A DNA stretch of 64,000 bases from Moniliella sp. 'wahieum'. Taxonomy: Eukaryota; Basidiomycota; Moniliellomycetes; Moniliellales; Moniliellaceae. Under the pieces are notes generated by a model that was not told the origin of the DNA, did not search any database, and worked only from the letters and a program-made list of their open reading frames with translations. Below, one piece after another: positions 1 to 64,000 of this stretch; the first letter of the stretch is position 1; each line of letters opens with the position of its first letter. A program made the translations under genes and the position numbers. The DNA lies in the NCBI GenBank assembly GCA_003971905.1, contig RSEE01000104.1, positions 62,001 to 126,000 of the forward strand, written 5' to 3'.

Positions 1-472
1 GGGCCCAGACTGTGGCGCAGCACCGGCTGCGCGAGGCGGAGGAACTGGTGGTGCTGCCTCGGCGCGCGCGGCAGTGGGCAACCAGCTTGCCCGCTCACCC
101 TATCTGGCCGGGGAAGAGGCCGCGCTGTTAGTTGCCTGTGTCGGTGTGCAGAGGGGGGAAGTGGGTTCGCTCAAGCGACGTACGTGTCTCGTGCATCGAC
201 CTTTGGGGCCACACCGGGGCGCAGTAGAGATTTACTCGTCGGACCCGGCGGTGGGACTGGGAACGGCATCGATGCCCAAACCGCCACTGTGGTCCATCGC
301 GCCGTCTGACGTGGCGAGCGTGCAAGATGCCGAGTCGGAGCTGATGCTGGACCATGCGGTCGTGTTGCTCAACGAGAGGAAGGACATGGTGGTCGTCTTT
401 GTCGCCGATTCGGACGAGGAAAAAGTCGCGCTCACGGCCGCCTTGGAGACGGCAACAGGACGAGTGTACTAG
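1..472 (+). CDS. 3' end of a gene encoding a PH-like domain protein (partial)
   Basis: The gene enters from the left edge, so its start is outside the window. From about base 74 to the TAG at 470-472 the frame encodes alternating strands and a final helix. The pattern (a basic turn, a strand ending I-Y-S-S-D, P-x-x-W-S-I, then V-V-F-V-A-D-S-D-E-E-K and a terminal helix ending A-A-L-E-T-A) resembles a pleckstrin homology fold. Bases 3-110 read better in another frame, with a helix starting A-Q-T-V-A-Q-H-R, so a one-base shift probably lies near 110. PH domains usually bind phosphoinositides or proteins at membranes. The rest of the protein is unknown, and the assignment rests on pattern only. 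Confidence 0.45.
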   Translation, partial: GPDCGAAPAARGGGTGGAASARAAVGNQLARSPYLAGEEAALLVACVGVQRGEVGSLKRRTCLVHRPLGPHRGAVEIYSSDPAVGLGTASMPKPPLWSIAPSDVASVQDAESELMLDHAVVLLNERKDMVVVFVADSDEEKVALTAALETATGRVY

Positions 473-1679
473 CCTCTCAACTCTCAACCCCCGCCCTCAC
501 CACTTTGGACCTCTTTTCCCCGTTCTTGTTCCCTCCTGCCCTCCTGCCCTCCCCGCCTCTCCGCCTCCCCACCTCACACCCGCCCTCTCTCTTTCGCCCG
601 CGCTGTCTTCCTCCCTTTTGAGAAGGAGCTGGTCGCAGCCAGGCTGCGTTCATACCCGTTTCCCCCCTGTGCCTCCCCGCCCCCCGCCGCCCTGCCCCCA
701 CTCTCACCCCTGAACTGCTGGTACCGGATCGTCCACTTTGCTTCCCACCTTCGTTCATTCTCATCATCCTCATTCTCTTAGTCCTTTCTCTCTCTCACCT
801 TCTCTTTCGCCTTCTCTTCCGCCTCTGTCTTGTCTCTCCACCTCCCGTCTTGGCTCTGCTCTCTCCATTCCACTCCGACCCTGTGTGCCCAGGGCCCGGG
901 GGTTGGCCGGTGGGGAGGTACACACGTCTCAGACGCGCGAGCATACCACCCGTTTGTCCCTTGCACGCATCCTATCCTCTCAATATCACCTATCACCTAT
1001 CACCATCACGTCCCATATATCCCCTCATATATCACTTCTCGCTTGACCCCATTTTCGCCCCATTTCACCGGAAGCGCGTAAGCGCGTAAGCTCTCAACAC
1101 CACAAATCGAGCTTGGATTCCCCTCTGTCGCGTCTGTCGCGCGCGGTGTGTGCTGCGCCAGCTGCGCCCTTTCGTATTGGACTCCCCTTGCGCTTAGATA
1201 CTTCTAGTGAACTACTGCCAGGGCCAAACCCCGTAGTCAGCCCTCTTGGCTTCAATATTCAATCTCGACTGTGGCTGGTACTTTGACTGTTTTGGACTTG
1301 GAGTTTGATCTCGACGTTTGGTGTGCGATGGACGTCTGGGCCGCGGCAGCGACCGTCATGCGGGACGGGACGGAGCTCAGGTACAGTACAGTACGGCTAC
1401 ATAGGCGAGAGGTGCACCGACGATGATCGAATGGATAGGACAAGGGCAAGGGGGAGAGGTAGGAGAGGAAACAGAGATGGAGTGCTGCTGCGCATGGGCG
1501 CACAAGTCGGGACAGGCGGTCTAGGGTGGCCCTGGGAGGGGAACAGCCGAGAGACCTTCAATGGCTACACCACCATCACCATCATCTTCATGCAACACCA
1601 CCGCCGCACGCAGGGACCTGCGAGCCGTGCTGAGACCCCGCGCAGGCCCATCACGTTTCTCCATGCAGGTGGGTACGCG
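473..1679. other. Intergenic region between two convergent genes
   Basis: There is no convincing gene here. The first 500 bases are C/T-rich (repeated ccctcc, ctctctc), typical of a 3' flank, and the rest is unique sequence up to the stop of the myosin gene. The long forward reading frame that starts at 1305 runs antisense through the conserved myosin tail and is treated as a shadow. Confidence 0.5.
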
Positions 1680-4600
1680 TTAGGCCACCTTGGTCGTCAA
1701 GCGGCGGAGGACAGGGACGTTCAAGTACGCGGGGCAGTACGTTTCGATGCCAGTCACTTCACGTGGCATGGGCAGTTCGTACGGTCCCGCCTCGTCCACT
1801 TCGGGTGGGAGAAGGAGGTGGTCGTTACGGTCGTTGGGTACGACGCGGGCGGCGACAGCTTTGAGGATTTCGGGCGAGATGGGGTTCTCGTAATCGGCGA
1901 CGGCGTAGTGGGAGATGAGTTTTTGGATTTGGGTCGGGGTCAGCATCCAGCACACGTCGTAGATGATGTCAATGTCGCCCAGGGTGGCCTTTTTGAGCTG
2001 GAGGAGCTTGGTGGCCTGCATGAGGTGTTCGAGCTGGAGCGTGCCTTCGGGCAAGTCGTGGGACTTGCACCATTCCTCGAGTCGGGTAATGTTGTATTGG
2101 ATCTGCATTGCGCGTTTCCACGAACAAAGTTGCGCCGCATCAGCAGGTCGTTGAACGCCGTCACGCCAATCAACTTGAGCAGCTCGCTGACCACTTGCTG
2201 CGTCACGCTCGCCTCGACATAATAGCACAGCAGAGCCTTCCACACCTGGTTCAGCAGCGCCAGCACATCGTCCATCGTGTACGCCACCGCGCCGGCCGAG
2301 GGCAAGAGGCGGTTGAACAGTTTTCCTGCCGCCGCTTCGGACGTGACAAAGCCCGGGAGCGCCTGGTGCTCAATCAGCGCCGGCACCACCATCTTGTGCA
2401 GGACCTTCTTGACCTCCTGCATCCAAGTGTGGTAAATGTTGTACTCGAGACTGTCGAGGTCATGCTTGACAATCGTCACCAGCCGCTCGTAGTCGCCCCA
2501 CTCGAATTCGTACATCCCCATCTCGTCCATGTCCATGCCCGGGCCAATGCCCTGGAGCATGTCGCTTTCGGCAATGCACACAAAGCTCAGTACTTCGTGC
2601 ACGTTCGACAGCCAAAAGATGCCCGGTGCGATGGCCTCCTCGCCCTCGAAGGACATGACGTGTTGCTGGATCGTCTGCATCACGTTGGCCAGGAACCGTT
2701 CGCTTTCCCGCACCATGCCGTACTTCCACATCTCGTTCGTCACCAGCGAAATAAGATGGGCCGGGAACAAGACTTCCTTGGGAGATGGTGCGTTGGAAGA
2801 AGACGGGGAGGGGATACGTAGCTTCTTGATCAACCCGACCAGTACATCCTCATCCAACGCATCCTCATTCTCGAGCAAGCGGATGATCCTCGGCCGGATC
2901 CGCATCTGGGTCCAACGTCTCCTCGTCCAGCCTCGCAGCAAGGGGCAAGCCGTCGGCGCCAAATGCCATGCTCACGTGCCGGTTGGCCATGGCCAAGTCC
3001 CGTTTGGCCAGCATCATCTCCCCCTCGTCGCCATCCAAGACGACGTCCGAGTGGCGGCGCCCGCGGCGGCGCGCGCCCTCCATCGCGGCACCATCCAAGC
3101 CGCGGCCCGTGGAGAGTTGGAACGGTTCGGCGCCCTCGTGTCGCGGTGCAGCGGTAGTCTTTTGAAGCGTGTTGAGCGTCTGGGCGCGACTCAACTGTTC
3201 TTGCAATTGGCTCATCTCCTGCGCAGCCCGCCAATCAGTTGCGCATCCTCTTCGGACGATTGGCTCACCTGGGCAATCACACGTTCGCGCGCCTCGATCT
3301 CTTGGACATACTGCGTCGCTTCTTCGCGCAACGCGGCAATCGTCCGTTCGATTCGGCCACCCGACGAAGCGCATCGGCCTGTTGCGCATCGGCCTCGGCC
3401 TTGGCCAGCTGGAGCGCATCAAACTCGGCCTGGGGCACAGTGGGCTGGCTATGAGTTGGTGCTGCAATTCGGGTATGCGCATCCAACTCGGAATGCTTGC
3501 CCTGCCATGCCGCCACCTCGGCCTGCATGTCGCGCACCTTGGCTACCAACTCGCGGTTCTCCCGCGTGCGCGCCTGCAGGATCTGCGTCAACTCCACCAC
3601 CTTGTTTTCCAACTTGCCGCTGATCTCCTTGAAGTGCTTGGCCGACTTGGCCTCGGCTTTGAGCATCACCATCTCCTTCTTGGCCAGACGGCGCCGCGTA
3701 AGGCTCTGGAGCAACACCACCCCCTTGCGGTCGTGGGCATACCGTCGCCGTACCAGCACGCCGCGGAAGAGCGCTTGCAACCGCGCCGCGGCGCTGTCGA
3801 GGCGGGAAGAACGGAAATGGGCACGCACTTGCTGGCCACGAACGTGGGCTTGGATGCGCGTGACGGCGTGGCGGGTGGCGAGGAACTGTTGGCGTGCCAA
3901 GTGCGCCCGACCGGCGGCCTGCACCTTGAGCACAATCGTTTCTCTTCGCAGCGTTTCAAACGCCTGTTGCGCCGCACGCATCCGCCACCAGGTTTGTACC
4001 TGCAACGTGGTCGCCTTGAGGGCAAGGTACCGTTTGCGCGCAACACGGGCACGCAGGTTCTTTTGCAAGAGGATGGTCAAGTAGTTGAGGCGGTCCTTGC
4101 GACGCTGTTCAAAGGCGGCGAGCATGCCTGCCCGGAAAAAGATTTTGGTCAGGCCAATCTGATACGAGTCGGGCCCGGCGCCGACGGCGGCCAAGATTGC
4201 TTGGCTCAAGTCTTTGATCGCCTGTTCGCTCGATGCGTCCCAATGGTTGGTTTGGGCCGATGGGACCAACATGTAGTAGCGCTGCACAAACTCGGCAAAC
4301 GTCCAGCGTGACGGATAGCCCGCCGAACTGATCCGGATTGTCTCCAACACACCGCACGCACGCAGCTGACCCAACATGTTCTGCGGCTCCACCGCCCACG
4401 GTTCCTTGGCTTCGTTGGGCTTGATGCAGCGAATGTAATGCGCGTTGGTCTTATCGATCGTGTCCATCAGCCCGACCAGGGAGGCCTTAAACTGCGATCC
4501 CAGCGTCGGCTTCTTGATCAATCCCAGGGCCGCCGTCCGGCCGCTGGCGGCTCGGCGGTAGAAGAGGCAAGCGCCGTATCAAACACTTCTTTTAAAAAGG

Positions 4601-6664
4601 GGTTGGCCGTGCCCTGGAGCAAGGCCAGCTGCTCGTCGGGAACTGTATCCTTGTTCTTATCCAGGAACCCGTCCACTTCGTACGTCACATCCAGCGCGTA
4701 GTGGCACACAGTAAAGCTCGATTGGCCAAACCGGGGCTTTTTAAACGCAGTTTTGTACTCGGGCTTGCGGTCAAACTGGGTGAACAGTTTGTTAAGGAAG
4801 GACTGGTCCGAACCAGAGGGCAAACGCGACTCTTCGTCCAAGAGGGAGAGAATGCCAAGACGGGACTCGATCAGGTTGATGGTCGGTTGGTTGTCGGAAA
4901 ATTCAATAAAAGTCCACTGAATTTGTTCTTTGACGTACTCTTCTTGTTCTAACCTGAAAACATGGTCGTTAAACTCATGTTGTAGTCGCTCGTTGGCATA
5001 GTTGATGCAAAACTGCTCGTAGCTGTTGACTTTGAAATGCTCAAACCCATAAATGTCCAACACCCCAATCATGTTCTTGCGCAGGTCCTCCGTGTCGGGC
5101 GTCAAGGCCAACGATTTGTTCATCTGCGCCACCAGCCAGTCAAACAAGCTGGAATAGATGTACTTGGCCACCGAATCACGCACCGCCGTTGCCATCACAG
5201 GCGACAAGCTCGACACGATCTTCTCGCCTCGCGTGATGATCTGTCGCTTGACCAGCCAGCGGCGGAAATCAGACGGATCAATGCCAAGAAGATTGGTGGC
5301 CATAAACAAGCTGGGGTCGTCATCCGACACCATCGCATCGTTGCGAAGGGAAGTAATCTTTACATTGCCCAAATGGAGCAAGGCGGCAAGTAGGCGGAAC
5401 ACCTGCCACTGCCGATCCACCGTCAACCCCACTGTGGTCATGGCCGCCTGGGTCTCTCGGAACTCGGCAGCATCGTCCACACCATTGACCACAGGATCAC
5501 CGCCCTGATTGAGGTAATGGAACTCCATTGGATCCGACAAGCCTAGGTTTGCGTTCCGCTTCGGGAGCACCGGCAACGAGTTGATAAAAGATGTGGTAGT
5601 TGCGCTCGGTGGAAGGCTGGTAGATCAATCGGCTGCGCTCAAGGAGGTAGGTGCGCATTTGAGCACCGATAATCTGGTATCGCTTGTCAAACAGGATCTC
5701 AATGTACTTGCCAAAACGGGAAGAGTTGTCGTTGCGGGTCGTCTTGGCATTGCCAAAGGCCTCCATGACGGGATTGGTAGCGAGGATGCGCTCCTCGGTC
5801 TCGCTCATTCCGCTGGTCTTGGGTGCATCCTTCTTGCTCCACACGGCGAGGTGTCCTCTTCGACACTGGCAAAGTAGCGCATAATGTATTGGCCGAGACC
5901 GTTTTGCCAGCACCTCTGCATCACATTGGTCAGAACCGAAACAAGAGAGGAGGAGTGGGGGGGGGGGGGCAAAGAGGCGAAGTGAGCAAAACGTACGACT
6001 CGCCAGACACGACAATTGTTTGGTCCTTCTCGTCTCGGATCATGTAGCGATAGGCATCCTCGGCAATGGCAAACAAATGAGGCTCCATCTCGCCTCGTTT
6101 GCGGCCGCTGTAGGCCGTGATGACTTCTGGGGAGTAGAGGTTCATAGGGAAGAAGGGGTTGACGGCGATCAGGACAATGCCCGAGTAGGTGTAGATGTTG
6201 CGTTGGGAGTAGCGGTTGAGGATGGTATGCAGCACTGTGGCAAGCGGCTGCGGTTAGTACACAACGCAGCGGGGAAAGAGCAACAGACCCAGACACGCAC
6301 CAGATGGCTCGTTGAGGTGGGACAAGTTGGTCAGGTCGTCGGTGGCCTCGAGCAGAGGCGGATTGCGCAGCGGGGGCAGCTGGCCCTCCGCCAGCTGACC
6401 CGAGGCGGTGGCGGCCGCATCCAGCGAAGCGCTCTCCTTGGACGCGCCCGCGGCCAGGGCAGCAATCTTGGTAGCGGTGGTCTGGAGCACACGCTCGATA
6501 CCTGTCTCGTCGTCGACAAAGTGCAGCTCGACGGCGCCGGAGCTGGCCACGAGGGGGGCGGCAGTGAGGGTGGCGCTGACCCAGCCGAGGTCACGGTGGG
6601 GGAACCAGGCGCGTGTGCCAGCCACATAGGGTGCGAGCGCGAGCTCGGCGGCGTGGGACGCCAT
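1680..6664 (-). CDS. MYO2: Class V myosin heavy chain (Myo2-type, actin-based cargo motor)
   Basis: Class V myosins carry vesicles, organelles and mRNA along actin to sites of polarised growth. The start is M-A-S-H-A-A at 6664. Exon 1 ends at 6301 and exon 2 runs 6234-5997, with introns 6300-6235 and 5996-5916. The second intron splits the P-loop G-E-S|G-A-G-K-T. Switch I ([15 protein letters not shown]), switch II (L-D-I-Y-G-F-E) and the actin-binding [10 protein letters not shown] stretch near 4450 are all visible. Six IQ-like motifs (about 4070-3670), a coiled coil and a C-terminal DIL cargo-binding domain (about 2760-1680) follow. The frame shifts at least near 5892 (A-K-Y-I-M expected), 5540, 4520, 3480, 2960 and 2120, each with family-like sequence on both sides. 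These look like sequence errors rather than decay. Confidence 0.93.
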
Positions 6665-7759
6665 GGGGGGGGGGCGGGGCGGAGGCGACGGCGGTGGAGA
6701 GGGCCGTGGAGAGGGCCGTGGAGAGGGCCGTGGTGGAGGCGGAGGAGAAGGCCGTGGTGGAGGCGATGGAGAAGGCGGCGGTGGAGGCGATGGGGAAGCC
6801 GCCGGATGCGTCGCCGCCGTGACGGGATCGCCTCGGTTGGCTGCCTGGCCAAGGTGGAGCGTCTGCGCGCCGACAGGCACCCGGCCAGTGTGTGGCGCGG
6901 CGGCGCCTCCCAGCACTGCCCCCATGCCGCTCCCCGGCCGCTGCTGCTCAGCAGCAACGTCAGCCGCCCCCGCACGGGGCCTGTGTGCCGCCGCCCCCTC
7001 CACGTCGCCGTCGGTTTCAGTATTTCAGTGCTCCACTCCTTCCCCAGGTTCTTTTCCTCTGAGATCTGACAGCTGAATCGTCCGTCCTTTTCGATGTGTC
7101 AAGCTTTAAGGCGATAAAGACATGGCGGTAAGTCAAAGCGGTGGGCCGGAGGCCGTCAACCAACGTCTGAAGGGAAGAAGATAGGAGGGAGAAAGTGAAG
7201 GGAGATAAAGCGAGCAGGGAGTCGGCAACCTCGTTACGATCGAACGAACCTCTCCCGCGCTGGACTAATACCATCTGGAAGGGAGCATCCCCGCGTCGAG
7301 ATTCAACAAAACTTATTGAGGGCCGTGCAGGGGATTGAACCCTATATGAGCGCTACCTTCTCAAGGGACCCAATGCAAAATCGGGCTTTCCTCAGAGATT
7401 TTGTTAACCGCGTTTGACGATATGACAGGGGAGGGTCGACGGCAGCCGCGCCAGCCACTGGTCTATCGCTGTTGCTAAAAAATTGTCGAGGGAGCAAAGT
7501 GTAACGACCTTAGATAAGTACAAGTCCCCGCAGTGAGAGAAATCCAGGCGGCGAGACCGGGTTCACAATACTATAGTACGTGATAGCTTCCCTAGACAGA
7601 CCCTCTTCGGCACTGGCACCAGTATTGAGGTCAGTTGCCCTGACCACGCGCCTATGCACCCCCACAGTTGTATACTCCTATGGCAACGTTGGTGAAAGAA
7701 GCGAGACTACTAGGAGAGACATGTATAGCGGCTATGAATTCAGGGTATCACTGCAACAA
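6665..7759. other. Upstream region of the myosin gene and start of the lower-GC island
   Basis: Bases 6665-6810 are a purine-rich run with imperfect 12-base units (ggagagggccgt, ggaggcgatgg) directly before the myosin start, so probably 5' UTR or promoter. From about 7300 the base composition drops in GC. No gene is recognised. A short stretch around 7320-7360 resembles the 3' half of a tRNA but lacks a matching 5' half. Confidence 0.4.
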
Positions 7760-9581
7760 TCAGGTACACTGATCAGCACTAGTACATATTATCTCGTAAA
7801 GGAGAGACCTGGCGCCAACATCTCTTGAATCAATGCATAAACCTGCGAGTATCATTTTACTTGTGGGAATCTTTCCCTCAAGACTGTGGAGTAACTCGAT
7901 GCGTTGGCGATGGCGATTCCCGAAGTAGTTCAAAGGAAGTAAAACGATAATCCACCCGAAGAGTACCGGAACATTTCGATACACGTGGTTTGCTCCGCCA
8001 TGGACAGAACAGTCATGAAGAGTTCGTATGCGTTGAACGCAGGCCACGCGTAGTGAATCCGGTAGAATTGAGGAGAAATCTCCGGAGGGTTACCGTTGAC
8101 TAGACTCGCAAAAGAAATGACAGTTAGGGCGAGTGTATATACACGCATTGAGGCAAAATGATACCAAGACGCAGTACTCACGGATACGCTTAGCAACGCA
8201 GCAGTCAGGACGATAGGTGGAAAATAAAGAAACTCGGTGACCCAGCCAGTATATGTGTCGAAAACGAGCCACTGGATGAAAGAGTAGCACCAATAGGGGA
8301 GCCAATAACCCACAACATACTGCCATGCGGCAATGGAGTCCGCATCGTGGAACATCTCAAACCAGAGCCCCCACGAAATCCCCATCAAGCACGACACACA
8401 CAACCCAAACCCTAGCCGGAAGGCCCACCATTTCCGAAAGGGGGGATTCCAATCATATGAGTCAAATGGCGAGTTCCTTGCACCAGAAACCCGATGGGGA
8501 CCGCGGGCAAAACACTTCCCACCGTGTCTACCCAGAATTTGACCCCAGCAGAAAAGTCACGTATGTTTGCAGGGTTCCTGAGAAGCCAGTAAGAAGAACA
8601 CGGATGCCCAATAAGGTAGTGGTGTTTCTCCCTGTAGCATCGCTTGCCCATAGTGCGATTGCCAGAGATCGCTAGCATCGTTGATGGCTGTTTCCATAGA
8701 TGCCTGAACATTGAGTTCGGTTAGCGCCCACCGAGCGCCATTGTACTCATATCGGATGGCACTCTGTGGATCAAACGGTGTGGTATTCTTTCCTTCGATG
8801 GCTGAAGAAAAGAAAGTGTTGCATTGGGAGCAGCAGCGACCAACCCCCATAATGACCTCTGTCAGAAAGAAATATGTCAGTACTCTGTAATGGCTTCACG
8901 TCAAAATTGTGGCAGTCTGGTATTAGGGAAAACATACGATAGACTTCGTCGTGGGCGTGTGCTAAGGTTTTGTACTTGGAACAAACGTGACCATTCCACT
9001 CTGCCCTGACAGTGCCTCGGTTGCGTTTCGCACTGCTTCCCCTGCACGTCACTCGTGATTAGCCCAACATGTCAAGTAACAGCGGGGAATGCGTACCGAT
9101 TTGCCAACATCATGGTCCAGGACAAGCACAGGCAGGTTTCTCATCTGTCGTTCTCCTTGTATGCCGATCCGTAGAGCCATGTGGCGGTGAAACCAAGCCA
9201 CGAGTAAGTAACAGCACCAAATTTGGCCAGGAATCGCAAGTAAGCCGACTGAAAGGGGGCAATTGCCCCATTTAAAATTGTCATTTGACAGAGTGGATGA
9301 AAACAATCGTATGACCAGCGACTTCGGTATCGATACGATTTTCCATGTCCAAACCTTGCTGCTTGGCGACCATCATTTGTGGTAGGTCTTGGACGTAAAG
9401 GGTCGGCTTGATCCCGTGCCAAGAAGCGAACGAGAGCGAGTTTGGTGCAAGAAAGACTGATGGGGGGGGTTGATGAAATGGCTACCGCCTCTAACCTGTA
9501 AGGAGAAGCTGCTAGGGGTGGTGGTGGAGAGAAGGATGGTAATACTATCCCATGGAAGCGGGGCTTCGCATAGAATGCCAC
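7760..9581 (-). CDS. SNG1/DUF3533-family multi-spanning membrane protein (copy A, several frame breaks)
   Basis: SNG1-family proteins are plasma-membrane or vacuolar multi-TM proteins; yeast SNG1 gives resistance to nitrosoguanidine and other drugs. Reading leftwards there is a first TM segment (about 9290-9160) followed by N-L-P-V-L-V-L-D-H-D-V-G-K. An extracellular domain ending A-I-R-Y-E-Y-N-G-A-R-W follows (about 8850-8700), matching A-L-Q-Y-V-Y-N-E-A-R-W of copy B. TM segments start G-I-S-W-G-L-W-F-E-M (8370) and end V-Y-R-N-V-P-V-L-F-G (7980). An intron lies near 8180-8105. The frame changes near 9150, 8830, 8560 and 7990. It is either a frameshifted real gene or a decaying paralogue. 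The start is uncertain; 9581 is the most upstream Met of the N-terminal frame. Confidence 0.6.
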
Positions 9582-10818
9582 AGCCGAGCTATGAGCAACC
9601 GTGTTGCCGCAAGGATAGTCACATCCTGTGCATCATGCATCCGTCAGCATCGAAGATCGTCTGTGGTATCTGATCGAATTCGATGGGGGGGTGGCCGATG
9701 GGCTGGATTCCATACTGGTTGTGCGGTTTGCACCTTCGGAAGATTTTTTCCAGCAGGAAAGTTACGCTGATTCGATGATCCGGAGGACTGACAAAAGCCC
9801 TCAACAAAATCCGGCTACGTCCGTCCGTCGTCCCTTTGTTGTTGCGAGGCCTACACACTAGCAAAGCCCACGAGAAGTCTATATATATAACCACTCAAGC
9901 AACACTCTCAATCCGAGACAGTTGTCATAGCTGTCGTGGCGCATACACAGTCCCTAAAAAGGACCCTACTAATAATCAGTCTGTAGTTCAAAAGCTCATC
10001 AAGCGTCACTAGCTCGCGTCACTGATATACATTCCGACATTGGGGAATGCCTTTAACCGGTAACCCCTCTAGGAGCGAAGCTGCTATTCCGTTCCGACTG
10101 CATTCGGAGATAAAGTGTGGCACAATTGTTTTTATGTGGCTAATACAGGTTTGGTGGTTGGTACGAGATGATCGATGGACGTGGAACTCAACGTTCTCAG
10201 CAATTGAGTAAAAGGATATATCGATAGCACTCCTCGCCCTTTGGGATCCATCGATCGTCTTCATCACTTTCAAGGTCTACTACTAAATCCGGTTGCCCAC
10301 CACAGCCACGTATACTTCAGTCAGCGCTATAAGCACTAGTCAGGAAGTATCCACACCACGGATGTAAGATAGGTGCGCGGGGGTTTCCACCGAGTATCCA
10401 CCGGGAAATATCTGCCATGCAACCGTGGTCGTTTGCCGGCGGGATGGACCCTACCATCGTCATCGCGTCATTCATCTGCATGAGAGCATAGGAGTTGCGA
10501 CGTGAGTATATGAGTACTGAGTGAGTACACGATACATGAACGCCGCCTTTTTGTTAGTCGGCAACTGTGTTTTTAACCTGCTGTTGGGCCGGCATGGCTG
10601 GACTGCGGCGCCGTGCTGTTTTGACGGTGCAATATCCAAAGTCCGATGTTTTACACTTTCAACGCGGCAGAGCTATTCCACGAGATCATCGGTTTTTTAA
10701 GTGGGCCTCCTGGCCTTGACCGTTTGCGCCTTTATTCTGGTGCTAGACCACCTTCATCAACTGGTTCTCTCGTCGAGGAGACCTTCGCCCCCGATTCGAA
10801 CAACAGCAGCTCTTCAAG
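9582..10818. other. Shared upstream region of the divergent SNG1-like pair
   Basis: The region is lower-GC with no gene. A TATA-like run (tatatataa) lies at 9882-9890, and the pheromone-response-like site lies at 9831-9839. The tract between about 9900 and 10800 shows nothing recognisable beyond short direct echoes. Confidence 0.4.
9831..9839 (-). promoter_or_regulatory. Perfect match to the Prf1-type pheromone response element (ACAAAGGGA)
   Basis: The minus strand reads ACAAAGGGA, about 250 bases upstream of the putative start of SNG1-like copy A and in its orientation. In Ustilago this nonamer is the published binding site of the HMG-box regulator Prf1. One nonamer can occur by chance, so function is inferred only. 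Confidence 0.3.
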
Positions 10819-12534
10819 ATGCTTGAGGAACCCACGCCCGTTTCATCGTCGCATCGCCCCAGCGGGCCGCGTCGAGAGGAAGGCGACGCTGATACGATCA
10901 TTGAGCAGGAGATGCACGGATGGAACCGTTTCTTCGCGCGGCCATCGCCTTCCCATACACGTTCCCTGCATGCGGCCTCACGACAAGACACGATTGAGTA
11001 TGATGTGTTTGAGTCTGGGCTGGGCACGGCGCACGCCCAATTCACGGTGAAAAGCATCAAGCCCTTCATTAAGGTCAGTTCAATTTTTGTCGTCGTCTTT
11101 CTTGGCCTTGCCTATATCTGTGCCAGCTGGATTGGTGGATCGTCGTTCCAGCAGAGCGTCAAGGCATCACGGCTTACTGTGTTACTGCTTGACCTGGACC
11201 AAAACGAAATTGGTAAGGAATCCTTTGTACTACTGAGTCCGCGCGGGGCAGACTATTGAACAGATATATACTTCTTGTATTCTTCTTTGCAAAAGGGCGC
11301 AGTCTTGTCGCTGCTGCACACGACTTATCTGGTCAACCAGGAATCGCCACATTTCGGCAAGTAAACTGGACCTGGGATCAAGGCTATGAAGCCGTTTGGA
11401 GGTATGTGCACATCAGAGCTCAATATTAATTCCAGGAAAAGGTATGCACAAGCGATGCGCACATGAAGAACTGAACTCTCTATGATACCAACGCAGGGGT
11501 CACGCCTGGGGTGCAATCGCTGCTATGCCAAACGCCACCACGAAGTTGCTGGATGCGATTGAAAACAGTGGTGATTACGAGCCAACAAGTGCTCTGCAGT
11601 ACGTGTACAATGAGGCGCGCTGGCCGACGGTGAACATGATGTTCGTCCAGCCTTCCCTGTCCGCCTTGGTACGTGGTACGCAAAACGGGTGGATGATGAA
11701 TGCTGGAGCACCACTTTTGGCTTCAGGGTCAAGCCTTTCTCAGCAGGCAATCAAAACAGTGCTGCAAGGCTTTTCGGCTCGCGTGTTCAACATCAAACCA
11801 TACGGCATTGGGATCAAGTTTTTGTACCTTCGGTATCGCATGTGGTTGCCTTTGTGCCGATAACCTTTGTCATGCTGGCATGCCGTGGGGTGGTTGCTGT
11901 CTATGGCCCGCCGAAGTATGTACAGTACATGTTTCTGCGGATAGGCGCAGCCCTCATCTTTCTTGTCTGATTGGCATGTCGTGGGGATTGTGGGTCGAGA
12001 TGTATCGAGAGACACTGTCCTACTCGGCCACTCAATTTTGTCGCATTTGGGGTGTGTACTGGCTGTACGCGCTGGTCAACTTTCTCTTCCTCGACATGGT
12101 CACCAGTTTCCTCCCGCCTCCCGGTGCTCCTTTCTGCATCTTCCTCGTGGCTATCATATGTATATACCATTCTACTCCTTCTCTGCGTACACACCACTCA
12201 CGATACCACACCTTGCTGACTGACATCTCATCGCGACGCAGCCGTCACGAGTGCTGTTTTCCCGCCAGACATCCAACCGCGGTTCTATCATTTTGATTAC
12301 ATCGTTCCAGCCTTGAATTGCTACGAGCTGTACGTTACCATCGTGACCAACGGCTCTACCTCACGAGTGTATCGGAACTTGCCAGTGCTGTTCGGGCAAC
12401 TCGTGGCCTATCTCACGCTCAATTTCCTGCTGAACTACCGAAGGTGGAAATCCGACGTCCGGTCTTATGATGAACAACTTCCAGAACATCAACGCTGGCG
12501 GGAAGCCTTGGAAACACAACAGACTCATGGCTGA
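10819..12534 (+). CDS. SNG1/DUF3533-family multi-spanning membrane protein (copy B)
   Basis: The start M-L-E-E-P at 10819 gives a cytosolic N-terminus, then TM1 (about 11065-11130) followed by L-T-V-L-L-L-D-L-D-Q-N-E-I-G, the conserved strand after TM1. Intron 1 begins at 11213 (GTAAGG) and ends near 11294. Intron 2 is 11402-11496 (GTATGT to GCAG) and joins to G-H-A-W-G-A-I-A-A-M-P-N-A-T-T, the family hallmark W-G-A-I-x-x-x-x-N-A-T. TM segments and a last intron (about 12157-12240) lead to P-A-L-N-C-Y-E-L-Y and V-Y-R-N-L-P-V-L-F-G, then the TGA at 12534. One base is missing near 11360 (G-Q-V-N-W expected) and others near 11830 and 11970. It is head-to-head with copy A, so the pair is an inverted duplication. 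Confidence 0.75.
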
Positions 12535-12880
12535 TGCTGCTACTGCATGTCCCTGGCCCGATGGCCACGGGCAAGCGATCACACATTTTCCTGGTTTCTC
12601 CCTCGGAGGCCATTGTCCTCTGTACGGTGCCTTTCGATACACAATTTACGCATTCACAGAGGCCGTATAACCCTCAGGTAACTCAGAAATAAGAACAAAA
12701 CGCTATAATGCTGCTCCCCGCCAACCACAGACCCACTGCTCTGAGAGACTGGTTGCGTTCAATGCTCTTTACTAGTCCGTCACTTGACGTTTCAAACTAT
12801 AACCATCAGTATACCCGGCGTGGCGTATCGTAGCCAGAAGACACTACCGACCCCTTTCTGACATCCATGACTATCAGGAC
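12535..12880. other. 3' flank of SNG1-like copy B
   Basis: This is lower-GC sequence without recognisable genes or repeats; nothing further is seen. Confidence 0.3.
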
Positions 12881-13320
12881 GATCATGACTGTCATAGATT
12901 GAGGACCTTTACTTTGATGTCATAGACATCAAGTAAATAACGCAGCTGTTCTCGATGACGGGGACGGTAGTGATGTCCATGATGTCAGATACGAAATGGA
13001 TGTCATTGGCGACATGGATACGAGACTCGCTCAGGGTATCAAAGACATCAGGGAAGGGGAAAACATCAAAGGGTTATGCCCTATCAACGATAGGGTTCAC
13101 GTCAAATATGTCGGCGATGACAGCACTACCAAAGATGCCTTAGACGTCGTGAGTGCCTTAGACGTCGGGGTGTCATTGACGTGAGTGATACCATAGGGGT
13201 AATAGATCTCCAACAATGGCATTGATGTCCCCGGGTACCCCGACATCAATGTCTCCGCAGCTTTCCATGGCATCATTGCATCCGCCGATGACACTGTCGA
13301 CATCGAGGACTATGACTGCT
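12880..13320. repeat. Degenerate gacatc/gatgtc-rich repeat block
   Basis: The hexamer gacatc or its complement gatgtc (and variants such as gacgtc) recurs many times, in both orientations. A related block lies at 16540-16740. Short open frames through it spell low-complexity D-V/D-I-rich peptides, which probably only reflect the hexamer. Confidence 0.55.
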
Positions 13321-13860
13321 CTCCTGTTGCATACACGTTTCTTTGGGGGACTATCCATAATAATGGCTAATCCTATAATTAAACCACAAAAAGGAGATCT
13401 GGTATTTGGATAGATTGGTATTGTATCGTGCCAGGTCACCACATGTGTTCGAAGGGTTAGTATCACAGACGCTGCAACGAGGATCAGCGGGTACAGTTGC
13501 ACCGGAGTCTCAGGGATGGCATCCAGTGAAATGCCCCACTAGTTTCACAGTCCGTTAGACAGCTTCTCCACCTGGTTGTATATTCAGCAAATCGAGACAG
13601 AGATGAAGGAGGATGGGAATGCACATCGCCGGAAGGATCCTGCCCTCCACGCCGTTGAGGTTGCGGTCATACTCTCCCAGGTTGTGTTTGACAACCTTCT
13701 TGTAAAATGAGGCCACACTGACGACACCCAAAGTGGGCCCGCGGGCCTTACTTACCCAGTGGTGCGTCTCCACCTGCAAGTGGGTTCGGGTAGAAGCGTT
13801 CAGAATGTACCGTGAAGAGGAAAGGAACCAATTGAAGATACGCACATTAGTTACGATCTC
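13200..13860 (-). pseudogene. Probable remnant of an MFS transporter C-terminal half
   Basis: On the minus strand, 13845-13555 encodes N-G-V-E-G-R-I-L-P-A-M followed by a hydrophobic stretch. This resembles the x-x-x-E-x-R-L-x-P-A segment before a TM helix in fungal DHA1 drug transporters. Bases 13502-13310, in another frame, continue with two hydrophobic segments (L-Y-P-L-I-L-V-A-A-S; G-L-I-I-G-L-A-I-I-M) in the right order. No full domain is left. The call is by pattern and weak. Confidence 0.25.
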
Positions 13861-14322
13861 GTAGCGGATGACCGCTATAGCTAGCGTTATTCTTGCTCGT
13901 ACTTCTTTGCCTAGGCACCCTTTATCATCAGTTGCAGCATCGATAACGGTGCCAGGAGGCCTTGGTCTGGCAACGTGACTTTTGGCCCATTCCTGCTCAA
14001 CCCAACCTTCCTTTCTTCCTTTTGTCAGAGAGAAAGCTGGGTCTCGAGCGATTCAAGATAGATACATACCGCACAAAGGCACCTAGATGAGACGCTTCCC
14101 AAGGAGCCTTCAGGGAACGCATGACTAGCTGTTTAATGTACTTGCGCTGCAAAACCAAAATGCCTTTAAACGGAAAAAGATGCTGTGGTCAGCCTTAATC
14201 ATCTGAAGATGAAAAATGGAGGCATACAGACATAGGGCGGACTTGGCCAACAGCATCTCGAGTCCGCTTTTCTGCGTCTTCATCATCCGCTCGCAGTGGC
14301 CTGCGACATGTGGCCGTCCGCG

Positions 14323-14736
14323 TCATGATCTCATGAAGAACTTTCCGTTTTGCGCTTTATGGAGTTCATGTTGCGTTTCGTTTACCCCACTTACGGCTTC
14401 GCGGACGTCTGCGACCTGATCTTGGAGTCGGATCATGGCCTTCCACTGGGGTGTCGAGCACGTCATGCTCTCCACAACAGGCGGCTGGCCGAGGCTTGGA
14501 AGTCGGCTTGGAGGTGAACAAACGTATAATGGCCGAGGTGTGCGCGGATGTCGTCCGGCTGATCCTGGATGCAGTCTGGTTGCCTCGCCCGGCCACTGGC
14601 TGTCATCAAAATATCCACATCGGGTCTGATGGGGGCCATATCGGGACTGGCGGGGTCCGAAAGCGTTCAGACGTTGGAATGAATAAGAGTTGGCCTCGCC
14701 TTTAATAACTGCCACTAGTGCTACTAACATTTGCAA
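14323..14736 (-). CDS. Uncharacterised open reading frame with a short coiled-coil-like C-terminus
   Basis: A 137-codon frame ends with an amphipathic stretch (R-L-Q-D-Q-V-A-D-V-R-E-A-V). The 5' half is Pro/Arg-rich and not protein-like. It lies between repeat fragments and may be spurious. Confidence 0.15.
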   Translation of the reverse strand: MQMLVALVAVIKGEANSYSFQRLNAFGPRQSRYGPHQTRCGYFDDSQWPGEATRLHPGSAGRHPRTPRPLYVCSPPSRLPSLGQPPVVESMTCSTPQWKAMIRLQDQVADVREAVSGVNETQHELHKAQNGKFFMRS

Positions 14737-14984
14737 TGAGAGCTACAGTAGAGGCTAGAGAATATACTCCTGTTGGAAGGAATGATAAGGAAGGTTCCCT
14801 TTGGCTGCGCCTTTTCCCTACAGTGGCGCCACTTTTGGCGCGTGGCCTGGTATACGCCACATGGAACCGTGCTGCAACTGTCACAGATAGCGCGAGTACT
14901 TGCACTGTGTAGTGCACCCTCCGCTTCGACGGACATACTAGCGCATGGAACCGTGTCCGGTGGGCTGAATAATGATGTGAAAGA

Positions 14985-15050
14985 CCAGAGAGCAGGCAGT
15001 TGACGGTGTATTGCATTTTGCACATGAGCGGATGAGCTACAGAGATGGTA
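14985..15050 (+). repeat. Dispersed repeat fragment shared with 60384-60440
   Basis: gaccagagagcag, then gtgtattgcatt, then gcacatga and ctacagag, occur in the same order here and next to the copia relic at 60384-60440. A second short piece (tagagaatat, then tcctg, then ggaaggaat) is shared between 14755-14790 and 60440-60470. This is likely LTR-derived debris of the same element family. Confidence 0.5.
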
Positions 15051-15055
15051 TGGGA

Positions 15056-15400
15056 CGCTCCGGTGTCTCTCGATGCGGAGCCACACATGTCATAGGCATC
15101 TCTTCCAAACACGTCATCAGTCTCTACATGCCTAGCAAGAGAGAGCTACAGTAGTAAGGCATAAAGCGCAGTCAGTTCTGTCAAGTCCGCGGTCCGGTAG
15201 GCCGCAGCAGACAAAGGGTTCTGCCAAGACTGTGGGCGCAATGGGAACAAAGCATCGTACCCATGCGCCCATATTGAGCGGGCTGCGAAGGATGCCAGCT
15301 GCATGGATAGATAAGCTCTCTTGCTAGCCTATGTAGAGGCTGACGTGCTAGTAAGAGATGCCTATGACATGCGGGCTCTGCGTCGGGAGACACCGGAGCG
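15056..15400. repeat. MITE-like element with about 90-bp terminal inverted repeats
   Basis: Bases 15056-15147 are repeated as the reverse complement at 15311-15400 with roughly 80 percent identity. The blocks cgctccggtgtctc, catgtcataggcatctctt and cctagcaagagag are conserved in order. The spacer is about 160 bases with no coding potential. This could be a non-autonomous DNA transposon or an inverted pair of fragments. Confidence 0.6.
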
Positions 15401-15860
15401 CCTCGTAACAAGAGTCAAATTGCTCAACACCGTGCTGCAACTTGGGTCAATTAAAGGACATTAGATTACGATTACACCGAACCATGCCACACTGAGAGGA
15501 GTGTGGAGTTACTATTAGTTACTAGTTTTCTCTATACTGCATCCCTATCATTGACAGAGCTTTAAAGGCGTCGCGGTGCTCTCATGTACCGCCTTCCGGT
15601 ACTCGGTCTGCGCCTGCGGCGTTACGCGTTACATGAGTTGCTTGTTTGCTCAGGGGGACGAGACCAATTTTCTCACGCCCATCGTATTTAGATGCTTTGG
15701 GATGCACCTTACACTACACAGCCCCTGTGCTGGCGCCGCACGGGGCCGCATGAGAGCACCAGTACAACCCTGCTGCCTGCGGCGCCATCGACTGATCGCC
15801 TACTGCGATTCTCAGATCTCATGCCAATCGATAATCTCTTCAAGCTTCGCTTCACTAGCT

Positions 15861-15893
15861 CTTCAAGCTTCAAGCTTCAAGCTTCAAGCTTCA
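15861..15893. repeat. Tandem heptamer (cttcaag)n
   Basis: About five copies of cttcaag create overlapping AAGCTT sites. Similar gaagctt runs occur at 16535 and 59370, in the lower-GC islands only. Confidence 0.7.
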
Positions 15894-16047
15894 CTAGCCG
15901 CTAGTCACTAGCTCCACCAGTACTCTAGTACTCTTCGTACTACGTGAGGCCGGGTGAAAAAATGGGAAATGGGAAACGCCCCTGTGCACTTTTACATCAG
16001 CTGACGCGTGCCACGTTCCAGTCCACCCAGCCAGCACGTATCTCTAG

Positions 16048-16268
16048 GGGGAACGGTGGCTAAGGTGGCGGCCAAGCACCGAGCTGGGGGAAGAGCTGAC
16101 CGGGCCGTAGGCCCGGTGGTCTCTCGTTGGTGATAGTATTTGTCTCTCCAGCGTGGAATGGTGGACCGGTGGACCAATGGAACGGCGGCTACGGTGGCAA
16201 CGGTGACCCAGCCTAACAGGCTGGGGCGAAGCCTCAGCAGACCGGGCCGTGGCCCGGTGGTTTCCTAT
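16048..16268. repeat. Imperfect direct duplication with internal GC palindromes
   Basis: Two units of about 85-90 bases (16050-16135 and 16180-16265) share gaacggYggcta, a gctggg run and ccgggccgtRgcccggtggt. Each contains the palindrome-like ccgggc/gcccgg, which can form a small hairpin. No gene overlaps. Confidence 0.5.
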
Positions 16269-17479
16269 GAGGCGCATAGCGGTCGCCCACAGATCGCTTA
16301 GTTGGACGAGATGCAAAGAAAAGTAGCGGTGCGATTGATGAATGCCTGGCCCATCGCTGGTCAACTGTGGCGAAGCAGCGAATACGCGGCAAACACACCC
16401 AAGGAGGCGGAACAGCGGCGGAACACGGGGCCATCGCCCCGCACAAAGATACGATGCGAGGGTGCTTGCCCCTCTGACCGGCCACCATCAAGGTTGCATA
16501 AGCAGATCCAGGGACCATTGCCTTTTGCTTGAACATTGAAGCTTGAAGACTGATGGCACTGCTGTCCTTGTGATCGCCGATAACAGATTTGACCTCACTC
16601 GCGTCCTTGACACGAGGATAGCAAGGGAGAGCCGAGATGGCGCTGACATCCTGGATGTCAGAATAAATAAGGTTTCTGACATCAGCGACATCAAGGCCAC
16701 GATGGATATTGGTGACGTGTACACTATCAAAAAGGGGTCGGTAGTGGATTCACTTCTTGCAACACAAGAAAAAGTGATCCGAGAATCCTTTTCTTCGTTC
16801 AACAATCATTAATCATTGTGCGACAGAGTAGTACTTCAATTGTAGCCACGACGGTAAGCAATAAACAAACGGAATCACCCCCTACGGCCTGATCGGTAGG
16901 AATGAGCGAAGAGGGACAAGCGACGAGTATTAGCAGCGAAATGACCACTGAACAAGGCCGAAACTACAGCCAGGGACGAGCAACACCAATGGAAGCTCTC
17001 ATCCAGCGCGCTCACCGCTCACATGTCACATGTCACAGGCCAAAAAAAACTAATGCCCCTCTGCCTCAGCACGTCGACCACCCTCCGACCTCACCGGTCA
17101 CCCTCTCACCCACCTCTCTCTACCAGACAGGCTTATACCCATCTTGATTTTTTCTTCTGCGGGCGATCTGGTTTACGGATCAAGCTGATCAAGCGTGGCG
17201 CATCGCGCCCAAAAACATATGTGCGAAATAAGATGCAGGAGATGAGTACAACAGAGGAGGGGGGTCTGAGATTCGGCGAGTGGGAGAGTGGGAGAGTGGG
17301 AGAGCGGGAGAGTGGGAGGCTCTGACACTCTAGTTCCGACATGTGACAATGAGAAAGGTCAGCGCGACATGGTGCATGGCGAGGGACTGAGGATCCGTGC
17401 AAGATCCGAGGGGCCAAGGGGAGGGACAACCGTAACCCGTACCCGTACCCGTACCCGGTACCCGGCCCCCGTGGCGCAA
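16268..17479. other. Non-coding end of the left lower-GC island
   Basis: The block contains a second gacatc-type block (16540-16740) inside an 89-codon forward frame that I regard as repeat-derived. From about 17050 the composition becomes GC-rich again. Short tandem runs gggagagt (17280-17325) and cccgta (17437-17462) follow, then the MFS gene. Confidence 0.4.
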
Positions 17480-19912
17480 TCAACGAATGAACCAAGACAG
17501 AACGAAGCCCAGTAAGGCGACGATACCGATCTGCCAAAACGACGCGACGTAGTTGAACGGCCAAGGGTGTGCGTCGGGGGTAGGGGAGACCGAGTAGGCC
17601 AAAGATGCCACCGAAGATCGGGCCGAGGCAGTGCGGCCGAGTGGTAGTTTGAGCCAAGCCGTTGGCGGGGGGACCAACGCTGGAGGGCTCAGGGCATTGA
17701 TCAAGATAGTAATCGAAGTGAAGGCAGCTACGTTGGCTAGGTACCGCAGTGCGCTGATCGCTACCATGGTGGGCATGACCAGTGCCCTGCCCAGGCCGAA
17801 GGGTACCACTTCCTCCAGTGGACGCAGCAGGGGGAACAGGACGTAGCACGGGAAGTAGAGTGCCATACCGAGGCGGAGCATGCTAGCGTGGGTCAGCTGG
17901 CCCGTGGGCGGGCCGACGCGTGATAAAACCGATACTGCAGTAAGTTTGGCAGATGGCCATGATGGCGATCAGAACGGCAAAGTGGGCTGCGGTCAAGCCT
18001 AAGCCGCCATCGGAAAAGGGGGTTACAAGAAACACATTGAACACCTGGTCAAACGAAGAAGAGTGAAGAGCCAAGAGGGAGTAGAGGCCAATCACCAAAT
18101 AGGGTACCGAGGCGCCGCGCTCCTCGTCGGGTTCTGCACGTGGCCCTTCGAGCGGGGACGGAGGCGCAGGGCTATGGGCTCGGTGAGCTGGGCGGACACG
18201 CACACCAGAGCGGCGGAACAACACGGGCATCGTCCTTCGTCTGCGGTGGGGCGAGGAACGGAGATGGACCGAGGTAAAGTGCCGCGGGGCCAGTGGCGGT
18301 TCACCACTCTCTTCCTGCCTCTGGGTGGATGCCAAGGCATCCCCAAACGGTTGGTCCGGATCCAACTCGACCGCATCGGCATCATCTGCTTGCGCATGAT
18401 ACAGGTCCAACACGTCGTCGCTGCCGGCACTTTCATCGGCCTCCTCGTCCCAATCCGAAGACCCCGTAGGATCCTCCTCGTCGGGGGTGCCATGATCGCG
18501 CTCGCCACCAAGCACAGCCGCCACCCATAGATCGACAAGGCACATGCTGTCGTTGGCGAGCAGAAACCGCTCGGCTACCGTTGGCACGCGCGAGGAAGGG
18601 GCGAACTGCGCGGTGCCGGGGACAGGCAATGGGCGGGAAGCAGGGCGGTAGCCATAGGCCGAGCCGGGGGCACCTGTGAGCTGCTCGGATACGATGGTCC
18701 GGGGTTGGGATCGGAAGGAAGCGAGAGGGTCCGGTCGAAGGTTCGGGGAGAAGGTGGCCCAAGGTCTGAGCGGCGGAGCGGCCGGCAGAGCGAGCGTCAA
18801 GAGCAACTTGTCCCCCACTCGGCGCAGATCGTCCTTCTCGACCGGGAGAGAAATGGATCCTGTCCTCGGCCCCCCGTCGCGCGCAACAAAGAAGCAGAGC
18901 AGCGCGCCTCCAGCCGGGATGAAGGAGGCGACCACACAGGGCAGCAAATACGGCAGCCGAACAAATACGCTCGACGAATCAAAGGCCCAAGGGAACTTTT
19001 GCACGGGATGTTCCAAGACGCCACCCAAGATTGGGCTGTGGCATCCCGGTGCCCCCATCATGCAAGATACTTGGTCAGCAACACAACTCGAGCCACACAT
19101 GCAGCAGGACCACGCACCCAACACTGCCTCCCAAGCTCCAGCAGACACCGAGGAGCGCGTACGCGCGCGCCTCGTGAGCTGGGTGAACAATATCCACCGT
19201 GGCGCGGGCGACGCCTACAGCGCCATTGAACACGCCCTGGGCAAAGCGGGTAGCCAGCACGGCGGGGAGGGTGGAGGATGCACCGAATGCGACGGTGGCC
19301 AGGGCCGAGCCGGCGGGAGGCGGCCATCACGGCTCGGCGGCCATGGGGGCAGCAAGGCGAGCCCACAGGAGGCTGGTGATGAACTGGGCCAAGAAGAAGG
19401 TGGCACTGACAATGCCCACCCAGAGCCCCACCTGGCCCGGAGCCAAGGTGCCCATGTCGGCCAGCATAAAGAACAAGAAGGGGCCGCCGACGCCTGCGCA
19501 GAGGAATTCGCCAAACAGCACGCAGCAGACGACGGCGAAGGGGATGCCGTAGGGCGGGGGATTGCAGAAGAGGGGGATGTATGCGCGGCCATCGGCAGCA
19601 GCCAAGACGCGCTCCAGCTCGGCGTCGGGGGGAGAGGTGGTGGGAGCGGGAGCGGGGGCGGGGGCGGGACGCAGGCCAGGGCCAGGGCCAGGTGCGGCGG
19701 CGGGGGGCTGGGGCGGGGCGGGGCGCTTGAAGGAGCGGGGGCCAAGCGGCTCGAGGGGGACGGCGGTGGGGCCAGTGTCGGGGTTCCGGCACGGCGAGCT
19801 CCCACGCGGACATGGCGGGCGAGGCGGAGGCGGAGGCGGTGGCGCTGACCGGGGGCTGAGCAGGCGGGCGTTTGGCGTTGGTGTGACTGGCAGAGTGGCG
19901 ACTGCGCAGCAT
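17480..19912 (-). CDS. Major facilitator superfamily transporter with a long acidic central loop
   Basis: The protein is a 12-TM secondary transporter of unknown substrate, probably in the plasma or vacuolar membrane. The N-terminal tail is Pro/Ala-rich. The first TM segments (19560-19340) include P-F-L-F-F-M-L-A-D-M-G, and the residues before TM3 resemble the S-D-R-x-G-R-R motif. R-F-A-Q-G-V-F-N-G-A-V-G-V (about 19250) and the following D-I-V-H-P-A-H-E-A-R-A-Y-A match the YCR023C-like fungal MFS group. A roughly 250-residue acidic loop (19000-18080) separates the halves. N-G-L-A-Q-T-T-T and G-P-I-F-G-G-I-F (17650-17590) are typical of TM10-11. Frame changes are seen near 19300, 19060, 17900 and 17640. 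The stop is at 17480; the start at 19912 is the likeliest Met. Confidence 0.75.
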
Positions 19913-20173
19913 GCGGGTGGGAAAGTTTCACTACGACCTGAACATCTCACCAGCACATCCATCCCTGCCCGCATCTTGAATCTGACAGCCCCTTCCTGCG
20001 TGCTCCCACAGAGCGCGTCTCTCGCCGTGGCGGTCTGGGGACATTACAGATTGATTCGAGGGTACCAACGTACTCCATACCGGAGCGCGCGCCGGACGCA
20101 GGACGAACCGCCCGCAGTATTGCAGCACCGATTACGGGGTGCCAAGGCAAGGACCCGGGCAAGGGGGGTAAGG

Positions 20174-22178
20174 CTAAGACGTATGCGCGGGTGTGCGATG
20201 GAACGGGGGTGGAGCCTCGTGGGCCGTATCTGGCGCACCCGCATCGGCATTCCAATCAGCCTCAGCGTCGGAACGTGACACTGAGCGCAACGGAAGCGGG
20301 GCCTTGTGAGCTTGTGGGGCAAGGCACTCGTACAGGGCAGGGTGAGAATTATCCAGCGCGTCGAGCCAGTGGAAAAAGGCGTGGTGGAGGTGCTCTTGCT
20401 TGCAAAGCAGTGGGCAAATGTGCTGCTGGGCAAACGCTTGTACCTCAGCTTGGTCCACCGGCTCAAGACGAGGGTAGAGCGGGAAACTAAGTAACGCCAA
20501 GCGTTCGTCGACAGCGTGATGGTACGCGTCAAACAGCGGTGTGGCCAGTACCAGTCCCTCGGCCGGGGCGCGTGGTACGCCCGACCCGCTTACCTTTCCC
20601 GGACCAGCCTTACCCCGGAGTAAGTCTGGGGCAACCCCGTCCCCGTCGTACCAGATGCGCACGGGCGCGCGCGAGCGGGTAACCGCGACGAAGGTCGCGA
20701 CCATTTGGCGGATCCGGTGGTGGACCAACGAATCCCTGGACAGTGAGAGTGAGCTTGATCCACTGCAGGCCGGTGGGATCGGTGGGGTAGACAAACGGGT
20801 CAGAGAGGTGGACGGTATGCACGGCCGGTCCGGCCTGCTGATCGTTCGTCCCTTGGTGCGCGGTACAGTTGGGAAAAGTGGGACTAGCTTGCCAAGCGCG
20901 GAGGTGCTGCCGTGCACGGGCGAGCGTGGACGCAGGTAAACGGTAGGTAGGCAGTTTGGCGTACACCTGGTCCAACCAGCTGCGTTCCTGTTCGGTAAGT
21001 GGGGGAGGGTAACGACGTCCCCTCTCGCGCCCACGCTTGCCCATCGGTTCGGGCGAGGACGCGGGCGGGGCGCAAGGCGGATGGGGCGGAAGCGCACGCC
21101 AAAACGGATGGTCCAGTATGTCCCCACGACGGCAGAGGCGGTGGGTCGTTAAGCAACTGGGCTCGCACGTCGTTTGGAACGGAGAAGGATTGCATCCACG
21201 TCAGATCGGCACTGGGTGCGCTGGCCTGGATCTCGTGCTGGTGAACGTGTTGCAAGCGGCGGTGCATCGCGCTGCCCGGCGCGGCGGGAGGAAGAGGTAG
21301 GGGGGAAAACGTACTCGTACCGACAGGACGGGGCGACGCTGCGGAGCTCAAAGAGTTTGCTTGTGCGCACCAGGGCAAAGATGCGCACAGTCGGGGGCAA
21401 CAACTGATTAGCCCTAGCGCGAAGACCTTCCAATGCTGTACGGGCCGTATCCTGGGCCACACGTAGCTCCTCCTCGCTCACCTCGTACGGTGCGGCACCT
21501 GCACTGGTCTTACGATCGCGACCAAACTGGTGTCGGAGGTGGCGGAAGCGCAGCGCGCGCGAAGTAATAATTCTCCTCGACCGACGGTGCCAGCGCCACG
21601 CACTCGGGCACCTCGAGTTTCAACGAAAACACATTGGTCAAAGCGGGCACGCCAGGCTGCGTTCGCGCCGCGCCGCACATCATCACTTTGCTCCGATTCG
21701 TCGCGTTGGCCTCGGTCACCGCACCGGCTCCCACCAGCGCACCAAATACCTCCGCTTCAATCCTATCCATATCCGCGGGGACGTGGGACCCCGCGTGGCC
21801 CAAGCCCGCTTCGGCATAGCCAACCAACACGGCAAACTTGCGCTTCACACGCTTTTCCTCCGCCTCGGGCACGCTCGCCTGCCAAGTCCGCTGGCGTGGG
21901 GTGCCATCCGGGCGGCGGAGCGCGGCGCGAGGTGGGCTGGGTGCGTTGGTCAGGGTGGGGGTGGGAGGAGAGCGGGGCGCGGAGGGGGCAGGGCGCGAGG
22001 GGGACGCCGAGCCAGACGTCTGGTGCCGGATCAGGTCTTCAAACGTGCACGCCGACGCGGGGGGCGGGACGGACGGGGTGGAGGGGGGATGGGGAGGAGG
22101 CGCGAGCGAGCGACAGAGGCCGCACGACAGGTGCAGTGTCCTGCGCGGGACGAGGGCGCGCGGGGCCGGGGCGCGCAC
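20174..22178 (-). CDS. PUS1: PUS1-like tRNA pseudouridine synthase (TruA family), catalytic Asp missing
   Basis: Pus1 converts uridine to pseudouridine in tRNA and some other RNAs. K-R-K-F-A-V-L-V-G-Y-A (about 21850) begins the TruA fold. I-E-A-E-V-F-G-A-L-V-x-A-G-A-V and the A-A-R-T motif follow. The family has R-T-D-x-G-V-H with the catalytic Asp; here the codons read R-T-Q-P-G-V-P, so Asp, Lys and His are all replaced. L-P-P-T-V-R-I-F-A-L-V-R-T (21430-21330), D-P-F-V-Y-P-T-D-P-T-G-L-Q-W-I (about 20800), H-R-I-R-Q-M-V (20715) and the R-A-P-A-E-G-L-V-L/F-D-A-Y block (20570-20510) match the rest of the family. Several frame breaks occur, as in the neighbouring genes. The N-terminus is uncertain. 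It may be an inactive paralogue. Confidence 0.75.
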
Positions 22179-24498
22179 AGCGCAGACGCACGACGGCCAT
22201 CGTGGCGAAGCTGGTTGTGCGAGTGGCGGAGGCGGAGGCGGTGGCCAATGGCCGATGGCCGATGGGGGTGAACTCCAACGGGTGCGTTGGGCGTGGAAGC
22301 TGGCCTGGGGCGGTGCGTTGGGCTGCTCAAGCGGCAGCGCACAGGGTGAAACGGAAGGTGGGAGGGAGGGGGTGGGAGTGGGAGTGGTTACTTACTGGCT
22401 GATTTCATCTCATGGATCATCGATCATCGATCATCCTTCCTCCGCACACCCCGCAGAAGACACAGACACTGCCCCCGCGCCAGCCGCGCCGATTAAATTG
22501 TTCCTTCGCGTGGCCATTTCTTTCGTCTGCGGTGCAAGTCGATTGTCGACGAGAGAGAGGATCCGACGCTGCCACCCAGTGCTCCACCGCTCCCCCCGAC
22601 GCCAGCTCGACTCCCCCCGCTCGCCCTCGCCCTCGTCCGCCTGTCGCCAGACCCCAGGAACAGGGCCTGGCGGGGGAGCGTGTGACTGTCGTGGTCGCGT
22701 CAGGCGCATCGCTGACTATGGCCCCCCGTCAAAGCAAAAACCACAATCCCACTGGATCATGGCATGCAGCGTGGCATCGTGGCCGCTCATCTGTACTATA
22801 GCACTCGACATCAGCGCTTGGCTGGGGTAGCGTGCGCAGCGCTGGACGGCGGAACTGCGCTGGCCTGGTCCCACGCCACGCCCACCTCGCCTCCCACCTT
22901 CCGCCTTCCTTCGTGGTCAGTCATCGAGCAGGCCAACTATGCGAATGAGAATGTTGACGACACTTGGAGGTAATCGATCAAGATGGATCCAGGCCGGCGT
23001 AGCACCAGTGCGGCGGAACCAGTTGTCAGACACGCTGGCTGTCGTTGTCAAGTCCACACCTCATACTCAAACCGTAGCAACGTAGCCTCCACTGTCCGTC
23101 CGTCAGATTCATAAACGGGTCTTATGTGGAGCGGATGGCCAAGAGTAGGTCGGAGCCCTTGAAAGGTCCAGAGGCGAGGGGTATACATATGCTCATTCGT
23201 TTCCACCACAATCAGTGCACCTACTTGTGACGTCTCTGGCGCGGACTCGAAGAGGAGACAACCAGAAGGTGGATTTGCCTCAACCAATGGCGCAGTCCCT
23301 AGTCATGGCCCAGCTCAAGTGGATCAACCGACGTAACTTGACCGGTCGCAAACACCAGTACCTGCTATACAGTCTCTGATACCTGGTACCTCCTCCGTTT
23401 GGGGCGTGGGGTGGTACGAGCACAAGAACCGAGGTTTCTGCAATGTCTTGCAGGTTTCTGTCGTGCGGGATGTGGGACGCCTCGCAGACACAATGGTGGT
23501 GGCGGACATTATACTATTGATGGAAGTTTTACGAAGAGGACCAAGTCGGACTATGCTCAGATACGTCTTGGGCCATACACACCTGTTTGGCACACTGATT
23601 TTTTGGTTTTGGGACCGGGACCGGACGTACTCTGGAACTAAGGGTAGGGCCGACCTGTTGGTACTGCCCAAGTACTAAGTACTGACATCAAACGACGATG
23701 ATCTTGCCTCCAACCGGGGGGGCGGTACCGGGCGGATCTTTACATGTGCATCATGTCACTAGCGTCATACTGGTGCCTGTACTGTGGCACCTGTAGCCCA
23801 CCAGCGAGGGGGAGACGAGTGGTGCGGTAGGGATTGTGCGGATGGCCAGAGGTTGATGGGAGAAAAAAAGCGATACGAACGTTCTCGTTCTCGTTCTCGT
23901 TCTCGTTCTCGTTCTCGTTCTCCTTCTCGTTCTCGGTCGCTTCATCCTTCGTCATCGGCTTTGGTGCGCTGTTGGGCGGAAGGATGCGCTGGGCTGAGAT
24001 ATGAGATCTGAGATACCTTGCAGCACGGCACTTTGATCCGAAGAAACGGTCGCCCATCCGACGGAATCAGAAATCAGAATGAACATATGCACTACACGTC
24101 TATCAAAAGTAGCTACTGCTACTGCTGCCGCCCTCGGGCCTGAGCCCTGATTCCCTGGCCTCACGAGAGGTGGGGCACATACGGTCGCTAGACTAGATCT
24201 ATACTACGTGGTGAGGATGGGGCGAGGCAAGCCATCGAGTAATTACTACTCATGCAAAGCAATGCGTTCGGGCGGTCCGTGCAAGGCAAGGCGGCAGTGC
24301 CAAGGACATACAACTGGCAACTGGTATTCTCATCGGTGATCAATGAAAATGAGAATGAGAATGCGAGGCGAAGCGCGAGACGAGGGCGAGAAAGTACATA
24401 GGGGAGGGGGTATGCGAGGCCAACAGAGAAGGGGAAACAAAACCATACACATGATCACGGCAGCAAGAGGAAGAGGCAGGCTTAAAACATCGCCACGG
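22179..24498. other. Intergenic region with a short hexamer array
   Basis: No recognisable gene is present. A (ttctcg)n array of about nine units lies at 23880-23935. Two anonymous frames (minus 23287-23048; plus 23406-23678) have non-random-looking composition but no family signature. Bases 22820-24350 are somewhat lower in GC than the flanks. Confidence 0.4.
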
Positions 24499-24969
24499 TC
24501 AGGTACTGTCCGGACCGATCTTGGCGCGGCGTGGGGCCGGTCGGGTGTGGGCTGGGGTGTGAGTCCGGGTGGGGGGGAGGTTCGGGGGGGAAATGAGGAT
24601 GGCCGGGACGAGTGGCAGGACAGGCGGGGCCGGGGGCGGGGGACAGTGTGTGTCTGGGAGCGGTTTGGGCGCTTGGCGCGGGAGCAAGGCGGCGAAAGGC
24701 AGGAGGAAAGAGGTGAGGGGGTAGAGCCAGAGCGGAAGGATCCATTCAGGCACGGGCGGGAGCGGGGGCACCCAGTTGCGCAGCAGCGCACGCCACGAGT
24801 CGTCGGCAGTGGGGTCGGGGGGCAGCGGGAGGTAGGCGACGTGGCCCGAGACGGGGTCGAGGAAGAGCTGGCGGCCAGTGCGGATGGCGGGGTCGAGCCA
24901 CCAGTCGTCGATGCCCTGCGCGGCGGGCGGCAGGCGGCGGCCAAACACGCGGCCGGCGATGGGCATCAT
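24499..24969 (-). CDS. Hypothetical Trp/Pro-rich protein
   Basis: The frame begins M-M-P-I-A-G-R-V-F-G-R-R, which could be a mitochondrial-type basic N-terminus. It continues with a tryptophan-rich segment (I-D-D-W-W-L-D-P; W-I-L-P-L-W-L-Y-P-L) that includes one hydrophobic stretch (about 24730-24680), then a Pro-rich tail. Two adjacent ATGs (24969, 24966) are possible starts. The Pro-rich end may be a frame error. I do not recognise the family; the gene is inferred from composition and isolation. Confidence 0.35.
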   Translation of the reverse strand: MMPIAGRVFGRRLPPAAQGIDDWWLDPAIRTGRQLFLDPVSGHVAYLPLPPDPTADDSWRALLRNWVPPLPPVPEWILPLWLYPLTSFLLPFAALLPRQAPKPLPDTHCPPPPAPPVLPLVPAILISPPNLPPTRTHTPAHTRPAPRRAKIGPDST

Positions 24970-26557
24970 GGTGCGCGTGTGGCGGCGGGGCGGGGGGCCT
25001 CCGCGGGGGGGAGGAGGGGCAGGGGGTCGTCCATTGGGGGGGGGGTAGATGGTGGGGGCGATGGGGGCGATGGGGGCGATGGAGGAGAAGAGAGGGCTGT
25101 CTATAACTGAAGCTGCCAGGCACGGGTGGGGCAATGGGAGCAGACGTGAGGGCGGGCACGGGGGCAGTGGTGGGCGGTGCGCTGAGGCGCATGCGCGCCT
25201 TCCGATCTGGCCCGCGCTGTCGCACTGGCCGCGGCTGCCCCCGTGCGGCGACGGGTGGCGCCGCGTGGGGAACGCATCGAGTACTAAGGACGAACGCACG
25301 CCTGCGTCTTCTGCCGTTCGTTCCCCCGGCCCCGTCCGGCTCATTCGGGCCGTCTGGATCGCCAGTAGGGGTGGTGGTAGGGGTACTGATACTAGCTAGC
25401 GGTACTGGTACTGACGGAGTCAGAGTAGCCTACGCCCCCCTCCCATCGATAGGAGTTCTGAGATGCAGATTCAGTATTCACCACACGTCGATCCGATGAC
25501 ATCATCAATCACGCATGCTCTCGATCACCCCACAGCACCCCTGCATCCATCGGCGCGACGGCCGATCAGGCGCATCGATCGTCCCGCGCATCCCGCCGGC
25601 CCACGGGCGAATGATGTCATGCATCATGCACCGCAGCTGATGCCACGCCACGCAGGGTGCTAGCACATCAGGACTGAACTCTCCCATCGTCTACCCTCAC
25701 CATTCCCATCCAAATTCCCATCCAAATTCCCATCCAAATTCCCACTCCCACTCCACTCCCACTCCCACTCCCATGCCCACTCCCATCGCAACGCAAAACA
25801 AGGAGGCAGATTGAATCGATACGAGATGAAGATGAAGATGATGAGGGAGATGGAGATACGGATGGAAATCGAGCACATACATGGCAAATCGTCTTTTGGC
25901 ACTGGCCCAACCCATACGCCCCATCCCCCCATCCACCAGGCACGCCACCCAGGCAACCCAGACAGCAGACCAGGAACATGTACTCATGCCCAACTGCGTA
26001 CCTACCGCGTACCAACTTCCGCGTAGGAAACTCAGGTGCTGGAGTGCGCGGCAGCCAGCGGAGGGAGAAGGAACTGCTTGGACGGGGGCACGCTAGCTAT
26101 GCTTGGACGGGGGCACGCTAGCCACTCACTCGGTTTTGCGAGGGGGGCAACGGTGAGCGGTGACATGTGACACCGCCGATGACATGGGACGCCCAGCACC
26201 GATCCTCGCATCGCGGATGTAGATGTAGGATGTAGGATGCAGGACGAGGTAGGGTGTAGGATACAGGACGTGGGATGGGGAAGCATGGGAAGAAGGGGTC
26301 TCTGTGACTGGCCTTCGCTCCAGCGTCAAGCGTCAAGGTGTTCGCTTGGGTCTGGGTCTGGGTCTGGGTCTGGGTCTGGGTCATCTGGGTCCTGGTTTGG
26401 ACCTGGGTCTGGAGTTGGGGTCGAGCACGGGCACGGACCTCCGAGGGACCCCAGTTGGCAGCTGGGAGAACCTGTTCACCCCCCCCCCCCCGTCCCTGAA
26501 CAGGATGTAAGAGCGTGCAAGAGCGTAGCAGAGCTTCCAAGGTCCTGTCAGAGGGTG
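24970..26557. other. Intergenic region with several short tandem arrays
   Basis: The region holds a 12-base array (ccatccaaattc, 3-4 copies, 25705-25745) followed by (ccactc)n to 25790. A gggtct hexamer array lies at 26345-26385 and a C-run at 26478-26490. A 21-base direct repeat (gcttggacgggggcacgctag) lies at 26077-26120. No gene is supported. Confidence 0.5.
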
Positions 26558-29500
26558 CTAGAGCGTGCGCGACCGGGAGGGAGCAAGGGCGACGACCCTT
26601 TTTTTCGACTCAGAGCAAGCCGGGGAAGGTTCGAGTTGAGCCGGGACCAGTCCGCGGCGCGTGAGACGGTCGCGCAAGTGGCGTAAGAGTTGCAAGGAGG
26701 AATCAGCGAGGAGCTGCAAGGTCCAAAAGGATACGTTGCGGTACCGTTCCAAGTTAGCGTTTTGGGACATGACGTGAGCCGCTAGAGCCTGGTACACTTT
26801 ATCGTACATGATGGGCATGAGACCAGTTTGAGCCAAGTCCATGGACCCATCAAATTCGCTCAGGTCCATCACGATGCGCGCATGGATCGGGATCAGGGTC
26901 CGGTTCGCATTCATAAATGCTACAATTGGCCGGACGAAAGCATGGTTCTTGTAGCTGAGCTGGTTGGTGAAGAGTGGCACGGCCGCTTTGATGTCCTTGA
27001 AGCGCACGTCCATGTCGATCACCACAGTGGGAGAGGGACGTTCGAGCGGGAGCGGGCCTGCGTCGGGCTCGGAGGGGGGCCAAGGTCCGTCCCAGTCTCC
27101 GAGGACGAGAGCACCGCGCGCTCGCGCTCAGTGGGTGCAACCGGGAGGGGAGACGATGACGACGCAGAAGCTGACGGGGGCGCCGTGCGACCTGGCTCAG
27201 TCACTGGCTGTACCGGCGGCGCACCTTGTTCTGCTTCGCTCACGTCTGCCTCCGCCTCTGCCGACGGGACCAAGCACGATGCACGTGGGTCATCCGTGAT
27301 GACGCCCAAGAAGGTCTGACGTCCGTCCTCGGAGAAAAGACTGAGGGTGTCGGTCCAAATTTCGCCCGACTGAATACGTTCTTTCAAGCGGTGCAAAGCG
27401 ACGCGGACGCGTTCTTGTTTGACGTGAAGGGTACGTTGGCGCTCAGCCTCTGCTTCGGACGACAGGGCGACCTGGGACTCCTCGGCTTTCCTTTGGGCCA
27501 ACTGGGCACCAGCACCGACGGCTGTGACGGGGACCTCGATCGCCGGTTCGTTGAGGTCATGTTGGCCCGAGACAAAGCCTCCGCTCGGCTGGGGCGAGCG
27601 GACGCACCTTGCTCGACAGGCTGGGAGGATGGCGTGTGCGCGTGCGGGTACTGGTCCCTGTCGCGCCCGACCAGACCAGACAGGTTGGATGCAATCTCAC
27701 TAAAGATGGCGTTAATGTCCATGTCCTCGGTCAGGTCGCGTGGGAAACGCAGGTCGGCCACCACGTCGAACCGGCCACTGAGGATCCAGGCAATGGGGCC
27801 TGTGGCCTGGGTCGACTGCGACTGGATGTGGTCAAAGTTGACACCGTCGATGCGGATGCGGGACTGGTACGAAACGCGTAAAGTCAGTCTGGATTGTCCC
27901 CTGGGTGTGCCATGCCATAACCCCAGGAGACGGGGAGGGGCGGGGTAGACGTAAGGCAGGGGTTAGGGAGGAGAGAGGGGGGGAGGGACGTACCACGCGG
28001 TCCCATTGGCTCTGCTGGTTCTGCGAGCGTTCCTTCTCGACGGACTTGCCGACAGACTGGGGCGTATGGAGGAGAAGAGGCATCCATCGAACTGCCCCGT
28101 GATGGAGTTGGCCGAGAGAATGTCGTAAAGATCCACTGTTTGCGGAAGCGGGGCAAAGAAGCCGAGAAGACAGACATGTTAAACGGCCGGAACTGGTTGG
28201 GCTGGTAAATCGTGATCAGCACATCCTCCACGTCGAGTCGTTCCAATTCAAAGTCGCCATGTTTGGCAGTACGTCGTGCGGCCTTGGGTCGTACACCCGG
28301 TTCGGGTCCCAAAACACTTGGCGCCGATCCACCGTGCCACGCACACCACGTACCACCGCGCTGCGCAAGATGCCCTTTCCGTCCCACCACTGCCCAAAGT
28401 CCAGCTGACATCAATGCTGTCGACCGACAAGTCAAACATGGTAAAGTTGTTGTTCAACAACTCTTCCTCCAACCCACGCGCGCGCGCCGACATGGGCATC
28501 GCCTTCTCCTGGTCTTCGTAGTACATCCCGTCCCACGCATGGCCACTGTGGTTGTCCTGCGCACCAGGCAGGGACGGGGCAGAGGCGCGGTCGGGCGTGC
28601 GCCGCGTGGGTCCTGTGTGCCCGAGGCGGGCGCAGTAACAGAGGAAGGGTACATAGGCCTCACCTCTTCGTCGGCGTATACGCGCACCCGCCTTTGGCCC
28701 GCCAACACTTCCAGACGATCTTGGCGCAACGTTTCGGGGTCGTAGGAGGAGCGACGGGAGATGAAGACGTTTTTGAAGCTGATCCGCCCTTCACGCCACT
28801 TGGGCACAATCGCCGACTCGAATACGACGCTCACCCCCGTTTCGGCCGTGAGGTAATCGGTCAATTTGCGTGCGATCCAGTGGTCCAGGTTCAACAGCTT
28901 GGCACCGGCAAACACGACGCTGACAAACGTTGTCGTGCCCACTACAAACAGCAAGATCGTGCCCACTGAGCCCAGGGTAAAAAACGCACTGAGATCGTCG
29001 GCGTTGAACCGCCGAAAGAGCGGATGGTAAACCACTTGAACCGGATCTGGAGCCGCGTCCAAAACCCGCGCGCGTACCGCAACAGTTCCTCTTTCGTGGG
29101 CCGGTGCCAGGGGGGGGAGGTGCGGGTCGTGGGGATGTGGGTCGTGATCGAGGCGAGGGTGGTAAGGGTCGTCGTACAAGCGCGACCCATCGTGGGTTTT
29201 CCACAGCGGATCGTCGAATCCGCCCTGGGCCAAGTGGGCCGGGAGGCAAATGCGATGACGAAGGCGAGAGGAGAAGAGGAAGAGGAAGAGGAAAGAGGAA
29301 GAGGAAGGCGAAGGTGAAGGTGAAGATGCCGAGGCGTTGGGATCGGGAAGTTCGCCCCCACCAGCGCTGCTGGCGCCGCGGGAGGAGGGGAAGAGGTAGA
29401 TGAGGCAAGACGACCCTGCTGGATCTGACTCATCTTTTTGTTGAGCGAGGAGGGCGAGGTCGCGAAGGCCTGGCGGGTAGTTGTGGAAGAGTTTTGCATC

Positions 29501-29914
29501 ACCGGATAGGACATGGGGGGCGACCGAGTCGGGGGGGGGAGCAGGAGCAGGGAGGGGGGGGGCAGGGCTGGAGTCTTCAGCGACGACGGTATTGGCGAGT
29601 GGGAGGGTGTGGGGTCGGAGGGATGGCCGCGGGGGCGAGGCGCGGCCGAAGAGGAGGGCGCTCAGCATCGTTGGTGGTGGAGGCGGCCGGGGCGGAGGCA
29701 GAGAAGGCGCGGGCAGAGGACAAGGGGGATGGGGATGCGCATCGCATGCGCAGGGGAAGGGCGCTGGACAGCGGCTGGGGCGCAGGAGCGATGGTGGCGG
29801 AGGAGGGAAGCGAGGGCGCGGTCGCAGCACGGCGGCGGCGGGGGGCAGGGTGCGTGTGGCGGTGCGGGCGAGGGCGCGCGGGGCGTGCAGCACGCCGAAG
29901 GGGGTGGCCGGCAT
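26558..29914 (-). CDS. MDM31: Mdm31-type mitochondrial inner-membrane protein
   Basis: Mdm31/Mdm32 are inner-membrane proteins required for mitochondrial shape and lipid homeostasis. The N-terminus from 29914 is rich in Arg, Ala and Pro without acids, fitting a targeting presequence. Family blocks follow in order: F-R-R-F-N-A-D-D-L-S-A-F-F with the first TM (T-T-T-F-V-S-V-V-F-A), then D-Y-L-T-A-E-T-G-V-S-V-V-F-E-S-A-I-V-P-K-W (28850-28790). Next come F-T-M-F-D-L-S-V-D-S-I-D-V (28440), G-D-F-E-L-E-R-L (28260), D-V-V-A-D-L-R-F-P-R-D (27760) and F-M-N-A-N-R-T-L-I-P-I (26910). One intron is visible (about 27990-27904). Frame breaks near 29050, 28540, 28390, 28120 and 27510 fall between conserved blocks. 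Confidence 0.9.
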
Positions 29915-30265
29915 GGCGGGGGCGGGCGCGACGGTGTGTGGGAGGACGAGGACGGGAGGGCGATGCTACGCGTGCGGCATGCCGGGTGGCGGTGGTGGTG
30001 CGTATGATGGTGATGTGGTTCGCCTTCGCCTTCGCCTGGGCGTCCGTCGGCTGGCGAGCCAAGAACAAATTTTTGCCAGCCATCCGAATTGAAACGGGCC
30101 GGCGAGCGTCGCGTGCTGGCACGGCGCCAGTCTCCCATGCTCTCCGGGCCGCCCTGTGTCGAGACAAGCCTACTATAATCAATCCACCTATGCTGCCCTC
30201 ATTTTGTGGCCATTGGACCATCCCTCGATCCATCCATTTGCTCGTGCTTCTTCTCCTCCTCCCCC
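29915..30265. other. Spacer between AFG2 and MDM31
   Basis: This is upstream sequence of MDM31 and downstream sequence of AFG2. It is GC-rich, and no separate feature is seen. Confidence 0.3.
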
Positions 30266-33000
<2,735 letters not shown>

Positions 33001-33468
33001 GCCAACAAAATGGACCAGCAGCCTGGCCGGAGTTTACGTCACGTGATGCACCCGCTAGTAGTAGCCCCAACATCCAAACCACACTGAACAAGAGGTAGTA
33101 GTAGTGCGTTTGTCTGCTACGTAGCGCCCCGCTGGGTCGTGGTCCACAGTACTGCTTTGCATAGCCAACACCATTCCTTCCACACACACGCATGCACGAC
33201 ATCTTGCCCGCACACAAGATGCTGGCGGTGATGCAATCACGATATTTCTGGGCGACCAGGGGGAGATTGCGCGGGGGACAGGGGGGATATAACGGGCAAA
33301 AGAACGAAGAGACCAATCGAAATGCAGCTGACGAGCCAGAGCCACAGAAATGACAAAAAAAGAAGCAAACCAAAGAGAGGGTGACCAACCGTACCCGTCA
33401 CAGCCGCCGTCAAGGGGCCAGGGGAGGTAGGGGGGGAAGAAGGGGTGGGGAGGGGGGTATGCGCACGG
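33001..33468. other. Spacer between a convergent-free gene pair
   Basis: This is the upstream region of AFG2 and the 3' flank of the DPBB gene. Nothing coding is recognised. Confidence 0.3.
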
Positions 33469-34494
33469 TTAGGCAGAGTGAGCCTTGTTGGCCATTTGGA
33501 CAAACGCATTGTTGATCACGCCCAGGCGGTCAACGTTTCCGGCGGCAGGTGCCGAGGAGGCGACGCTGGCGCTGGCAGCAGGCGCGTTGGTGGGCACGGC
33601 CGAGGTGGGGAAGATGGTGGTAGCCTGCTCCGACACCTCCGATACCCCTTCCTCGAGGGACGCCGCAGCGGAGGCGGAAGCGACGGATGCCAAGCTGACC
33701 GAGGACGCCGAGGCAAGGCTGACGTGCGACAAGGACGCCTGGGAAGCCGCAGCGGAAGCGGCGGCGGCCGACGAAGCAGCCGCGGCCGAGGAAGAAGAAG
33801 CAGCAGCAGCAGCAGCAGCCGAAGCGGAGGCCTTGGACGCCGAGACGGACGACGCGTGGGCACGCCACGCCGAGGCGGCCGAGGCGCTAGAGACGGACGC
33901 CTTGGACGCCGAGACGGACGACGCGTGGGCACGCCACGCCGAGGCAGCCGAGGCGCTGGAGACGGATGCCTCGGATGCGGCCGAGGCGGCGGCGGCAGAC
34001 TTGGAGGCGGCGGCAGACTTGGAGGCGGCGGCAGCCGAGGCACTGGACGCGGCGGCGGCAGCATCGCCAAAGACCCAGGTGATGGGGATCTTTCCGGCGC
34101 CGAGCGGGGAGAGAAGGAGAAGAGGGCCTTGGTCATGTCGAGGTCGGCCCGCCACAGTTGCCCTGGCCAGTGGGACAGGCATCGGCGATGGTGGCGGTGT
34201 GGGATTTGCCGTTGGCGTAGATGGTGATGGTCTGGCCGCAGTACTGGGACTGGGCGTTGAGGTTGCCGTACATGGGCTGGGCGAGGGCGACGGTGAAGGC
34301 GTCGGGGGAGAGGGCGTTGCCCGCCGGCGCCGAGGTCGCCGTGCTGGATCTCGTAGAAGGTGCCGGATGTTTCGTGGCGGGCAGCGTCGCGGGGGTGGTG
34401 GGCGCGGGGCTGTGGAGGCGTGGGCGTGTGCGTGGGCGTGGGCGTGGGCGAGGAGGGCGGCGGCGAGGGCGCCGAGGACGAGGGCGGAGCGCAT
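33469..34494 (-). CDS. Secreted DPBB (barwin/RlpA-like) protein with a Ser/Ala-rich tail
   Basis: The start at 34494 opens a signal peptide (M-R-S-A-L-V-L-G-A-L-A-A-A-L-L-A) followed by a (H-A)n stretch. A six-strand double-psi beta-barrel follows: G-T-F-Y-E-I-Q-H-G-D-L-G-A (about 34365), V-A-L-A-Q-P-M-Y-G-N (34290), Y-C-G-Q-T-I-T-I-Y (34240), A-T-I-A-D-A-C-P-T-G (34185) and the closing I-P-I-T-W-V-F-G-D (34085). Such proteins are extracellular and wall-associated, and several are expressed at host contact or in wall remodelling. A tail of about 200 residues of Ser and Ala, probably O-glycosylated, follows and contains an exact-looking 66-bp tandem duplication. Frame changes near 34410, 34340 and 34140 fall inside the domain. 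Confidence 0.75.
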   Translation of the reverse strand: MRSALVLGALAAALLAHAHAHAHAHASTAPRPPPPRRCPPRNIRHLLRDPARRPRRRRATPSPPTPSPSPSPSPCTATSTPSPSTAARPSPSTPTANPTPPPSPMPVPLARATVAGRPRHDQGPLLLLSPLGAGKIPITWVFGDAAAAASSASAAAASKSAAASKSAAAASAASEASVSSASAASAWRAHASSVSASKASVSSASAASAWRAHASSVSASKASASAAAAAAASSSSAAAASSAAAASAAASQASLSHVSLASASSVSLASVASASAAASLEEGVSEVSEQATTIFPTSAVPTNAPAASASVASSAPAAGNVDRLGVINNAFVQMANKAHSA

Positions 34495-34907
34495 GGTGGC
34501 GGCGGTGGGGAGGGATGGGCAAGGCAGGAGCGGGGAGGGGCAAGAGAAGGTGGTGTGTGAGTGGGAGGAGTGCGAGGGGCTGTGCGGGTGCGCCCACACT
34601 GCCCCTGCGCCTGCGCGGGTGATCGGCGGCGGGGGGGGCTGCTGCGGCGCGGCGCCAGTGTGTGGCGGCGGGCGCAGCGCCACTGTGGCGGCGGGCGAGC
34701 AGGTGGGCTGGGAAGCGCGGCGCGCGGCAGGCACAGGCGCGCACTCCCTAGCACAACCCACCTTCACTTGCAATGTTGCATCCCGTGACCCCGCCGCGTG
34801 ACCCCGAAAAGCCTGCGTACGTCAGCCGCCGCCGCCCCCCCCATGGCGCAGCGGCGGCAGAAAACACCCCCCCACCTCCTCCGCCCCCCCTCATCCAGCC
34901 CGCTACC
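34495..34907. other. Divergent promoter region of the DPBB gene and MTR10
   Basis: The region is very GC-rich, with short C-runs at about 34830-34890 before the MTR10 start. No defined regulatory motif is recognised. Confidence 0.35.
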
Positions 34908-37859
34908 ATGAGTGGGCCGCCGACCATGACGGCCTTCCTCGAGGCCGCCGACGCGCTCTACAAGGCCAGCGACCCCGCCGCTCGCTCCCGCGCCAACGAC
35001 TGGCTCCAGGAGTTCCAGCAGACCTCCGACGCCTGGGCCGTCGCCAACGACGTCCTCCTCGCCCAGTCCCTCAGCCTCGAGCCCCGCCTGCTCGCCGCCC
35101 TCACCTTCCACAAGAAGGTCGTCTACGACCTCGCCCAGCTCCCTCCCGCCGCCCAGGACTCCCTCCGCGACACGCTCCTCGTCGCCCTCGCCGGGTACGC
35201 CGCCGGCCCCCGCGTCATCCAGAACCGCATCTGCCTCACCCTCAGCGCCCTCGCGCTCCAGATGCCCACCTGGGCCAACCCCGTGGGCGACATGATTGCC
35301 CGCTTGGCTCCGACCCCGCCACAGTCAACGTCCTCCTCGAGTTCCTCACCGTCCTCCCCGACGAGGTCACCACCAACAACCGCATCCCCATTCGTGTATG
35401 TATGCCCTCCCCTCTTCCTTGTCCTTCTCCTTGTCCTCTTCTTGCTGACCCGGACCGACGCTGGCAACCAGAACGAGGAGTACTATGCGCGTGTGCCGCA
35501 GCTTCTCGGCGCGCATGTAGAAGAGGTGCTGGGCCTGCTTGCCATGTACCAAACCGCCCAGGGCGTCACCACGCCCATCCAAGCCTCCGTCTTCCGCTGC
35601 ATGCAGTTGGCTTGCCTCGGGCGAGGTGACCGCCTCGGACTTTGCCGCGACGCCGCTGCTGGGCGAAGCGATCAAGGCTGGGAGGACCTGCTGTTCGACG
35701 AGGCGGTGGAGGTGGTTGTGTTGGATCAAGGAGACGCAAGAGATCCACGACAATATGAGTGCCATCACCTCGGTTGCGCCGCTGCTGATTGCGCTCGCGC
35801 CCCAGGTCCAACAGCCGGGGACGACGAGGACCGAGTGCGTGGGTATACGCGTGTGTTTTCCCAGGCTGGCGAAACGTGGTCGCCGCTCTTTGTCTCCCAC
35901 CCGGCCCGACTTTGAGCCGCTGGTCCAAGTCCTGCTCACCTGCACCGCCTACAATGACTTGGACATTGTCGGCATCACGTTCCGCTGTTGGTATTTCCTT
36001 GCTGCTGCCGTGTGGCGTGCGCAGGAAAAGGCGTCTCGGCCGGACCTCGATGGTCTGCGCAGCGCCTTTGTCACGCTCCAGGACACGCTCATCCGCCACC
36101 TCCGCTTCCCCGACGATGACAGCAGCTTGACCGCCAAGAGCGTGACGATTTCCGTGACTTTCGCCATGCCATGGGCGACACGCTCAAGGACTGCTGTGAT
36201 GTGTTGACCCCCGAACGCTGTCTCGCCCACTCGCTCGAATTGATACAACAAGCCATGACGCGCAGCCCGCTGAAATGGCAGGACATTGAGGCCCCGCTCT
36301 TCCCATGCGCGCCATGGGCACCCGTGTGGACCCGCACGACGAACAGATCCTGCCCCAGATCATGGAACTGGTACCACGCAGTTGCCTGCCAACCCGCGGC
36401 TCATATGCCGGCCTCCTCGTCCTGGGCCGCTACACAAGTGGGTCGCGTACCATCCGGACCGCATCCCCACCCTGCTCACCTACATCTCCTCGGCGTTTAA
36501 TGATGGCCAAGAAGACGTGACGGCGGCAGCGGCGCGGGCGCTGCGGTTCCTGTGCCTCGACTGTCGCTCCAGTTTGTCTTCGTACCTGCCGCAACTGTTT
36601 GAGTTTTTCAGCATGCTCAACGCGACCTTGTCGCGGGAAAACTACTGGAAGTGTCTGAGGCGATTGCGCATGTCATCTCGGCCCTGCCGCCGGGCGAAGC
36701 TCTAGAGATGCTACTCAAGTTTGTGCAACCTATTCTGCAAGCTGCCGCGTCGACGGCGACGACGGCAGGTTGCGACGATGGAGCAGCTAAAACGCTCGGC
36801 CGATGCGTTGAAGCAAGTGGATCTGATGCTCAAGATCAACCTGGAGAACGCGAGCAACTTACCGCCCAGCTGTGCTGCCACGGCCCAGCAAGCCTACCTC
36901 TTGATTGACGCCATGATCCAAGCGCGGGCGACAAGACGGTCATGTCGGAAGCGACGTGTGCGCTGCTGCGGCGCGGGATCCAGTTCTTTTGGCCAGACAG
37001 CCGTCGAGGTGGTACCGACCATGGTGCTGCACTTGGCGCAGGCCTTCCAAGCGTCGGGCCACCCTGCGTACGTGTGGATCGTAGGTGCAGCCATTGACAA
37101 TTACGGTTTGCGTCCTGAGCCAGAGCTGCGCGAGGCGCTCAGCACCGCATTCACCCTCGTCTCGGGCAGGTGATGCAAGTGGTGGATGCGGCTGCGCCGC
37201 GGCTGGACACGGTGGCGGATTGATTGATGATTATGTGCATGCGTGTGCGCTGGCTGCTCGACGGCACCCGTGGATCCTACTCTTATCGCCGCACCTGACC
37301 GAGCGGCGCACTTGGCGCTCGATGCACTGGACCTGTACCAGCCCGCTACCGTCCAGCGTCGCTAACCTTCCTGCGTGACTTTGTAGGACACGATGCGTTG
37401 CTCTTACTCCTGCCAGGGGGTGTGCCGACGGCGGAGATGATGGCCGCGGCGGCGCAAAGCGCCCGCGAGCGGGACCGACACGCAAACGCTCACCACTTTC
37501 TCCCTTTTGTTGCGGGGGGTCTTGCTTCGGGTCCTGCGCCGCTGGGGGCCCCCGTGGTGCACACCTTGCTCGTTGGTTTGACAGGCAAGTTTGATGCGGA
37601 GAGCAGCCGATCACGGTATCCATTCTGCGCATGTTGGCTTGGCGCGTTCCCATCGCAGTCGGTCGAGTGGGTACGCGCGGGCGTGCCCAGTCTATCCGCC
37701 AGCAACGTGGCCCAAGCGGACAAAGAAGCGTTTGGACGTCGTACCAGACCGCCGTCGCCAGCCACAACTCGACCACATCCGTGTCGCGCTCAACACGCTC
37801 TACGTGCCTCGCGCCGCACGCGCGAACGCGCTCGGATGGATCGATCCATCCAAGATTAG
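34908..37859 (+). CDS. MTR10: Karyopherin-beta of the Mtr10/transportin-3 family
   Basis: Mtr10/transportin-3 imports SR-type mRNA-binding proteins into the nucleus and takes part in tRNA traffic. The start at 34908 gives M-S-G-P-P-T-M-T-A-F-L-E-A, leading into the importin-N region (A-N-D-W-L-Q-E-F-Q, L-A-A-L-T-F-H-K-K-V). N-R-I-P-I-R ends exon 1, and intron 35396-35471 (GTATGT to CAG) joins it to N-E-E-Y-Y-A-R-V-P. Downstream family blocks include Y-N-D-L-D-I-V-G-I-T-F-R-C-W-Y (35950), F-R-H-A-M-G-D-T-L-K-D-C-C (36160) and W-Q-D-I-E-A-P-L-F (36280). The C-terminus A-S-R-R-T-R-E-R-A-R precedes the TAG at 37859. At least eight one-base frame changes interrupt it, each between conserved segments. 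Confidence 0.9.
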
Positions 37860-38597
37860 CTTCGCACCCTGGTCTGGCTACGCGCGCCTCCTAGGTCCGT
37901 TCCACCTCCTTTTCTTGTTCTGTTTCTGTGTCTGTTTCGGTACCCACACCAGCACACCGCACATCGTACACCGCATCCAACTCCCGAGCCGCTGGAGGAG
38001 GCTTGGTTCGAATGCGCTGCCTCGAACGGTGGGGAGGGGGATACTCCCGGTCGAGTGGCCAAGAGACAAGGAACACGTTGGTCGACGCATGCAGTGGCGA
38101 GGATGGGAGGACGAGGACCGACGTGCGTGCCGTGCTAACCGTATAATTACACCCACCCCAGCCGCTCGTTCTCTGGCGCAATGCATCCGGCGAGAACGAA
38201 GGTAGCACGCACTGCCTGGCGCGTCGATGTGTAGGCGTTAGGCAGGTTGGATGGACGGGAAAGCAGGCAAGCAGGAACGTAGGAAAACGGGAACGTGGGA
38301 AAGCAGGAAAGCACTGAAGGAAAACAAGAAAACAAGAAAACAACGTGAGTTGTTCCGACCCGACGGGCCACTAGGCTCTCGCGACGGAAACGATACATGG
38401 CAGGGGTGAAGCCGGTGAATTAAACCGTAGTAGACAGAGAAGATATAGGTGAGCACCGCCGCCCACCAGACCGATACTTCCAGGGACACGGGTTACAATA
38501 CTAACTAGTACTTCGAAACGCGGCAATAGTTCGACCCCCTCCCCCGGTATCGGTGCTCATCTTGTAGTAGTTCAATACCTTTCGGGCGGCATTTGTT

Positions 38598-38822
38598 AGC
38601 CGAGCCGGGCTGTGCTCTGGTGCCTGCCCCGGCCTGCCCTCTGGTTCTTCCTCAGCTCAGAGAGAGACCTGGATCCTTGGGCACACGCTTAGTTAGTCAC
38701 TGTACTGCCGAGCTGGTCTGCTCTCTGGCGCTTCGCACGGAGAGAGCCACTGGCGCTCACGCTTTGTTAGTCACTGTACTGCCGAGCTGGGCTGCTCTCT
38801 GGTGCCTCCCTCTGCGAGCATT
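38598..38822. repeat. Degenerate tandem repeat, unit about 75-110 bp
   Basis: Three units begin gccgagcYggSctg followed by ctctggYgc. The first two end with ttagtcactgtact. Unit starts are near 38599, 38707 and 38780. Confidence 0.6.
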
Positions 38823-39058
38823 TGCCCCATGTCTGTTTAACCAGTTTCGACAATCGTACTTTGATCCTCCGAAAGGGCTCCCACGGATTCCCTGTTGATG
38901 AGGCACTGAATCATCCATGACAGTGGTTGCTGTTTCTCTACTGATGAGGTGCCAAAGTTGGTGACACTACCGTCGTGAACATCTCCCAACTCGGTCATAC
39001 ACAGCCTGAAAACATGAGCAGGATTCGCTGTTGCTCAAAGATCTCTAATGTTCGTCAT

Positions 39059-39285
39059 ACGGTGCCTCGAAACCTGTATGCAACTGAGGTGCTGGTATTC
39101 CTAGTTCGCATGTCCCAACAATGTACTTTTGCTGCTCAACCTTAGTGCAGATCAGTCCTCAAAACGCAGCTGATTGGTAGTTCAAACGTCTCCAAAGTTG
39201 AACGTACTATGCCTCGAATCATCTGCAGAAGTTATTGGTATACTCCCAGTTCGCATGTCCGAACAATGTGCACTTGCTCCTCAAA
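39059..39285. repeat. Direct repeat with a period of about 147 bp
   Basis: gcctcgaa, then aggt/ttatt, ggtat, agttcgcatgtcc, aacaatgt and ttgct-ctcaaa occur at 39064-39140 and again at 39211-39285. Weaker echoes lie just upstream (gcctgaaaa at 39004). Confidence 0.5.
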
Positions 39286-39599
39286 CAGCATAACAATTGC
39301 ATTAACCATCGCATTGATGCCATCCGATAGCCATGCTGTTGTTTGTTTGAACACCGTTGATACTTGCTGAGGGATATTTGCTGAGGTACGCCTGTCGAGC
39401 ATCTAGTTAAGTGCATGCCATGATAGGCTGGACCAACTGGGGCAGTCGTTCTATCTTTAAAAACCACGACCGTCACAGTCATTGGCCACTTCAAATCCAT
39501 GACAGGTGCTCTGGTGCTTCGGTGGTGCACGTTCCCAACAGACTAGAGTGGACGGAGAGATAGGCTGAATGATGACATGCATTAGTATGTTCCTATACA

Positions 39600-39810
39600 T
39601 GCTTGAGGTGGAGGATGGGGAGCACAGGCTTGATGGGGAGCGCTCGGTTGGGGATGAGGAGCACAGGCTTGGAGGCGGTGGCACATGCTTGCTGGTGGCG
39701 GGCACAAGCTCAACAACGGTGGCACAAGCACATGGAAAGCACAGGCTTGGAAATGGTGGGCGCATGCTTGGACATGGCCGGCACAAGCTTGGAGACGCCT
39801 GACACAAGGT
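39600..39810. repeat. Minisatellite of gcacaRgcttgga-type units
   Basis: About ten imperfect units carrying gcacaggcttgg, gcacatgcttg or gcacaagctt are separated by 4-12 bases. Frames through it only repeat Ala-Cys-rich peptides and are not considered genes. Confidence 0.55.
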
Positions 39811-40814
39811 GGAACCAACAGGGGCCGTCGGACGAGTGCTAGCCTGGACGCGACAGTCAGACAGAACACCCCGTTGAACTTGCACATGGGCAACTCGAAC
39901 TTGAGCATGGCGAGCGTTGAGATGGGGGTAATGATAGGGGAGAGCGACGTGGTGGGGGCACGCGGCTGGTGCAAGAGCGGGTCAGAATGAGGAAGGGTGG
40001 GATGGGATGGAATGGGATGGGATGGGATAGCATGGGATGGCATGGCATGCGTACCGATGCGCTCAACGACGTTGCACATGGCCAAGACGACGTTCGAGAG
40101 AGGAAACCACTGAGCTCAACGACAGCAGGGGCGGCCAAGGGGATCGCGTGGGGCCGCGTGCGTGGAAGCGGTTAGAGATCATCTCGGCGTTCGAGCAAGA
40201 ACACAGGAGAAGTCGGCGCGCCCGCCTGCGCTCTGATGTGGCCGGATCCCGATGCCAAGCGAGACGGCAATCAAGAACTGGAGGCATTAGACGATAGGGA
40301 TTGAATATTGATTGCTAGTGAGCGATGGTAGAGAGTAGCGGAAAGGGAGGAGGAGGGAGTGACTAGTGGAGAGAGGGAAGACTAAGAGCTACTGATTGCC
40401 GAGGCTTCTAGAAGGAGGCTTGGCACACTGCACTAGTGTCCCAACAGTGGGCACGCACATATCCTGCTCCCCCCCGGCAACGACGGCGGCAACGGCAATG
40501 ACAATTAACTAACGATTGTGCCCGTCTGCCGTGCCTGCCCTTCCCCGCGTCCAGCCTGCATCCACCTGGTCTGGCTTCGAGCTTCAACCTCACTCGATTT
40601 GCCTATAGGCGGCGATTGTAGCCCGCCCGATTCACATCGCGCCCGGAGCACACCTTGACAGGTGGGTGGCTGCGCCCAACCCCGGCGGTACGATGCACAG
40701 CAGTCGACTTTTTTCTTCCGATAAAACCTGAGCGTGGTGAGCGGCGCACAGGACTGAAGCACTCTATCTCTACTACGTGCCTCCCCGCGCGGAATGCAAA
40801 CCGAGTCGATGCAG

Positions 40815-42054
40815 TTAGGCCGTGCCCAAGAGTTCGGGCGCGGTCTGGTCCTTGACATAAGCCGAGACCGACTCGACCTTATCGCACCAAGTGGCGAGGC
40901 GAGTGCGCAGTTCCTCAATCTGCGTTCGGTCCAGGACGCGTGGCTGGACCCAATCCACCTTGACAGTCCTGGACCTGGTCCATGGTACCGCGAATCAAAT
41001 GGAGCGAGAGGGCCTTCATCACCAGATGTTCCACCTCGTCGAGCGGCAGGCGCGTCTCGCGCGCAATCGAGCCAAACGTGATCGCCGCGCGCTGTTCGGG
41101 CGAGCGGGCAAAGACGGACTGGATCAAGGCCATCAAGCACATTTTTTGGCGCAAAAACGAAACGTTGGCACCTAGGATCGGTTCCGCCGTTTTGGCAGGG
41201 AGCAAGATGGCTTCAAACGCGGCCAAGTCGCCGGCATTGTACGCATTGAGCAGTTGCACCAGCAGCGCATGCGCGCGTGCCCTCCAGCGCGGCCACAATC
41301 GGGTGCAACAGCAACTCGCCAAAGTTGTAAATCGCATCCGATAGCAGCGCAGCCAAGGCCAGGTCGTGCGCACGTTCCACCTTGTCGTCGGTGGACAGGT
41401 CCGTGTCGAGGTTGACACAGGCAAGGTAGAGCAACGAGTTTTTGTAGTAGGGCGCATACTCCGCTTGGCTTTGTGGTAGTCGCCTGCGACGCGGTAAAAA
41501 CGCACCGTACACGGCCGGGTCTACCGCGTCAAACTGGGCCAGCAGGGCGGCACAGTCGTCCATCGCCTGCTTGGTCGCGGGCAAGTTGCCGTGGAGCAGT
41601 TCGAGATGGGCAGCTTCCATGGCGAGGAGGATGTATGCCTCGCGTTGCTGGAAAGGCGAGTTGACGGCGGCGCGGGCGCCAGGAGGCCTGGTAGCGCGGC
41701 TCGCGCTCCTCGTCGGCGCGGGCGCGGGGCTTGACGGCAGCGACCTGGGCCGCGAGGAAGGCGCGGGCATCGGCGGGCGGGGGGAAACGCTTGACGACGC
41801 GCACGGCAATCTGGGCACGGCGGAGCTGGTTGATCTTGCCCTCGAAGCCGGCGACAAAGTGGGTGTAGAGGGAGACGGTGCGCGACGGGGGGTGGCCGCC
41901 TCGGGGAGCTGGAGAAAGTGCTCGAGGGCGAGGGTGAGCTGGTACCAGAGCTTGCGCTCGTACAGGTCGCGCATGGACTCGTACAGCGGCCTGAGCACTT
42001 CGGGCGTGCTGGGCGCGACGGCCTGCTCGGCCAGTACGTAGCGGTGGCGTCCAT
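40815..42054 (-). CDS. RPN9: 26S proteasome regulatory subunit Rpn9 (PSMD13)
   Basis: Rpn9 is a PCI-domain subunit of the 19S lid. The start at 42054 (M-D-A-T-A) is followed by A-E-Q-A-V-A-P and L-Y-E-S-M-R-D-L-Y-E-R-K-L-W-Y-Q-L-T-L-A-L (41990-41920). V-S-L-Y-T-H-F-V-A-G-F-E-G-K-I (41880) and Y-L-A-C-V-N-L-D-T-D-L (41430) come next. The PCI core reads I-Y-N-F-G-E-L-L-L-H-P-I-V, F-L-R-Q-K-M-C-L-M-A-L-I and E-T-R-L-P-L-D-E-V-E-H-L-V-M-K-A-L-S-L (41060-41000). The C-terminus V-D-W-V-Q-P-R-V-L-D with a final helix ends at the TAA 40817-40815. Single-base shifts lie near 42040, 41890, 41690, 41480, 41270 and 40960. Confidence 0.93.
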
Positions 42055-43110
42055 GGGGGGGGTGGGGAGGGAGAGGCGAAGACGGAGGAGAAGGTGGCTG
42101 CGTCCTGCGGCAGGCCACGCGTCGTCTGCACGGGGGGGGGCGCTGAGGTAATGGCACGTGCCCGGGGCGACGGCGGCGGAGGTGAAATTGGCAGCGGGGC
42201 GGAATGGATGGGACGGGGATGGCAGGGCGTACGTAAGCAGCGGAGGGCGGGCTGGGAGCTGAGAAGCTGGGAGCTGAGACTGCACTGGGCTCAGCTGGGC
42301 GTGTGGCATGCGGGCAGCGTGTCTTCCCCACATGGGCGCGTGCCGGCCTGCCTTGAAGGGGGCAGGGGCAGCGGCCAGCGGCGCGCTGCGCAGGGCCAGT
42401 GTGCTGCGGCGCATGGCCTGGCGGTGCGTGTCTGGCCGGGCCAATGCGCTTGCCAGGAGCACCCGCGCCGGCGTGGAGCTACGTGGCACACTCGCCCGCG
42501 GCCGGGCCTGGCGCGCCCTGCAGCGATCGGCACGCCCGCGCAGCCACACCGTGCGTGCCGGCGCGGGCGAGCGAGCGAACAGCAACCCTAGCGGGGCTGC
42601 CAGCGCGTGCGGGCACGGCGGGTGTGTGTGCAGCACGCCCCAGCACAGGCGCCGTGGGGCGCTGCGGGCCGGCCGGGGACGGGGCGCGCCAGCTGGGCGG
42701 ACGCTGGCGCTGTGCCGCCCCCTGCACCAGCGGGGGGCGCAGCAGGCGGCGAGTGTGGGCGGAAAAGGCAGCCGGGGCGCCCAGCGCGTTTCTGCAGCGC
42801 TGCGTTTGGGGTTACTTTCTCTCTATCCACCCCCCATCCCCAGCCACACCATCCGCGCGCCTGGAGCACACGGCATTCATCCTCACCACCTCCATCTCCA
42901 TCCACGCCACCTCCATCTCCATCTCCATCTCCACCACCACCACCACCACCTCCTCCTCCGCCTCCTCCGCCTCCTCCGCCCCATATTTATGGCCCACACC
43001 TAACCCCCATCCAACCCCCAACCCACAAGTACGTCCCCCCCGCCCCAGCCCATCGCCCACACCTCCTAACCCCCCCCCCCAGTCTTTACCCACCGCTGGC
43101 CTCCCACGCC
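42055..43110. other. Divergent promoter region of RPN9 and the coiled-coil gene
   Basis: The region is GC-rich with repeated cgcgcg and gccggg motifs. Bases 42890-42985 form a (cacctccat)n and (cac)n/(cctccg)n tract. Long open frames here are GC-driven and lack family signatures. Confidence 0.35.
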
Positions 43111-46100
43111 ATGGCCGACACTCCCGCCGCCCCCGACCGCCAGCAGCGCCTCGCTGCCGCCAAGAAAATCGTGCGTCCCCCGCCACCCTCCCCCGCGCGC
43201 CTGTGTCTGACTCTCCCCCCGCAGCTGCGTGCCCACCGCGCCAACACGCCCAGCCGCCCCCCCCCTCCCCAGCCCCCCGCCATCGCCCCCCCGCCACGAC
43301 CCTTGCCCCCCCGGCTAGCGTGTCCGCCTCCGCTGCAGGCAGCGCGCGGCACGCCCGTGGCCACTCCCGCACCTCCTCCATCTCCCTGTCCCAGCGCAAC
43401 TCTGCTGTCCTCCTGCCCCCGCTCTCCCCCGCCGCTCCTCCCGCCGCCTCTCCCGCCCGTCTCCTCCCTCGACCCCCACCGCCGCTCCCACTCCCGCTCC
43501 GACTCGCGTGGCGCATTTGTCAAGCCACTGCCCAGCCCCCGCCGCAGCAGGATAGAAGCGCGCCATTCCAAGCGCCAGAGCACCAAACTCAATGATGTCT
43601 CCCTCTTGTTTGGCGGCGTCCCCACCACGCCTTCGACCGACTGGCTGGACGACGAGCCTCGCTCCACTCCTCCCGTCGTCCTGGCCCCGGCCCCTGCTGC
43701 GACGCGCCGCCCCGTCCACCGTCCGTCCGGCTGTCCCGCACCATCCCCGTCTCGGCAGCATCTCTGTTTGGTCCGGTGCCCTCCACGCCCGCTACGCCCG
43801 CCACGCCCCATTCTCACGACAGCAAGCCCTCCGCCACGCCTCGAGCAAGCGCAACAGTCGCCACCTTCGCCATGCTAGTGTGTCGACGAAACGCGACAGC
43901 CTCGAGATTATGGCCTCGTCCGGCTCTAGCTTTTACTCGCCTGCCGACCGGCGTCGATCGGCACGCTTGTCGGGCGCCGTGCCGGCGTCGATGCTGTTTA
44001 GCCAGTCGGGGTCGGGGCTGTCGCAGGCCTGGGCCTGGTCCGCGGAAGAGGAGCCAGAAAGTACGGACGACAGTCGGTTGACCGCGCTGGAAAAGCTCGA
44101 AGGCAAAACACGTTCTTCATCCGAATCCTGCCAGTCGCGTCCGTCGGCCAGCGACCCACGGCCTCCCTCATCGCCGTTCCCCTTTGCACTGGAGGAGAGT
44201 GCGAGTCGGAACTCGGTGGCGCTTCCGTCGTTTGATGCGCTGCACGGATCGGAACCGATGGACCAGCGTGTGTCCCGTACGCTGCTGCAAGAGAACGAAG
44301 ACTCGACGCAGCAAGATGCCTTCCCGCTTGGGCTGCAGGACTTTGACCGTGCAGCTTCCGACACTTCCTCTGACGATACCGAGGTGGCCGAGGTAGACAC
44401 CTCGACGCCGCCGGCGGAATCTGAAGCCGAAGGACTCAGCACGTTGCTCGAGGAAGAGGAGGAGGAAGACAATTCCTTTGCCCCCCGAATCATCCGAGGT
44501 GATTGAGCATCAACGTGTGCTTCGGCGCAAGAGTCTGGCGCCCGCCCCGCTCAAGCTGCAGTCGCGTCCGCTCAGCATGCGATTCCAAGGTGGCTCTTCC
44601 TCCGTTCGGGCGGGACCATGGTGCCGTCGACGTCGATGCCCGACCTGTCTGGGCGCAGCACCCCGTCCCCGTCCCCTACCCCGGCCCAGAACCACCCAGA
44701 ACCAGAACCAGGGCAAGGACACGAAAGAGGAAGACGTGGCGACGCCGCGTGCCAAGCGCTTGTCGTTGTTCATGGACGATGTGCCCCAGTTTAAAGAACT
44801 TCAGCTGTCCAGTTCCAGTCCCGGTCTGCCACGACCGAGATCCCAACCAGCGCATCGACGAGCAGTGTCAAGGCGTCGTCGCAGTTCCATCATGTACAAG
44901 ACGGATACGGGGGCGATCGTGCCTGCGCGTCGCGGCTCGACTGCCCGTCGTGGCTCGGGCAGTTTGTCCTCGATCCTCTGGACGAGCTACGTGGGAAGGC
45001 GGCGCAGGATGCGCAAGCGCTCGAGCAAGCTCGGCAACAACTTGCCGTTGCCCGGCTCGAGTTGGCTGAAACACGTGGCCAGTTGGACCAAGCTTGGTCC
45101 GAAGTGCACGAGCAGGAAGATCGGTTCAAAGCCGTGGAACACGACTTGCTTGACCGCATCGAGACGCTCACACGTGCGCAGCACGAAGCGATGGAAGCCG
45201 TAGCCGTGGCGGAGCGCAAGGCCAGTCAGCTGGCTGACCAGCTCGAGTTGGCCGAAGCGAACGGGACACGTACAAGGACGATGTGGACGGGTGGCGAGAA
45301 CGGTGTTCGGAGCTGGAGCAGCGTGCCGAAGTGGAGAAGGCACGTGCTGACCGAGAGACGGAGGCACGGCAAACTGTGATGGGCAAAACGGAGCGACTGA
45401 TTGCCCAGCTCGTTGCGCTTGACCAGCCGGTTGCTCCGGAGGATCAGCTGACCCGTGAGGACACTACGGTCCAAAGCGAGACCAAGGTGCACGAGCGTCG
45501 TTTCAGTCCTGTTTCTGCTTCGCCCGTCACGCCTTCGCCCGAGGCGACGGTCAAGTTGCTGTCGGACATGCGGCAGCAAATTTTCAACTTGCGCGCACGC
45601 TGGAGCACGAACGGGAGGAACGGCGTGCTGTCGATGCGCAGTTGGCCGAAACGCGAGCCGAGTTGGCCTCGCTTCGCAGTCCCACCCAAGACGAAGGAGA
45701 CGACTCGTTTGGCGCAGGGGAAGATGCGTTTGCGCTCGAAGGGCTGGGTGCACCGGAGATTATGGTGACTGCCTCGCGCACCGGACGCAACCGACACGTG
45801 TTTGCCTACGACTCGAGCAACGACAGTTACTCGCCTCCCAGCACGGTGGCACCAGCGCGCACGACGGATCAGTCTCGATCCTTTCGGACCGTCCGTCGTC
45901 GGAGGATGTGTGGAAGACGGGTGGGTTTGGCGAGATGACGGACGAAGAGGATTTGGGGTTGGGCAACAGCCACCATACCATGCCTCGCTCGCGCTCGGCC
46001 GACGCGACACGCTCCACACGCTCCCCGAGGCCGATGAGGAACCGACCGCCGCGACGCCCGTCCTGGACTCGGAGGCGTTCCAGCCGTGTTGCCTGACCCG

Positions 46101-47123
46101 GAAGCACTTTGACCCGGAAGTCGATCCCGAGGCCGTGGCCGAGGCCGATGCCGATGCCGCGGCGAGAGCGTGTCCCGTCCGGTGCCGAGGCAAGCTGGAT
46201 GGCAGACCCCGAGCGGAGACGACCGGTACCTGTGGACGCGGATCCGGAAGCAGAAGAAGGGTGGGAGGACGAGTCGCATTTGATGCCGCGCGAGCTCTTT
46301 GGGGGTGCAGCGACGCCCGAGTTGAGTGTGACGGGCCCGACGTCGAGTCAGACGGAGGGCGACGAGACGCCGACACCCCTGGAGGAAGAACAAGAGGCGG
46401 TGTTTGACTAGGACAGGGGTACGACGGGTGGGAGACTGAGTCGACTCGTCCGAGACCAAGGCTAAGGAATTCGATCGCACCTGGTCCTTCTCCAGTGCGT
46501 CAAGCAAGACCCAGCGGAGATTGCGCGGCAACGCGAGATGGTGGCGCAAGCGCACGGCGGTAAAGTGCCATGCAACTTTACCCCTGGGCCCAAGCTGCCT
46601 GGGCACGACTTTTTCGGGATCAATACCGAGTTGGATATGCCGCCGTTGGCTCCTCGTTGCCAGTTTGGACTTGCCTCCTATCCCGCTCACGGGGCTGCCT
46701 GTCCGCCACGTTCGTCGCGCATCCAAGATGATGCGGGAGAACCTGGACGCGTCGACGAGCAAGATGGTAGCGCGCAACTCGTTGTTGGGCATGACCAGTT
46801 CGCGCTGTACGGTCTGAGTGGGTACTTTCTCGCCTCGGCCCACGTCGATGGTGGGTGCTGTAGCTGGCGCTGCGGCGCATGCGGCGCATTCCTGTGTGCC
46901 CAACCCACCTCGTTCCAATTTCACTTCGTCCACTGCACCAGGCAAGCACGCCAACGCCGATTTGCGCAACAGTACCGCCCAATCCTTCTCCAGTGCCTAC
47001 TCGAACGCTTTACCCGACGGACGCGCCGACGCGGCGCTGCAGACGCTGATCCAGGAACAAGGGGGCAACCCGACGTGGCAAGCACCGCTCGCTTGCCCGT
47101 CCGGCTTTACCCTGCGCGACTGA
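43111..47123 (+). CDS. Large uncharacterised coiled-coil protein
   Basis: The start at 43111 gives M-A-D-T-P-A-A-P-D-R-Q-Q-R-L-A-A-A-K-K-I. A short intron, 43171-43224 (GTGCGT to GCAG), joins L-R-A-H-R-A. This resembles the R-x-x-x-L-x-x-A-K-x-x-L-x-x-x-R start of some fungal coiled-coil proteins. A Ser-rich, acidic middle (43600-44500) precedes heptad-bearing helices: about 45060-45260 (D-R-I-E-T-L-T-R-A-Q-H-E-A-M-E-A-V), 45280-45420, and 45550-45690 (L-L-S-D-M-R-Q-Q-I-F-N-L-R-A). The remainder is low-complexity. The C-terminal end is uncertain: frames ending at 46411, 47123 or 47302 are possible because of repeated shifts. It could be a Golgi, spindle-pole or cortical scaffold, which the sequence cannot decide. 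Confidence 0.5.
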
Positions 47124-48959
47124 CGTTGGCGCCCGCCTGCGCCGCGGCTGGCGCGGGAGGCACGGGAGAAACTTGGCCCCCGCCGTCTGGTGCCCAGGGT
47201 AGGCGTGACCAACCCCCCTCGCTCTTCCCGGCACCAAGGGATACGCTCGACTTTGGTCCGGCCACCGAGGGCGTAGGTGCCTGGCCGCTCATCTGCATCT
47301 AACGTCAGTCTTGTGAAACGGACCTCCCCCCCCCTCTCCCTCTCCCTCTCCCTTCTTCCCCCTACCTCCTACTAGCTTCTACTAGCTCCCACTACCTTTC
47401 ACTGCATCCCCCCTCCCCCCCCCTCTCTCTCGATTGGTGTCTTTTTTTTTCTCTTGGTAACGCTCTCCTCTGCATCCTGATGTATTTTCTTCACTTCCCC
47501 CCCCCCCTCCCTCTTTACCGAAAACTTTTGTCCTCTCCCATCTGCCCATCTGCCCATTTTGTCCCTCTTCCCCCCCGCTGTGCTCTTGACTATTACCGTT
47601 TTCCCCGTTGCTCGTCCCCCCCGGGGTTTATCTCGGGTTACCTCCGTGGTTTACCTCTGGGCGAGCAGTAGTTACCGGACACAAGAAAGCTCTGCGCTCT
47701 TCATTTGATGTTTTTTTCCTTGATTTTTCTTATGGTTTTCTCTTGTGTTTCTCTTTGGGTGAAGGGGGGGGGGGGGGGGCCTTACTACATAACTTAACCT
47801 CGGTGCTTGTATCTGCCCTATGCCCACCTTCCCCCCTTCGTCCCCGCCTCTGGGTGCCCCACTCGCTTGGTGGTCCAATGGACCGACTCTGTTCCTGCTC
47901 CTGCTTCTGCTTCTGCTTGCATTTGGGTTACTTGGGTTGGTGTGTTCATGTGGTGGTGGCGGGGCCGATTCGGTACGGTAGGTTGGCAGCTGAGGCTGCG
48001 GTGGATAGGTGGCGAGGTCAGGTTCAATGTGGGGACGGCATTTGTTGGCATGGGGTGAGTCCGGAGGACGGGAGTAGTAGAAAATCGATGCAAGATCGAA
48101 TAACCGAACGCCTTAGTAGTACTCAGAACTCAGAGTAGTAGTGACGAGGACAGTAAAGCAATGCGGATGCCAGGTGCACCACCGCATGCCGAACAGAGAT
48201 AGCAAGCAGTATTGTGTTGTGCAACGACCGACGCGAACGACGAAAGAGGAGGTGGGTGGGCTATTCTATGTTCCTACGGAGGCGCGGGAAGGTGGCGGTG
48301 CCTACAGTAGCCTCGAACGGAGGGGAGTGGCAAACACGTATACGGACGAATCTAGGGACTACTAAGTAAGTACTAACGTGCACCGCTCGAACGTTGGCCG
48401 GCGCCTCACTGAGCTACGGTATCCAACGCGGGCGTGAAACAAGAACAAAAATCAAGGCATTGATGAATTAATCATTGCATCGGCATAGAATCGCTTTTGT
48501 TGTCGTCCAGTGGACGGACGAGAGCGAGAGAGGAGAAAACCTGCTCGAGTTGGGCGGGTGCCAGAGTGCAAGATGCGAGGTGGAAGCCCTGGGGCAGAAG
48601 GGAAGCATCAGAGGTGTGACAAGAAAAGGGGGGTCAGACACTCTGCGGTTGGCAGATGAACGGTGGGCAAGGTGGTGGAGGTGATGGGGCTACAAAACAA
48701 AGAGACGTTGGCCTCTGTGGGGCTGAGATTCTGAGAGGATCGCCCCAGTTGAAAGCCAAAAAAAAGCCAATTAACCCGTCAGAGTAATCGTGTGGGGTTT
48801 ATTGCAGTTTATATTATTGCAGCGCGCCAACTCCGCCTCGACTTCATTCCGCCGGGGGGTCTGCTGTTAATTTTTTTTTCTCAACGCCCGCCCCACCACA
48901 TCCATCCATCCATCGATCTTCCCTCCGCCCATCGAACCAGCTCCCCCCTCTCGCCCACC
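47124..48959. other. Intergenic region between the coiled-coil gene and NOP10
   Basis: Pyrimidine-rich tracts (47310-47560) are typical of a 3' flank, and a run of 16 G lies at 47764-47779. The rest is unique, lower-complexity DNA without a recognisable gene. Bases 48840-48900, just before NOP10, contain a T-run and tccatccatcc. Confidence 0.4.
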
Positions 48960-49292
48960 ATGCATTTGATGTACACGCTCGACAGCGTACGTGCCCCGCT
49001 TCTGCTGCTGCGTCCGCGCCTGCGTCTCTCTACTGACCCCGCCTCCGCTCCCAGAACGGCAAGCGCACCTACACGCTCAAGAAGGCCACGCCCGAGGGCG
49101 AGGTGACCAGAGCGCGCACCCAGGTACGTTTTTATTTTTTCTCTCTCCTGTCCCGCCGCCATGTGCCATTCACCTAACCTCTCTCCGCTCACCTCCTTTG
49201 CCTTCCATCCAGCCCGCTTCTCGCCGGACGACAAGTTCTCCCGGCAACGCGTGACGGTCAAGCGCCGCTTTGGTGTGCTGCCCACGAGCTGA
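48960..49292 (+). CDS. NOP10: H/ACA ribonucleoprotein subunit Nop10
   Basis: Nop10 is an essential protein of about 60 residues in H/ACA snoRNPs, which guide rRNA pseudouridylation. Exon 1 (48960-48986) encodes M-H-L-M-Y-T-L-D-S. Intron 1 is 48987-49054, and exon 2 (49055-49123) encodes [18 protein letters not shown]. Intron 2 is 49124-49212, and exon 3 encodes [20 protein letters not shown] with the TGA at 49290-49292. The invariant K-S-A-H-P-A-R-F is recovered if one A is restored near 49108 (accaga for accaaga). This gene cannot be a pseudogene in a viable cell unless another copy exists, so the missing base is probably a sequence error. Confidence 0.95.
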
Positions 49293-49386
49293 GCAAGAGT
49301 AACTTGCAATGCACCATCTTTTCATGTCGTGATTGTCTTGGTTGTCGTGGTTGCCGTGGTGGTTTGGTTCGTTGGCGCTTGCGGGC

Positions 49387-49934
49387 CTAGCGCTGCGCAA
49401 CAGCGTCCAACAACTCAGCGGCACAACCAACTTGTCTTTTGGGGTCAGTCTGTGCTGTCGGTGCCTGCGTTGGCCTTGCTCCCGTTTCTCGGGGTCGACG
49501 TACGGGGAAAGGGGGACGGAGGAAGCAGGACGTACAAAGATGGTGTCGCCATCTTCAATGCCGGCACTGATGAGGGACTGTGTGCTGGCTCGCTGGGTGT
49601 GGTGTGGTATGGTGGGTTTGGGTCAGTGTCCTTCGTCTGCCCACCTGCCGGGGGGAGGGGGAGAGCACGCACAGGGTCTGGCCATAAAACACGAGCCGCT
49701 GCCAGCTGGGGTCAATGGACAGGCGGCAGGACAGCAAGGTCTTGAGGTCTACCACTGTAGCAGTCGGGGGGAGATAGATCTCATGGTCTGGGGCACAGTG
49801 TCCCACGTTCTACGGTCAACGTTCCGGCCGTGGCGGGCTATCGTAGCGGGGATGGTGCGCGTGGACGGAGGAGGGGAGGGGGACGCACCGATCCAGCGGG
49901 GGTCCTTGACAGTGACGGTGAGGGTGGTGCCCAT
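49387..49934 (-). CDS. Small protein with a ubiquitin-like fold
   Basis: The start at 49934 gives M-G-T-T-L-T-V-T-V-K-D-P-R-W-I. An intron (about 49896-49810, GTGCGT to GTAG) leads to H-E-I-Y-L-P-P-T-A-T-V-V-D-L-K-T-L-L and W-Q-R-L-V-F-Y-G-Q-T-L. A second intron (about 49678-49590) leads to S-L-I-S-A-G-I-E-D-G-D-T-I-F-V. The spacing (strand, strand, helix with V-x-x-L-K, R-L-x-F-x-G-x-x-L, L-x-x-x-G-I-x-D-G-D-T-I) is that of a ubiquitin superfold. There is no Gly-Gly end, so it is a ubiquitin-like domain protein rather than a modifier. The C-terminus is uncertain. Confidence 0.5.
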
Positions 49935-50539
49935 GGCGAGACGCGAGACGCGGGCAGGGCAAGTGGCAGGAGGGGCGGATGGATGAGGGCGGGAAGGGGG
50001 AGGATGGGGGGGGGTGTATTTATAGTGTCTGATATCCTGGCGATTCCCCTGGTTCCCTAACAGGGGGCGCTATCAAGCAACACACGCAAGATAAACGGGT
50101 CGGCTTAGGCGTGGCGTTTCGCTGTCCCAGGCTTAAGCCCGGTCAATGCTATGGATGAAGAGTGTGGGATGCGATACAAGTAGGCTGCGCCAGACCCGCG
50201 ACGCAGACGCATCGCAGACGCCCTGGAGAGGGTTTGGATCGGTTGCAGCCGCCTTGGTTTGATTGGAGACGCCTGGGATCGATTGATTGCAGACGCTGGA
50301 TCGCTGGGACAGGCGCCGGAGAAGCGTGGCAGGCGTCGGCTGGGCGGAGGAGCAGGTGCGGCCCGAGGGAGACCGATGCTTGATGATCATCCACCAGCGC
50401 GCCCACACTCGTCTGCTGCCGCCGCACGCAGACTGGCGCCTGCCCCTTCGGCCAGAAGAGTGCGGCTGCACAGGGTTGGTTACGTACGCAGCACACTGGC
50501 GCTTGGCGGCGAGCACACACACGGCGTCTCCCCTGGCGC
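49935..50539. other. Spacer between the ubiquitin-like gene and the multi-TM gene
   Basis: A repeated motif with gcagacgc, gatcggttg or gattgcag occurs at 50205-50300 (gcagacgc-ctggR, gattgcagacgctgg). No gene is seen. Confidence 0.35.
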
Positions 50540-51996
50540 ATGCCGAGTCCCTCGCAGCTCGCGGCTCGTCATTGCCTGGGGTGTCCCCATCCGCCTCGTT
50601 GTGTCCTCGCCATCCCCATCCTCATCCCCCTCGACGGCACCCACCTCCTCGCCATCGCCATCCCCACCCTCCTCCTCCTTCTCCACCGCACCCCCACCGC
50701 CCATGGCCCGTGGGGGCTGCACTACGACGGCAGTGTCCCCAGCCCGCCCTGCGTGCTGGGCGACATCAGCTACGCCGACATGGCCTCCCTCCTCCCCCAC
50801 CTCAACACCACCGACCCCGTCATGGCCGCCTATGCGCGCGTCGTGTACACTGCGCTGGCCTACGAGCGGGCCGGGGCCAGTGCACCGCTGTCAAGGCCCT
50901 GGCCGACGTGCGTCTTGCCGTGACCTACATCATCTACACCTCCCTGTGCACGGTGCTGTTTCTGCTCCTCACCACTGTCCTGCTCAAGGGCGGCCTGGAG
51001 AGCGCCAAGCGCCGCTCGCCCATCGTCTGGCTGCTCGCTGCCTCCATCCTCCTCGGCCTTGTCGCCTCTGTCTTTGACACGGTCTTCTGGACCGTCGAGA
51101 TGGTCAATGCGCGCATCCCGTCCCAGGTCGCCAATGGCCTGTACGTGGTGGAAGACCTGATGCTCTTTCTTGTGCCTTGGGTTTTGTCTGGGCGCTGATC
51201 CTCCGCCTGGCTGTCTTCTGGCCCCCAGCTCTGTTTGGGCGCAAGAAACAGTTGCTGGTCATCTTGCCTCCCTCGGTACTGCAGTGTGCCAGCCTGGCCT
51301 GCTACGGCCTCGTCCTGCGCAGCGCCACCACAGCGACAGCCGCATTGCCTCTGACTTCTCGCCCCAAGTCAGCCAGCCCAAACCTGCGAGCATGGTGCTG
51401 GGTCAGCACCCGTCTGCCGTCCGCATGCGCTGGGACCACGCGCACTACGCGACGTTTGTCACTGCGCTTCTCTATGTCAACGTGGGCTTATCACGACAAT
51501 GGTGGCGGATGCGCTCCCACCGTGGCACAGGCACCTTGGCACAACTGCGTCGTGGATTGGGAAAGCGCCTGATCCCATCTTACGTCTTGCTTTGCCACCT
51601 ACCATGGCCACCGCTGCGCCGACCTCCTTGGCGCGGGAAGAGGAAGCGCGGCTCTACCGTTCGCTCCGACCGCAACGAAGGGTCGGGCTGTGGTGGACGT
51701 TGATTCGCACACTGCATTTTCTCGCGTTTGGGTTCTGGGTGCCGACAGCTACAGCGGTAGCTAGTTGGGTCGTGCTCGCTACCCAGAAACTGGAGGTGGC
51801 CATGTACCTCGAAGCGGCGTTGGTGTATGTTTCCCCTTGGCGGGCATCGTGGCCTGCTTGGGCGCCACATCCCGATTCTTGGATCGAGAAAACCACTACT
51901 ACCCCTCGGCCACAACCACGTTTGTTACGCCCCCCGAGGAAGGGAAGAGTCCAAGTACGATCCTGCAGAGATAGGAACCGGAGCCGGAGCCGGAGC

Positions 51997-52028
<32 letters not shown>

Positions 52029-52087
52029 GGCAGGCACACGAAAACGAGGGCATACCCAAGCCCATGGGACCGAGGTGGTATCTCTAG
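50540..52087 (+). CDS. Uncharacterised membrane protein with about seven TM segments
   Basis: A hydrophobic N-terminal segment (about 50590-50690) leads to a luminal stretch with G-L-H-Y-D-G-S-V and N-T-T. TM segments lie at about 50905-50990 (V-T-Y-I-I-Y-T-S-L-C-T-V-L-F-L-L), 51025-51090 and 51150-51200. Others lie near 51250-51310, 51450, 51690-51780 (L-H-F-L-A-F-G-F-W-V-P) and 51830-51880 (F-P-L-A-G-I-V-A-C-L-G-A). A Glu-Gln-rich tail ends at the TAG 52087. The layout recalls a fungal 7-TM protein, but I recognise no receptor motif. The reading frame changes at least four times. Confidence 0.5.
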
Positions 52088-53700
52088 CGGACTTTTTGAT
52101 GGACTCACCTCCCCTGACCGACTCATTTTCTTCCCCCTGTGCTGGGCCGCCTTCGCCTCCGCTCCAGGACAGGTGCGAGAGCCGAACCGGTGGCTTTTCC
52201 CCTGCCGCGGTCTGGTCCGAGTGCGCTTCCGACGCACGAAGCGTCAAGGGAGCCGGGGTAAGGGGGTAAGGGGCAGGGTTAAGGAAAGAAAAGAAAAGCC
52301 AAAAAAAGGGGGGGGGGGGCTTCGGTCCTCCATGCCATGCCTTGCCTATGTTGTCGCACTATGTACCTTACCTTACCTTATCTTGCCTTACCTTGCCTCA
52401 CTGGCTCACCTTACCTCTCCGCACCATGCTAACCACGCTCACGTTGCCCCCCGCCTCGTTCCAAGCTTGCCCCTTCCCCTTTTGCTCTCTTATCTACTGC
52501 TCTGGCCTCGCGGATGCGAGGTCCCAATCGTTGTACTTGTGCGTTGGACCGATCGATGGTGATACCCTTAATGGACGGTGGTGATGGTGGTGGTGGGCGG
52601 TAGTAGTAGTAGTGGGAGTGGGAGTGGATGGGTGAAATGGCGGAGGGGAACTTCAATAGTGCGTTTGGGCTCCTGTGGTCTTACACTACACATGGGTGGG
52701 GCGGGCGGGGGTGTGTGACAGGTGACACAACAGCTTGAAGCTTATAAGGCCTAAGGCCCAAAGGGGGTAGTAGGGGTCGGTAATGGGTTGGTGTCCAATA
52801 CTGGTTCCTGACCCGTCTGTCCCGCTTGCTGTAGCCCAGGCGCCCCAGGGCGATCTGTGGTATTCCGAGTGGGAGAGAAACTCGGGGGTAACGCAGGATG
52901 GATCGCCGGCGAATGCCACGGAAGGAGGGGGGGCGAGGGAGCAGGTGTGCGTGGATTGGGTGGGCGAGAAGCGGGGTTTGGTCGATCGTTGCGTGCAAAA
53001 GCGTTGAACGTTGGACGTTGAACGTTGATGGCGAATGGCAGCAAGCGTACCCAGGCGCGTCTTGCCAGTGTGTGGCGCGGGATGGGTGGGTGTCGAGTGG
53101 AGCGGAGGCGAGGCGATGGACGCTGTGTGGCGACCAAGCCACAGCAGCGGGTGGGTGCGTGTGCGGCTGGCAGAGGCGGGAGGACTGCGGGGATGTGGAA
53201 CGTTCGGGCGGGCGGCGGCGGGCGTTACGGTGGATGGGATGATGTGTTGGCCGCCGTCGAAGCACTAACACGGGCAAGCAGGTGGCTGTCGACAAGCACA
53301 CCCATCCCCCGCCACGCTGGCCCCGCCGCTCCCCTCGGTTGCGGCGTCGGTGGGGCGCCCGCGTCTGGGATGGGCCGGGGGGACGCCCTGAGCCGGCGCT
53401 GATCCACGCCCACTGCCCGCCCGCCACGTTCTCCGCCCCCGATCGCCGTCGCCGCTGGGCGGTTATGGGCAGCAGAGGCCTCCGCTTCCCGTCGCTCTCG
53501 CCTCCCTCCTCTTCCTTTCCTTCTTCTTCCCCCCCTCCTCCACCTCTCCCTCCCCCCTCTCCCTTCTCTTCTTTGTGGCCAGTTCCCCAGCCCGTCGCCC
53601 GACCCTTGCGCACGCTCCTTTTTGCATTTTTGCCTTCTTCCCCCTCCACACGCGTCCTTGCACCGGCCGCAGACGGTGCCCACGCCTCGTTACCCGCCCC
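52088..53700. other. Intergenic region upstream of the zinc-finger gene
   Basis: A G-run (52306-52318) is followed by (ccttacctta)-type repeats at 52358-52410. The remainder, including 53000-53300, shows no family signature in any frame. Confidence 0.35.
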
Positions 53701-55055
53701 AGCAGCAACTTCCTTCGTATGTCCGCGCCTCACGCCTTCCCCTGGCCTGAACAGGACGGTACGTGTGCCCCTCTCCTCTCCCTCCCGCCCCGACGGCAAC
53801 GCCACATCGGATCGGCCATGGCCTGTGTCCCCTCCCAGGGGCGGGCGGGCTGCTTGCTTGTGGGCCGACGGTTGGCTGTGGTGGCAGAACCCCGACGGTG
53901 GATTAGATTCGCCGCGTCGAGAGGGACCGCGGACGGAGGGCTCGTATTCCAGTGGCTACTTTACTAACCCCGCCGTGTCTGTCTGTCTGTCTGTCTGTCT
54001 GCTCTTCTGGCCCGGCTGTGCAATGTCTCGACGATGCATGATGACCACCATGGATGACCCCCGCATCGCACCCGCCCTCTCTCCGCCGCTCCGATCGGGA
54101 AATCTGTCGACGGGAACGGGGCCACCACCTCGATCGCCGCTGTTGCTTGTCCCCGCCGGTGCTTGTCCCGCCATGGTTGGGCCCTGCCCGCCGTCGGTCG
54201 CGATGGCGTGTGTGGGCCTCCGCCTCCGCCTCCGCCTCCGTCACCACGCCCCCTTGGCGCTCCAGCCCGCCCCGCCATGCTCAACCCCCCGCCCGCCATG
54301 CCGGACGACCGCCGCTCGGTGCGCCGCCCTGCGCCCTTGTCCCTTGTCCCCCACGCCAGCGCAGCGCGCAGCCTCACCCGCCCCCCCCGCCTCCTCCGAG
54401 TTTCCCCTCTCGCCCCTCTCGCCTCTTGACCGCACCCCGCACGCGCGGCTCGGATCCGGATTCGACCCCCTCTGCCCTGGACGCTCCCCGACACGCCCGA
54501 CACGCCCTCGACCCACGCAGCCCCTCCCTCGGCTGCCCGCCCGGCGGCGGCGGCGTCGGTGTCCGGCGCAGCCACGGGCGTTGGTATCGGGCTTGGGCTT
54601 GGCTTCCTCCCCACCCTCCGGCCCCCGGACCTGGACCGTCGCCTGGATCGGGACCGTGCGGACCATCGTGCGCCCACCTCGGCGGCGCCTTTCTTCCCGC
54701 CCTCGGCTTATCCTCCCCCCACAACCACACCCACACCCACACCCACTCGCACGAAGCGGAAGCGTCCGAGGCAAACGCACGCGAGATTCACTTACCGCAC
54801 GGCATCTGTGCCGGACTTCCACGCTGGCCGTGCCAGTCCCGCCGCCGCACGGTTGCCCGCCTCCCAGCACGCTTCGCACTTTGGCTTGGCACGTTTCCCT
54901 CCGCACACGGTGCCCCGTGGTCTAGGTTCGCCCCTGATCAACCCGCCCCGTTCGGCACCTTTTAGCACCACGGCATTTTCCCCCTCTTTGCCGTCCCTCC
55001 CTTCCTCCTCCTTCCCCCCGCCTACCTCCTCCCCTCGCTCCCCATCCGCGCCGAC

Positions 55056-57095
55056 TTGCACTTCAAGCCGTTTGGCGCACATGCGTCTCCACACCTCCTC
55101 AGCCACCCAAGCCTCCTTGGCCATCCCAGCCACCCGAACCATGCCAACCACCTCAACAACCCGAGCAACCTAAGCAACCCGAGCAACCTAAGCAACCCGA
55201 GTAACCTAAGCAACCTAAGCCACCCGAGTAACCTAAGCAACCTGAACAACCCGAGCAACCTAAGCAATCCGAGCAACCTCAGCAACCTCAACAATCCGAT
55301 CCACTCGAATCATCCCACCTACCCCAACCGCCTGTGCTCCTACGCCTCCTCGCCCGAAATGGAAGTGGACTCACCCACGTTCACGCCACTCCCTTCCCAC
55401 CCCCTACTACGAGAGACGACGACCGCGCCAGGGACGGGCACGCTGGGCCGCTGCACCCTTGTGCGTATCTTATCTTTTGGCCCTGTGTGGGCAGCCCAAG
55501 TGGGCAAGGAGGAAACCGTGTTGTTTTCACGCCAACAGGATATGGTACGTTCCCCCCCTCCCCACCGCGCCGTGCACGTAACCAATTGAATTGGCATGGT
55601 CATCCGTTCTAACTCCTTCTTTTCCAGCTCATCTTTGGTGGTCGGAACGGGTTCAACCCGCGCCATCCACTTGGCTTTGTGCGCACGTTGCACAGCTTTG
55701 AGCGATGGGAAAAGATTGTGGATACGGGAAACGTAGGAGCGTTCCGATTCCAGCGGGGCGACTGGTTTTGTGACTTGTGCGGGGAAAAAATGTGGCGGTG
55801 GCGCTTGTCGTGTCGGAAATGCAAGACGGAGCATGCGGCAACGCGGTTGCAGGATCGGAACCAGATCGGGGTCAGCTTGACCCCGGCCGCACTGGCAACT
55901 GCTTGGGAACGGGTCAAACGGACGGAACAGGCCATGCTGTCCGCTACTCTCTCGGCTCTTCACACTATTCCTTCCCTTCCCTTGTCTTTGTCCTTGCCCT
56001 TGCCCTTGCCCCTGCCCAGCCCGGCCGTCTCTACCCCACCGCTGGCTCAGACGACCGACGTCCGCCCGCCTCAGCACTCCCATCCGTCCCATCCGTCCCA
56101 TCCGTCCCATCCGTCCCATCCGTCCCATCCGTCCCATCCGTCCCATCCGTCCCATCCGTCCCATCCGTCCCATCCGTCCCATCCGTCCCATCCGTCCCAT
56201 CCGTCCCATCCGTCCCATCCGTCCCATCCGTCACTTGCTTCTCTCCCCCCTCGACCGGGACGGGCTGCCGGACTGGGCATGCCGTCCGGGGTACTATCTC
56301 CCTTGGCACTTGACGTGCGTTCGCCTGCGCCATTGCTCCAACCCGTTTCGTCCCGCTGTACCCTTCGCCGCTGGCCGAGTATGTAGGGTACGGACCGGAG
56401 CCCAGTCGTCGTCCGAGCTTTGTCCCGAGCCCAAGCCCTACCCTTGGCCCCATCCCCACGGCACCTGCCACGCCCCTGGCCCAGACGGACCTCGCCTCCC
56501 ACCCATCTCCCACCCCAACCCAGCACGACCGCACCAACGGGACCAATGGGACCAACGGGACTAATGGGACCAACGGAACTAATGGGACCAACGGGACTAA
56601 TGGGACCAACGGGACTGATGCCCCTACCACCCCGCCGCGTCCCTCCCCACCAACCCGTTCTCCCACCCCACGCCAACCTCCACCTCGAACGTGACCGTGG
56701 CCACGACGTCGAACGTCAATCCGTCCTCGCATCCCAGCCCGAATCTGAATCTGAGTCTGAGTCTGAGCCCGAACCTTCGTCTAAGTCCGAACCTGTGTCT
56801 GAGCCCGAACCTGGGTCTGAGTCCCAACCTGAACACGAATGCGAACCTGAATCCGAATGCGCACCCGAACCAGAATCTGAACCCAAGTCTGAATGCGACT
56901 GCGACCGTGACTGCGACGACGCTGGATCCGGACCTGGTTTACGTCCCGGACCAGCCGAGCCCTAGCACCAACCCACCGCCCGCACTCCGTTCCCACCTCA
57001 GCCCGTTGACCCAGATGTCTCCCCTCCTCGCTCACCTTCCTCTCCGCCCGAGCGTGCGTGATACGCTTCACCCTACCAAGGGGTTTGACTCCTAA
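55056..57095 (+). CDS. RanBP2-type zinc-finger protein with three coding minisatellites (5' end unresolved)
   Basis: An intron (about 55547-55627, GTACGT to CCAG) joins F-S-R-Q-Q-D-M to L-I-F-G-G-R-N-G-F-N-P. The next exon holds G-D-W-F-C-D-L-C-G-E-K-M-W-R-W-R-L-S-C-R-K-C (55758-55825). This is a C-x2-C-x10-C-x2-C RanBP2-type finger, usually binding single-stranded RNA or ubiquitin; the usual Asn is Met. Upstream is an N-P-S-N-L-S repeat (55130-55300). Downstream are (S-H-P)n (56083-56230) and (T-N-G)n (56533-56620), then a repeated S-P-N-L segment. Open, Pro/Ser-rich frames from about 53700 probably belong to the 5' part. The stop at 57095 is the most protein-like end. Confidence 0.5.
55130..55300. 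repeat. Coding minisatellite (15-bp-type units, gagcaacctaagcaa)
   Basis: About twelve imperfect units of caacccgagcaacctaag type lie within the zinc-finger protein frame, read as N-P-S-N-L-S. Confidence 0.75.
56080..56232. repeat. Coding 9-bp minisatellite (tcccatccg)n
   Basis: About sixteen nearly perfect copies of tcccatccg are read as Ser-His-Pro repeats in the zinc-finger protein frame. Opposite-strand frames such as W-D-G are shadows. Confidence 0.9.
56530..56622. repeat. Coding 9-bp minisatellite (accaaygggac)n
   Basis: About nine copies of accaacggg/actaatggg are read as Thr-Asn-Gly. Confidence 0.8.
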
Positions 57096-57683
57096 GTTCA
57101 GCGTGTAGCTGGGATTCTCCTGCCCCCCTGACTTTCTGAACATGTTCTCTTTTTGACCGTCCCAGTAATCGTATGGCGACACTGACACCAGTACATATTG
57201 CTGGTCTTTTAGCTGATGCGTCCATATCATTGACAGAGCCTAAGGCTGGGACAGGGGGAATGCTACGTCTAAACCGAACCGTTCATCTTGCGGGGGTTAC
57301 CGGTTACAGACCTGGAAGCGCCCCCAGGTTAAAAGTAGCTTATTGAGTACACCATCGATCATCTGCATCATCAATAGTATCAGACGCAGATCACATGCAT
57401 CATGTATTGTTGCCACGTCACCCACCGGTGCCTTGCCTGATTCGTAGATGGGAAAGCTAGACGCTGGAGTTGCCGCGCGCAGGCCAGCAGGACACGGGTA
57501 CATTACTGTCCCACTGCTTGCTCTATCCTCTTCGCCACCACTCTCCTTCCCCCTTCCCCTTCTTCTCGCTCACCTCGTTACTTGATTACTACTCGCTGAT
57601 CGTCTGTGGTTTAGAGACTAGGTGTCTCCAGGTCAGAGCCTTCACGCGTCGCTAAAGTATGCATCATGTGCATCATGCAATGG
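57096..57683. other. Spacer between the zinc-finger gene and STE3; island boundary
   Basis: GC drops here. The only structured element is the dispersed repeat fragment at 57218-57280. Confidence 0.4.
57218..57280 (+). repeat. Dispersed repeat fragment shared with 62987-63054
   Basis: The order gcgtcca, catatcattg, cagag-ctaaggctgggacagggg, gctacgtctaaaccgaacc is the same in both places with a few substitutions. It flanks the pheromone/copia region and is probably LTR-derived. Confidence 0.65.
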
Positions 57684-59107
57684 TCAATTGATCTCGGTTG
57701 TAGAATGGATAAGCACTTGGTCCAGTCCCTTGCCTCTCAATTGGGGGGACGAGCATTCCATGTCACCAGCAGCTGTGGCAAATGAATAGCCGTGGTTGTT
57801 CCCCCTTGGTGCATCCAGCATTGACCCACCCGCAACTCCCACGTTTTGCGAAGAGGTAACCTGTTCCTGCCCACATGTGTAAAAGGTAAGCACCACTGGT
57901 GGGAGGCTGAACTCGATCGCCTTTGACCACAAATGTTGTGCTCTGGATAGATTAGTACCAATGACATACCGAGGATGGATTGCGGTTGAAAAGTTGAACC
58001 CAAAAGTAGATATCTTCTTTGTACCGCCGAACGAGGAAACTCTTGACCGCCTTGTACCAATCCCTGTACGCTTGAACCTGCTCCCTGGTGAATCCGTATG
58101 TAAAGAATATCATGAAAGGTACACCAAAGCGAGAAGCAGCGGTAGCATTTCTCCAGACCTTATCGTTGTCGTACACCCAATATGAGACGTTGTAGTCTTC
58201 ATGTTCAAATCCCACGAAACTTCATGAGAATGGGGAATTTAAGTCAGCCTCAAGCTACTGTTACACAAATAATGAATGTACAGTACTCACCGTAATGGTG
58301 CAAGGGCTGCTTCGCCCTTTTCGAGAACTGAAAAATGACCCATATAAGGTACAAAATGGCCACCGTCAATCCGAAAACCAGGAGTCGAACGAAGGCTGCT
58401 GGTTTGACTGCTCCCTTCGTACCCTTGATCAAAGAATCGCGTCTTATCGTGCTCCACAGTCGAAATGTACGCCAACTGGTGAACGCTATTACAGGACAAA
58501 TATTGGTTAATATTCCTGTGAGATATTAGTTCGACGGATCAGAGGGAGAGCGTACTTACCGGCATACCCAGCCGCTACCACAGGCAAAATCAGCAACCAT
58601 ATGAAATGAACGAAGATCCCGGGAACAGTGAAGTCGATAGGGGAGGCGCAGCCACTTGGTCCAAGGATGTCGCTGCGGTGCCCCTGCGACACGTATTGCA
58701 CATCCGGTGAGAACAGTCGGTATACCAACGCCAATACATATATTGATAATGAGAGATCGCTTAGTCTTGGCATGGTTGGTTGACAGGATGGCCAAAATCT
58801 CTCTAAACAAAATCACCTCAGTGCAGGATAACCCAGATAGAGACCACTGTTCGATTGGCAACGATATATCGCACCAATCAATGGTCGTGGACGGTCTGAG
58901 TGTTACCGCCGATAGCATTTTGACATTGGAATATTTCCAGATGTTGGTCGTCATGATCGTGCTTGACACGATCGAGTCGACGTAAAAGCAGTACATCGGT
59001 ACGCATAGATGCCCGCCCTTCTTGAGTTGCACAGGGAGGAGAAGAGCGACCAAAACAATGCTCAAGACACCGAGTGTACCTACGATGCCAGAGTATGCCG
59101 TTACCAT
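57684..59107 (-). CDS. STE3: STE3-type G protein-coupled mating pheromone receptor
   Basis: STE3-type receptors bind farnesylated pheromone of the opposite mating type and signal through a G protein and MAPK cascade. The start at 59107 opens TM1 (G-V-L-S-I-V-L-V-A-L-L-L-P-V-Q-L-K-K-G-G), TM2, and the W-C-D-I-S motif of the family. TM4 begins I-C-I-G-V-G-I-P-T-V-L, then V-S-Q-G-H-R-S-D-I-L-G-P-S-G-C, the conserved second outer loop. Intron 58559-58516 joins TM5 to R-R-D-S-L, and F-V-R-L-L-V-F-G-L-T-V starts TM6. Intron 58290-58220 leads to V-S-W-D and R-F-G-V-P-F-M-I-F-F (TM7) with a cytosolic tail. One-base shifts lie near 58700 and 58205. The last short intron (about 57969-57943) and the tail ending at 57684 are less certain. 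Confidence 0.9.
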
Positions 59108-59582
59108 GGCTGGTGTTTGAGGGGGATCGAAAGACTGAGTTGGAAAGAAGAGGTGAAAATGATAAAAGAATGTGGGAGGGCCATGTATATGTACTTCGGG
59201 ATTACTAAAGTACTATAGTGCTACTTATATAATAGGAGACGATCGGACGATGCATAACGATATGGGGAAGATTATCGATACTAACGGTCGGTGTTGTCAC
59301 GCGTGACTCATTCATTAATCATGCAGAAACAATTTTACTTACACATATTGACAGAAAGGCTTCACGCTTGAGAAGCTTGAAGCTTGAAAGCACACAAAAG
59401 GAGGCAAACGTTGTATATTGTCTTTGGCCTCCCATAAAGGCTGCCATAAGGCCGGGTCGCGTGCACAGAGAAATGAGCGTAGCCAGAAGCAACACCCCCA
59501 GAACGGGTTTAGCTGTGTAACAGTGAGTTTAATCGAAGGAACAATACCGGAAGGGGCGATGTTGGGTGACACAAAAAAGGAC

Positions 59583-59591
59583 ACAAAGGGA
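59583..59591 (+). promoter_or_regulatory. Pheromone response element-like site ACAAAGGGA
   Basis: This is an exact match to the Prf1 site described in Ustilago. It lies about 300 bases before the pheromone start and about 475 before the STE3 start, where such a site would serve both. Its function here is inferred. Confidence 0.5.
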
Positions 59592-59766
59592 ATGATGCAA
59601 AAGGGGGGGGAGACCAGAATAAAGCCGCACCTGCCGATACCCCGCCTTCCAGCAACATACATATCGGTACGTCAGCAAAACTAGCGTGGAAAAGGGGCCG
59701 GGGGGTTCCGGCTCAAGAGATAGGAAACAGACGATAGTATACTCTGCTAGGGATGGTGTGCATTGC

Positions 59767-59773
59767 TATTTAA
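59767..59773 (+). promoter_or_regulatory. TATA-like box of pheromone gene 1
   Basis: tatttaa lies 118 bases before the ATG at 59885. It is conserved at the same place in copy 2 (63531-63537). Confidence 0.45.
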
Positions 59774-59884
59774 GAACAGCTCATTTCCACAATGCCGGAC
59801 GTACATCACCACTACCCTCACCCACTCTTCTCTCTCTCATCAGCCACTGCCGACGCGCACCAGCACACCGTATCTTCCATCAAG

Positions 59885-60069
59885 ATGTCTCTTTCACCAT
59901 GTTCACCATCCCTACCAACACGATGGCGGCCGAGCCTATTGGCCCTGACCAGGACCCGAGTATGTAACGCAGCTCCGTTTGGTCTGATTCGACCGCCGCG
60001 CCCGTATGTTGCTAACACTGTGCTTTTTGCACGCCAGCTGGTTCCATGACTGGCTGTGTCATTGCCTAG
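59885..60069 (+). CDS. Lipopeptide mating pheromone precursor (CaaX), copy 1
   Basis: After removal of intron 59960-60037 (GTATGT, branch site ctaac, GCCAG) the reading frame ends T-G-S-M-T-G-C-V-I-A, stop 60067-60069. C-V-I-A is a CaaX farnesylation box, as in basidiomycete mfa/MF precursors. The full precursor would be 35 residues: a prodomain with P-T-N-T-M-A-A-E-P-I-G-P-D, then the mature C-terminal peptide. The first ATG (59885) is out of frame by one T compared with copy 2 (ctttcacc against cttttcacc). The in-frame ATG at 59899 would give a 30-residue precursor. STE3 lies next to it in divergent orientation. Neither exon looks like a gene by itself. Confidence 0.85.
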
Positions 60070-60663
60070 AGGGGCTTTCTGGTAAAGCCCTCCCAATGCC
60101 ACGGCAGGTCAATCCCCAATCCTCCCTCCACCGCTGTTAGGCCGCTTAGGCATATCAGCAGTTCTCCTTGGCATCCCTACGGTTGATGCTCATGTCTGCA
60201 CCTGTTCGGCCTGCAGGGATACTGGGAGGCATGCACCAGGAGGTGTGTTTGTCTTTCAGTCTCTTCTAGCGTGGCCCCGGTATTTGATCACTTCTCTTTT
60301 ACCTCATATATTGGAACCCCCCCCCCCCCCCCCCCCCCCCCCTCCCCCATAGGAGAGAGCAGACAGTTGGTGTGTTTGTTATAGACCAGAGAGCAGGTAG
60401 TTGTTAGTGTATTGCATTGCACATGAACTACAGAGGATAGAGAATATTCCTGCCCGCCAGGAAGGAATATTGCATGGAACAAACCAGAAGGTTCCGGACT
60501 TGGGCTATACCGGCGCCATCACTACACCAGTGTGGCGTCACATCTCCACAGCCCAAGGACGGTACCGACGGTTTTCCTCAAGCGCTCGAGCTCAATCCCC
60601 ACCAAAACCTAGGCACCGGAGTGGCCAGGTGGGGGGAGATCAGGAATAGGACCCAATTCGCGG
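60070..60663. other. Non-coding tract between pheromone gene 1 and the copia relic
   Basis: It contains the 3' part of the direct repeat and a run of 26 C (60317-60342), a likely weak point of the assembly. It also contains LTR-like sequence (60366-60480) shared with 14755-15050. Confidence 0.5.
60366..60480 (-). repeat. LTR-like fragment at the 3' side of the copia relic
   Basis: The sequence is shared with 14755-14790 and 14985-15050. It lies just beyond the polyprotein stop at 60664, where a 3' LTR is expected. No clear TG...CA ends were found. Confidence 0.4.
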
Positions 60664-61905
60664 TCACAGCGGCTCCAGGACCCTGTATGCCAGGCTCTTG
60701 GTGTGGAGGTCGGAGACGGTGTCCACACCTTTTATGGACACAGGAGTAACAATCCCTGCTCGGTTGCTCTCACGTATATCGGTGTAGAAGCGGGCAAGGT
60801 GGCGCGTCCCTTTGGCAGAACCCCAATATTCGCGCAGGCGACTGCCACGGATGAGTCGCACCGAAGCGCGAAAGGAATACCTGTGGAAAAGCACAAGCTC
60901 CACCAACAGTTCACGCAGCGCCACATAGCATAAGCGACACCCTACTCCCTGCCACATACTCCGAGTCGCCCGTGCTGCGTCCCACCACGCGCTGCTTGGC
61001 CGAGCGCCAGCCAACCAAGGCTCCAAAAACGTAGACTGCCAGGCCAGAGGTGGCCTTGCTGTCCCACCTTTCGTTGTAGCTGCTGTCGGTTGTAAAGTTC
61101 CAGCGGTGGGCCAACGGTAGAGTAGGATGGAGTCGGAGCGCTAGACCAGCAGTGTGACCCAAGTAGCCCCATACCCGGCCAAAGCCGTCCAGTGTTGGGG
61201 ACCAGGGTCAGCACAGAATTGTCCAAGTGAGCGCACAGCAAATCAATGTCCGGGCGGGTGCAGGATGCGATCCATCCTAGTGTTCTCACTTCACTGGCGA
61301 AGCGATGTGTCTCCTCCTCCGGACACTGTCGCTCGCCTTCAGCGCGGGGGACAAGCTGAGTCCCCGTAAGAAGAGGTTGACGATAAGGTGGCTCGCCCTC
61401 ACGTCCAAATCTTCTCGTGCTCGCCTTAATATAGTCCTCCTGAGAGAAATCTCCAGGTCGGAAGCGAAACGCACATTCAGAAAGTATGCTAACGGACCGC
61501 CGTCCTTGACATCCACATGTTGGCGTAGGCCCCATAAGAAGTTGTAGTATGCCTCAGCAGATGAGGCAGCGACGCAAGCATCATCCACCCATATACAGAG
61601 GATGATCACCTCTTCACCGCGTACACGGGAAACACGCACCGGTCGGCGACAGTGGAGGTGCAGCCGATGAGTTGGAGCAACCGTAAGTTCTCATACCATC
61701 TCCGCGAGCTCTGCTTCAGGCCATACGGGGCTTTCTTGAGTAGCCACACCTTACCATCTTCCCGCCGAAGCCCTTTGGCGGTTCCATGTACACGTATTCG
61801 CTTGGCTGGACGTCGGCATAAAGAAAGCGGACACCACATCGCAAGTGAAAACGGGTCAGTCAAGACGCAGAGCAAGAACGAGAAACGGTTAGCAGTGCCA
61901 TGAAG
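60664..61905 (-). pseudogene. copia reverse transcriptase and RNase H (broken)
   Basis: K-A-P-Y-G-L-K-Q-S-S-R-R-W-Y (about 61730) is the copia RT hallmark. I-W-V-D-D-A-C-V-A-A-S (about 61590) corresponds to the catalytic Y-V-D-D region, keeping both Asp. The RNase H part has S-T-G-D-S-E-Y-V-A (about 60970) and ends with D-L-H-T-K-S-L before the stop at 60664. Frame breaks near 61630, 61390, 61160 and 60930 prevent a single product. Confidence 0.8.
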
Positions 61906-62123
61906 CTTACAGTGGCGGCAGATAACGTAGCTGGATCATAGTCAAGGCCCGGGCGTTGAAGGAAGTCCTGGCCCACCCACCGGGTGCGCCGCCGAACTAG
62001 TCAACCGGCCTCGGTTTTGTAATGGCACCGGACAAAGCGGCCCCTCGACACCATGGCATCACTCCCTTTCGCCGGCCGCTGCACGCTCTCCCCAATCCCC
62101 CCCGGTCTTCCAGATTCTTCACC

Positions 62124-62742
62124 TCATTCCGGAAAGCTGCTCCCACTCGCTTGCACCCGCACCTCGTCGGGCTTCATACTCATTGCGGGATCCACCCACA
62201 GAGGGGGGACATCCCCACCATTGTCCCCACCATTGTCCCCACCATTTCCCACTGTGGCACAGCCGCGGAAATGGGATGGGACGGTTGATATGCTTCGTCC
62301 TAGTTTTGCCCTGATAGGGCCCAAAAATTTGGACCAACGACTGATTGCGCAAATCAGCCTGTAGGGCCGCCTGCCGTCTCGGACGCTCCGACATTGTGGT
62401 CCGGTACCGCAGCATCGGCGCGGTCGGCTCCAACTCCGCAATCGTGGCTGATGGACCTGGGGCACAGGTCCGTAGTTGGTGTCATCACCCCATCGTAACA
62501 TATCCCTCACCCAGGTGAGCCGCCACTGCGATACTGCCCACTCGCCCACTAGCCACTTGCTTTGGCCCACGTCGTATCCAGGAGGGCCCGAGGAGCACCA
62601 CGGCACGACAAGCGATTCTCCGATCCTCTTCATTCACGAGCGCATAGGCCACTGCACCAAAGCGATGAAGGTACCCTGGCGCAGCTGGTTTCTCCAGGTA
62701 ACGCGTGGCAGGATTCGGAGGGCCAAGCTTGCCGATACTCAT
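62124..62742 (-). pseudogene. copia integrase C-terminal fragment
   Basis: H-R-F-G-A-V-A-Y-A-L-V (about 62665) corresponds to the L-R-x-F-G-C-x-A-Y segment of copia integrases. L-L-G-P-P-G-Y-D, a G-K/R-rich turn and a T-M-S-E-R-P-R-R-Q linker follow. The catalytic core is absent. A tccccaccattg-type tandem triplicate lies at 62212-62252. Confidence 0.6.
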
Positions 62743-62986
62743 GTTGCGTATATACGCTGCGGCCTCAATGGCGAGCGGCCAAAGGTCCAGCCACCGCTGC
62801 GATTCACAGCAGTTTCAACGGCGGTGTTGAACGTACTAGGAAGCGAATCTTGGATACGACCGTAGACAAAGGTGTCACGACGCTGGGGTTGAACGTTGAC
62901 AACTTGTGCGCGATTACCTGATGCACCTGCAGTGCTCCCACTCGGTTGTGTTTCTGTTCTGTCACATGTCAGGTTCTCTCTAAGTT

Positions 62987-63054
62987 GCGTCCACTGCATA
63001 TCATTGGCAGAGCTTAAGGCTGGGACAGGGGAGTCGCTACGTCTAAACCGAACC
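62987..63054 (+). repeat. Dispersed repeat fragment shared with 57218-57280
   Basis: Same ordered blocks as the copy upstream of STE3, in the same orientation. It marks the right side of the copia relic. Confidence 0.65.
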
Positions 63055-63530
63055 TGTGAAAACATATAGAATCGCAGCAACCGGTAACCAGTAACCTCTC
63101 TTCAAGCCTCAGCTTCTGGCTCTTAATTGAACCCTGTGTGAAACATAGGTCAGGTGGAACAGCGAGCAATGTACACAAGGGAATTATTCTGCGACCCAAC
63201 AGCAGCCAACAGTCATATTGAAGGAAGGATATGTAGCTGAAAACATTGGATTGCCGTATGAAAATATGGCTCAAGGCTTTCACTGCCAGTGGGGGTGAAC
63301 GAGATTCGCTCCACCCACCCCGAACAGAGAGGGCGGACCTTCCGAAAGAGATTTGGAACTTCCGAAAGAGGGAGCCAACTTGCCGATACACCCCGCGTTC
63401 GAGAGCAACGTAGACATCGGTACGTCACAGAAAAACTGGTGTGTAAAAGGGGCCGCGGGGGTTCCGGCTCAAGAGATAGGAAACAGACGATAGTATACTC
63501 TGCTAGGGACGGTGCATTGCTATTTAAGAA

Positions 63531-63537
63531 CAGCTCA
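63531..63537 (+). promoter_or_regulatory. TATA-like box of pheromone gene 2
   Basis: tatttaa lies 110 bases before the ATG at 63641, conserved with copy 1. Confidence 0.45.
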
Positions 63538-63640
63538 TTTTCCACAATGCCGGACGTACATCACCACTACCCTCACCCACTCTTCTCTCTCCTCATCAGC
63601 CACTGCCGACGCGCACCAGCACACCGTATCTTCCATCAAG

Positions 63641-63825
63641 ATGTCTCTTTTCACCATGTTCACCATCCCTACCAACACGATGGCGGCCGAGCCTATTGGC
63701 CCTGACCAGGACCCGAGTATGTAACGCAGCTCCGTTTGGTCTGATTCGCCGCCGGCCCGTATGTTGCTAACACTGTGCTTTTTGCACGCCCAGCTGGTTC
63801 CATGACTGGCTGTGTCATTGCCTAG
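63641..63825 (+). CDS. Lipopeptide mating pheromone precursor (CaaX), copy 2
   Basis: Exon 1 is 63641-63716 and starts M-S-L-F-T-M-F-T-I-P. Intron 63717-63793 (GTATGT, branch ctaac, CCCAG) is followed by exon 2, 63794-63825, ending T-G-S-M-T-G-C-V-I-A and TAG. The 35-residue product has the usual layout of basidiomycete pheromone precursors: a short polar prodomain and a C-terminal CaaX box for farnesylation, trimming and carboxymethylation before export by a Ste6-type transporter. The mature end is identical to copy 1, so both copies make the same signal. The N-terminal cleavage site cannot be read from the sequence. Confidence 0.88.
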
Positions 63826-64000
63826 AGGGGCTTTCTGGTAAAGCCCTCCCAATGCCACGGCAGGTCAATCCCCAATCCTCCCTCCACCGCTGTTAGGCCG
63901 CTTAGGCATATCAGCAGTTCTCCTTGGCATCCCTACGGTTGATGCTCATGTCTGCACCTGTTCGGCCCGCAGGGATACTGGGAGGCATGCACCAGGATGT

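Follow-up and report, generated by a model that had tools for sequence, protein, structure and literature searches.

A number of described basidiomycete mating systems share features with the locus reported here. A CVIA box is given in PMC2873909 for Cryptococcus neoformans, C. gattii, Tremella mesenterica and the Mfa1 pheromone of C. heveanensis, and the same source reports 54% identity between STE3 alleles of different type in C. heveanensis, a case of how deeply such alleles can be diverged. In smuts, the sequence ACAAAGGGA is identified as the pheromone-response element in the legend to Figure 3 of PMC3248468. The window analysed here, a stretch of 64,000 nucleotides, is located on a contig of Moniliella sp. 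'wahieum' (designated C104). A first-pass annotation had recognised in it an STE3-type receptor and, linked to it, CaaX pheromone genes, the pheromone/receptor (P/R) arrangement of basidiomycetes, and this was borne out: two pieces of the receptor passed the cut-off of Pfam's STE3 profile, and the pheromone genes do lie close by. The locus is thus read as a basidiomycete-type P/R cluster, with a probability of about 0.85. This kind of cluster is well known, and the cluster itself resembles many already described.

Table. Coordinates of the features discussed (positions within the window)
Feature	Position	Strand	Details
STE3-type pheromone receptor gene	57684..59107	-	Pfam pieces and hydrophobic segments; 3' end at 57684 provisional, as in the first-pass annotation
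Likely receptor intron	58220..58290	-	GTGAGT...AAG, 71 bases; from reading of the sequence
Likely receptor intron	58486..58559	-	GTAAGT...TAG, 74 bases; from reading of the sequence
Pheromone-response element ACAAAGGGA	59583..59591	+	Divergent promoter; 302 bases before first ATG of copy 1, 476 before receptor ATG
Duplicated unit around copy 1	59629..60289	+	
Pheromone precursor copy 1	59885..60069	+	Exon 59885-59959, intron 59960-60037, exon 60038-60069; one base short
Decayed Copia-like reverse-transcriptase remnants	60914..61935	-	Between pheromone copies 1 and 2; frames broken
Shortened form ACAAGGGA upstream of copy 2	63175..63182	+	Matching C111 stretches read ACAAAGGGA
Pheromone precursor copy 2	63641..63825	+	Exon 63641-63716, intron 63717-63793, exon 63794-63825

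The receptor starts from an ATG at 59107 on the minus strand. Four pieces of it were scored against PF02076 (STE3), whose curated cut-off is 29.2 bits: the piece 59107-58562 reached 29.3 bits over profile positions 2-127 of 292, and the piece 58719-58510 reached 37.2 bits over positions 123-181. No Pfam match was obtained for the other two pieces, nor for the C-terminal third of the receptor, and a PDB sequence search with one piece returned no match at E <= 1. In a hydropathy analysis with a 19-residue window and a threshold of 1.3, six separate hydrophobic segments were observed in pieces 1-3, and nothing exceeded the threshold in piece 4, the expected place of the seventh. Further exons are likely to lie within 58483-58292 and 58203-57970. 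The two pieces with a Pfam match overlap but are read in different frames; this leaves no room for an intron and places a frame break near 58700, and reading of the sequence suggests a second one near 58206. Neither break had been mentioned in the first-pass annotation, which had rightly assigned the gene to the STE3 type. The frame is broken in both assembled copies of the receptor, on C104 and on contig C111; assembly indels would be a sufficient cause, and the true frame may be either intact or broken.

Two precursor genes had been described, which is right for the window. Copy 2 encodes a clean 35-residue precursor with the C-terminal sequence TGSMTGCVIA. Copy 1, however, lacks one T in its coding part, which puts its first ATG out of frame; from a second, in-frame ATG at 59899, 30 residues with the same tail are read. 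Moreover, five copies were found in the 69.5-Mb assembly, two on C104 and three on C111, a contig of 196 kb that is largely collinear with C104 over the 60 kb compared, and the full 35-residue frame ending in CVIA is present in four of the five. The introns of the five copies measure 78, 77, 79, 81 and 81 bases. Since these lengths differ by non-multiples of three, the tail stays in one frame only if the introns are removed, and splicing is in this way supported by the sequence; both introns in the window had been placed exactly right by the first-pass annotation. A search of the running text of papers found none with the TGSMTGCVIA tail, which may on that basis be new. The duplicated unit that surrounds copy 1 has a sister around copy 2, which begins near 63378 and extends beyond the end of the window, and dispersed repeats are found nearby. 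Between the two copies, the stretches 61609-61935 and 61289-61690 scored 19.2 and 18.0 bits against RVT_2, short of its cut-off of 31.6.

The receptor and copy 1 are divergent, as already annotated, with 778 bases between their ATGs. The element ACAAAGGGA was found 300-480 bases before four of the five pheromone copies, and in the 40 kb of C111 that were examined it occurs at three sites, all of them before pheromone copies, against 0.33 expected. The co-regulation to which the divergent orientation had earlier been linked has gained support from these elements. By analogy with known systems, from which lipid modification, secretion, factor binding and signalling are inferred, the two exons of the plus-strand genes would yield the 35-residue precursor, its CVIA box would receive a farnesyl group on the cysteine and then be trimmed and methylated, and cleavage of the N-terminal part would release a secreted lipopeptide, perhaps of 10-16 residues, ending in ...TGSMTGC. 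At the cell surface, a pheromone would be sensed by the STE3 receptor encoded on the minus strand; the signal would travel by way of a G protein and MAP kinases to an HMG-box factor of the Prf1/Mat2 type, and binding of this factor to ACAAAGGGA before the pheromone genes would raise their expression. Tandem duplication would lead to a higher pheromone output.

The surroundings of the cluster were compared with the MAT loci of C. neoformans and the Trichosporonales, in which, as given in PMC6730849, MYO2, STE12 and STE20 are MAT-linked. A myosin gene with an IQ motif, presumably of class V, is likewise present on the receptor's contig, about 52 kb from the receptor. In contrast, STE12-domain matches were found on C46 and C35 only, and the 15 PBD (Ste20-like) matches were all on other contigs, with none of either type on C104 or C111. 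The same applied to the homeodomain matches (PF05920, PF00046), which were located on C10, C11, C28, C29, C82 and C105, whereas in the fused MAT of Trichosporonales a homeodomain gene lies about 55 kb from STE3. An organisation of the C. neoformans or Trichosporonales type was ruled out by the location of these three groups of matches. Pfam scans of C104 took the ORFs with the highest third-position G+C: from the window plus the 20 kb that follow it, 83 of the 147 with 100 codons or more, and from the remainder of the contig, 138 of the 161 with 120 codons or more. Housekeeping families were found, but none for kinases, STE or homeodomains at E <= 1e-4. Neither an Rfam nor a tRNA scan of the window yielded a match, and an exact pattern for the start of the 5.8S rRNA had no hits.

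It could be argued that the CaaX tail arises by chance from a repeat unit that does not code for protein, given that the unit is duplicated, that dispersed repeats are close by, and that the assembly has six other codon runs for C-V-I-A-stop. However, when the whole assembly was scanned for these codons, 11 matches were obtained, five of them the pheromone genes, against 3 for a reversed control. Across the five copies, substitutions were found at 1 of 108 columns of the coding exons, with one further column gapped, compared with 45 variable columns out of 365 in the leader, intron and 3' flank (Fisher p = 7e-5). As the copies are related duplicates, neither their conservation nor the elements they share count as independent observations. 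On the codon scan, the exon conservation and the intron-dependent frame, a chance reading was rejected; it is extremely improbable, considering also that response elements precede the pheromone copies and that these are linked, on both contigs, to the only STE3 matches of the assembly (E <= 0.001), within 6.2 kb on C104 and about 13 kb on C111. A decaying receptor pseudogene, with selection remaining on the pheromone genes only, is unlikely but deserves more weight. The receptor frame is interrupted on both contigs, and its frameshifting differences between C104 and C111 amount to 27 per kb, similar to the 29 of the adjoining intergenic stretch and above the 5-20 of six housekeeping stretches, whereas the three pheromone frames of C111 are all free of frameshifts. 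In 29 of these 31 receptor differences, C111 is the short side. The receptor substitutions are only weakly biased to synonymous: with 4 others close to gaps set aside, 8 of the 20 clean substitutions are synonymous, against 23% expected (p = 0.07); the corresponding proportion is higher in the myosin (23 of 29; p = 0.007 for the difference) and not clearly higher in an AAA gene (10 of 17; p = 0.33). Nevertheless, frame breaks were rejected as proof of a pseudogene: indels of the same kind occur, at lower rates, in the housekeeping stretches (myosin, AAA, importin), where they are patchy with either contig short, as expected from assembly indel errors. Also against decay, the STE3 cut-off is still exceeded by two pieces on C104 and by one on C111.

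A different matter is whether the locus sets mating type. C104 and C111 carry the same receptor version, with 26 substitutions per kb between them; the figure is 43 for the adjoining intergenic sequence and 13-20 for the six housekeeping stretches. The last 16 precursor residues are identical. With the same receptor version and pheromone on both contigs, a role in discriminating mating types is unproven, and the earlier expectation of a mating-type-discriminating allele is left unsupported; homothallism, or mating type set elsewhere, is possible. There is accordingly a little less than an even chance that this P/R locus does not set mating type, because the species is homothallic, because homeodomain genes alone decide, or because the strain itself is hybrid, or diploid after a cross between like types, which would explain one receptor version and one pheromone in both haplotypes. 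Such a situation would add to the P/R-cluster explanation and does not contradict it. No further STE3 was detected at the E-value given above, two of the three strong homeobox loci are likewise partnered at 92-94% (C82/C105 and C11/C28), and a hybrid, Trichosporon ovoides, is listed as A1, A1 in PMC6730849. On the other hand, the status of C104 and C111 as two haplotypes of one individual is inferred, and pooled strains, or a duplication of the segment or of the genome, would give the same picture; the pairing is also uneven, as the third strong homeobox locus, on C10, had no partner found and the C29 homeodomain gene has three relatives (full-length on C6, 87%, and C11, 85%; partial on C5, 69%), and a divergent allele could be absent from the assembly.

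Within the favoured reading of a P/R cluster, it is tentatively proposed, as a possibility on the unlikely side, that the cluster was freed from setting mating type, both nuclei having a single receptor version and a common pheromone, with 2 copies of its gene in one and 3 in the other. Cells may then signal to themselves, the response loop would serve self-fertile development, and any compatibility would be set by the homeodomain genes on other contigs. If so, the nuclei would differ in pheromone dose and not in identity. The locus offers a testable pheromone sequence together with a receptor, and it is unusual for one P/R version to be shared by two matching contigs that differ in pheromone copy number. 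Should strains bear this out, it would be a further case for the question of how P/R loci lose their mating-type role.

Among known systems, the precursor has the CVIA box in common with the Tremellomycete pheromones for which it is documented (Cryptococcus MFalpha, C. heveanensis MFA1 and Tremella tremerogen a-13), and the pattern G-x-M-T-x-C, from the C-terminus, in common with the C. deneoformans alpha peptide QEAHPGGMTLC as given in PMC6772093. The C. heveanensis precursor has 39 residues compared with 35 here, where the coding region is split by an intron. The a locus of Ustilaginales (mfa/pra, with Prf1 elements) is likewise a small receptor and pheromone cluster, and its response element, in the figure legend of PMC3248468, is identical to ACAAAGGGA; the present locus differs in that each contig holds several nearly identical pheromone copies and that the two matching contigs share one version. 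In Cystofilobasidium capitatum, according to PMC8545103, the two pheromone genes flank the receptor and encode a 41-residue precursor without a recognised N-terminal processing site, whereas here both C104 copies lie on one side and the other contig carries three. The same source describes one STE3 with two identical pheromone genes nearby in this species, reported as homothallic, and C104 likewise carries one STE3 and two copies.

The receptor of the STE3 type (Pfam PF02076) that the first-pass annotation had proposed was borne out by two gene pieces, 59107-58562 and 58719-58510, which overlap in different frames and scored 29.3 and 37.2 bits, both above the Pfam STE3 cut-off; no Pfam match was obtained for two further pieces tested. 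The genes of the assembly suggest a basidiomycete fungus. Across its 69.5 Mb (223 contigs), the STE3 search returned three matches, two belonging to this gene and one located on another contig, C111. Hydropathy analysis revealed six separate hydrophobic segments within the first three receptor pieces, with no seventh above the threshold used.

Features located in the window
Feature	Position	Strand	Remarks
Myosin head pieces and IQ motif	3280-6039	minus	several exons, up to 385 bits
MDM31/MDM32-like gene, AAA ATPase, importin-13/transportin-3-like gene	28457-36204		
Tandem array, 9-base unit TCCCATCCG	56078-56232		17.2 copies, 100% matches, perfect
Dispersed element of ~80 bases	57221-57300, 62997-63054		
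STE3-type receptor gene	ATG at 59107	minus	near the window's right end; Pfam STE3
Pheromone precursor copy 1	59885-60069	plus	
Copia-like reverse-transcriptase remnants	60914-61935	minus	decayed; between copies 1 and 2
Pheromone precursor copy 2	63641-63825	plus	

A DNA search for the pheromone unit recovered five copies, two on C104, the contig whose positions 62001-126000 form the window, and three on C111; these genes account for 5 of the 11 places found in the assembly by a scan for C-V-I-A-stop codons, against 3 for the reversed control. Both precursor genes proposed for the window are present, and their introns fall exactly at the predicted 59960-60037 and 63717-63793. Copy 2 encodes 35 residues with the C-terminal end TGSMTGCVIA, but copy 1 is one base short: a T is missing after its first ATG, which is thus out of frame, and the same 30 C-terminal residues are read from the second ATG. 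Intron lengths among the five copies are 78, 77, 79, 81 and 81, which supports splicing, since only then does the CaaX end stay in one frame. Of the 108 coding columns, a single one varies by substitution, where one of the C111 copies has L in place of I, and one further column is gapped by the T missing from copy 1. By comparison, the 5′ leader, the intron and the 3′ flank together vary at 45 of 365 columns (p = 7e-5 by Fisher's test), and with 209 promoter columns included the non-coding total is 84 of 574 (p = 4e-6); as the copies are related, these statistics reflect conservation after the duplications rather than five separate events.

The grass smut pheromone-response element ACAAAGGGA (PMC3248468) was found on the plus strand 302 bases upstream of the first ATG of copy 1, in the divergent promoter common to this gene and the receptor, and 300, 471 and 480 bases upstream of the C111 copies, also on the plus strand. 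The 40 kb of C111 that were scanned hold no sites beyond these three, against an expectation of 0.33 (Poisson p = 0.005). Across the 214 kb of C104 it occurred four times (1.36 expected, p = 0.05), once before copy 1 and three times elsewhere; the element upstream of copy 2 is one base shorter. In Cryptococcus, the HMG factor Mat2 is reported to bind response elements upstream of pheromone genes and STE3 (PMC3744442).

The C104 receptor frame is broken near 58700 and, by our reading, again near 58206, and that of C111 breaks at many places. The receptor may or may not be intact. Compared between the two contigs with introns included, it carries 31 frameshifting differences in 1148 bases, C111 being the shorter in 29, a higher rate than the 5-20 per kb of six stretches of the myosin, AAA and importin genes, in which the shorter side alternates between contigs. 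Its synonymous bias is also weak: with 4 substitutions close to gaps set aside, 8 of the 20 clean ones are synonymous where 23% would be expected (p = 0.07), compared with 23 of 29 in myosin (p = 0.007 for the difference from the receptor) and 10 of 17 in AAA (p = 0.33). However, since housekeeping stretches show frameshifting differences too, and indel errors are very likely present in the assembly, the receptor breaks are no proof of decay. Single-base indel differences are numerous between C104 and C111, housekeeping stretches included, and gene models built on this assembly should be treated with caution.

Of C111 (196 kb long), 60 kb were compared with C104, and most of this stretch aligns in the same order, interrupted by insertions and repeats, one of which is the third pheromone unit. 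Copies of the ~80-base element flank the receptor on both sides in both contigs; at least 41 matches occur in the assembly (scoring covered 40 of the 698 first-look candidates), those listed being mostly 93-99% identical over 70-90 bases. The Copia-like remnants gave RVT_2 scores of 19.2 and 18.0 bits, under the cut-off, and Rfam and tRNA scans of the window gave no match.

Homeodomain genes lie on contigs other than C104 and C111. Of three strong homeobox loci, two are paired at 92-94% identity (C82/C105 and C11/C28); for the third, on C10, the matches listed include no partner. The simplest reading is that the assembly would be diploid or dikaryotic, with about 35 Mb per haplotype. The receptors of C104 and C111 differ by 26 substitutions per kb and represent the same version, accompanied by the same pheromone, whereas STE3 of two types is reported to be 54% identical in C. 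heveanensis (PMC2873909). If the two contigs are two haplotypes, the individual would therefore not be heterozygous for pheromone/receptor (P/R) type. One P/R version on both contigs would be accounted for by homothallism, by a system resting on homeodomain genes only, by hybrid origin or by a cross within one type, and also by pooled strains or a duplication. At C29:158601-160400 lies a homeodomain gene whose N-terminal part is long and of which a 48-residue piece scores 31.4 bits for Homeodomain; it has full-length relatives on C6 (87%) and C11 (85%), besides a partial one on C5 (69%), and is a possible candidate for a homeodomain mating-type gene. The finding that most deserves follow-up is that matching contigs share one P/R version and carry two and three pheromone copies, respectively.

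The cluster belongs to an already known kind, the P/R cluster. A myosin gene with an IQ motif lies ~52 kb from the receptor, and in both C. neoformans and Trichosporonales MYO2 is reported to be linked to MAT (PMC6730849). The MAT organisation of these fungi was nevertheless rejected for this cluster because no STE12-domain or PBD matches fall on C104 or C111. The pheromone tail was not found by a text search of the literature, with supplements and proteomes outside its coverage. The precursor shares CVIA with the pheromones of Cryptococcus and Tremella (PMC2873909), and its C-terminal motif, G-x-M-T-x-C-V-I-A, is similar to the alpha pheromone of Cryptococcus, which is given as QEAHPGGMTLC when made synthetically (PMC6772093).
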